Shown here: piece after piece, positions 1 to 33,556 of the stretch
Layout: every line of letters starts with the position of its first letter
How positions within the stretch are numbered: position 1 is the stretch's first letter
Assembly: GCA_031292515.1 (NCBI GenBank)
Contig: JARLGZ010000253.1
Location: 1-33,556 of the forward strand
Direction: 5' to 3'
DNA length: 33,556 bases
DNA from: Puia sp.
Lineage (GTDB): Bacteria; Bacteroidota; Bacteroidia; Chitinophagales; Chitinophagaceae
Position numbers and translations under genes: made by a program
The notes under the pieces: generated by a model
Database searches by the model: none
What the model was told of the DNA's origin: nothing
What the model saw: only the letters and a program-made list of their open reading frames with translations

Positions 1-89
1 ATCGCCTGAAATTAAATATATAAAACAACAACTCGTAGTCAAATGATTTTTTGCACAGCATCGTTAGAATATAGCCAGGCCACATATCG

Positions 90-458
90 TCAAAACATCA
101 TTTGCCAACGAGCCTGACACACTTTATGGAATACACCCTGGTAGTTTAATTTTACATCAACTTTGTTGTCTGAAATCAGCAGTTTTCCGGCGTTCAAGCG
201 CGGTGTTATTCGAGCGCCCGGGATAACTTTCTCAATATTTGCTTTTATTCTTTCCAGTGCTTCAGCAATATGTTTTAGAGAAGTTTCTCTTTCCTCAATC
301 GGAAGATAGGTAAGGTCTATATCTACAGACAAACGCGGCATATCGCGCACAAAAAGATTGATAGCCGTGCCACCGTGTAGGGCGAAGCACTTCTCTTTAG
401 CAACTTCCGGCAATACGCTCAATAATAACGATACTTGTTGTCTATATATCTTTTCCAT
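90..458 (-). pseudogene. AbiEii/AbiGii-type nucleotidyltransferase toxin, shortened
   Basis: This 122-residue frame carries the N-terminal half of an AbiEii-type nucleotidyltransferase toxin. The pieces are a GGTA/N substrate loop (residues 29-33, GGTAI), then LSVDIDLTYLP (about 43-53) with the paired metal-binding aspartates, and a beta strand around residues 92-105. Family members usually run to about 220-300 residues, so more than half is missing. Downstream of the TGA stop the same frame continues only about 17 codons before another stop, and neither other frame restores a recognisable AbiEii C-terminus. Its start overlaps the end of the upstream antitoxin gene by 17 bases, the normal arrangement for an AbiE pair. 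I read it as a truncated, probably inactive toxin; a short functional variant cannot be excluded. Confidence 0.7.
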
Positions 459-1221
459 GTTCTTCTAATTCTTTTGGAACTGTTATTCCGTATTTATCTA
501 TAAACACGCCACTTTTAACGACACTGCGCTTACCTTTTCCTAAATCCACCCTTTTAAGATCAAGATGTTTAAACCAATTATGATCGGTTTTCTCCGCCAT
601 ATAAAGGAACAATCGCTTTACTTTCACCGAATGGCAGTTCTCTAGCAATGTTTGAACATGCTTTGGTACGAGATTATTCAACCCCTCCATAAGTTCAAAA
701 CATTCCATGAGTTCTTGTTTTTGCGGAGCAAGATACAGGCATTCCATGATAGCACGAGCCGCTCCTGAAACCTTGATTGAGAAATTGCTTAATTCAACTT
801 TCGTCAATCCTAAGTCCGGCGGCAGAAAGGATGTTTCATGATAATCGGCCTTCACACCCCATTCATGATTTTTAAACCATGCCGGAAGTTTTTCGCCTCT
901 ACTGCCGAATAGGACAAACCGGCCAGCCGATAATTCCAAGTAATGGGCTTTCCCCAAAAGAGAAAGGGCTGTCCTGCCTCCCGGATGTATTGTGAAGCCG
1001 TTTTGCTCCTGTAGGGCATATACAGCTCCTTCATAACCAACCTTATCATTGTTGCGGATAAACGCCCCCGTACCAATAGATTTCAACCAGTTGCTTTTCT
1101 TGTATCGTTGTTGCAGGTCGTGGCTATATCCCTGCCCTGTCAGCCAAGACGATAGAAGCACTATCCCCGGAGGCTGGGAATTTAGAAGGTGGTTTAGTTT
1201 ACTTCCTGTAGTCGTACTCAT
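442..1221 (-). CDS. AbiEi-type antitoxin / transcriptional regulator (type IV TA)
   Basis: The 259-residue protein matches the AbiEi antitoxin plan. An N-terminal winged-helix region (about residues 1-75, with a start like LNHLLNSQPPGIVLLSSWL) is followed by a longer AbiEi-type domain containing GGRTALSLLG (81-90). AbiEi proteins repress their own operon and counter the AbiEii nucleotidyltransferase. It lies directly upstream of, and overlaps, the shortened toxin on the same strand, so the two form one transcription unit. The antitoxin looks full length although the toxin does not, so it may persist as an orphan regulator. Start: ATG at the right end, with no longer in-frame alternative needed. 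Confidence 0.75.
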   Translation of the reverse strand: MSTTTGSKLNHLLNSQPPGIVLLSSWLTGQGYSHDLQQRYKKSNWLKSIGTGAFIRNNDKVGYEGAVYALQEQNGFTIHPGGRTALSLLGKAHYLELSAGRFVLFGSRGEKLPAWFKNHEWGVKADYHETSFLPPDLGLTKVELSNFSIKVSGAARAIMECLYLAPQKQELMECFELMEGLNNLVPKHVQTLLENCHSVKVKRLFLYMAEKTDHNWFKHLDLKRVDLGKGKRSVVKSGVFIDKYGITVPKELEEHGKDI

Positions 1222-1452
1222 AGTACGAATATAGCATTATTTTTAAACAAATTCAATAAGAAAGTTTATATTTGAGCGTATATACGTACTGCTAATACTA
1301 CTTTAATACTAAATTTAAACAAAATGACTATCTGCGTTGAGCAGCATGCATAATTCGGCCGTTAAATTTGACGCTATGGGAATTGTCAGCCATCGGATAA
1401 ATCTGAAAAACTAAATTAACAATTATAAAAATTAAGTACATAAACTTGTTGA
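1222..1452. other. AT-rich intergenic region between divergent genes
   Basis: This 231-base spacer separates the leftward AbiEi gene from the rightward RES-like gene. It must hold both promoters. I see no convincing Bacteroidota promoter pair, RNA gene or strong inverted repeat in it. Confidence 0.5.
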
Positions 1453-2340
1453 TTGGATAAACACGCAACAATACGACTTCGAGATGTAAAAATGCTAATG
1501 CAGTTCCTAACGCCGTATCTAAAGTCTGGAAGCATCGCAGGGAAACAAGAACAAAGGGTAATAACCGGGCTGTTGGATTTACTTTTGCAGATCATGCCAT
1601 ACCCTGCCTACAAGGTTTGTCCAGTGGAACTCACACGAATAACAAGGAATGCCAGTATTCCGGGAGTGGGTAACAGTCGCATCAGTTTGCTTAAACAGGT
1701 GATTTTTCCTCCTGAGAATGCCGTGACCAAATATGGAAGATGCAATGTGCCGAAGTCTTCTGTGTTCTACAGTTCATTTCATTTTATTACAAACATGAAA
1801 GAAGTGCACATTGAAGTAGGAGATATTGTAACCCATTCGAAATGGAGACTAATAGATCCTTCACGACCATTAAATGTATTTCCAATCTTTTTTCTTACAA
1901 ACACAGACGACAAGCCACATAACGGTTTGTCGCTTGATCTTTTGGTGGAGCATCAAAATTACGTCAACGGATTATCTAATGAGGAAAGGGAATGCATGAA
2001 TATTATTGTGGAGTTTCTGGCGAAGTGCTTCGCGAAAGAAGTTGATTTAGAGAATGACCTGGATTATTATTTGAGTGCTTATTTGTCAAATAAAATATTA
2101 TTTCACCCTTCCGCGAATTATGACGGCATTTTGTACCCGAGCGTGCAGGATAGGCTGGGTACAAGCAATTTGGCCCTAACCCAGAAAGCCTTTCTAAATA
2201 ATTTTAAGCCAACGAAAATTACTCACGATGTTTTGACAAGTATAAAAAACGGCGGTGCCTTGTTTCAGGGAGTTCATCGTTCATCGAAGTTTGATTTGGC
2301 AAGTGGCATTAGTGAAGGGACAATTATTTGGAATGATTAA
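1453..2340 (+). CDS. RES-domain-like protein
   Basis: The 295-residue protein resembles RES-domain proteins, an ADP-ribosyltransferase-like fold; characterised RES toxins degrade NAD+. Visible features are YGRCN (residues 94-98, a conserved arginine) followed by FYSSF (105-109), EVGD..T.SKWRL (121-133), and DGILYPSVQ (224-232) followed by G.SNLAL, the usual late RES block. The frame opens with TTG at 1453 just after a stop; the ATG at 1492 (residue 14) is an equally good start. No small DUF2384-type antitoxin lies next to it, as would be expected of a classical RES/Xre pair, so it may be one of the longer stand-alone RES proteins of Bacteroidota. The call rests on motif recognition only. Low GC and its position beside AbiE suggest acquired DNA. 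Confidence 0.55.
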   Translation: MDKHATIRLRDVKMLMQFLTPYLKSGSIAGKQEQRVITGLLDLLLQIMPYPAYKVCPVELTRITRNASIPGVGNSRISLLKQVIFPPENAVTKYGRCNVPKSSVFYSSFHFITNMKEVHIEVGDIVTHSKWRLIDPSRPLNVFPIFFLTNTDDKPHNGLSLDLLVEHQNYVNGLSNEERECMNIIVEFLAKCFAKEVDLENDLDYYLSAYLSNKILFHPSANYDGILYPSVQDRLGTSNLALTQKAFLNNFKPTKITHDVLTSIKNGGALFQGVHRSSKFDLASGISEGTIIWND

Positions 2341-2431
2341 GTATGTGGCAGTATCCAAATTTTTTGCACAGTGCCAAAATGGAATAGTTTAGATGTATGA
2401 GAGCCAGTTTAAGAGTTGCTGGCACGGACAT

Positions 2432-2470
2432 TTTAATAAAAAAGCCTGTAATCTATTGATTTACAGGCTT
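2432..2470 (-). terminator. Rho-independent terminator of tRNA-Leu(GAG)
   Basis: A perfect 10-bp stem (AAGCCTGTAA at 2442-2451 with TTACAGGCTT at 2461-2470) lies directly downstream of the tRNA 3' end. Read on the minus strand it is followed by a T-rich tract. Confidence 0.85.
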
Positions 2471-2471
2471 G

Positions 2472-2555
2472 TGCGCGGGATGAGATTCGAACTCACACGC
2501 CCTTTCGAGCGCTACCACCTCAAAGTAGTGCGTCTACCAATTTCGCCACCCACGC
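2472..2555 (-). tRNA. tRNA-Leu (anticodon GAG)
   Basis: The minus strand folds as a class II tRNA. The 7-bp acceptor stem is GCGTGGG with CCCGCGC (one G:T pair). A D-arm with GGTAGACGC follows, then an anticodon stem CTACT/GGTAG around loop TTGAGGT with anticodon GAG, a long variable arm, and a T-arm with GTTCGAATC. The discriminator is A at 2472 and CCA is not encoded. The 3' end points left, toward the AbiE/RES accessory region. Confidence 0.95.
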
Positions 2556-2693
2556 ATCGGAGGGCCTTGATTTTTTGAGGCGAGTGCAAAAATAGGGCTT
2601 TCGGCTGTATGTTTCAAAGGATTAGCAAGACAAATTTTGAGAGGGCCGACAATTCTGCGTTTTGGGCCTTATTTGGCTTTTGGCATGATCCAT

Positions 2694-3851
2694 TTATTTC
2701 TTTAGTACGATCCTGAAAGTGGTGCCTTTTCCGAGTTCGGACTGGCGGACAAACAGTTGACCTTTATGGTATTGTTCGATGATCCGCTTTGAAAGGCTAA
2801 GGCCCAGGCCCCAGCCGCGTTTTTTCGTTGTGAAGCCCGGTTTGAAGACTTTTTGGATATTGTTTTTCGCGATGCCTTTGCCGGTATCCGCAATGTCGAT
2901 AAAGATCTCGTTGGGCTGGGGGTGGATGTCTATATGAATTTCGCCCTTGCCGTCCATCGCGTCGAGGGCATTTTTCAGGAGGTTCTCGATGACCCAGTCA
3001 AAAAGGGGGCTGGATATATTGGCCATGACCATCTGCCCGTCAGGGGTATTGTGGACCTGCATATAAAAGATGACTTTCCCGGTGGCTCTTTTGCGGATAT
3101 ATTCCATCATGTTGCGCACCTGTACGACCAGGTCCTTTGGCTCCAGCTGCGGTTTGCTCCCGATCTTGCCGAAACGGTCAGAGACGAGTTTCAGGCGGTC
3201 CACATCTTTTTGGATCTCCTGGACGGTCATCGGGTCCGTCTGGCTCTCTTTGAGCATCTCCACCCATCCTTCCAGGGACGAGACGGGCGTCCCTAACTGG
3301 TGGGCGGTCTCCTTGGCCATACCCGCCCAGAGCTGATTTTGGGTGGCCCGGTTCCGGACGGTGATGGAGTAAAGCGTGAAGAAGATAAACATGGCGACGA
3401 TGAACAGCTGGATCAGCGGATAATAACGGATTTCGTCCAGCAGGATCGTATGACCATAGTAGTAGCGATTGGCCGTATAGGGGTGGTCACTTAGCTTTAC
3501 CTCCAGGGGTTGGTTCTCCGAACGGAAATCTTTTAGCTTACGATATAGGTATCCGGGATTGTTTGCCGCTCTTGTGGAATCCAGGTTGATATAATTGGTG
3601 ATACTGTCGTGTTCGTTGGTTTCGATGATCGGGATGGACTGCTGGTCGTTGCGGATGAGGTTGGGGAGGGTCAGGTCGACATCGTGGCTGTTTAGGATGG
3701 ATTTGGTGGCGGCGACCCATTGCTGCACCTTCTGTTTCTCTTCTCCGGCGAGTTTTTTGGCCAGGTATTGTGAATAGAATATGGTGACGCTTACAATGCT
3801 GATCGCGATAAGAGCTAAGAGAGATCTCCAGTTGAGAAACGATGGAATCAT
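2694..3851 (-). CDS. Two-pass membrane sensor histidine kinase
   Basis: The 385-residue protein has a transmembrane helix at about 10-27, an extracytoplasmic segment of about 115 residues with no recognised sensor fold, and a second helix at about 146-163. The catalytic core follows. The HisKA block carries the phosphoacceptor His184 in KETAHQLGTP, and the HATPase_c domain has the N box ENLLKNALDAM (289-299), G1 DTGKGI (322-327) and F/G2 FKPGFTTKKRGWGLGLSL (336-353). It should autophosphorylate and pass phosphate to a response regulator, but no regulator gene is adjacent, so it is an orphan in this window. The ATG start at 3851 places the first helix directly at the N-terminus, as expected. 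All kinase motifs are intact. Confidence 0.92.
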   Translation of the reverse strand: MIPSFLNWRSLLALIAISIVSVTIFYSQYLAKKLAGEEKQKVQQWVAATKSILNSHDVDLTLPNLIRNDQQSIPIIETNEHDSITNYINLDSTRAANNPGYLYRKLKDFRSENQPLEVKLSDHPYTANRYYYGHTILLDEIRYYPLIQLFIVAMFIFFTLYSITVRNRATQNQLWAGMAKETAHQLGTPVSSLEGWVEMLKESQTDPMTVQEIQKDVDRLKLVSDRFGKIGSKPQLEPKDLVVQVRNMMEYIRKRATGKVIFYMQVHNTPDGQMVMANISSPLFDWVIENLLKNALDAMDGKGEIHIDIHPQPNEIFIDIADTGKGIAKNNIQKVFKPGFTTKKRGWGLGLSLSKRIIEQYHKGQLFVRQSELGKGTTFRIVLKK

Positions 3852-4010
3852 AAGCCGAATTTATAAAAACTAATCAGAACCCTTATTTTTAACCTTTATT
3901 TTGAGGCTTTATTTATTCGCTGGTTGCTGTATTCCGGGACTGGTCGTTAGATTTAAGGAAACCGCAGTTCGGGGTATTTTTTGTCAGGAGCGATTATAGC
4001 AGCGGCTGTC

Positions 4011-4076
4011 AGCGGCTATATCGGCGGCCATCTCGGTAACTATGTCAGCAACTATATCAGCGGGTATGTCAATGGT
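4011..4076 (+). repeat. Degenerate 12-bp tandem repeat inside a possible 37-codon ORF
   Basis: Five to six degenerate 12-base units follow one another in frame, encoding the four-residue pattern small-small-Tyr/His-Ile/Leu/Val (SGYI, GGHL, GNYV, SNYI, SGYV). The frame is open from a possible TTG start at 3981 to TAA at 4094. It sits in the 260-base gap before the glycosyltransferase gene. No ATG and no clear promoter are visible, so translation is uncertain; otherwise the gap contains nothing I recognise. Confidence 0.4.
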
Positions 4077-4111
4077 AACGATATTTATCAGTAATCTATA
4101 ACCTGTCATCT

Positions 4112-5137
4112 GTGGCGGATCCAAGTGTAGCAATTGTCATTCTCAACTGGAACGGAAGGAAATACCTGCAACAATTCCTGCCTTCGGTGATGAGCACTAT
4201 TTATTCAAACCGGCAAGTGGTCGTTGCCGATAATGCCTCTACCGACGAATCGGTGGCTTTTCTGCGGGAGCATTTTCCGGGTGTCAGGGTGATTGCCCTG
4301 GATCGGAATTTTGGATTTGCCAGGGGGTATAATGAGGCGCTGCGACAGGTGGAGGCGGATTATTATGTCTTGCTGAATTCGGACGTGGAAGTTACGCCCG
4401 GCTGGATCGGGCCTGTGATCGGGTTGATGGAAAAGGAGGCGGGGATAGGGGCCTGTCAACCCAAGATCCTGGCCTATTATGACAAACAATCTTTTGAATA
4501 TGCCGGGGCCGCCGGGGGATGGATGGACTATCTGGGATACCCTTTTGCCAGGGGCCGCGTGTTCGACATTTGTGAAAAGGACCAGGGGCAATATGACACG
4601 ACGGAGCCGGTATTCTGGGCCAGCGGCGCGGCGATGTTTGTCCGGGCCCCGCTTTTCCATGAGTTGGGTGGCCTGGATGGCTATTTTTTTGCCCACCAGG
4701 AGGAGATCGATTTCTGCTGGCGTATGCAGCTGGCCGGGTACGCCGTCTATGCCTGCCCTGCTTCCGTAGTCTATCACCTGGGAGGGGGCACCCTGCCGAA
4801 GGGTAATGAGCGCAAGACCGTCTTAAATTTCAGGAATAACCTTATTATGATGGCCAAGAATCTGCCGGCCGGCGAGGCTTTCTGGAAAATAGGCCTGCGG
4901 TTCCTGCTGGACGGCCTGACTGCGTGGAAATTTCTGTTTGCCGGCCAGGGGGGGCATTTTTTGGCCGTCATAAAAGCTCATTTTGGCTTCTACAATTGGC
5001 TCCTTTTTAAGCGGGGGGAGAGTGTTTTCCCGGTAAAAAAACAGGGGAAATTACAGGGCTGGCTGGCGAAGAGCGTGGTCTGGGCTTATTTTGCAAGGGG
5101 GCAAAAAACTTTTGCCGAAATTATGAAGGGCAAATAA
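4112..5137 (+). CDS. GT2 family glycosyltransferase (rhamnosyltransferase-like)
   Basis: The 341-residue protein is a GT-A fold glycosyltransferase. VAIVILNWNG (6-15) is the first nucleotide-binding strand and VVVADNASTDES (36-47) holds the sugar-nucleotide binding aspartates. NSDVEV (89-94) is the DXD-equivalent, and FAHQEEIDFCWR (193-204) is the ED acceptor-site motif that supplies the catalytic base. A C-terminal extension from about 255 contains a hydrophobic amphipathic stretch that may rest on the membrane. Relatives transfer sugars in cell-surface polysaccharide or lipopolysaccharide assembly; donor and acceptor cannot be read from sequence. The start is GTG at 4112, with no ATG upstream in frame. 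It stands alone, not in a polysaccharide operon, and is followed at once by a terminator. Confidence 0.9.
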   Translation: MADPSVAIVILNWNGRKYLQQFLPSVMSTIYSNRQVVVADNASTDESVAFLREHFPGVRVIALDRNFGFARGYNEALRQVEADYYVLLNSDVEVTPGWIGPVIGLMEKEAGIGACQPKILAYYDKQSFEYAGAAGGWMDYLGYPFARGRVFDICEKDQGQYDTTEPVFWASGAAMFVRAPLFHELGGLDGYFFAHQEEIDFCWRMQLAGYAVYACPASVVYHLGGGTLPKGNERKTVLNFRNNLIMMAKNLPAGEAFWKIGLRFLLDGLTAWKFLFAGQGGHFLAVIKAHFGFYNWLLFKRGESVFPVKKQGKLQGWLAKSVVWAYFARGQKTFAEIMKGK

Positions 5138-5163
5138 TGGTTTTTTCGATCAAACCATTATTT
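5132..5163 (+). terminator. Terminator overlapping the glycosyltransferase stop codon
   Basis: A perfect 12-bp inverted repeat (AAATAATGGTTT at 5132-5143, its complement at 5152-5163, 8-base loop) is followed by a short T-run. The TAA stop at 5135-5137 lies in the left arm, and the right arm shares bases with the next promoter. Confidence 0.75.
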
Positions 5164-5166
5164 TTG
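5159..5166 (+). promoter_or_regulatory. Bacteroidota -7 element TATTTTTG
   Basis: The octamer matches the Bacteroidota -7 consensus TAnnTTTG and lies 20 bases before the ATG at 5186. The matching -33 TTTG is not clear. Confidence 0.45.
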
Positions 5167-5185
5167 CGGTGTAATTCAAAAAGTT

Positions 5186-5398
5186 ATGGATCAACATCAG
5201 GAAGTTAGCAAAGACCCTAAATTGAAAGATTTCGCTTATAGCTGGGTGAATTCGTCCGTATTTCTTTTCTACCTGCAGGTATTTTGTGTAGTGGCTTTCC
5301 TGATAGGTGCCTGCTGGGGCCTGTACACGCACCGCTATAAAGGCAAACCCGAAGTGAATGTACCGGGTAACACGTTGTACACTCCACAGTACAAGTAA
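5186..5398 (+). CDS. Small single-pass membrane protein, unknown function
   Basis: The 70-residue protein has a polar N-terminus (about 1-22), one hydrophobic helix (about 25-45, with FLFYLQVFCVVAFLIGAC) and a short basic then polar tail ending TLYTPQYK. A promoter element precedes it closely, which supports expression. I do not recognise a family. It sits alone between the glycosyltransferase and the tRNA-Gly gene, so context gives no role. Confidence 0.65.
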   Translation: MDQHQEVSKDPKLKDFAYSWVNSSVFLFYLQVFCVVAFLIGACWGLYTHRYKGKPEVNVPGNTLYTPQYK

Positions 5399-5437
5399 AA
5401 AAGTACATGAAAATTTTTTCGGGAACCATACATTCCC

Positions 5438-5445
5438 TATTTTTG
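5438..5445 (+). promoter_or_regulatory. Possible -7 element upstream of tRNA-Gly
   Basis: TATTTTTG matches TAnnTTTG and lies about 86 bases upstream of the tRNA. No convincing -33 element is seen, and the distance is long for a tRNA leader. Confidence 0.3.
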
Positions 5446-5531
5446 CTCTCCCAATAAAGTTCTGATAACCAGAGGGGGGTAAGAGGGAGCAAAGCAGGAT
5501 CGAGGAAGAGAGTTCTTTTATAAATAAATAT

Positions 5532-5604
5532 GCGAAAGTAGCTCAGTTGGTAGAGCGCAACCTTGCCAAGGTTGAGGTCGCGGGTTCGAGCCTCGTCTTT
5601 CGCT
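5532..5604 (+). tRNA. tRNA-Gly (anticodon GCC)
   Basis: A standard cloverleaf is visible. The acceptor stem is GCGAAAG with CTTTCGC, the D-arm is GCTCAGTTGGTAGAGC, and the anticodon stem CAACC/GGTTG surrounds loop TTGCCAA with anticodon GCC. The T-arm contains GGTTCGAGCC. The discriminator is T at 5604 and CCA is not encoded. Confidence 0.96.
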
Positions 5605-5609
5605 CTTCA

Positions 5610-5646
5610 AAAATTCCATCCCGGAAATTCGGCGGTGGAATTTTTT
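5610..5646 (+). terminator. Terminator after tRNA-Gly
   Basis: An 11-bp stem (AAAATTCCATC at 5610-5620 with GGTGGAATTTT at 5634-5644, one G:T pair) runs into a T-tract just downstream of tRNA-Gly. Confidence 0.8.
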
Positions 5647-5677
5647 ATTTGTGGTTTCCGGTAAACGAAAAATCTAT

Positions 5678-5766
5678 GCCCTTGTGGCGGAATCGGTAGA
5701 CGCGAGGGACTTAAAATCCCTTCCTACGCAAGTGGGGTGCAGGTTCAATTCCTGTCGGGGGCACCA
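5678..5766 (+). tRNA. tRNA-Leu (anticodon TAA), integration target
   Basis: This is a class II tRNA with acceptor stem GCCCTTG/CGGGGGC (two G:T pairs). The D-arm contains GGTAGACGC, the anticodon stem AGGGA/TCCCT surrounds loop CTTAAAA with anticodon TAA, and a long variable arm and a T-arm with GGTTCAATTCC follow. Discriminator A is at 5763 and CCA is encoded at 5764-5766, unlike the other two tRNAs here. Its 3' end borders the mobile element, and the antisense strand encodes the last residues of the recombinase. Confidence 0.96.
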
Positions 5767-7273
5767 AACAGGACAAATCAAAAACTTCTTTGGTTTGTCC
5801 TGTTTCTTTTTTGCTGAAACCCTTGTCCAGCGTGTATATTAGCTCGACTGCCTCGTTGACCCTCGTGGTTCGATATTGGAATCCGTCAAAAGTGAGTTTT
5901 TCGGGATATATCGAACCAATGATAACGCGCTTCCGCTTTACGTCCCCTTCATTGTATAATTCGTCCAGGTGGGCCAGATTAGAAACGGCCTTTTCCAACA
6001 TGGGTTCTATATTTGTAGACAGGCTCGAAACCTCAATTAGCCGCGCTTCCAATATTTCGATCTTTTTCTCATTTTCCCGCTTAATCTCCCGGAAATCATG
6101 GGCGTCTATTTCTTCTTTCAACAGCAATCTCCGTCCTTTAGAAATATCGCTGTTAGCCGTGTCAATCTGATCAGCCAGGGTTTTTATGTCATCCCGTTGG
6201 CTTTTAGTCCTGGTTTTATAAGCGGTATTGAGTACGCGGGCATAGGCTTGTTCCATGCCGGGCCGGGGAATGTATTTCCGCAGTTCCCGGCAAAAAAGAT
6301 CGTTCGCGTTTTGTGCCTTAAAGCGCGCCCCGCACGATGAAACGCAATGATAATAGTAATATTCGCCGCCATTGCCTTTGGACGCGCTACCCGTCAGCAG
6401 CTTGCCGCACTTCGGGCAAAGCAAGTATCCGCGTAACTGCAAAATATCCTGGGAACCGAGTTTGGTCCGGAAATTCTTCTTTTTGCCGTCCAGGTAATCT
6501 TGCACATCGTAGAACAACGCTTCGGAAATTATCGGCTGATGCAATCCGGAGGCATGCCGGGCCACTTCATCTTTATCGGGTCCAATGTAGATTTTCCCGC
6601 AATACACCGGATTGCGCAAGCTGTTCCAAAAATTCGATCTTGCGACCTTGATCCCTTTTAGCTGCGCTTCCTTGAAAATCTGTTCTACAGTATATTGCCC
6701 GGTGACCAGCGATTTGAATACCCATTGCATAATCCCGGCTTCCGGCTCTTTAGGGGCAATATACTTCTTGCCGTCTTCGGTGATCTTGTTGGCATAACCC
6801 ACCGGGGCGACTCCCATCCAACGCCCTTCTTTTTTGGCCCGCCGCATGCCGTAACGGACATTCAAGGCCCGGCGATCATTTTCCACTTCCGGGGCAGCAA
6901 GGTAAAAAGCCAGCATCATTTTATTTTCCGGGACAGTCAGGTCTAACGGCTGTTCGATGGCCTGGGGTTCTACTTCTAACTTCCGCAGCGTATTGATCAT
7001 TTGGTAGGCATCCCCGGCGTTCCGGCTAAAGCGGTCCCACTTGATAAAAAGGATGCTATCGATCTGCCCACGCCGCTTTCTTAAATCCGCCAGTAACTTC
7101 GTCCATTCCGGCCGGTTGAAGGTTTTGGCGGAATGATCTTCCCGGATCACCCTGCGAATGCTGATCTTTTGCAGTTCGCAATATCTCCGCAACCGTTCCT
7201 CCTGGTCGCGTTGGGAATATCCCTTGTCTGCCTGCTCATCCGTCGATACCCGGATATACAAATCTGCTGTCAT
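5711..7273 (-). CDS. Large serine recombinase (site-specific integrase)
   Basis: The 520-residue protein has an N-terminal resolvase domain with the nucleophile Ser10 in YIRVSTDEQ, and the catalytic-domain arginines lie around KWDRFSRN (78-85). A recombinase domain spans about 155-265, and a zinc ribbon uses C286, C289, C310 and C314 (CPKCGKLLTG, then YHCVSSCG). A coiled-coil helix lies at about 360-440, followed by a C-terminal tail. Large serine recombinases integrate and excise elements at short att sites. Residues 503-520 are encoded antisense to tRNA-Leu, so this tail exists only in the integrated state and the excised circle would encode a different end. The upstream 46-residue ORF overlaps the start by 4 bases, which suggests coupled translation. 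Confidence 0.93.
   Translation of the reverse strand: MTADLYIRVSTDEQADKGYSQRDQEERLRRYCELQKISIRRVIREDHSAKTFNRPEWTKLLADLRKRRGQIDSILFIKWDRFSRNAGDAYQMINTLRKLEVEPQAIEQPLDLTVPENKMMLAFYLAAPEVENDRRALNVRYGMRRAKKEGRWMGVAPVGYANKITEDGKKYIAPKEPEAGIMQWVFKSLVTGQYTVEQIFKEAQLKGIKVARSNFWNSLRNPVYCGKIYIGPDKDEVARHASGLHQPIISEALFYDVQDYLDGKKKNFRTKLGSQDILQLRGYLLCPKCGKLLTGSASKGNGGEYYYYHCVSSCGARFKAQNANDLFCRELRKYIPRPGMEQAYARVLNTAYKTRTKSQRDDIKTLADQIDTANSDISKGRRLLLKEEIDAHDFREIKRENEKKIEILEARLIEVSSLSTNIEPMLEKAVSNLAHLDELYNEGDVKRKRVIIGSIYPEKLTFDGFQYRTTRVNEAVELIYTLDKGFSKKETGQTKEVFDLSCLVPPTGIEPAPHLRRKGF
5748..5766 (+). other. Probable left attachment site (attL) in the tRNA-Leu 3' end
   Basis: The last 19 bases of the tRNA recur at 13986-14004 with 15 of 19 matches, including TTCCTGT and GGGGCAC blocks at the same spacing. 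The recombinase gene begins its overlap here. The exact crossover point cannot be fixed from one integrated copy. Confidence 0.55.
5766..5812 (+). terminator. Terminator supplied by the element to tRNA-Leu
   Basis: A perfect 12-bp stem (AAACAGGACAAA at 5766-5777 with its complement at 5794-5805) is followed by CTTTTTT. It starts at the last base of the encoded CCA and lies inside the recombinase coding sequence on the other strand. Confidence 0.85.
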
Positions 7274-7410
7274 AGTGATAAGTATTGATCTAAGGTTAAG
7301 TTAGCCAATTTCCACATAAATTCCAGGATAATCCTGGCTTCTTCTACGGTTACAATAGTCCCATAGTCACGGAGTATTTGCACGATTTCTTCGGGTTTGA
7401 TCTGTTCCAT
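7270..7410 (-). CDS. Small 46-residue protein translationally coupled to the recombinase
   Basis: An ATG at 7408-7410 opens a 46-codon frame ending in a TGA that overlaps the recombinase ATG (ATGA). A clear Shine-Dalgarno sequence, GGAGG, lies 7 bases before the ATG, unusual in a phylum that often lacks one. The product is acidic, begins MEQIKPEEIVQIL, contains VTVEEA and LEFMWKLANLTL, and looks wholly helical. I do not recognise a family. Its position suggests a partner or regulator of the recombinase, possibly a directionality factor, but that is inference. Confidence 0.7.
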   Translation of the reverse strand: MEQIKPEEIVQILRDYGTIVTVEEARIILEFMWKLANLTLDQYLSL

Positions 7411-7489
7411 TTTGAACCTCCTTCATTTTCAACAACACAATTTCCTATTCACAAGGACCAGGACTAAATTACGAAATGTTTGGTTTATT

Positions 7490-7521
7490 TTTGTTTTTGA
7501 AACAAACTTTTTTTATTTTTG
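7490..7521 (+). promoter_or_regulatory. Strong Bacteroidota promoter for the mob-side operon
   Basis: TTTG at 7490-7493, then exactly 20 bases, then TATTTTTG at 7514-7521. This fits the Bacteroidota primary sigma consensus TTTG-N19-21-TAnnTTTG. The ATG at 7543 leaves a very short leader. Confidence 0.75.
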
Positions 7522-7542
7522 CGGGAGAATTGTTAAACGCCC

Positions 7543-8241
7543 ATGCCCAAAGAATACTATAAAGTCAGCTACAAGACCTTCTTCAACGAGCGGGTAAAAC
7601 CGGTGCTCTATCGTCGGCGGGAGACCTACCCTCTTTACGTCCAGATCACCTATGACCGCAAGACAACTGCGCTCAAGAGTTACTACTTCGATGTATTTTC
7701 CCAAGCCAAGTATGATTACATCGGCATGACCATCGACCAGATGGACGCGCTCGAAAGCCGTGTGATCGATTTCGTGACTGCCAGATATTCAGACCGCTTT
7801 ACGCTCGCAGACTTCCCCTCCTGGTACAAGGTGTTTAACAAATGCGTACTGGACAGCGTCGAAACGCCCTTCAAGGAATGGCTGATCGGCTACTTCGAAG
7901 CAGAGAAGGTGGCGGGGTATGCCGCCTTATTGCGGCAAGGGATGCAGGAGGTTTGCGCGCTGGAACTATTAGACGAATTTAAGACTACTCTGGCCCCTGA
8001 TCTCTACGAACGGTTAATCACCAAGGCAGCTTCCGAAGCCCCGCCCTATATCCCCCTGGCGGCCTATGTACGTGATCGTCAGCCCAAAGGACCGTTTTGC
8101 CTTCCTTTGCACGACTGGATACAGCACGAAAGGCAGGTAGATGCCGAGGATTTCATATACCACCAGTACCGCGACTATCAGATGGCGAAGATTCTCAAGA
8201 CGATACGGCTACTACTCCATCCCCACGGTTTCCCCACTTAG
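7543..8241 (+). CDS. Arm-domain-like protein of a mobile element, unknown function
   Basis: The 232-residue protein starts with about 45 residues (VKPVLYRRRETYPLYVQITY at 18-37, then SYYFDVFSQAKYD) that resemble the arm-type DNA-binding domain of Bacteroidota tyrosine recombinases. The rest, about 55-232, is helical and has no recombinase catalytic residues; no R-HxxR-Y set is visible. It could bind DNA at the element ends or the hairpin region just downstream. It is the first gene after a strong promoter and lies 220 bases before mobC in the same direction. The arm-domain resemblance is weak. Confidence 0.6.
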   Translation: MPKEYYKVSYKTFFNERVKPVLYRRRETYPLYVQITYDRKTTALKSYYFDVFSQAKYDYIGMTIDQMDALESRVIDFVTARYSDRFTLADFPSWYKVFNKCVLDSVETPFKEWLIGYFEAEKVAGYAALLRQGMQEVCALELLDEFKTTLAPDLYERLITKAASEAPPYIPLAAYVRDRQPKGPFCLPLHDWIQHERQVDAEDFIYHQYRDYQMAKILKTIRLLLHPHGFPT

Positions 8242-8265
8242 CTGTATAAACGCTCTAAAGAAAGA

Positions 8266-8411
8266 GAGGGGCCGCAAGCGGCCTCAGGGAAAGGTTGCCT
8301 CCTTCGGGAGCAACCGGCTAGATGTCCGCTTGTTAAACAAGCGAAAAAAACAGCCCCCCCTTGCTCCGGAGTCGCGGGGGTTAAGAACAAGAACCGAAAG
8401 GCAAGCCTTTC
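8266..8411. other. Hairpin cluster, candidate oriT
   Basis: Five inverted repeats fall within 146 bases directly before the MobC-like gene. They are GGCCGC-AA-GCGGCC (8270-8283), a bulged stem at 8293-8315, CGCTTGT-TAA-ACAAGCG (8327-8343), a C-run/G-run pair (8354-8380), and GAAAGGC-AA-GCCTTTC (8396-8411). Relaxase origins in Bacteroidota usually lie next to the mobilisation genes and contain inverted repeats. The nic site cannot be placed by eye. Confidence 0.45.
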
Positions 8412-8461
8412 CGGGGCCTGCCGCCCAACCTCAATTTTGTAACCCAAAAGAATAGTGCAGT

Positions 8462-8854
8462 ATGGAAAAGAAAAATCCCAACCGCTCCCGGATCATCGGC
8501 ATCCGGCTCACTCCCCAGGAGTATGCAGCAATCAACAGCCGTTTCAAGACGACTACCAGCCGCAAATTAAGCGACTACCTTCGGCATGTATTGTTAAACG
8601 GTTCGGTCACGATCCGAACGCGCGATCAATCGCTCGATGACTTAATGGCAGTGCTGATCCAGCTGCGAACAGAGTTCAATGCAGCAGGAAATAATCTCAA
8701 TCAGTCCGTTAAAAAGCTCCATTCGTTCCGGGACAATAAAGAGCTACTGCCCTGGATCATCGCGCACGAGGTTCATGTCAAGGCGATATTTAAGGACGTC
8801 GAAGAAATCAAAGGCCGGATCAATCAATTTGCAGATGTATGGTTGCGCGCATAA
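8462..8854 (+). CDS. MobC-like relaxosome accessory protein
   Basis: The 130-residue protein has a basic N-terminus (KKNPNRSR) and a ribbon-helix-helix-like segment (about 10-47, IIGIRLTPQEYAAINSRF, then SDYLRHVLLNG). A helical C-terminal part contains FNAAGNNLNQSVKKL (75-89), a motif common to MobC/BfmC-type mobilisation proteins. Such proteins bind oriT and help the relaxase melt and nick it. The gene overlaps the relaxase start by 16 bases, so the two are co-translated. Complete and well preserved. Confidence 0.8.
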   Translation: MEKKNPNRSRIIGIRLTPQEYAAINSRFKTTTSRKLSDYLRHVLLNGSVTIRTRDQSLDDLMAVLIQLRTEFNAAGNNLNQSVKKLHSFRDNKELLPWIIAHEVHVKAIFKDVEEIKGRINQFADVWLRA

Positions 8855-10152
8855 AAAGGGGCAGTCACCTCTCCCGCACCCTCAACTACAACGAGCAAAA
8901 AGTTAAACACGGAGGGGCCGAATGTATCAACGCCGTGGGCTATCCAAAGGACCTGGATCAACTGAGTTTTTACGATAAGCTGCACCGTTTGGAGCACCAG
9001 GCGGCGCTTAACGAAAGAATCACTGCCAACAGCGTACATATCAGTTTGAACTTTGCGGATGCCGACAAACTGGACCAGGAGAAGTTGAAGACGATTGCGA
9101 ATACCTACATGCAGATGATCGGTTTCGGCAAGCAGCCCTATTTAGTCTACGAGCACAAAGACGCCGGCCACCAACACATTCATATCGTTACAACCAATAT
9201 CCGGGCGGATGGCAGTAAGATCGAGATGAATAATATTGGCCGCAACCAATCGGAAAAGGCCCGGAAAACCATTGAGGTACTTTATGGGCTCACGAAGGCA
9301 GAGCAGCAGAAACAAACCCAAAGCCAGCAGCAGAAGCCGGACCACTTCGGTCCGCCGCGGGTGCAATATGGGAAGAATGGCACGAAGCAGGCGATCTCCA
9401 ACGTCCTCGAATATGTCACCCAGGAATATAAATTCACCAGCCTGGGCGAGCTGAACGCGATCCTACAATTGTATAATGTGGCCGCTGATCCGGGTGAAAA
9501 GGATTCCCGGCTCCGCAGGCACAAGGGACTATTATACCGGGTGCTGGATGAGAACGGCAACAAGATCGGCACCCCGATCAAAGCCAGCGCCTTCTGGCAT
9601 AAACCTACTTTGGCGAATCTGGAAAAGAAGTATGCCAAGAATGAAATCCTGCGGGTACAGCATAAAAAGCACGTGAAAGTAAATATTGATTGGGCCTTGC
9701 GGAACGGAAAACTTACCCTGGAGGAATTAAAACAAGCCCTCGCCCGTGAGCGCATTGAAATGGTGGTCCAGCGTACAGAAGAGGGAAAAGCCTATGGAGT
9801 TACCTTTGTGGATTTCAAGTCCAAGTCAGCCTTTAAAGGGAGCGACCTGGGAAAGGAATACAGTGCGAAGGGATTGGAACAGCGGTGCCGCATCGACCAG
9901 GAAGAGACTGAAACGGTCAAGCAACGGCAGCAGATCCGCCCCGCGATAAGGCAGAGACAAACCCCTTCTTCCGGCCAGGGGACGCGCCCCGCCCCTTCCG
10001 TGCCACCACCTTCTTCTTCTCCTGATATGGGCCGCCCGCTTTCGCCGTCGATCTTGGAAATATTGCTGCAACCGATCCCTGAGCAGGAGGGTGCCCCCTA
10101 TGAACTGACCCACGACATGAAAAAGAAGAAGAAAAGGAGGCCGAAGCTATAG
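8839..10152 (+). CDS. Relaxase / mobilisation nuclease (MobA/VirD2-like)
   Basis: The 437-residue protein carries the relaxase signature. Tyr17 in LNYNEQKV is the likely nicking tyrosine. His67 lies in NSVHISLNF, and the metal-binding triad is HQHIHIV (H111, H113, H115) preceded by the acidic YEHKDAG. A Gln-rich linker (about 153-168) leads to a second region (about 180-350) of unknown fold. The tail, about 365-420, is Pro/Ser/Gln-rich and ends in a strongly basic KKKKKRRPKL. It would cleave one strand at oriT, stay covalently attached, and be exported by a helper conjugation system. The MobC-like gene overlaps its start. The order fits Bacteroidota mobilisable islands. Confidence 0.92.
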   Translation: MVARIKRGSHLSRTLNYNEQKVKHGGAECINAVGYPKDLDQLSFYDKLHRLEHQAALNERITANSVHISLNFADADKLDQEKLKTIANTYMQMIGFGKQPYLVYEHKDAGHQHIHIVTTNIRADGSKIEMNNIGRNQSEKARKTIEVLYGLTKAEQQKQTQSQQQKPDHFGPPRVQYGKNGTKQAISNVLEYVTQEYKFTSLGELNAILQLYNVAADPGEKDSRLRRHKGLLYRVLDENGNKIGTPIKASAFWHKPTLANLEKKYAKNEILRVQHKKHVKVNIDWALRNGKLTLEELKQALARERIEMVVQRTEEGKAYGVTFVDFKSKSAFKGSDLGKEYSAKGLEQRCRIDQEETETVKQRQQIRPAIRQRQTPSSGQGTRPAPSVPPPSSSPDMGRPLSPSILEILLQPIPEQEGAPYELTHDMKKKKKRRPKL

Positions 10153-10385
10153 GTGTCGCGGGTGAAAAGGAAGTGTATTAGGGTCGGGGTTAAGCTGCCG
10201 CAGCCGGGCAGCGGGAGAACAGGGCCGGGCTTTAGTAACGGCTTTGGCGCTTCGCAGGGCTACCTCATTGCCCGACCTTCGGTGCTTGTTTCAGCCGGGC
10301 AAAAAAAGCAGCAGCAAACAGGGGATGGACTAACATACGGGCAATGAAGTACCCCTGCGAAGGTTGTTCCTTTCGTGCAATTCTT

Positions 10386-10994
10386 TCATTTGATCCTGTG
10401 CTTCATCATTCCCCCGATATGATAGATTTCCCTTACATCGATCAAATGTGCGGCTTCGATCAACTTTGTCATATGCAGATAAATCGACAGGCAGTCAATA
10501 TAAGTCCCGGCTTCAAACAGGCTGTCTTTTCCCAACGCGTAACTGAGGATTTCTTGCAAATCGCTCTTCCACTTCGGCAGCTCCTTGAATTTGAAAAACC
10601 GTTTAAAGACCACATACGGGTTTACATATTCTTTCAAGGATAATGAATGCGGAATAAACTCCCAATCGGTAGTATCTCTACCCCAACCCCGAAAAAGGTT
10701 CGGATTGAATAGGTCATAATTGGGAATTTCAAGTGGGCTTTTCCTTTTCTCCTGGTTTATCAGGTAGGCCGCGTTAATAAGCGATTCGAATAAGCGCATG
10801 TGAAACAGCAGATCGCCAGGGGTATCTCTGTTATACATCTTCGTCGAATTGGCGGTGAATAAGAGATTTCGAATGATCTTCCGGTTGGCATCGAGCCCCG
10901 CCGCCGAGAAAAATTCCGCAATGATCTGGTCAGGATCAGCTATTTCATCTTTGTACCAGATGGAAGTTTCAATGTAGTTATGTTCCTGTTTCAT
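10386..10994 (-). CDS. Uncharacterised protein paired with the 161-residue gene
   Basis: The 202-residue soluble protein is not assigned. It looks mostly helical, with a distinctive aromatic stretch (GWGRDTTDWEFIP at 103-115) followed by VFKRFFKFKELPKWKSDL (about 129-146) and a conserved-looking end with HMTKLIEAAHLIDVREI (about 173-189). There is no signal peptide or membrane helix. It lies 15 bases downstream of the 161-residue gene on the same strand, so the two are very probably one operon. If the neighbour is a nuclease toxin, this would be the natural immunity or antitoxin candidate, but its sequence alone does not show that. Confidence 0.75.
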   Translation of the reverse strand: MKQEHNYIETSIWYKDEIADPDQIIAEFFSAAGLDANRKIIRNLLFTANSTKMYNRDTPGDLLFHMRLFESLINAAYLINQEKRKSPLEIPNYDLFNPNLFRGWGRDTTDWEFIPHSLSLKEYVNPYVVFKRFFKFKELPKWKSDLQEILSYALGKDSLFEAGTYIDCLSIYLHMTKLIEAAHLIDVREIYHIGGMMKHRIK

Positions 10995-11009
10995 AAAAGG
11001 AGGTTTAAT

Positions 11010-11495
11010 TTATTCTTGGTTGGTTTCTGTATGAAGTGTGAAATGGATACCAGGAAAGGCGGTCAATATCCTGCCCCCGGCATCCGTCAGGACGGTGATA
11101 TAGGTAGTGGGCAATTGGTCCTGATCAAACCCGACGATCTTGCCGACATTGACCGTCCGCCTGAAATCGAGGGACCCCGCCAGTGGTGTCCCTGGCTCCG
11201 CAGATATATCCCGTAGATAGGAAAGTATCTCCGGCACGGGGATGGTAAATTTGCCCGTTCCGGGGTGGCGGGGAATCTTATAATGATGCCGTTCCAGGAT
11301 ATGGGCCAGGGATGCGAGCGGGAGGTAGTACGTTTTTCGCAACAGGCGTTTCCGGTTCTTCATGGGCACTTGCATGAGCGCCCCGCTTGCCAGTTGGTTA
11401 AGCCAATCCTGGGTATCACTGAGCAGGAAAATGAGTTTTATCCAGGCTTCCTCATTGAACGGCGGGGTATTTTTTACCGCTTCTACTTGCTCCAT
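11010..11495 (-). CDS. Uncharacterised protein with a possible BECR-fold RNase-toxin C-terminus
   Basis: The 161-residue protein has a helical N-terminal half. A pattern reminiscent of BECR-fold RNase toxin domains follows: LAHILERHH (63-71, with His65, Arg69, His70), TGKF (80-83), FRRTVNVGKIVGFD (111-124), a Thr pair at 130-131, TVLTDAGG, and an ending ILTAFPG (143-149). In that toxin class a His near the start and a Thr/Ser in a late TAYP or TAFP strand are typical. I did not match it to a named family. No secretion signal is visible, so it would act in the producing cell, as in a toxin-antitoxin pair. The 202-residue gene follows 15 bases downstream. Confidence 0.7.
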   Translation of the reverse strand: MEQVEAVKNTPPFNEEAWIKLIFLLSDTQDWLNQLASGALMQVPMKNRKRLLRKTYYLPLASLAHILERHHYKIPRHPGTGKFTIPVPEILSYLRDISAEPGTPLAGSLDFRRTVNVGKIVGFDQDQLPTTYITVLTDAGGRILTAFPGIHFTLHTETNQE

Positions 11496-11660
11496 ATTTC
11501 AACATTTGGTGGAATGAAAGGATGAATGCAAGTAACTTTACCGACCGCTCATATTCAATTCGTTGCCAATATATTTTAACGGGTATTCTGAATATTTTAC
11601 CGATATTTAAGGCGAGATTTCATTATTTAACCATCCTATAAAAAGGTTTAAATTCGCCAC

Positions 11661-12089
11661 ATGACAACCACCGATAACATGCCCAATAAAGTACATGAAG
11701 GCCGGAATATTAAGCGATTCCGGGAAATGCTTGGGATCAAACAAGAGACGCTTGCCCAGGAACTGGGAGAGGACTGGACCCAGTCAAAGGTTTCTCATTT
11801 GGAAACAAAGGATATCGTCGATCCGGCCATTTTGGAACAGGTTGCCAGGGTCTTAAAGGTTCCGGTCGAGGCTATAAAAAATTTCGACGAAGAGGCGGCC
11901 ATTAACATTGTAGCTAACACCGTTAACAATCACGATAATGCGACTGGTAATTCCTTGTTCATGTATTATCCTACCTTCAACCCCATTGACAAGATTGTTC
12001 AGTTGTACGATGAAAAAATGGCGCTATACGAACGGATGCTGAAGGAAAAAAATGAGTTGTTGGAGAAGCTGCTGGCGAAAAAGAAATAA
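11661..12089 (+). CDS. XRE-family HTH regulator with C-terminal coiled coil
   Basis: The 142-residue protein has an N-terminal helix-turn-helix of the XRE/Cro type (about 12-70, with NIKRFREMLGIKQETLAQEL, then QSKVSHLET). An Asn-rich linker (85-105) and a C-terminal charged helix (about 108-142, DKIVQLYDEKMALYERMLKEK) likely to form a coiled-coil dimer follow. It is transcribed away from the two-gene unit at 10386-11495 across a 165-base AT-rich spacer and may control it or the element. The degenerate palindrome TTTAACC...GGTTTAAA just before its start could be its own operator. Relatives are common in Bacteroidota mobile islands. Confidence 0.85.
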   Translation: MTTTDNMPNKVHEGRNIKRFREMLGIKQETLAQELGEDWTQSKVSHLETKDIVDPAILEQVARVLKVPVEAIKNFDEEAAINIVANTVNNHDNATGNSLFMYYPTFNPIDKIVQLYDEKMALYERMLKEKNELLEKLLAKKK

Positions 12090-12189
12090 CGTTTAATGCT
12101 AATTATTGCCAGCCGCAACTTATTGTACGGGACGGCTGAATACTGGTGTAGCCACTTAAAATTACTAAATACGGTAAAGCATTTATAAC

Positions 12190-12720
12190 ATGAATTCCGA
12201 TATTAAGGACTCGATGATTATTTTAATACGTTTAAAGAACCAGTTAGGTAATGCGTATCCAGGTCTGAAGTATTTGGTAGGGATCAAAGAAGAAGTTTTG
12301 AAGAAAAACCCCTCTAACGTAGAGGTCTACGATGTAAATACTTCTATGTACTGCCTCATACACTACTTATTCATATCGTTTGTTTCATTTTCAGACGAAT
12401 ACAATAAATATTTCCTTCCTGCCATTGGGATTGATGAAACAAAAAGGCATCTTATTGAGACTTCCTGCGAGCGCTATTTTAAGGTAATCGACGATATCTT
12501 CGGAAATATCAAAATGCCTAGAAACCAGGTTTTAGCACATGGGTATAGAGATAATAAGGGAAACCCACTTTCTAATGAAGAAATCAATAAATTATACAAC
12601 CAGCTAATAAGTTTCCCCGATATGGGGAGCTACGAGCAACTTGCTAATATTCCTGACAAGGTAGTTCAAGAGATCGAAAAAGTCTTCGGGAAGATGGACG
12701 AAAATGAGGTGAGTTTATGA
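12190..12720 (+). CDS. Uncharacterised helical protein, possible HEPN-like
   Basis: The 176-residue soluble protein is mainly helical. The stretch MPRNQVLAHGYR (109-120) fits the loose HEPN pattern of Arg, polar residue, four to six residues, His (R111, N112, H117). The same kind of RNxxLAH segment occurs in AbiU2/HEPN-related proteins, some of which are RNases of defence and toxin systems. No partner nucleotidyltransferase (MNT) is adjacent. Codon usage is AT-rich compared with the relaxase, so it may be later cargo. The HEPN suggestion rests on one motif only. Confidence 0.65.
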   Translation: MNSDIKDSMIILIRLKNQLGNAYPGLKYLVGIKEEVLKKNPSNVEVYDVNTSMYCLIHYLFISFVSFSDEYNKYFLPAIGIDETKRHLIETSCERYFKVIDDIFGNIKMPRNQVLAHGYRDNKGNPLSNEEINKLYNQLISFPDMGSYEQLANIPDKVVQEIEKVFGKMDENEVSL

Positions 12721-12735
12721 AACAATTTGATCATC

Positions 12736-13182
12736 CTATTTTCTAAAATACAAAAAATAGGCAAGCAATCCGACAATCGCCAATCCTATCAGCGTACCTG
12801 TTATAGCGGCTATTTTGTTTTTCCTTGCCTGCCCCGGAGTAATTGGCGGCGCTACCTTCAGAATAAGCCGTCCAGAGGCAAAATCCCCCACTCGCTTTAA
12901 AAATTCTTCAATCATCGTCGTCGTGACATTGGGCATTTTTGTTAGTTGCGGTCCCGGCATCGCCGATAATTCAAAAGAACATTCATTTTCTGAGATCTGT
13001 TTGAGTGTGACAGTGGTTCGTAGTACATTCAACATCTTTACCAATGAAATATCATAGGTATTGAACACGGGATTACGATCATTGATTTGACTGGAACCTG
13101 TCCGACAAGCGTTTTCCACAGCAGTTTTAACTTTGGAGATTGGGTATGGAAGGGTAAATTCCCTACGAATTTGTTCAGACAT
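12736..13182 (-). CDS. Tail-anchored membrane protein, unknown function
   Basis: The 148-residue protein has a soluble N-terminal domain (about 1-105) with alternating strands (REFTLPYPISKVKTAVENA at 6-24, then TTVTLKQI and CSFELSAMPG) that may be a START/SRPBCC-like fold, though I cannot establish this. A basic linker with TPGQARKNK (113-121) precedes a single C-terminal hydrophobic helix (about 122-145) ending YFLYFRK. The domain would face the cytoplasm and be anchored by the tail. It converges with the HEPN-like gene, with 15 bases between their stops. Confidence 0.65.
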   Translation of the reverse strand: MSEQIRREFTLPYPISKVKTAVENACRTGSSQINDRNPVFNTYDISLVKMLNVLRTTVTLKQISENECSFELSAMPGPQLTKMPNVTTTMIEEFLKRVGDFASGRLILKVAPPITPGQARKNKIAAITGTLIGLAIVGLLAYFLYFRK

Positions 13183-13267
13183 AATATTGGGTTTACTCAG
13201 GTTTTACGGTGTCCTCATTCAAACCAGGGGCTTGCGTAATCAGCTAAAATTATTAAATTTACTTCAT

Positions 13268-13417
13268 ATGAAGGCAAACCCAATTCGACCATTCGTAGTT
13301 GAGTACGTGGTCATTTCCGAAAATAACGGTATACAGCAGCGACATGAGCGTTATAAAGATGGCGGATGGGGAATAGGATTTTGGCATCTAATTGATGAGG
13401 TTTGGGTACCAATGTGA
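13268..13417 (+). CDS. Small 49-residue hypothetical protein
   Basis: An ATG at 13268 opens 49 codons. The product begins MKANPIRPFVVEYVV and ends FWHLIDEVWVPM, with a Gly/aromatic-rich stretch (KDGGWGIGFWHL). The frame is open further upstream to 13133, but that part overlaps the tail-anchored gene antisense and lacks a coding look. No family is recognised. It may be a real small protein or chance. Confidence 0.4.
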   Translation: MKANPIRPFVVEYVVISENNGIQQRHERYKDGGWGIGFWHLIDEVWVPM

Positions 13418-13474
13418 TAGGCTCCCCAAACTGTGAGAGCCATCATTTATCGTCCCATATCGCCACGCGGACGG

Positions 13475-13684
13475 CTAATGCCGTCTCCTGTAATGATCAT
13501 TCGTACTAGAGTTCTTATAATGCCCTCCTTTATGAGAGCTGCCATGACCGCCTTGATAATGTCCCGGGTGCCAGGAACCGGAATGGCCGGAGGACTTGGA
13601 GTGGGAATGGCCGTGTTGTGCAACGGCGTGGGCACTCGAAAAGGTTAAACCCAGAACCAACAAAAGGAATAAAATACGTCTCAT
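13475..13684 (-). CDS. Small secreted His/Gly/Ser-rich protein
   Basis: The 69-residue protein has a clear signal peptide (MRRILFLLLVLGLTFSSAHA, cleavage near residue 20-22). The mature part of about 47 residues is almost only His, Gly, Ser, Lys and Tyr, with repeated GH and HS pairs. Such composition suggests binding of metal ions such as zinc, nickel or copper in the periplasm or outside, but no named family is evident. It is the last gene before the inferred right end of the element. Confidence 0.65.
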   Translation of the reverse strand: MRRILFLLLVLGLTFSSAHAVAQHGHSHSKSSGHSGSWHPGHYQGGHGSSHKGGHYKNSSTNDHYRRRH

Positions 13685-13985
13685 ATGTCAGCTATTTAGT
13701 TGCTAATGTTCGAGGGCAATATATATGTTTTTAAATTCGACTAATACAGTGAAAACACCTTTTTTTGCCGTAATCCAATAAAAAGCGCCATCCTCCCCGG
13801 TTGAAAATATCACAACCGGCCATCCCCCCCCCAAAATAATTACCGCACAGCGCTCGCGGGGCTGGCTTATCCACCCCTTGCCAATTGTTAAACATCCATC
13901 TTGATAATAAAATCTGAAACCAACAGATAATCAAGCACTTAATTCAGCAATCAATCTCAAGTCCGCAAAGAACTGGTTCGAGAAA

Positions 13986-14004
13986 TTTCCTGTTTGGGGC
14001 ACGA
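13986..14004 (+). other. Probable right attachment site (attR)
   Basis: These 19 bases match the last 19 bases of tRNA-Leu(TAA), including its CCA, at 15 positions, with TTCCTGT and GGGGCAC in register. The preceding GGTTCGA resembles a T-loop, but no cloverleaf forms, so it is not a tRNA gene. Confidence 0.45.
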
Positions 14005-14022
14005 TTTCATTCCTGTTTTTTT

Positions 14023-14048
14023 AAAACCCGCTCTGCAGCGGGTTTTTT
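14023..14048 (+). terminator. Strong terminator without an upstream gene; likely displaced tRNA-Leu terminator
   Basis: A perfect 10-bp stem (AAAACCCGCT at 14023-14032 with AGCGGGTTTT at 14037-14046) and tetraloop end in TTTTTT. No plus-strand gene ends before it, but the tRNA-end-like sequence lies 19 bases upstream. Confidence 0.8.
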
Positions 14049-14238
14049 AATTCCATACCGCTCGCGACCAATCGAGCCTAATTCCTAAGTATTTCATTGT
14101 CAAACTTTTGGGGAGGAGTCGCAATGAACCAATAACCAGTATCAGCCATCGATTTGACCTGCGTCAAAAAAACTAAGCAGGAGTATGTTACCTTAGGGTA
14201 AACTCAAAGGCTACTAAACAATCATTCCAAAGCAAAAC

Positions 14239-14300
14239 GAGGAATGCCCGGTGTTGAGATGAATACTCAGTGTTAAAGATGAATACCCAGTGTTAAAGAT
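14239..14300 (+). repeat. Three-copy 20-bp tandem repeat at the start of the phosphodiesterase gene
   Basis: Two nearly identical 20-base units (14258-14277 and 14278-14297, consensus GATGAATACYCAGTGTTAAA) follow a degenerate third copy from 14239. Both candidate start codons of the next gene, GTG 14290 and ATG 14299, fall in or beside the last unit. Confidence 0.75.
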
Positions 14301-15144
14301 GTGCAGATATTTTTTGAACAGCCTATCTCTTATCATATCCCTGAGCTGCATGTATTCTTGCCGTCCCCTTAGCTTTTATGGCGAGCCCGACAAACCTTTC
14401 TTTTGTTCCGGGAAAAAAGGGATAGCAAATAATCAACCCTCCGACTCATTGAATGTGGTGACATTCAACATTAAAAAGGCGAGGAAAATACAATTGGCGA
14501 TCTCCGAAATGAAACAGTTAGGGGAAAAGACGCCCATTGATATTTATTTGTTGCAGGAAATGGATGAAAAAGGTGTAGAGGCCATTGCAGCGGATCTGGG
14601 ATTAAATTATTTATACATCCCCATCGCGTATGACAAGTCGGATAGAAAGAATATCGGCAATGCTATATTAACTCAAGGCACAATCGGGCGTCCAGAAAAA
14701 TTGATATTGCCGCATGCGAAATGGCAGAACCAGCAACGGCGGGGCGTTACCATAGCGGAAGTAAATATCCATCAGAAGAAAATACTGGTATTCTCCGTTC
14801 ACACGGAAACCGTAGCCATGAGCCGGAAAATGAGAATGGACCAGGTCGACTCCGTTGTTCGCTTCGGCCAGCAAGAGTCGTCATATTATAAATACGTTTT
14901 GATAGGGGGAGATTTTAATACGCTCTTTCCAAAATATTCCCGGTTGGTAGTAGGAAAATTCAACAGTTTCGGATTTGATTGTCTAACATCGAATGTCGGC
15001 AGTACCGCAAAGGCAATGATGGGATTGGTTAAACCAAGAAACGACTATTTGTTTTCGAAAGGATTCACATTGGTGGATTCATACGCCATACGGAGTTCAA
15101 AATCGAGCGACCATTATCCCGTACTTGCGACATTGCGGTATTAA
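14299..15144 (+). CDS. Endonuclease/exonuclease/phosphatase-family lipoprotein
   Basis: The 281-residue protein (from ATG 14299; GTG 14290 adds three residues) has an export signal with Cys at about residue 21 in MYSCRP, consistent with a loose Bacteroidota lipobox. The catalytic domain has all family motifs: TFNIK (metal Asn), LLQEMD (metal Glu), SVHTET (His), GGDFNT (Asp and Asn) and SDHYPVL (terminal Asp-His pair). Family members cleave phosphodiester or phosphomonoester bonds in nucleic acids, sphingolipids or inositol phosphates; the substrate is not evident. An extracytoplasmic location favours a nutrient-phosphate or extracellular-DNA role. Its GC content lies between that of the island and that of the following genes. 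Tandem repeats cover its start. Confidence 0.85.
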   Translation: MCRYFLNSLSLIISLSCMYSCRPLSFYGEPDKPFFCSGKKGIANNQPSDSLNVVTFNIKKARKIQLAISEMKQLGEKTPIDIYLLQEMDEKGVEAIAADLGLNYLYIPIAYDKSDRKNIGNAILTQGTIGRPEKLILPHAKWQNQQRRGVTIAEVNIHQKKILVFSVHTETVAMSRKMRMDQVDSVVRFGQQESSYYKYVLIGGDFNTLFPKYSRLVVGKFNSFGFDCLTSNVGSTAKAMMGLVKPRNDYLFSKGFTLVDSYAIRSSKSSDHYPVLATLRY

Positions 15145-15255
15145 AAGTATTTTCACCTCTCTTCAAATCGGTCCTGGATTTCTTAAAAGTTTTCGAATCA
15201 AACTCCTGATGTATTGGAATTTGCCCTTACATTCATGTTGTTTTTTATAATGCTT

Positions 15256-16068
15256 ATGGAGAACAATCCACTTACAAACAATGATCTTCAACTCAGGACT
15301 GTCAATGTGGTCCGCTACGTAACACCGTTGCGGGAAGGCGGCTCGCTGCCGGCGATCGCCGAAGCCGATGACGGTTTTTTATATGTCCTCAAATTCCGGG
15401 GTGCGGGGCAGGGGGTCAAGGCTTTGATCGCCGAATTGATCGGCGGCGAGGTCGCCCGGGCGCTCGGATTGAAGGTGCCGGAGATCGTGTTTGCCAACCT
15501 GGACAGTGCCTTTGGCCGCACGGAGCCGGATGAGGAGATACAGGACCTGTTGAAAGCCAGCGTGGGATTGAATGTCGCGCTTCATTATCTTTCCGGCGCC
15601 ATCACCTTCGACCCGGCGATTATGACGATTGGTCACCGGCTGGCTTCACAGATAGTCTGGCTGGATTGCCTGCTCACCAATGTGGATCGGACTGCCCGCA
15701 ATACCAATATGCTGATCTGGAATAAGGAGCTTTGGCTGATCGATCACGGCGCTTCCCTCTACTTCCATCATTCCTGGGACAACTGGGAGGAGCAGGCCTT
15801 GCGGCCTTTTGTGCAGGTAAAGGATCATGTGTTGCTATCCCGGGCGACCGAGCTCGACTCAGTCGACGCGGAGTTTCGCTCTATTTTAACGCCCTCGTGT
15901 ATCCGGGCCATCGTCGACCTGATCCCGGATTGCTGGCTAGTGCCAGGGTTGGAAGCCGGGTCGGGGGATGCGATCCGGGAGGTTTATGCCCGGTTCCTGG
16001 AGACGCGTGCCGGGTCGTCGGAAATTTTTGTAAAAGCAGCAAAAGATGCCAGCAAATTACTTGTTTGA
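15256..16068 (+). CDS. HipA-like kinase-fold protein
   Basis: From ATG 15256 the protein has 270 residues; a TTG-initiated extension to 15214 would add a hydrophobic stretch of no clear use. It resembles the short HipA-like (HipA_2) family. LYVLKFRG (about 42-49) is the ATP-lysine strand, AELIGGEVARALGL (about 59-72) a helix, TNVDRTARNTNML (about 141-153) the catalytic loop, and ELWLIDHGASLYFH (about 158-171) the metal-binding Asp. It lacks the HipB-binding N-terminal domain of classical HipA. The DUF3037 gene overlaps it by 23 bases; this pairing recurs in bacteria and suggests joint action. Substrate and biological role are unknown. High GC fits native chromosome. Confidence 0.8.
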   Translation: MENNPLTNNDLQLRTVNVVRYVTPLREGGSLPAIAEADDGFLYVLKFRGAGQGVKALIAELIGGEVARALGLKVPEIVFANLDSAFGRTEPDEEIQDLLKASVGLNVALHYLSGAITFDPAIMTIGHRLASQIVWLDCLLTNVDRTARNTNMLIWNKELWLIDHGASLYFHHSWDNWEEQALRPFVQVKDHVLLSRATELDSVDAEFRSILTPSCIRAIVDLIPDCWLVPGLEAGSGDAIREVYARFLETRAGSSEIFVKAAKDASKLLV

Positions 16069-16429
16069 ATATGCCGTTATTCGCGTAGTTCCCCGGGTGG
16101 AGCGTGAAGAGTTCCTCAATGTGGGCATCGTCCTTTATTGCCGGCAACTGCAGTTTCTGCAAACGGCCTTTACGCTGGACGAGGAGCGGCTGCGTGCTTT
16201 TTCTTGTACCCTCGATATCGCTGAATTGAGGGCTTGCCTTTGTTCTTTCGAACAGATATGCAGGGGGGGCGAAGCAGGGGGCCCGATCGGGAAACTGGAT
16301 ATGGCCTCCCGCTTCCGCTGGCTGACGGCGACACGAAGCACCGTTGTACAGTTGTCGAAGGTGCATCCCGGTCTTTGCGAAGATGCCGCGGAGACGCTGG
16401 AGAAATTGCACCGGCAGCTGGTGCTCTAG
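16046..16429 (+). CDS. DUF3037 protein, partner of the HipA-like protein
   Basis: The 127-residue protein has the DUF3037 hallmark near its start (FEYAVIRVVPRVEREEFLNV at 7-26, then GIVLYC). The rest is helical, ending HPGLCEDAAETLEKLHRQLVL. Its start codon lies inside the end of the HipA-like gene, so translation is likely coupled. DUF3037 proteins have no established biochemical role. Full length for the family. Some reports and annotations treat such pairs as toxin-antitoxin-like, which is not shown here. Confidence 0.85.
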   Translation: MPANYLFEYAVIRVVPRVEREEFLNVGIVLYCRQLQFLQTAFTLDEERLRAFSCTLDIAELRACLCSFEQICRGGEAGGPIGKLDMASRFRWLTATRSTVVQLSKVHPGLCEDAAETLEKLHRQLVL

Positions 16430-16490
16430 CGATTCCATGCAAATTTTACCGGCCGGTCCGCCCATTTTTCCGCCCTCTCATTTTCCCATT

Positions 16491-17126
16491 TTATTTCTGA
16501 AGAATGCCGAAATCCACTACCCGGCGGAGGTAGTTTTTGTCCTGGATCACCCAGGTATATTCGGAGCCTCCGAAGTCGGGGTTGAACATGTAGATATAGA
16601 TCCTGCTCTTATCGCCGGAGAGATATACGTTGTTGCGGGTCTTGGCGCTGCCGGATTCGTTGTAGCTGAACCGGGGCTCGAAAAGATCCGAATAGGCCTC
16701 TTTCGGAATGGCGACGGTGTCTTTGCCAATGAGTACGGTGACAGACTGAACGATGGTCCTGGGCAGCTCTCCATAGTTTCCGCCATAATAGGGGTGTCCG
16801 TTGATTTTTAGCACGTGGGTCTCCTGGCGCTGGATCTTGTATTTGGAGGGGTCGAAGGCTCCTGTTCGGATCGTGACCTGGATGTTATCCCCTTCGAAGG
16901 TCATAAAGTTGTTGCCATATTCTTTTACCGGCAGATTCTTGAGTACGGCTTTGCCGATGCTCTCGTCGACCCCGGCTAAGAGAAAGGAGGCGAGATCGTT
17001 GCGGAGCGGCATGTCCCTGACTTTCGAGAAATTATCCTTTTTGCTGCGGAAATCGGGGAAGTCGAGATCCTGGGCCATTCCGGCCACACTGCCGCAGAGT
17101 AGTAAAAACGATAAGAGGTAGCGCAT
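16491..17126 (-). CDS. Secreted protein of unknown function
   Basis: The 211-residue protein has a signal peptide (MRYLLSFLLLCGSVAGMAQ, cleavage after AQ or near). The mature domain contains strands with TFEGDNIQVTIRTG, HVLKINGHPYYGG, RIYIYMFNPDFGGSEYTWVI and a final VDFGILQK. It looks like a compact beta-rich periplasmic domain with no catalytic motif that I can name. It lies between the HipA/DUF3037 pair and the carbohydrate cluster and has no obvious operon partner. Confidence 0.75.
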   Translation of the reverse strand: MRYLLSFLLLCGSVAGMAQDLDFPDFRSKKDNFSKVRDMPLRNDLASFLLAGVDESIGKAVLKNLPVKEYGNNFMTFEGDNIQVTIRTGAFDPSKYKIQRQETHVLKINGHPYYGGNYGELPRTIVQSVTVLIGKDTVAIPKEAYSDLFEPRFSYNESGSAKTRNNVYLSGDKSRIYIYMFNPDFGGSEYTWVIQDKNYLRRVVDFGILQK

Positions 17127-17184
17127 AAGATATTTTGTATGGGGTCCAAAGTTGGATTGGGTTCAAGGTACTAAAAAAATGCAA

Positions 17185-17219
17185 AAAGGGAAAAGGCGTC
17201 ATGATCACCTTTTCCCTTT
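17185..17219 (-). terminator. Terminator of the propeller-cupredoxin gene
   Basis: A perfect 12-bp stem (AAAGGGAAAAGG at 17185-17196, complement at 17208-17219) lies about 100 bases beyond the stop of the minus-strand gene. A T-rich tract follows on that strand. Confidence 0.65.
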
Positions 17220-17321
17220 CCGCGGCCAGGGCCGATTCGTTTAGTCGCTGTTTGTCAGGCCGTTCACCGGGGCGTTTGTCAGGCTGGTTGCCAGCTGAAG
17301 GAAGCCGGGCGGCCGACTACT

Positions 17322-19385
17322 TTATTTAGCCACTACTTTCAGGACACCCCTCATGACCATATAGTGCCCGGGGTAGCTGCAAATGTAGACATACTGGCCG
17401 GGTTTGTCGGGCGCGATGAAATAGATGGTATCGGACTCTTTTGGATGCAGCAGCCGGGTGTGAAAAAGCACGTCCTGGCTGGAAGGGACAAAGCTCATCT
17501 TTTCGCCATTGAGGCCCAGGGTGACTGCCAGTTGCCCCACTTTGTCTGCCGTTCCCGGCCGCGTGATGACAAAATTATGCAGCATGTCGTCGCTGTTTTT
17601 AAACGTGAGTTTCACTTTTGCACCGGCTTTCACGGTAAGCGTCTCCTGGTCGAATTTCAGTCCCGGTTTGGTGCCGATCACCAGGGTGCGGTCGGGCCCG
17701 CTGGTCCAATCGGCCGGTTGTTTCGTGAGGTGTTTGACACCCGACACTGCTTTTATGGAACCTTTGCCGCCGGCTACGCCCCCCGTCATGTTCATCATGT
17801 CGTGATGATGCATCACAGGCGTGACTTTGTTGGCGGCTGTGATCGCCAGCTTGTCACCGTCGGGGAAATTATTGAGCGTGTAGTAGCCATAGTTATGGAG
17901 CAGTGCATACCTGTTTGTCGAGCGAATGCCCGGGGCCCTGATCTCATGGATATATCCCAGCCGCATGCTGTCGACAACCAGCCTGACCTTCATATGGTCG
18001 GGCGAGACTTCGATCGCTTTGAGCGGGCAGGAACCGATATTGATCACGGGGCTTCCGTATTCATGGTGATATTGATAGGTAAAGCTGGACAAGGCCCAGG
18101 AGGACGGATCTTTTGCTGTTTTGTCGTCGACGGCTTCCGTGAATTCGATCTCGAATCCATCGGGGCGAGCCTGGACGGTCTTCATTTCGAAGGGTGTCTT
18201 GCCGTTCCATTCCAGTCTTTGCAGTCCATATAGGCCGCCGCCCGTGGAACTCCATCCCCGGGAGGTCATACCCACGAACATGCTGCCGTCGGAGCCCCAG
18301 TTCATGCGCAGGATACCCGAAGAGAACCCTTCGCGGAAGGGCCATACCATGCCCTGGTAGACGCCCTTGATCTTTTCCAGGTAAACGCGCATGATCTTGC
18401 TTTGTCCCTGGTCGCCTACGAAGAGCTGGCCGGTGAAGGGCCCCATCTTCCCCTGGTAGGGAGTCGAAATACCTTTGTCCTCATAGTTCAGGATGCCCGA
18501 AGTGGAGACGCCCAATATGGTATGCGGAAACCATACCGAAGGGGTCTTGAGGCCGGGTATTCTTTTGGCGACCTCGTATTTGGGTTCGCTGTCGTCGATC
18601 ATATCCTTTACCCTTAATTTGACGGGGCTGCCGGGCTCTGCCGCCCAGACGAGGCCGCCGGGATTGCCCATAAAATCGCCTTCTTCCATTTCCGTGATGC
18701 TCCCGGAACCGACCCAGTCGCCCTGGTTCTCGGCATAGAACATATCGCCCTTGTCATTCAACGCGAAACCGGCCGGTGAACGGAGGCCAGTCACGAAGGG
18801 CTTCATTTTCCCGTCGGCGGTGATCTTGATCGTCCAGCCGTGCCATTTGGACAGGCTTTCACCATGACCTACCCAGGCCAGGTTCAGGTTGACGGCCATA
18901 TTGCCGTCTTTGTCGAGGACCGGGCCGTATGCATATTCGTGATAGTTGCCCGAAAGCGGCCAGGAATAGATCGTCTTGTATTCGTCGGCTACGCCATCCC
19001 CGTCCAGATCCCGCAGGCGGGTCAGTTCCGAACGTTGTGTCAGGTACAGGTCTCCGTTGATATAGTTAAGCCCCAAGGCTTCGTGCAGCCCTTGCGCGAA
19101 TAAACGATATTTTGGAGGCTGGCCATTCTTCATATAGGGGTTGGAGATGATCCATACCTCTCCATGGCGTGTGCAGACGGCGAGCTGATCGTTTGGCAGG
19201 AAGGTCATGCCCCCGACTTCGAGGATGACGTCTTCGGGTATCTGGATCGTTTTGATACTGTAGAAATCGTCTTCTTTCTGGGTGAGTGTACCCGTGTCTT
19301 TCTTATCCTGGGCGAACAGAGCGGGGGAGAGGAGCCCGGTGAACAGGAGGGCAAAGGCTATTTTGAGATATTTATTGGTTGTCAT
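17322..19385 (-). CDS. Secreted beta-propeller dehydrogenase-like protein with azurin-like cupredoxin domain
   Basis: The 687-residue protein begins with a signal peptide (cleavage near ALFAQ, about residue 25). Residues about 45-400 look like the six-bladed propeller of the glucose/sorbosone dehydrogenase or PVC-type membrane-bound dehydrogenase class, with phrases such as LYLTQRSELTRLRDLDGDG, GLRSPAGFALNDKGDMFY and LFVGDQGQSKIMRV. A beta-rich middle domain (about 410-520) follows. The last 110 residues are a type 1 copper domain with His603 (MLHNF), Cys669, His674 and Met678 (C-x4-H-x3-M spacing as in azurin). The copper domain could take electrons from sugar oxidation or from c-type cytochromes. 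The propeller cofactor and substrate cannot be read. The promoter region carries repeated AACGTT motifs. Confidence 0.85.
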   Translation of the reverse strand: MTTNKYLKIAFALLFTGLLSPALFAQDKKDTGTLTQKEDDFYSIKTIQIPEDVILEVGGMTFLPNDQLAVCTRHGEVWIISNPYMKNGQPPKYRLFAQGLHEALGLNYINGDLYLTQRSELTRLRDLDGDGVADEYKTIYSWPLSGNYHEYAYGPVLDKDGNMAVNLNLAWVGHGESLSKWHGWTIKITADGKMKPFVTGLRSPAGFALNDKGDMFYAENQGDWVGSGSITEMEEGDFMGNPGGLVWAAEPGSPVKLRVKDMIDDSEPKYEVAKRIPGLKTPSVWFPHTILGVSTSGILNYEDKGISTPYQGKMGPFTGQLFVGDQGQSKIMRVYLEKIKGVYQGMVWPFREGFSSGILRMNWGSDGSMFVGMTSRGWSSTGGGLYGLQRLEWNGKTPFEMKTVQARPDGFEIEFTEAVDDKTAKDPSSWALSSFTYQYHHEYGSPVINIGSCPLKAIEVSPDHMKVRLVVDSMRLGYIHEIRAPGIRSTNRYALLHNYGYYTLNNFPDGDKLAITAANKVTPVMHHHDMMNMTGGVAGGKGSIKAVSGVKHLTKQPADWTSGPDRTLVIGTKPGLKFDQETLTVKAGAKVKLTFKNSDDMLHNFVITRPGTADKVGQLAVTLGLNGEKMSFVPSSQDVLFHTRLLHPKESDTIYFIAPDKPGQYVYICSYPGHYMVMRGVLKVVAK

Positions 19386-19419
19386 GATTGAAAGGTTACC
19401 TGTGATATATGACTGTTAT

Positions 19420-19490
19420 GCTGTGAGAAACGTTCCGTTGTACTGTCGGGAACGTTTTATTGTACCATAGCGTACTGTTGTGAACGTTTT
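19420..19490 (-). promoter_or_regulatory. AACGTT operator array upstream of the propeller gene
   Basis: AACGTT occurs at 19429-19434, 19451-19456 and 19483-19488. The last two lie in 19-base direct repeats (19440-19458 and 19472-19490, 17 of 19 identical, period 32). The first two also form the perfect inverted pair AAACGTTCC/GGAACGTTT. The array lies 44-103 bases before the gene start at 19385, where a LacI-type regulator could bind. Confidence 0.6.
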
Positions 19491-19502
19491 GCCGGAAATG
19501 TC

Positions 19503-20954
19503 TTACCACGTTATGGAATAAGTGACCGGGTTCGTATTCTTGTCGACGGGCACGAGTAATTCCCGGCCTCTTTTTGTCTTTCGAAGCAATACCGGGACAC
19601 TCGGATCTATCTGTATATAATATGATTTCCCGTCGATGGCATAGACGCCTTCGCCCACCGTTTCGATGATCGAACCCGCGACGATCCGGGCGTAGAGATT
19701 GGCCGGCGGATCGGTAACCTTTATTTCACGCATCAGGGAATAGGCGGAGGGCGCCGAGATCTTGTCTATCGCCCTGATGCCATTGTATTCGTATTCAAAA
19801 GCAGGAAATCGTTTGTCGTCCAGCGTGTAGCCCCGGTTGTGAAAATCGTCGAAGCCGACGGAGTCGGGCCAGGTGGCGTCGTGATCGGGTAAGATGGCCA
19901 GGGTAGGCGCGTCGGAAGTGACGATGACGCTGCCCAGTGGTTTTGCCAGTTGTGGTTCGCCGCGTTCGTGCCACATATCGGTGACATCCAGGAACTGTCC
20001 GCGCCATACCTGGAATAGGGCGCCTTCTTTCAGATCATAAGAGAAGTTTAGCTGGCTGGGATAGCCGGCGGAGATGACATGCGTCAGTTTTTTATCGCCG
20101 TAGTTGAGAAAGCTCCGGAGTAGGTAAGGCTTACCGTCCGCTTTCAGGAGGATCGGGTTATCGCCGGGATCCTGTTGTGCGGAAACACCCAGGGGTTTAT
20201 AATGAATATTCCTGAAGGCTACGTCGCCGTGATCGCCCTGGAGCATCAGCGGACCGGTGGGTTTCTCGTCGTCGAAGGCGGAAGAACGGGTCGGTCCTGT
20301 CACGTCTTCCTGCAACTGCACCAGCACCCCGTTCAGATAGACTTCGAGAAATCGCGCATTGCGGATCTTTTGTCCCGCGGTATTGAATTGGGGCGCCTGG
20401 AATCGTATTTTCAGGTGTTGCCAGAGGCCTGGTGCGCGGGAGACGTTCATGAGCGGGGCGATCCCCTCATACCCCTGGTGGCCGTCGCCGCGGGCGTCGT
20501 CCCAGCGTTGGTAGATACCGCCGCAATCCGAAAATTCGGGGTGTATTTTTGTCCAGCTGTCCAGCAGTTGCACTTCATAGCGGCCCTGGAGGTATACGCC
20601 GGAGTTGGCATTTTTTGCCATCATAAAATCGAGTTCCAGTTCCAGGTCTCCGAACTCGTCTTTTGTAATCAGGTGTTTGTTGTCTTTCTGACCGAGTATG
20701 TCGACGGCAACGCCGGTTCCGGGAATGGCTTTCATGAACCCTTCTCTATGGATATCGGCGAGCGCGTCGGAACCGATAGTCCAGTTGGGGCCCGATTCCC
20801 GGAATGCGCTGAAGTCGTTGAGCGGGATGGATGCTCCGTCCGGCGAAGTTTGTGCATGGACGGGAAGCGTGCTTACGGCGAGTGTGCATACAGCGAGTGT
20901 GCTGACAGCGAAGAGCAGGCTGGCGCGAGGGAAGCCTTTTTTGAAAATCTTCAT
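19503..20954 (-). CDS. DUF1080 (3-keto-disaccharide hydrolase family) secreted protein
   Basis: The ATG at 20954 gives 483 residues and puts a signal peptide at the N-terminus (cleavage after PVHA, about residue 34). The frame is open to 21134, but that upstream part carries no protein-like signal and would bury the signal peptide. The first domain (about 40-230) is a DUF1080 jelly roll, with FGDLELELDFMMAKNANSGV, then YLQGRYEVQLLDSW, GGIYQ and LQGDHGDVAFRNIHYKPLG. Family members hydrolyse 3-keto-glycosides. The second domain (about 245-483) is beta-rich with WRGQFLDVTDMWHERGEP and is found beside such domains in other secreted proteins. It leads a leftward unit with the propeller gene. Its signal peptide contains a pentapeptide repeat. 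Confidence 0.8.
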   Translation of the reverse strand: MKIFKKGFPRASLLFAVSTLAVCTLAVSTLPVHAQTSPDGASIPLNDFSAFRESGPNWTIGSDALADIHREGFMKAIPGTGVAVDILGQKDNKHLITKDEFGDLELELDFMMAKNANSGVYLQGRYEVQLLDSWTKIHPEFSDCGGIYQRWDDARGDGHQGYEGIAPLMNVSRAPGLWQHLKIRFQAPQFNTAGQKIRNARFLEVYLNGVLVQLQEDVTGPTRSSAFDDEKPTGPLMLQGDHGDVAFRNIHYKPLGVSAQQDPGDNPILLKADGKPYLLRSFLNYGDKKLTHVISAGYPSQLNFSYDLKEGALFQVWRGQFLDVTDMWHERGEPQLAKPLGSVIVTSDAPTLAILPDHDATWPDSVGFDDFHNRGYTLDDKRFPAFEYEYNGIRAIDKISAPSAYSLMREIKVTDPPANLYARIVAGSIIETVGEGVYAIDGKSYYIQIDPSVPVLLRKTKRGRELLVPVDKNTNPVTYSITW

Positions 20955-21007
20955 CTTGTGTTTGGTTGGTTTAATAAGAATCTGAAATATAGATCTTTTT
21001 TTTGAGT

Positions 21008-21021
21008 TGCAACCGATTGCA
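21008..21021. promoter_or_regulatory. LacI-type operator TGCAACCGATTGCA
   Basis: The 14-mer is palindromic at 12 of 14 positions with a central CG, the usual form of LacI/GalR-family operators. It lies 54 bases before the DUF1080 gene start in the divergent intergenic region. Confidence 0.6.
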
Positions 21022-21094
21022 TTTGTCGGCATTTCTGAGACAGGGTGGATAAAACTTAAATGAAAGGGCCACGCGGCGGGATTTTTGTTTCCAC

Positions 21095-21127
21095 GCAAAC
21101 GTTTGATGAGCTTTATCAAACGTTTGC
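21095..21127. promoter_or_regulatory. Twin LacI-type operators in a 33-base palindrome
   Basis: Two perfect palindromes CAAACGTTTG (21096-21105 and 21117-21126) lie 21 bases apart, exactly two helical turns. They are embedded in a larger perfect inverted repeat, GCAAACGTTTGAT with its complement around a 7-base spacer. The position between the divergent DUF1080 and cytochrome genes suits control of both. Confidence 0.75.
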
Positions 21128-21237
21128 ATGCCATTAATGATTTATATCTACGGCATAACTACCCATGGTTTTGAGCCAAAACCGCTAAAAAACGCTAAAT
21201 TAGTGGTGGCTGTTTGCCTCTAAATTCAACCGATTCC

Positions 21238-24117
21238 ATGCGCAAGGGCTGGTTAAACGATACGTTCATTAGTTTGAAGTCTACCGTCAGCAATAAGAAG
21301 GTCAGCATGCTGATCGCTTCCTCTGTAGTGCTTTTGGCTGCCGTCATTTTTTTGGCTACCCGGCAGGACCGGGTGGATTACAATACGCAAGTCAAGCCTA
21401 TCTTCAATAAGAAGTGCATTACCTGCCACGGGGGGGTGAAGCGGCAGGCGGATTTCAGCCTGCTTTTCCGTGCCGAAGCGCTGGCGCCCACCAAATCCGG
21501 GAAACCTGCCATCATTCCCGGGGACCCGGATCACAGCGAGATGATCCGGAGGCTGACCTTAAAAGACCCCGAAGAAAGGATGCCCTACCGGCATGATCCG
21601 CTGAGCACGCAGGAGATCGATATCCTCCGTAAGTGGATCAAGGAAGGGGCGCCATGGGGCGATCACTGGGCTTATGTGCCGGTAAAGGAAACCGAGCCGC
21701 CCAGGCCGCATGCACGATTTTTCGGATTGCTGGCAGCCTCGAAGCCGGCCTGGGTCAGGAACGATCTCGACTATTTTATTTATGACGGTCTGCAGAAAGA
21801 GAAACTGCAACCGGCTCCCGAGGCCGACCGGGCGACCCTGTTGAGACGGGTCAGCATGGACCTGGACGGGCTTCCTCCTTCCCCGGCTCTGGCCCGCCAA
21901 TACCTGGCTGAAAAGGATGGCGACAAGGCATATGAGCGTCTCGTGGATTCCCTGCTGGCTTCTCCGCATTTCGGCGAGAAATGGGCTTCCATGTGGCTCG
22001 ACCTGGCCCGCTATGCCGATACAAAGGGATATGAGAAAGACGGGGAGCGTCCGGAGATCTGGAGATACCGCGACTGGCTGATCCGGGCTTTTAATGCGGA
22101 CAAGCCCTATAATGTCTTTCTTACCGAACAACTTGCCGGCGATCTGCTGCCGGCCCATACCGACGAACAGATGATCGCGACGGGTTTTCATCGTAATAGC
22201 CTGACCAATGACGAAGGAGGGACGGACAATGAGGAGTTCCGTACGGCCGCCGTACTCGACCGGGTGAATACGACCTGGCAGGCCCTGATGGGAACCACTT
22301 TCGCCTGTGTACAATGTCACAGCCATCCATATGATCCTTTTAAGCACGATGAATATTATAATTTCGTGGCTTTTTTTAACGATACCCGCGATGAAGATAC
22401 TTATGACGACTACCCGTTGCTCCGGGAGTTCGGTAAATCCGACAGCGCCCGGCTACTCAAACTATCCGATTGGCTAAAGAATAAGGTGCCCGACGAAGAA
22501 AGGGCGCAGCAAATGCAGTTCCTGAAGACCTGGCAGCCTTCCATCAATTCGAATCGTGCGGAAGAGTTTGTAAACAGCGCGCTCCAGGACACCAAATACC
22601 TCAGCTTCCGGGATCATGGTTCCGCAAAGTTCCGGCAGGTAGACCTGGAGCGGATGGACCAGTTGATCTACCGATATACTGCCGGCGCAGACGGAGGCAG
22701 CTGTACGATCCATCTCGACAAGATCGACGGGCCGGTCCTGCAGACGATCCACGCGGCTAAAACCAAAAACTCCTGGGAGATCGCGGCGGTCCCTTTGCCT
22801 CCGACCGCTGGTGTCCATGACCTGTATCTTACTTTTACCAATAGCCGTCTGAAGAAGCCCACCGATGAAGGCATGCAGATCGACTGGCTCCATTTTGGAC
22901 GCAGCCTGCCGGGGAATAGCCGGGTGCCCGGCTATGATAGCGCGAGAAGTATCTATTGGGACCTCCTGGTCAAACAAATCCCCGGCATACCCGTGATGAT
23001 GGACAATCCCGCGGATATGCACCGGGTGTCGAATGTCTTTGAAAGAGGCAACTGGCTGGTCAAAGGCAAGGTGGTGGGTCCGGATGTGCCCCATTCCCTG
23101 AATCCTTTTCCGGCGGGCGCGCCCCATAACCGGCTTGGCCTGGCCGAGTGGATGACCGACAAAAGAAACCCGCTTGTCTCCCGTACCCTGGTAAACCGTC
23201 TCTGGGAGCAACTCTTCGGTACCGGTCTCGTCGAGACGTTAGAAGATATGGGGACACAGGGAGCGGTTCCTACCCACAAGGAACTGATCGACTGGCTGGC
23301 CTGGAAACTCATGAATGACGACGGGTGGAGCGTAAAAAAATGTCTGAAGGGCATCGTACTGTCGGCCACTTACCGGCAGGATTCCAGGGTCAGCCCTGAA
23401 CTGCTGGAGAAGGATCCATACAATAAATTATACGCGCGGGGGCCACGGGTGAGGCTGTCCGCCGAAGAGGTGAGGGACCAGGCGCTTACCGCCAGTGGTC
23501 TGTTATACGATAGTCTGTATGGGCCGCCGGTAAAACCCTGGCAGCCTGCGGGGATCTGGCATTCCCCCTACAATGGCGCTCAATGGAACACGAGCCCGGG
23601 AGGAGACCAATACAGGCGGGCTCTTTATACCTTTTGGAAGCGGTCCGCCCCGTATCCTTCCATGATCGCTTTCGACGGCGCTTCGCGGGAAGTATGTACG
23701 GCCCGGAGGATCCGGACCAACACGCCCCTGCAGGCCCTGGTGACGTTAAACGATTCCGCCTATCTGGAGACTTCTCGGCACCTGGCGTTTCGGATGATGG
23801 GAACGGAAGAAGAAAAAGAGCCCGGGCCAGGCGGGGAGAAGGGGAGGAAACAGGTAGCAGCTAACGACGCGCATCCGGACAAGGCGCAGGTGATCGCCAA
23901 AGGATATGAACTGCTGATGTATAAGCCGATCGAGCCGTCGAAGCTGGCAGTCCTTGAGAAGTTATACGACAAGGCTTATGCGCAGTTCGCCGGCGACGAA
24001 TACAAGACCTGCGAGATGGTAGGAGAGCCCGGCATCCATGATGATCCCGGTACGGCAGCCTATGTGGTCGTGGCGGGGGCGCTTTTGAATCTGGATGAGG
24101 TGGTGACGAAGAATTAG
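21238..24117 (+). CDS. Membrane-anchored cytochrome c / DUF1549 / CBM6-like / DUF1553 protein
   Basis: From ATG 21238 the protein has 959 residues (a TTG start at 21214 would add eight). Order: a membrane anchor at about 24-41; a Planctomycete-type cytochrome c domain with CITCH (60-64) and distal MPYRHD; DUF1549 (about 165-400) with SLTNDEGGTDNEEFR and a second heme motif CVQCHSHPYDPFKHDEYY; a CBM6-like beta-sandwich insert (about 475-560, with GGSCTIHLDKIDGPVL and AGVHDLYLTF); and DUF1553 (about 635-870) with NPLVSRTLVNRLWEQLFG and RIRTNTPLQALVTLND. The architecture is typical of PVC bacteria and some Bacteroidota, where it pairs with a DUF1501 gene, as here. Biochemical role unknown; the hemes and CBM-like domain suggest redox work on a polysaccharide. 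Confidence 0.88.
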   Translation: MRKGWLNDTFISLKSTVSNKKVSMLIASSVVLLAAVIFLATRQDRVDYNTQVKPIFNKKCITCHGGVKRQADFSLLFRAEALAPTKSGKPAIIPGDPDHSEMIRRLTLKDPEERMPYRHDPLSTQEIDILRKWIKEGAPWGDHWAYVPVKETEPPRPHARFFGLLAASKPAWVRNDLDYFIYDGLQKEKLQPAPEADRATLLRRVSMDLDGLPPSPALARQYLAEKDGDKAYERLVDSLLASPHFGEKWASMWLDLARYADTKGYEKDGERPEIWRYRDWLIRAFNADKPYNVFLTEQLAGDLLPAHTDEQMIATGFHRNSLTNDEGGTDNEEFRTAAVLDRVNTTWQALMGTTFACVQCHSHPYDPFKHDEYYNFVAFFNDTRDEDTYDDYPLLREFGKSDSARLLKLSDWLKNKVPDEERAQQMQFLKTWQPSINSNRAEEFVNSALQDTKYLSFRDHGSAKFRQVDLERMDQLIYRYTAGADGGSCTIHLDKIDGPVLQTIHAAKTKNSWEIAAVPLPPTAGVHDLYLTFTNSRLKKPTDEGMQIDWLHFGRSLPGNSRVPGYDSARSIYWDLLVKQIPGIPVMMDNPADMHRVSNVFERGNWLVKGKVVGPDVPHSLNPFPAGAPHNRLGLAEWMTDKRNPLVSRTLVNRLWEQLFGTGLVETLEDMGTQGAVPTHKELIDWLAWKLMNDDGWSVKKCLKGIVLSATYRQDSRVSPELLEKDPYNKLYARGPRVRLSAEEVRDQALTASGLLYDSLYGPPVKPWQPAGIWHSPYNGAQWNTSPGGDQYRRALYTFWKRSAPYPSMIAFDGASREVCTARRIRTNTPLQALVTLNDSAYLETSRHLAFRMMGTEEEKEPGPGGEKGRKQVAANDAHPDKAQVIAKGYELLMYKPIEPSKLAVLEKLYDKAYAQFAGDEYKTCEMVGEPGIHDDPGTAAYVVVAGALLNLDEVVTKN

Positions 24118-24233
24118 AGGCGAAAGGCGAAGGACGCGAATGGGCAAGATCCAAATGGGTAAGATGTGAATGGGGGTAGACGCAAATAACACGAATGGAC
24201 GCGAATTTGTGAGACACGGATAAATAAAAGAAT
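24118..24233. repeat. Degenerate GACGCGAAT/AAATGGG-type repeat spacer
   Basis: The spacer between the cytochrome and DUF1501 genes is made of short, imperfect repeats: GGACGCGAAT occurs twice, and AATGGG-like and GACGCAAAT variants occur between. No hairpin terminator or promoter is clear, so the two genes may be co-transcribed. Confidence 0.6.
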
Positions 24234-25754
24234 ATGACCCAGAAAGAAATTCATAATCAGCGGCTGGTGAATGAGGCCAATGCAAGGGCCCTGAGCCACC
24301 TGACACGCAGGCATTTTCTGAAGGAGAGCGCCATGGGGCTGGGTGCGCTGGCGCTCGGGGCTTTGCTGCCGGGCTGCGGGATAGGAACAAGCGGCGGAGC
24401 GGGCCTGGATGGAGGCATCGTTTTTGACCCTGCCAACCCGTTGGCGCCGAAGCTGCCTATGTTCCCCGGGAAGGCGAAGAGCGTGATCTACCTGCATATG
24501 GCCGGTGCGCCTTCTCAACTGGAGCTTTTCGATTTCAAGCCCGACCTGATGAAGCTGGACGGACAGGACTGCCCGGATTCGCTGTTAAAAGGGAAACGGT
24601 TTGCCTTTATCCGCGGTGTACCCAAGATGCTGGGGCCGCAGGCCCATTTTGCGCAGAGGGGTCAGAGCGGGGCGTGGGTAAGCGACTATCTTCCGCATTT
24701 TTCGACCGTCGTGGATGAGGTGGCTTTCCTGAAAGCCGTCACCACCGATCAGTTCAACCATGCCCCTGCGCAATTGATGATGCATACCGGGACGGGCAGG
24801 CTGGGAAGACCGAGCATCGGTTCCTGGGTGACCTATGGGCTGGGCTCGGAGAACCAGAATCTTCCGGGCTTTGTCGTGCTGACCTCGGGCGGCTATCTCC
24901 CCGATGCGGGCAAGAGCGTCTGGGGGAGCGGCTTCCTGCCCTCGGTGTACCAGGGTGTACAGTGCCGCAGCGAAGGCGACCCGGTATTGTTTATCAGGGA
25001 TCCCGACGGCATGAGCCGGGATCTGCGCAAAGCGTCCATCGACGCTATCAACGAGGTCAATAAACAGGAATACAAGGAATACAACGACCCGGAAATATTG
25101 TCCAGGATCTCACAATACGAACTGGCTTATCGCATGCAGATATCCGTGCCCGATGTGATGGATATCAATGACGAACCGGCGTATATCCATGAGATGTATG
25201 GTACAAAACCGGGCAAGGCGAGCTTCGCCAACAATGTCCTGCTGGCACGGAAGCTTGTGGAGAAAGGCGTGCGCTTCGTCCAGCTCTTTGACTGGGGCTG
25301 GGACAGCCACGGGACGGATCCCTCTACTTCCGTGGACATGGGGCTTATCAAGAAATGCAAGGAGGTGGACCGGGCAAAAACGGCCCTGCTCCTCGACCTA
25401 AAGCAGCGTGGACTGCTGGACGAGACCCTGGTCGTATGGGGCGGTGAATTCGGCAGGACGCCGATGATGGAAAACCGGGATGGTAAACAAAATCCTTTCA
25501 AAGGAAGAGACCATCATGTGGAGGCCTTTACCATCTGGATGGCGGGTGGCGGCATCAAAAAAGGCGCCAGCTACGGCGAAACCGACGAGATCGGATATGC
25601 CGCCATCAGCGGGAAGACGACGGCCTTCGATATCCAGGCGACGATCCTGAATCAACTGGGATTCGATCACACGAAGTTCACCTTCCCCTTCCAGGGCAGG
25701 CCTTTCCGGCTGACCGATGTAGCCGGAAAAGTCATCGATGATGTGGTCGCTTAA
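24234..25754 (+). CDS. DUF1501 protein, Tat-exported
   Basis: The 506-residue protein begins with a twin-arginine signal (TRRHFLKES with R25-R26, hydrophobic MGLGALALGALL), ending in LPGC with Cys48, so it may be a Tat-dependent lipoprotein. The rest is a DUF1501 domain of the alkaline phosphatase/sulfatase superfamily. SVIYLHMAGAPSQLELFDFK (near 83-102) is the metal-site start, FNHAPAQLMMHTG and FVQLFDWGWDSHG follow, and VVWGGEFGRTP and DHHVEAFTIWMAGGG carry the late ligands. The activity of DUF1501 proteins is not established. It follows the DUF1549/DUF1553 gene in the same direction, the normal pairing, and both should act outside the cytoplasm. Tat export implies folding before export. 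Confidence 0.9.
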   Translation: MTQKEIHNQRLVNEANARALSHLTRRHFLKESAMGLGALALGALLPGCGIGTSGGAGLDGGIVFDPANPLAPKLPMFPGKAKSVIYLHMAGAPSQLELFDFKPDLMKLDGQDCPDSLLKGKRFAFIRGVPKMLGPQAHFAQRGQSGAWVSDYLPHFSTVVDEVAFLKAVTTDQFNHAPAQLMMHTGTGRLGRPSIGSWVTYGLGSENQNLPGFVVLTSGGYLPDAGKSVWGSGFLPSVYQGVQCRSEGDPVLFIRDPDGMSRDLRKASIDAINEVNKQEYKEYNDPEILSRISQYELAYRMQISVPDVMDINDEPAYIHEMYGTKPGKASFANNVLLARKLVEKGVRFVQLFDWGWDSHGTDPSTSVDMGLIKKCKEVDRAKTALLLDLKQRGLLDETLVVWGGEFGRTPMMENRDGKQNPFKGRDHHVEAFTIWMAGGGIKKGASYGETDEIGYAAISGKTTAFDIQATILNQLGFDHTKFTFPFQGRPFRLTDVAGKVIDDVVA

Positions 25755-25841
25755 GAAGCCATAGAAGCCGGCAATATGAGCGGATCGGAAGACGTCTGAA
25801 AAAGCCGAAAATTATAATAGTTTTACCAAAAACTGACCCCT

Positions 25842-27278
25842 TTGCTTTTATCTGTTTTGCTATTATCCATCGTTGAATTCATTGGTCGCTTTCATCCCGT
25901 GCTGGTCCATTTGCCGATCGGCATCCTGCTCATGGGCCTCTTGCTGCAAGCGTTGTCACGCTACCCGAAATACGCCATTTCTCATGGCGTCATAAAAGTG
26001 GTGCTGTTGTGCGGGATGTTTTCCGCATTGGCTTCGTGTATTACGGGTTATCTTCTATCCCTGAGCGGCGAATATGACGACAGCCTGGTCGCCTGGCATA
26101 TGTGGATGGGCATCTGCGTGGCGCTGGTGTCCATGCTCCTGTTTGTAAAAGTGGCGAAGAAGGAAAATGACCTGGCTTACCGGGCTTTGTCTGCCGGTCT
26201 GCTCGTGCTGATCATGGTTACGGGCCATCTGGGCGGCTCGCTGACGCATGGTTCGGACTACCTGACGGCGGCCCTGGGCAGCGGTTTGGGGCCGGCTGCG
26301 GTCGCCCACAAGCCGATCCCGGATATCAAAGAGGCAAAGGTTTATGCCGACGTCATCCAGCCGATGTTGCAGGCCAACTGTTACAGCTGTCATGGACCGG
26401 ACAAACAAAAAGGCAAGTTGCGGCTTGACGATTCTGCCTGGATCGTCAAGGGGGGAAAGGACGGGGCTATCATACACCCTTTGCATGCTACGGAGAGCGA
26501 ATTGATGAAAAGGATACTCTTGCCCGCGGAGGATGAGCATCATATGCCACCCAAAGAAAAGACCCCTTTAAAAGAGAGCGAAATCGCCCTTTTCGGATGG
26601 TGGATCGACCAGGGTGCGAATTTCTCCGGGAAGGTGAAGGCGTTTCCGCAGCCGGGGAAAATCGGCGCCTACCTGTTGGCCCTGCAGGCCGGGAATGGCG
26701 GTAGCGGAGGCCCCAAAGCGTCCTCCCTGGTGCCTGCTGCCCCGGTGGAAGAAGCTGCTGAAAAAGACCTGGAAGCCTTGCGGGCGAAAAAGGTGGAAGT
26801 GATTCCCGTGGCCCATGGCAGCCACTACCTTTCGGTCAATTTTGTCAACGCGGTCGATGTCACAGATAAGGATTTACAACTGCTGGTACCCTTGCAGAAG
26901 CAGCTCGTTTGGTTAAAGCTGGGTAACCAGCCGGTGGGGGATAGCGGGATGGCGGCGATCGGGCAGTGCGGAGCGCTCACGGTCCTGCATCTCAACGATA
27001 CCCGTGTCTCTGATAAAGGCCTGACCTACCTGCAATCCCTGCATAACCTGCGTCTGCTTAACCTGGTGGGCACAGGGGTCACGGCTCAGGGCGTGGTTTC
27101 GCTGGAGCCCCTGAAACAACTGCAGTCTCTATTCCTCTACCGGACCCGCGTGGAGTTGAAGGATTGGAAATTCCTGCAGCAGCATTTCCCGAAGACGGCC
27201 CTGGATTCGGGTGGGTATGTGGTACCTTTCCTGCCCTGGGATACGATCGACGAGATGAGGCCGAAGAAGAAACAGTGA
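25842..27278 (+). CDS. DUF2231 / cytochrome c / leucine-rich-repeat membrane protein
   Basis: The 478-residue protein starts at TTG 25842; no upstream or early ATG exists, so a non-ATG start is forced (TTG 25857 is possible). Four transmembrane helices (about 18-38, 50-72, 85-104, 115-132) form a DUF2231 module with RFHPVLVHLPIGILL, whose histidines may bind heme b. A Planctomycete-type cytochrome c domain follows, with CYSCH (180-184) and axial Met235 in HHMPPKEK. A linker leads to about four leucine-rich repeats (about 350-450). It probably passes electrons between the membrane and periplasmic partners of the same cluster, such as the preceding cytochrome protein or the cupredoxin. The spacer from the DUF1501 gene is 87 bases. 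Confidence 0.85.
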   Translation: MLLSVLLLSIVEFIGRFHPVLVHLPIGILLMGLLLQALSRYPKYAISHGVIKVVLLCGMFSALASCITGYLLSLSGEYDDSLVAWHMWMGICVALVSMLLFVKVAKKENDLAYRALSAGLLVLIMVTGHLGGSLTHGSDYLTAALGSGLGPAAVAHKPIPDIKEAKVYADVIQPMLQANCYSCHGPDKQKGKLRLDDSAWIVKGGKDGAIIHPLHATESELMKRILLPAEDEHHMPPKEKTPLKESEIALFGWWIDQGANFSGKVKAFPQPGKIGAYLLALQAGNGGSGGPKASSLVPAAPVEEAAEKDLEALRAKKVEVIPVAHGSHYLSVNFVNAVDVTDKDLQLLVPLQKQLVWLKLGNQPVGDSGMAAIGQCGALTVLHLNDTRVSDKGLTYLQSLHNLRLLNLVGTGVTAQGVVSLEPLKQLQSLFLYRTRVELKDWKFLQQHFPKTALDSGGYVVPFLPWDTIDEMRPKKKQ

Positions 27279-27520
27279 GGGGCGTAGTGAGTAGTGAGTA
27301 GTGAATAGTGAGTAGTCAGTTGTGAGTAGTCAGTAGTGAATAGTCATCAGTAGTGATGAGTGATGAGTAGTGAGTGGAGGAGTACGAGGTAGGTGAGTAG
27401 TGAGCTGAGGAGTAGGCGGGTAGGTGAGTAGTGAGTGGAGAGATGGGGTGAGAGTAGTAAGTGGATTGTCTGATGAGAGAGGAGTAGGGAGTAAGACGTA
27501 AGAAGTGAGGGAGATGGACG
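27279..27520. repeat. Low-complexity GTAGTGA repeat tract
   Basis: About 240 bases consist of imperfect copies of AGTAGTGAGT and related GGTGAGTAGTGAG units, with almost no C on the plus strand. Unit length and spacing vary, unlike CRISPR. The first codons of an open frame starting at GTG 27505 lie in it, but the following gene starts better at 27553. Confidence 0.85.
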
Positions 27521-27552
27521 ACATTAGGCATGTTTTTTTAATAACAAGCGAT

Positions 27553-30000
27553 ATGTTCAGAAATCTTCTTAAGGTTGCCTTCCGGAGTCTCCGGAAGCAC
27601 CGGTTTCATTCCGGGTTGAATATTTTTGGCCTGGCGTTGGGCATGGGCTGTTCCCTGGTATTGTTCCAATTTGTCCGCTATCATCTGGGCTTCGATGCCT
27701 ATCACCGGAATGCCGGTCATCTTTACCGGGTAGTCACCGATCTGCACCTGGACGACGGATCTGTCGAATTCGAAAGGGGCGCGCCGCTGGCGCTTGTGGA
27801 GGCCCTGCGACGGGAAGTTCCCCAGGTCAGCAATACGGGGGTCCTGGTGAATAATCATTTTTTTATGGTCAGCATCCCCGAAGAACCTTCCGTAAACAGG
27901 CCGGGAGGAAAAGATGAGACAGGCGAAAAGATCTTCGCCGAGCACGAGAATACGGCGTTTGCCGACCGCCATTGGTTCGAACTCTTCGACTACCACTGGG
28001 AAGCGGGGGATGCGGCTACGGCGCTGCAGGCCCCCAATATGGCTGTGATAACGGCCGGGCTGGCAAAAAAATATTTTGGGGAAGCCGATCCGATGGGTCG
28101 GGTGATCCGTATCGATAGAAAACAGTCTGTGACGATTACGGGTGTCGTGTCCGATCCTCCCCCAGCCACGGATTTTAAAACAGCGCTGTTTGTTTCGTTG
28201 TCATCCTACCGGAATTTCTTCCCGGACGATCAGGCGTTCCGGACCAACTGGTGGCTGATGACTTCGAGGACTTCCTTATTTATCTTGCTTCCGCAGGGCG
28301 TTGCCGCCGGGAGCGTCGATAAAGCCATCCGGGGTCTCACGAAGACCAACATGGGAGAGATGTCCAAAAACTACCAATTCCATTTGCAGCCGCTGAAAGA
28401 AGTGCATTTTGACGGGAGATATAGCGGAGTGATTTCACGGTCATTGCTGACCACGTTGGGCTTGGTCGCCATTTTCCTGTTGCTGATCGCCTGTATCAAT
28501 TTTATAAACCTGTCCTCCGCCCAACAGGCGAGAAGGGTCCGTGAGATTGGAACCCGCAAGGTATTGGGCAGCGGACCGGCCGCCATCTTCTGGCAATTTA
28601 TGACCGAGACCTCGCTGATGGTTTTGCTGGCGGCCATCGGGGCCGTTTGTTTGTTGGCTGTGCTTATACAGGGGTTAAACAACTGGCTGCAGCTCGATCT
28701 CGGTTTTAAGATGATCGGAGGCGGAAGCGCTGTGGCCTATTTCATACTGCTATTGTTGCTGGTGGCTGCTGCGGCCGGTCTCTACCCGGCGCTGATGCTG
28801 AGCCGTGTCAGGCCCATCGCCGCCTTAAAGACGGCGTCGGGGAATATGCCCGGATCCTCCCGGCCTTCCTGGCAACGGAAGGGGCTCATCATTTTGCAGA
28901 ATGGCTGCGCGCAGGTGTTGATCGTTTGTGCACTGGTTATTACGATGCAGATGAACTATATCAGGAACGCCGATCTGGGGTTTAAAAAAGACGCCGTCGT
29001 CATGCTGCGGGTACCGGATACCAGTGCCTACAAGATGGCTGTCCTTCGGGAGCAGTTGCTGGCAAGACCGGGTGTAAAGGAGCTGAGTTTTTGTTTCCGT
29101 GCCCCCTCTTCCGACGCGAACAATGGCGGTTCCGTCCGGTTCGACGACCGTGACTGGGAGAAGTTCGTGGCCCGTTCGATTGAGGGGGATTCTCACTATG
29201 TGCCGACCTTTGGTTTACGGTTGCTTGCCGGCAGAAACCTGCAGGAAAGCGATACGATCCGGGAGTTCCTCATCAATGAGGACCTGGTGCATAAGTTGGG
29301 CTTTCGTGATCCCGGACAGGTCATCGGGCATCGGTTGGTGGCGGGGGACGTCGCCGGCGATCACCCGGGAGTCATTGTGGGCGTGGTGGGCGACTTCAAC
29401 TACAGCTCCCTGTATGGAGGAATTGAACCCGTGGAGATCAGTACGGTCAGAGAGAACTACAAATATGCGGCGATAAAATTAAATGGCGTTTCGGCCGGCG
29501 GTGGTCAGGTATTAAAAGAGGTCGATGCAATCTGGAGATCCGTCTATCCGGGGAATGTCTTTGAATATCATTTTTTAAACGAACAGATCGAGGGTTTTTA
29601 TCGCAGCGAAGAAACGCTGAACAGGATGATCGGCGTCGCTGCGGTGGTGGCGATTGTAATTAGCTGTCTGGGGTTGCTGGGTTTGGTCTCTATGCTGACC
29701 CTTCAACGCACAAAGGAAATCGGCATCCGCAAGGTATCGGGGGCATCGGAGGGACAGATCCTGGTGCTGTTGGCGAAGGATTTTCTGCAATGGGTGCTGC
29801 TGTCGATCCTGATTGCGGTTCCCGTTGCCGGGTGGGCTATGCATCAGTGGCTGCAGCGTTTCAACTACCGGATCCCATTTCCCGGATGGCTGTTTGGGCT
29901 ATCGGGGGTGGGTGGTGTGATCATTGCCCTGTTTACGATCGGCTTCCATGCGACAAGGGCTGCGCGGGCGAACCCGGTCGAGGCATTGAGGAGGGAGTAG
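27553..30000 (+). CDS. FtsX/MacB-type ABC transporter permease (1 of 3)
   Basis: From ATG 27553 the protein has 815 residues; this start gives the canonical opening MFRNLLKVAFRSLRKHRF, whereas the GTG at 27505 lies in repeat DNA. Plan: helix 1 (about 20-40), a MacB periplasmic core domain, an FtsX block of three helices with EIGTRKVLGSG (about 328-338), then a second periplasmic domain, and a final FtsX block with TKEIGIRKVSGAS (about 719-731). Such two-FtsX-domain permeases work with a separate ATPase in extrusion or lipoprotein-type mechanotransmission; no ATPase gene is in the window. Both halves are intact. It is a diverged paralogue of the next two genes. Confidence 0.9.
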   Translation: MFRNLLKVAFRSLRKHRFHSGLNIFGLALGMGCSLVLFQFVRYHLGFDAYHRNAGHLYRVVTDLHLDDGSVEFERGAPLALVEALRREVPQVSNTGVLVNNHFFMVSIPEEPSVNRPGGKDETGEKIFAEHENTAFADRHWFELFDYHWEAGDAATALQAPNMAVITAGLAKKYFGEADPMGRVIRIDRKQSVTITGVVSDPPPATDFKTALFVSLSSYRNFFPDDQAFRTNWWLMTSRTSLFILLPQGVAAGSVDKAIRGLTKTNMGEMSKNYQFHLQPLKEVHFDGRYSGVISRSLLTTLGLVAIFLLLIACINFINLSSAQQARRVREIGTRKVLGSGPAAIFWQFMTETSLMVLLAAIGAVCLLAVLIQGLNNWLQLDLGFKMIGGGSAVAYFILLLLLVAAAAGLYPALMLSRVRPIAALKTASGNMPGSSRPSWQRKGLIILQNGCAQVLIVCALVITMQMNYIRNADLGFKKDAVVMLRVPDTSAYKMAVLREQLLARPGVKELSFCFRAPSSDANNGGSVRFDDRDWEKFVARSIEGDSHYVPTFGLRLLAGRNLQESDTIREFLINEDLVHKLGFRDPGQVIGHRLVAGDVAGDHPGVIVGVVGDFNYSSLYGGIEPVEISTVRENYKYAAIKLNGVSAGGGQVLKEVDAIWRSVYPGNVFEYHFLNEQIEGFYRSEETLNRMIGVAAVVAIVISCLGLLGLVSMLTLQRTKEIGIRKVSGASEGQILVLLAKDFLQWVLLSILIAVPVAGWAMHQWLQRFNYRIPFPGWLFGLSGVGGVIIALFTIGFHATRAARANPVEALRRE

Positions 30001-30138
30001 GAGGCCGGGAGGTCAAAATGAAACAGCCTGTGTATCGAAAACGGACAGCGGAGAGATGCTGTATGAGGGTAAATATTTGATTTTCATTTCTTTGTAAGCC
30101 GGGCATGTTTTTGGTCCCTTTGTTGCAAACCAAGAGCT

Positions 30139-32514
30139 ATGCTGAAGAACTATTTTAAAGTGGCTTGGCGGACGATCCGGAATAATAAGGCCTTTTCTGC
30201 CATCAATATCATTGGCCTGGCTTTCGGCATGGCGTGCAGCCTGCTGATCCTCTTATGGGTAAAGGATGAACGCAGCGTGGATAGTTTCTTTGCCAACGGC
30301 GACCGGGTTTTCCGGATTTTTAACCGCGAGTATGTCGATGGAAAAAAGGAAGCAGGCTATTGGACGCCCGGTCTGCTGGCCGGGGAGCTAAAAAAGAATA
30401 TTCCCGAAATAGAATATGCTTCGGGTGTAAACTCCGCGGAGGGGAATACTTTTGAGGCAGGCGGCAAGATACTCAAGCAGGATGGTTTGTTTGCCGATTC
30501 CGACTATTTTAAGATATTGAGCTATCCGCTGTTGCAGGGAAACGCGGAAACGGCCTTGAACACGCCGGAGGCGATCGCTCTCTCCGATAAGATGGCCACG
30601 AAGTTTTTTGGCGATGCGAAGACCGCCATCGGCAAGACCCTCCGCTACCAGAACCGAAAGGATTTCAAAGTGACTGCCGTGTTCGCGGATCCCCCTGAGA
30701 ATTCTTCGTTGAAATTCGATTTTGTGATCAACTGGATGGCTTATGTACAGGACAATGAGTGGGTAAAAGATTGGAGGAATAATAGTCCGTCTACGTTTGT
30801 CCTGTTGCGTCCGGCCGCAAGCCCGGCGCTGGTGAGTTCCAAGTTAAAGAGATTCCTCGACAACTACAATCATACGTTTACGGCCAATTTCAGGCTGGAA
30901 CTGAACCTGCAACCTTTCAGGGAATGCTATCTCCATTCCAATTTTGTCGACGGCGAACTCTCCGGCGGCCGGATCGAGTATGTCCGGTTGTTCAGCATCG
31001 TGGCTGTTTTTATCCTGGTCATCGCCTGTATCAATTTTATGAATCTCAGCACGGCCCGATCCTCCAAACGCAGCCGTGAGATCGGAATCCGGAAGGTCGC
31101 CGGCGCCCTTCGCGGCTCCCTGGTGTCTCAATTCCTAAGTGAGGCGGTGTTTACGACGGCAATAGCCGTGATCCTGGCTATTTTGCTGGTCATCGGGCTG
31201 CTACCTTATTTCAATACCCTAACCGGTAAACAGATCGGGTTTCCTTTTTCGGATTATTCTTTTTGGCTGGAGCTGGCGGGCCTGACCGTTCTGACGGGTC
31301 TGGTCGCCGGGAGTTACCCCGCGGTCTTCCTATCCGCCTTTAGACCTATCAAAGTGTTGAAGGGGGCGCTGAAATTCAAGGGAACCACGATCCTGTTCAG
31401 AAAAGGGTTGGTCGTTTTCCAATTTGTACTTTCCATCGTTCTGATCGTCGGTACGATCGTGATAGCCCGCCAGAGCGATTATATACAGCATGCCAACCTG
31501 GGATACAGAAAGGAGAATCTTTTGTATATCCCCCTGGAGGGTGATCTGGGCGGAAAATATAGTGTATTGAAACAACAGGCGATGGGTCTCCCGACGGTGC
31601 AGTTGGTCACCTGTCTTTCCGATGTTCCGACCTATATCGGTGGAAACAGGACTTCGACTGTCGATTGGACGGGAAGGGATCCTAATGCGAACCCGATGTT
31701 CATGGTCACTGCGGCGGGGTATGACTTCGTAAAGACGATGCAGTTGACATTGGTCGATGGCCGGGATTTTTCCCGAGAATTCGCTTCGGATTCTTCGGCC
31801 TACCTGGTAAACGAGGAAGCCGTGAAACTCATGAAATATAGGGATCCGATCGGAAAGCCGATGGCATTGTGGGGTATGAAGGGGCATATCGTCGGGGTAT
31901 TGAAGAACTTTCACCTGACTTCGCTGCATCAGCACATTGAACCCCTGATCGTCCATTTGGGAGAGGCAAACCAAGGCGGAATCATCCTTGTACGCACTAC
32001 GCCCGACGATACGAAGCCTGCGTTGGCCGGGCTTGAGAAGATCTGTAAAGAGTTGAATCCCAAATTCCCCTTCAGCTATTATTTTGTCGACGACGAGTTC
32101 CAGAAATTGTATAAGAGCGAATCCATCGCGAGCCATCTCACCAATTGTTTTTCGGTGTTGGCTATTTTCATCTCCTGCCTGGGGTTACTGGGCCTGGCGA
32201 TGTTTACCGCCGAGCAAAGAACCCGCGAGATCGGTATCCGGAAGGTATTAGGCGCCAGCCTTCTCTCTTTATTTACGTTATTGTCCGGCGAGTTCCTGCT
32301 GCTGGTGGTGGTTGCGATACTGATCGCTTCGCCCCTGGCCTGGTGGGCTACCAACCATTGGCTGGAAGACTATGCCTATCGTGTTCCGGTCAGTTGGTGG
32401 ATATTTGGAGTAGCCGGCGGATTGGCTGTCTTTATCGCTCTGGCCACGGTAAGTTTCCAGGGTCTGAAAGCGGCGCTCATGAACCCGGTTAAGAGTTTGC
32501 GGTCGGATGGGTGA
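30139..32514 (+). CDS. FtsX/MacB-type ABC transporter permease (2 of 3)
   Basis: The 791-residue protein begins MLKNYFKVAWRTIRNNKAFS, with helix 1 at about 21-41. A MacB periplasmic core domain follows (about 45-245, with ALSDKMATKFFGDA). The first FtsX block (about 283-410) carries REIGIRKVAGAL (313-324). A second periplasmic domain (about 450-660) follows, with a second FtsX block from about 675 carrying REIGIRKVLGAS. Everything expected of a full-length permease is present. The cytoplasmic EIGIRKV coupling helices contact an ATPase that is not encoded here. It is much closer to the third gene than to the first, suggesting a recent duplication. Substrate unknown. Confidence 0.92.
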   Translation: MLKNYFKVAWRTIRNNKAFSAINIIGLAFGMACSLLILLWVKDERSVDSFFANGDRVFRIFNREYVDGKKEAGYWTPGLLAGELKKNIPEIEYASGVNSAEGNTFEAGGKILKQDGLFADSDYFKILSYPLLQGNAETALNTPEAIALSDKMATKFFGDAKTAIGKTLRYQNRKDFKVTAVFADPPENSSLKFDFVINWMAYVQDNEWVKDWRNNSPSTFVLLRPAASPALVSSKLKRFLDNYNHTFTANFRLELNLQPFRECYLHSNFVDGELSGGRIEYVRLFSIVAVFILVIACINFMNLSTARSSKRSREIGIRKVAGALRGSLVSQFLSEAVFTTAIAVILAILLVIGLLPYFNTLTGKQIGFPFSDYSFWLELAGLTVLTGLVAGSYPAVFLSAFRPIKVLKGALKFKGTTILFRKGLVVFQFVLSIVLIVGTIVIARQSDYIQHANLGYRKENLLYIPLEGDLGGKYSVLKQQAMGLPTVQLVTCLSDVPTYIGGNRTSTVDWTGRDPNANPMFMVTAAGYDFVKTMQLTLVDGRDFSREFASDSSAYLVNEEAVKLMKYRDPIGKPMALWGMKGHIVGVLKNFHLTSLHQHIEPLIVHLGEANQGGIILVRTTPDDTKPALAGLEKICKELNPKFPFSYYFVDDEFQKLYKSESIASHLTNCFSVLAIFISCLGLLGLAMFTAEQRTREIGIRKVLGASLLSLFTLLSGEFLLLVVVAILIASPLAWWATNHWLEDYAYRVPVSWWIFGVAGGLAVFIALATVSFQGLKAALMNPVKSLRSDG

Positions 32515-32544
32515 TACGAACAAAGGATAGAAGAGAAGTCTGAG

Positions 32545-32580
32545 CCTATCAAAGAACAGGAAGAGAAGTTCTTCGATAGG
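32545..32580. repeat. Inverted repeat between permease genes 2 and 3
   Basis: CCTATCAAAGAAC (32545-32557) pairs with GTTCTTCGATAGG (32568-32580) at 12 of 13 positions. No T-run follows, so it is a poor intrinsic terminator and could instead be a processing or attenuation hairpin. Confidence 0.5.
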
Positions 32581-32616
32581 GATCCCGAAATAGTAAAAAA
32601 CATTAAATAGATTCCC

Positions 32617-33556
32617 GTGCTTAAAAATTATTTTAAGATTGCCTGGAGGACTATCAAGAATAATAAGGCCTTCTCATTTATCAATATTATTGGACTTGCG
32701 CTGGGCTATGATCGCAGGAATCTTCTCTATATCCCCATCGAAGGAGATCTTGGGAAGAAATTCGATCTGTTCAAACAACAGGCGCTGAATACTCCGGGTA
32801 TAAGCGAGGTAGCATGTGTTTCGTCGTCACCTACCGAAATCCATAATGGCACGGGCGGGGTGGATTGGGATCGAAAAGCGCCGAATACGACCCCTCAGTT
32901 CACCTATCTTGCCACCGGGTATGATTTTGTGAAGACAATGGATCTGACATTGGCACAGGGACGGGATTTTTCCAGGGACTTTGCAACTGATTCGACGGCT
33001 TATCTTATCAACGAAGCCGCGTTGAAGATTATCGATTATAAAAATCCTATCGGCAGGCCGCTGACAATGTGGGGAGTAAAGGGTCCCATTATCGGCGTAT
33101 TGAAAGATTTTCATTTTGCCTCCCTGCACGAACCCATCAAGCCGTTGATCGTCCGTATGTTTCGGGGAAACAGTTATGGATCCATCCTGGTGCGAACCGG
33201 GCCGGGTAACACGACGCAGGCATTGGCCGATCTCGAAAAGATCGCCAGGAATCTGAATCCCGCCTTCCCTTTTAACTGGTCTTTTTCCGAAGAAGAATAC
33301 CTGCGGTTATATAAGAGTGAGCAGGTGGTAAGTCATCTCTCCCGTATTTTTGCGGGTCTGGCCATTTTTATATCCTGCATGGGTCTCCTGGGGCTGGCCA
33401 TGTTTACGGCTGAACAGCGCGCTAAAGAGATGAGTATCCGAAAAGTGCTGGGTGCAAGCATCCGTTCCCTGTTTACAATCTTGTCGAAAGAATTTGTCCT
33501 ATTGGTGCTGGTTGCGGTGGTGATCGCCACCCCGGTAGCCTGGTATTCCATGAATA
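32617..33556 (+). pseudogene. FtsX/MacB-type permease (3 of 3) with large in-frame internal deletion, open at window end
   Basis: A frame from GTG 32617 stays open to the window edge (313 codons). Residues 1-30 match the start of the preceding permease (MLKNYFKIAWRTIKNNKAFS, then INIIGLALG). At 32706/32707 the sequence jumps directly to YDRRNLLYIPIEGDLG, which aligns with residues 456 onward of that permease (GYRKENLLYIPLEGDLG). About 425 residues are missing: the rest of helix 1, the first periplasmic domain and the whole first FtsX block. The remaining second periplasmic domain and final FtsX block (with KEMSIRKVLGAS) are intact and in frame. It is either a decaying gene or a half-size permease; the C-terminus lies outside the window. 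Confidence 0.8.

Follow-up and report, generated by a model that had tools for sequence, protein, structure and literature searches.

Two conserved gene modules flank a putative LacI-type promoter in one Chitinophagaceae clade

Five neighbouring genes in a 33,556-nucleotide stretch of Puia sp. DNA (the window) make up two separate conserved modules, A and B, and not one system. A sequence-only reading had described them as adjacent genes for exported or membrane proteins, and the Pfam domains found at these positions bear this out. The proteins look exported or membrane-bound, and their sequence motifs amount to one copper site and three CXXCH haem motifs. We lean, with some reserve, towards the view that these are two independently evolved periplasmic modules for the oxidation of sugars or glycans, placed under one LacI-type switch in a single Chitinophagaceae clade.

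Results

The features discussed are as follows.

17322–20954, minus strand: module A.
17322–19385, minus strand: module A gene 2, putatively exported beta-propeller with a C-terminal azurin/auracyanin-type blue copper domain (Pfam, PDB sequence matches).
19503–20954, minus strand: module A gene 1, DUF1080 (3keto-disac_hyd) joined to a C-terminal domain of some 225 residues that has no name (Pfam, PDB matches 4qhz and 3imm).
21008–21021: third LacI-type palindrome, TGCAACCGATTGCA, kept in G019 and not evident in G008.
21095–21127: operator-like pair GCAAACGTTTGA-N9-TCAAACGTTTGC, its two copies set 21 bp apart within the divergent promoter between A and B.
21238–27278, plus strand: module B.
21238–24117, plus strand: module B gene 1, N-terminal hydrophobic anchor, PSCyt1, DUF1549, CBM6 and DUF1553 (Pfam, CXXCH scan, hydrophobicity).
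24234–25754, plus strand: module B gene 2, putatively Tat-exported DUF1501 protein, possible lipoprotein (Pfam, TAT_signal_seq).
25842–27278, plus strand: module B last gene, DUF2231 membrane domain, PSCyt1 haem motif and LRR-like tail (Pfam, CXXCH, hydrophobicity).

The C-terminal part of the propeller-azurin protein matches Copper-bind in Pfam (1.6e-9), and PDB sequence matches of this azurin-like domain are to auracyanin and azurin. The cupredoxin domain holds a His and a Cys-x4-His-x3-Met, the set expected of a blue copper site. These residues (H603, C669, H674 and M678), which we take to be the copper ligands, are invariant in 48 aligned sequences. The similarities of the propeller itself to TIGR02604 and DUF7133 are all under cut-off (DUF7133 at 25.2 bits against 27 in Pfam). 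Pfam GSDH has no match in the window propeller at E 0.001 and a weak one in an orthologue (21.6 bits, cut-off 25), and a PDB sequence search of the propeller matched no solved structure and yielded no GSDH template. A second propeller copy in the window genome has a CXXCH tail where the azurin domain otherwise stands, its cytochrome c matches being weak and below cut-off. This exchange suggests that one electron carrier has taken the place of another.

The DUF1080 gene was called as an ORF at 19503–21134 (3keto-disac_hyd/DUF1080, 1.6e-29 in Pfam). The call is likely 60 codons too long, the database copy having 483 residues. The start is then probably an ATG near 20954, which would leave the operator-like pair in intergenic DNA. 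A signal-like N-terminus begins at residue 61 of the called ORF, as read by eye without a predictor. The product would be an exported protein with a DUF1080 hydrolase domain, as expected of the 3-ketoglycoside pathway.

This gene is tied to the propeller. A partner with DUF1080 and the C-terminal domain lies just upstream of the propeller-azurin gene, or one gene from it, in 75 of 80 loci; since these are the best 80 of 582 candidate loci, the figure describes close relatives of the window propeller-azurin. The partner is immediately adjacent in 61 of the 80 (DUF1080 was detected in 48 of these; median gap 15 bp), and one gene intervenes in 14. The DUF1080 part falls under the Pfam cut-off in the scanned Emticicia and Larkinella partner proteins and is absent in two Pedobacter loci, where the C-terminal domain alone remains, so DUF1080 chemistry is not essential to every pair. 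Judged by sequence starts alone, without annotation, none of the 32 largest families of neighbouring genes at the 80 loci was conspicuous as a recurrent sugar dehydrogenase. The matches listed include no published description of the propeller-azurin/DUF1080 combination. It appears to be a widespread and undescribed two-gene unit that can be tested in cultured strains; Pedobacter panaciterrae, Spirosoma fluviale and Algoriphagus aquimarinus all carry the propeller-azurin pair.

Module A might account for the sugar chemistry by itself, with the propeller a sugar dehydrogenase, the azurin or cytochrome taking the electrons, DUF1080 cleaving, and module B a separate activity of the same regulon. 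This overlaps with our preferred reading, and as an account of its own we find it doubtful. The pairing in 75 of these 80 best loci, the azurin/CXXCH exchange and the faint GSDH, TIGR02604 and DUF7133 similarities, all below cut-off, are consistent with it, and are to be set against the weak or absent DUF1080 in the three genera just named and a search for PQQ synthesis, run with no positive control, in which pqqC was not found. Moreover, sorbosone and glucose dehydrogenases work at C1 or on aldehydes and are not known to act at C3.

The first gene of module B was called at 21214–24117 from a TTG; the ATG at 21238 is probably the start, and the database copy has 959 residues. In Pfam its product joins PSCyt1, PSCyt2 (DUF1549), CBM_6 and PSD1 (DUF1553) in one protein of the planctomycete type. 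Two CXXCH motifs, at residues 68 and 365 (CITCH in PSCyt1, CVQCH in DUF1549), are invariant in 23 sequences, and the PSCyt1 region matches the cytochrome FoxE (E 8.7e-4). The DUF1501 protein (1e-143, Pfam) has an NCBIfam Tat signal (21.2 bits, cut-off 16.7) and carries LLPGC, presumably a lipobox, which would make it a lipoprotein. The last protein matches DUF2231, with five hydrophobic 19-mers, and PSCyt1 in Pfam and has a single CXXCH (CYSCH); its LRR tail has no Pfam match in the window, LRR matches being confined to a paralogue. Attempts to place these families gave little. A single-sequence PDB search with DUF1501 returned chance-level matches only, and hhalign comparisons, uninformative because just one sequence stood on the second side, gave probabilities of 0.3% for DUF1800 with DUF1549/1553 and 2.8% for DUF1501 with type I phosphodiesterase. 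The literature searched gave no function for DUF1549, DUF1553 or DUF1501.

The plus-strand grouping of module B is more than chance. Where same-genus loci extend far enough on that side, the DUF1501 and DUF2231/cytochrome genes follow DUF1549/1553 every time (19 of 19). Across the phylum, DUF1501 is the adjacent conserved partner of the PSCyt/PSD gene, within 6 kb of DUF1549 in 77 of 79 loci and within 500 bp in 76. We chose 80 regions by hand out of 136 PF07583 matches in genomes other than that of the window (140 matches altogether; 34 genomes), mostly skipping tandem DUF1549 copies and leaving one locus (L202), cut by a contig end, out of the count. Of 296 genomes sampled from the phylum, 38 have DUF1549.

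In congeners, module B usually also includes a putatively Tat-exported, sugar-isomerase-like TIM barrel (AP_endonuc_2), which is missing from the window. Strong matches (E up to 1.2e-150, the next best being 1.1e-84) occur in 20 of 22 genus members with an orthologue of the DUF1549 protein and in 1 of 11 without (Fisher p 7e-6). The AP_endonuc_2 fold includes keto-sugar enzymes; this protein had no PDB match at E 0.01. The idea that DUF1080 replaces it in the window was not supported, as G008 and G019 have both. Pfam found no SusC/SusD pair among the 20 window ORFs scanned; such a pair adjoins module B in genome G007 and, by similarity, in G014.

Outside the clade the two modules go their own ways. 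The sequence-only reading had named a lack of conserved co-occurrence of the DUF1080 and cytochrome genes as grounds for its refutation, and at the level of the phylum the count tells against it: of 79 loci, one has DUF1080 no more than 6 kb from DUF1549, where 3.2 were expected, the expectation coming from Pfam counts and the observation from a home-made HMM (six listed matches) that may miss members. We therefore reject DUF1080 as a general partner of DUF1549. One of the 79 phylum loci has a propeller-azurin-like gene at most 6 kb from DUF1549. Of the best 80 propeller-azurin loci (of 582), 3 have DUF1549 at a distance of up to 10 kb, two of them from the window's clade. Even within the genus, module B has no DUF1080 nearby in 16 of 19 loci, as far as the contigs reach.

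A stands beside B in the window and in two relatives (genomes G000, G019 and G008), and the operator-like pair is conserved in all three. It consists of palindromes with a central CG, a putative LacI-type operator. Because the search pattern was taken from the window, the window's own copy does not count as a test of it. A search of 32 congeneric genomes, together 168.7 Mb when sizes are rounded, gave four occurrences against 0 for the reversed control, and two of the four are upstream of the DUF1549-protein orthologue, in exactly the two other genomes with A beside B. Positions 20982–21024 are 95% identical to locus L073. The DUF1549 protein has 67% identity to its G008 orthologue, and the DNA flanking the pair has diverged there, yet arrangement and operator pair are kept. 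Taken by itself, the CAAACGTTTG 10-mer shows almost no enrichment in the window genome, with 13 sites compared with 10 in the reversed control, and other sites adjoin TetR, transpeptidase, melibiase and GH78 genes, which have no link to GalNAc.

Candidate LacI genes lie in GalNAc-type loci. In the window genome, the candidate is on contig C148, outside the window, with APH kinase, MFS, GH109 and fucosidase genes. In G028, where modules A and B are about 38 kb apart on one contig, a LacI gene, GH109 and module B form a single run, with module B following the other two, and a CAAACGTTTG site is upstream of the gene preceding module A. Relatives of this LacI, of which the candidate on C148 is one, occur at a distance of 12 kb from the operator in G008 and of 8 kb in G012. 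The LacI link holds in 5 of 5 operator-pair genomes and 13 of 28 others, a statistically weak difference (p 0.049).

We think it unlikely that the modules are chance neighbours, with the operator serving only one of them. The missing A–B association outside the clade and the distance between the modules in G028 would fit such an account; the arrangement and operator pair retained in the three genomes despite the divergence of G008, and the placement of LacI, GH109 and CAAACGTTTG in G028, argue against it. Because the divergent promoter is shared and its operator pair conserved, co-regulation of A and B is supported within one clade, as judged from the DNA. The earlier claim of a co-regulated cluster is thus supported for the two divergent arms in this clade, which share a promoter with a putative LacI-type operator pair, and is not supported as a general system at the level of the phylum.

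Discussion

In the preferred reading, both modules would oxidize sugars. Module A would pair an enzyme-like propeller, fused to its own copper electron carrier, with a DUF1080/C-terminal-domain protein that probably binds or cleaves the sugar substrate, perhaps in oxidized form. The first protein of module B would be a membrane-anchored cytochrome with a carbohydrate-binding module, set beside the putatively exported DUF1501 protein and, in most of the genus, beside the predicted exported TIM barrel that is missing from the window. Electrons may flow to the membrane, where the cytochrome of the DUF2231 protein would pass them to the respiratory chain. The shared switch is probably sugar-responsive; the candidate LacI may bind the operator, with GalNAc or a related N-acetylhexosamine as a possible inducer.

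A more specific version is tempting, although we give it rather little credence: a LacI regulon responsive to an N-acetylhexosamine (GalNAc) and driving oxidative glycan breakdown in the periplasm, in which the propeller-azurin protein is a copper-linked sugar dehydrogenase with a DUF1080 partner, and the DUF1549/DUF1501 complex is a haem-linked sugar oxidase feeding the exported AP_endonuc_2 enzyme. If true, DUF1549, DUF1553 and DUF1501 would gain functions. Together with the GH109 surroundings in G028 and the tightly linked, putatively exported AP_endonuc_2, the operator narrows a loosely defined sugar role to questions that can be tested, namely which N-acetylhexosamine is the inducer and which keto- or lactone-sugar is the product.

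Quite improbable is the model first drawn from the sequence, in which module B oxidizes a bound glycan to its 3-keto form, haem and copper carry the electrons to the membrane, and DUF1080 hydrolyses the 3-keto glycoside: the family does include characterized or genetically implicated 3-keto-glycoside hydrolases (BT2157 and CCNA_01705, in the relevant part of PMC9007349), AP_endonuc_2 accompanies module B in the genus and the operator is common to both arms, but DUF1080 goes with the propeller-azurin gene and not with DUF1549, module B mostly has none nearby within the genus, as far as the contigs reach, and the 20 window ORFs scanned include no known 3-keto-forming dehydrogenase family. Pfam found neither Gfo/Idh/MocA nor a LacABC/GMC sugar dehydrogenase among these ORFs, which leaves the 3-keto-forming step with no identified enzyme. 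The DUF1080 domain alone does not imply 3-keto chemistry either, as members with plain endo-glucanase activity are described in a section of PMC10881899. The endo-xanthanase/lichenase THTE_1561 (passages of PMC10881899 and PMC5673643) shares the domain with the module A protein and differs in being a small endo-glucanase-type enzyme.

Three known systems resemble parts of the cluster. First, planctomycete-type PSCyt/PSD genes (DUF1549 with DUF1553) are described in portions of reports on Verrucomicrobia MAGs (PMC5615132) and Rhodopirellula (PMC2754498), where each of the two domains occurs 41 times. Module B has the same PSCyt1-PSCyt2-PSD1 architecture, carbohydrate-binding insert and suspected sugar or redox role, and its neighbours likewise come from a conserved gene family without known function. 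It differs in belonging to Bacteroidota, in its company of DUF1501 and DUF2231/cytochrome genes (plus exported AP_endonuc_2 in congeners), and in being joined to an azurin/DUF1080 pair through a LacI-type promoter. The two domains are numerous, yet those portions of PMC5615132 and PMC2754498 give no established activity for them.

Second, module A recalls the periplasmic LacABC/DUF1080 3-ketoglycoside pathway (from part of PMC9007349) in placing a putatively exported DUF1080 protein beside redox genes. Unlike that pathway, the cluster has no LacA-type or Gfo/Idh dehydrogenase that we could find, and the redox partner is the propeller-azurin protein. Third, the candidate LacI locus carries the APH kinase, MFS and GH109 set (BT4240/4242/4243) of the B. 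theta BT4240-50 GalNAc locus (as set out in a section of PMC11992087). Unlike in BT4240-50, this set lies on C148 and not in the window, the link being the operator and LacI only. As a separate observation, another DUF1080 gene of the window genome (locus L062) is adjoined by a Gfo/Idh gene.

Gene content of the two modules

All five genes that the sequence-only reading had combined into one periplasmic redox and 3-keto-glycoside system are present, with the Pfam domains claimed for them. They form two divergent modules:

17322-20954, minus strand: module A, the propeller-azurin gene (P0001) and the DUF1080/C-terminal-domain gene (P0002)
21095-21127: LacI-type palindromes, the putative operator pair
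21238-27278, plus strand: module B, the PSCyt1/DUF1549/CBM6/DUF1553 gene (P0003), a DUF1501 gene and a DUF2231/cytochrome gene

Gene calls are longest-ORF calls, and that for DUF1080 is probably 60 codons too long. A database copy (P0248) has 483 residues, placing the gene start near 20954, so the divergent promoter would be intergenic, span about 280 bp and reach the ATG at 21238. P0003 contains two CXXCH motifs, each invariant across 23 aligned sequences, the DUF2231/cytochrome protein contains one, and the DUF1501 protein has a Tat signal scoring over the NCBIfam cut-off. The window genome (G000) is 7.3 Mb in 285 contigs, the window being contig C120. Among the best 80 of 582 loci related to P0001, the closest named one is a Chitinophagaceae palsa MAG locus (L104).

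Conservation of module B

P0003 orthologues occur in 21 of 32 congeneric genomes, many of them drafts split into many contigs. Neighbours were counted with home-made HMMs in place of Pfam. At all 19 same-genus loci whose contig covers the downstream side (window counted), the DUF1501 gene comes next after P0003 and a DUF2231/cytochrome gene lies downstream. Between these two, 15 of the 19 loci encode an AP_endonuc_2 protein of the Tat type, about 309 residues long and by Pfam a xylose-isomerase-like TIM barrel; its metal-ligand-like residues do not vary among 14 sequences. Module B lacks this gene in the window, G028, G014 and G007. When whole genomes are searched, 20 of the 22 genus members with P0003 (window genome counted) have a strong match to the enzyme, at E up to 1.2e-150 with the next best at 1.1e-84, versus 1 of the 11 without P0003 (Fisher p 7e-6). 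A second DUF1501 partnership, with DUF1800, adjoins module B in some congeners: at L048:3745-8726 and L050:10125-15143, DUF1800 neighbours a DUF1501-like protein that carries a secretion tail.

DUF1549 occurs in 38 of the 296 genomes sampled from the phylum. Eighty loci were fetched from the 136 matches outside the window genome, and 79 were readable. Within 6 kb of DUF1549 we found DUF1501 at 77 of these 79, a DUF2231/cytochrome-like gene at 44, AP_endonuc_2 at 8 and a propeller-azurin-like gene at 1. A Tat-type protein of 340-354 residues fills the AP_endonuc_2 slot at eight of the DUF1549 loci listed, and one that was scanned has NHL repeats. DUF1080 lay within the same distance at 1 of the 79 loci, versus 3.2 expected by chance from DUF1080 counts per genome. 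DUF1080 is therefore not a general DUF1549 partner, and the conserved co-occurrence of DUF1080 and cytochrome genes implied by a single system does not appear at phylum level.

Conservation of module A

At E 1e-20, just 5 of the 58 genomes, window genome counted, have propeller-azurin relatives. The best 80 of 582 loci in named records are mostly labelled Bacteroidota or its genera. At 61 of these 80, a P0002-family gene lies directly upstream on the same strand (median gap 15 bp), with DUF1080 detected in 48 of the 61; at 14 more it is one gene away, making 75 of 80. At the other five, one of them cut by a contig end, it was in neither position. What stays constant in the partner is a C-terminal domain without a Pfam name. 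This domain stands alone (245 residues, without DUF1080) at two Pedobacter loci, and in the scanned Emticicia and Larkinella partners the DUF1080 part falls just under the Pfam cut-off. Among 181 database relatives of the domain, from candidates restricted in length, the 120 that were listed have Pfam DUF1080, and some have PA14 too.

A second, DUF1080-partnered copy in the window genome (contig C211, L099:9423-11408) has the same propeller with a CXXCH tail, whose cytochrome matches are weak, replacing azurin. For the idea that the propeller hands on electrons, this swap is the strongest evidence in the sequences. The propeller resembles DUF7133 and TIGR02604, both under cut-off, and weakly GSDH; no solved structure matched it.

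In G008 (L042:13521-19126) and G028 (L097:14136-19501), the DUF1080/propeller-azurin pair precedes a seven-gene run (TMEM220, unknown, TatD-like, UbiA, 3-dehydroquinate synthase-like, unknown, phosphodiesterase) resembling the ebo/edb cluster.

Joining of the modules and the putative operator pair

In 19 same-genus loci the contig covers some or all of the upstream side, and at 3 of them module A lies divergently beside module B: the window, G008 (L042) and G019 (L073). Each of the three carries the pair GCAAACGTTTGA-N9/10-TCAAACGTTTGC between its arms, whereas the other core loci whose upstream DNA could be seen, 15 in number, lack such a pair. The pair occurs at four places in the 32 congeners (168.7 Mb by rounded sizes), and the reversed control at none:

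G019: upstream of P0003
G008: upstream of P0003
G012: between SusC and GH123
G028: start of a fucosidase gene, GH92 next

Since G019 and the window have similar flanks, conservation in G019 carries less weight; the flanking DNA in G008 has diverged. In G019, A and B are on two contigs broken inside P0003, whose halves we infer to be one gene.

In the P0003 tree, G000, G019, G028, G008 and G020 group together as a supported clade. Propeller-azurin was not found in G020, where the contig begins inside P0003. The modules are about 38 kb apart in G028, which means that a single lineage includes both genomes with the join and genomes in which it was lost or not kept. Outside this clade, module B is convergent to module A at L111, DUF1501 and a DUF2231/cytochrome-like gene lie 6-9 kb from propeller-azurin at two Algoriphagus loci, and propeller-azurin loci L128 and L135 have cytochrome-like matches nearby.

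Beside the cluster, a 9.7-kb stretch (5552-15288) is missing from G019, where its flanks are 223 bp apart. The stretch resembles an integrative mobilisable element:

5532-5605: tRNA-Gly, holding one junction
5711-7273: serine recombinase
8839-10152: relaxase

Other neighbours include an AbiEi/AbiEii toxin-antitoxin pair with a RES-domain-like gene (90-2340; RES match just under cut-off). A small exported-looking protein without a Pfam match (16491-17126) follows module A, also in G019 (81%), and G009 has a relative some 3.7 kb away from module B. Three tandem MacB/FtsX-like permease genes (27505-33556) follow module B, the third incomplete at the contig end and apparently shortened internally near its start; G019 (L076) has one there.

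Possible function and inducing sugar

Judging from their domains, the periplasmic proteins would most likely oxidise a sugar that comes from a glycan containing N-acetylhexosamine and has been released from it, and copper and haem could pass electrons towards the DUF2231 membrane cytochrome. The 3-keto step proposed earlier is possible; no known sugar dehydrogenase family for it was found among the 20 window ORFs scanned. DUF1080 also includes plain endo-glucanases, according to PMC10881899.

A candidate regulator comes from G028, where genes for a LacI protein and a GH109 share a single run with module B. At E 1e-60 or better, relatives of this LacI, some being paralogues, were detected in 18 of the 33 genus members, among them all five with the operator pair (p 0.049). 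In G008 the relative is 12 kb from the operator, adjoining a kinase, a GH109-like gene, GH92 and fucosidase. The one found in the window genome (76%) is on contig C148, outside the window contig, near an APH-family kinase, MFS, fucosidase and GH109 (82% identical). Sites TCAAACGTTTGC and TCAATCGTTTGC fall in the interval from the fucosidase to the GH109 gene. A set of kinase, MFS and GH109 genes is also reported for GalNAc handling in B. theta (PMC11992087).

Chances are about even that GalNAc or a related N-acetylhexosamine is the signal. An argument against this signal is that the window genome shows hardly any enrichment of the single 10-mer (13 sites versus 10 in the reversed control), and that several sites are by genes without a GalNAc link (TetR, transpeptidase, melibiase, GH78). 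However, 5 of the 13 are on C148 (binomial p 2e-4). Two C148 sites are flanked on one side by a SusCD pair and on the other by an exported-type Gfo/Idh gene, after which comes a double-DUF1080 gene; a keto-sugar locus would be expected to look like this. On contig C238 of the window genome (L291:1496-3010), a CAAACGTTTG site is present where an ORF for a ThuA plus GSDH propeller protein begins.
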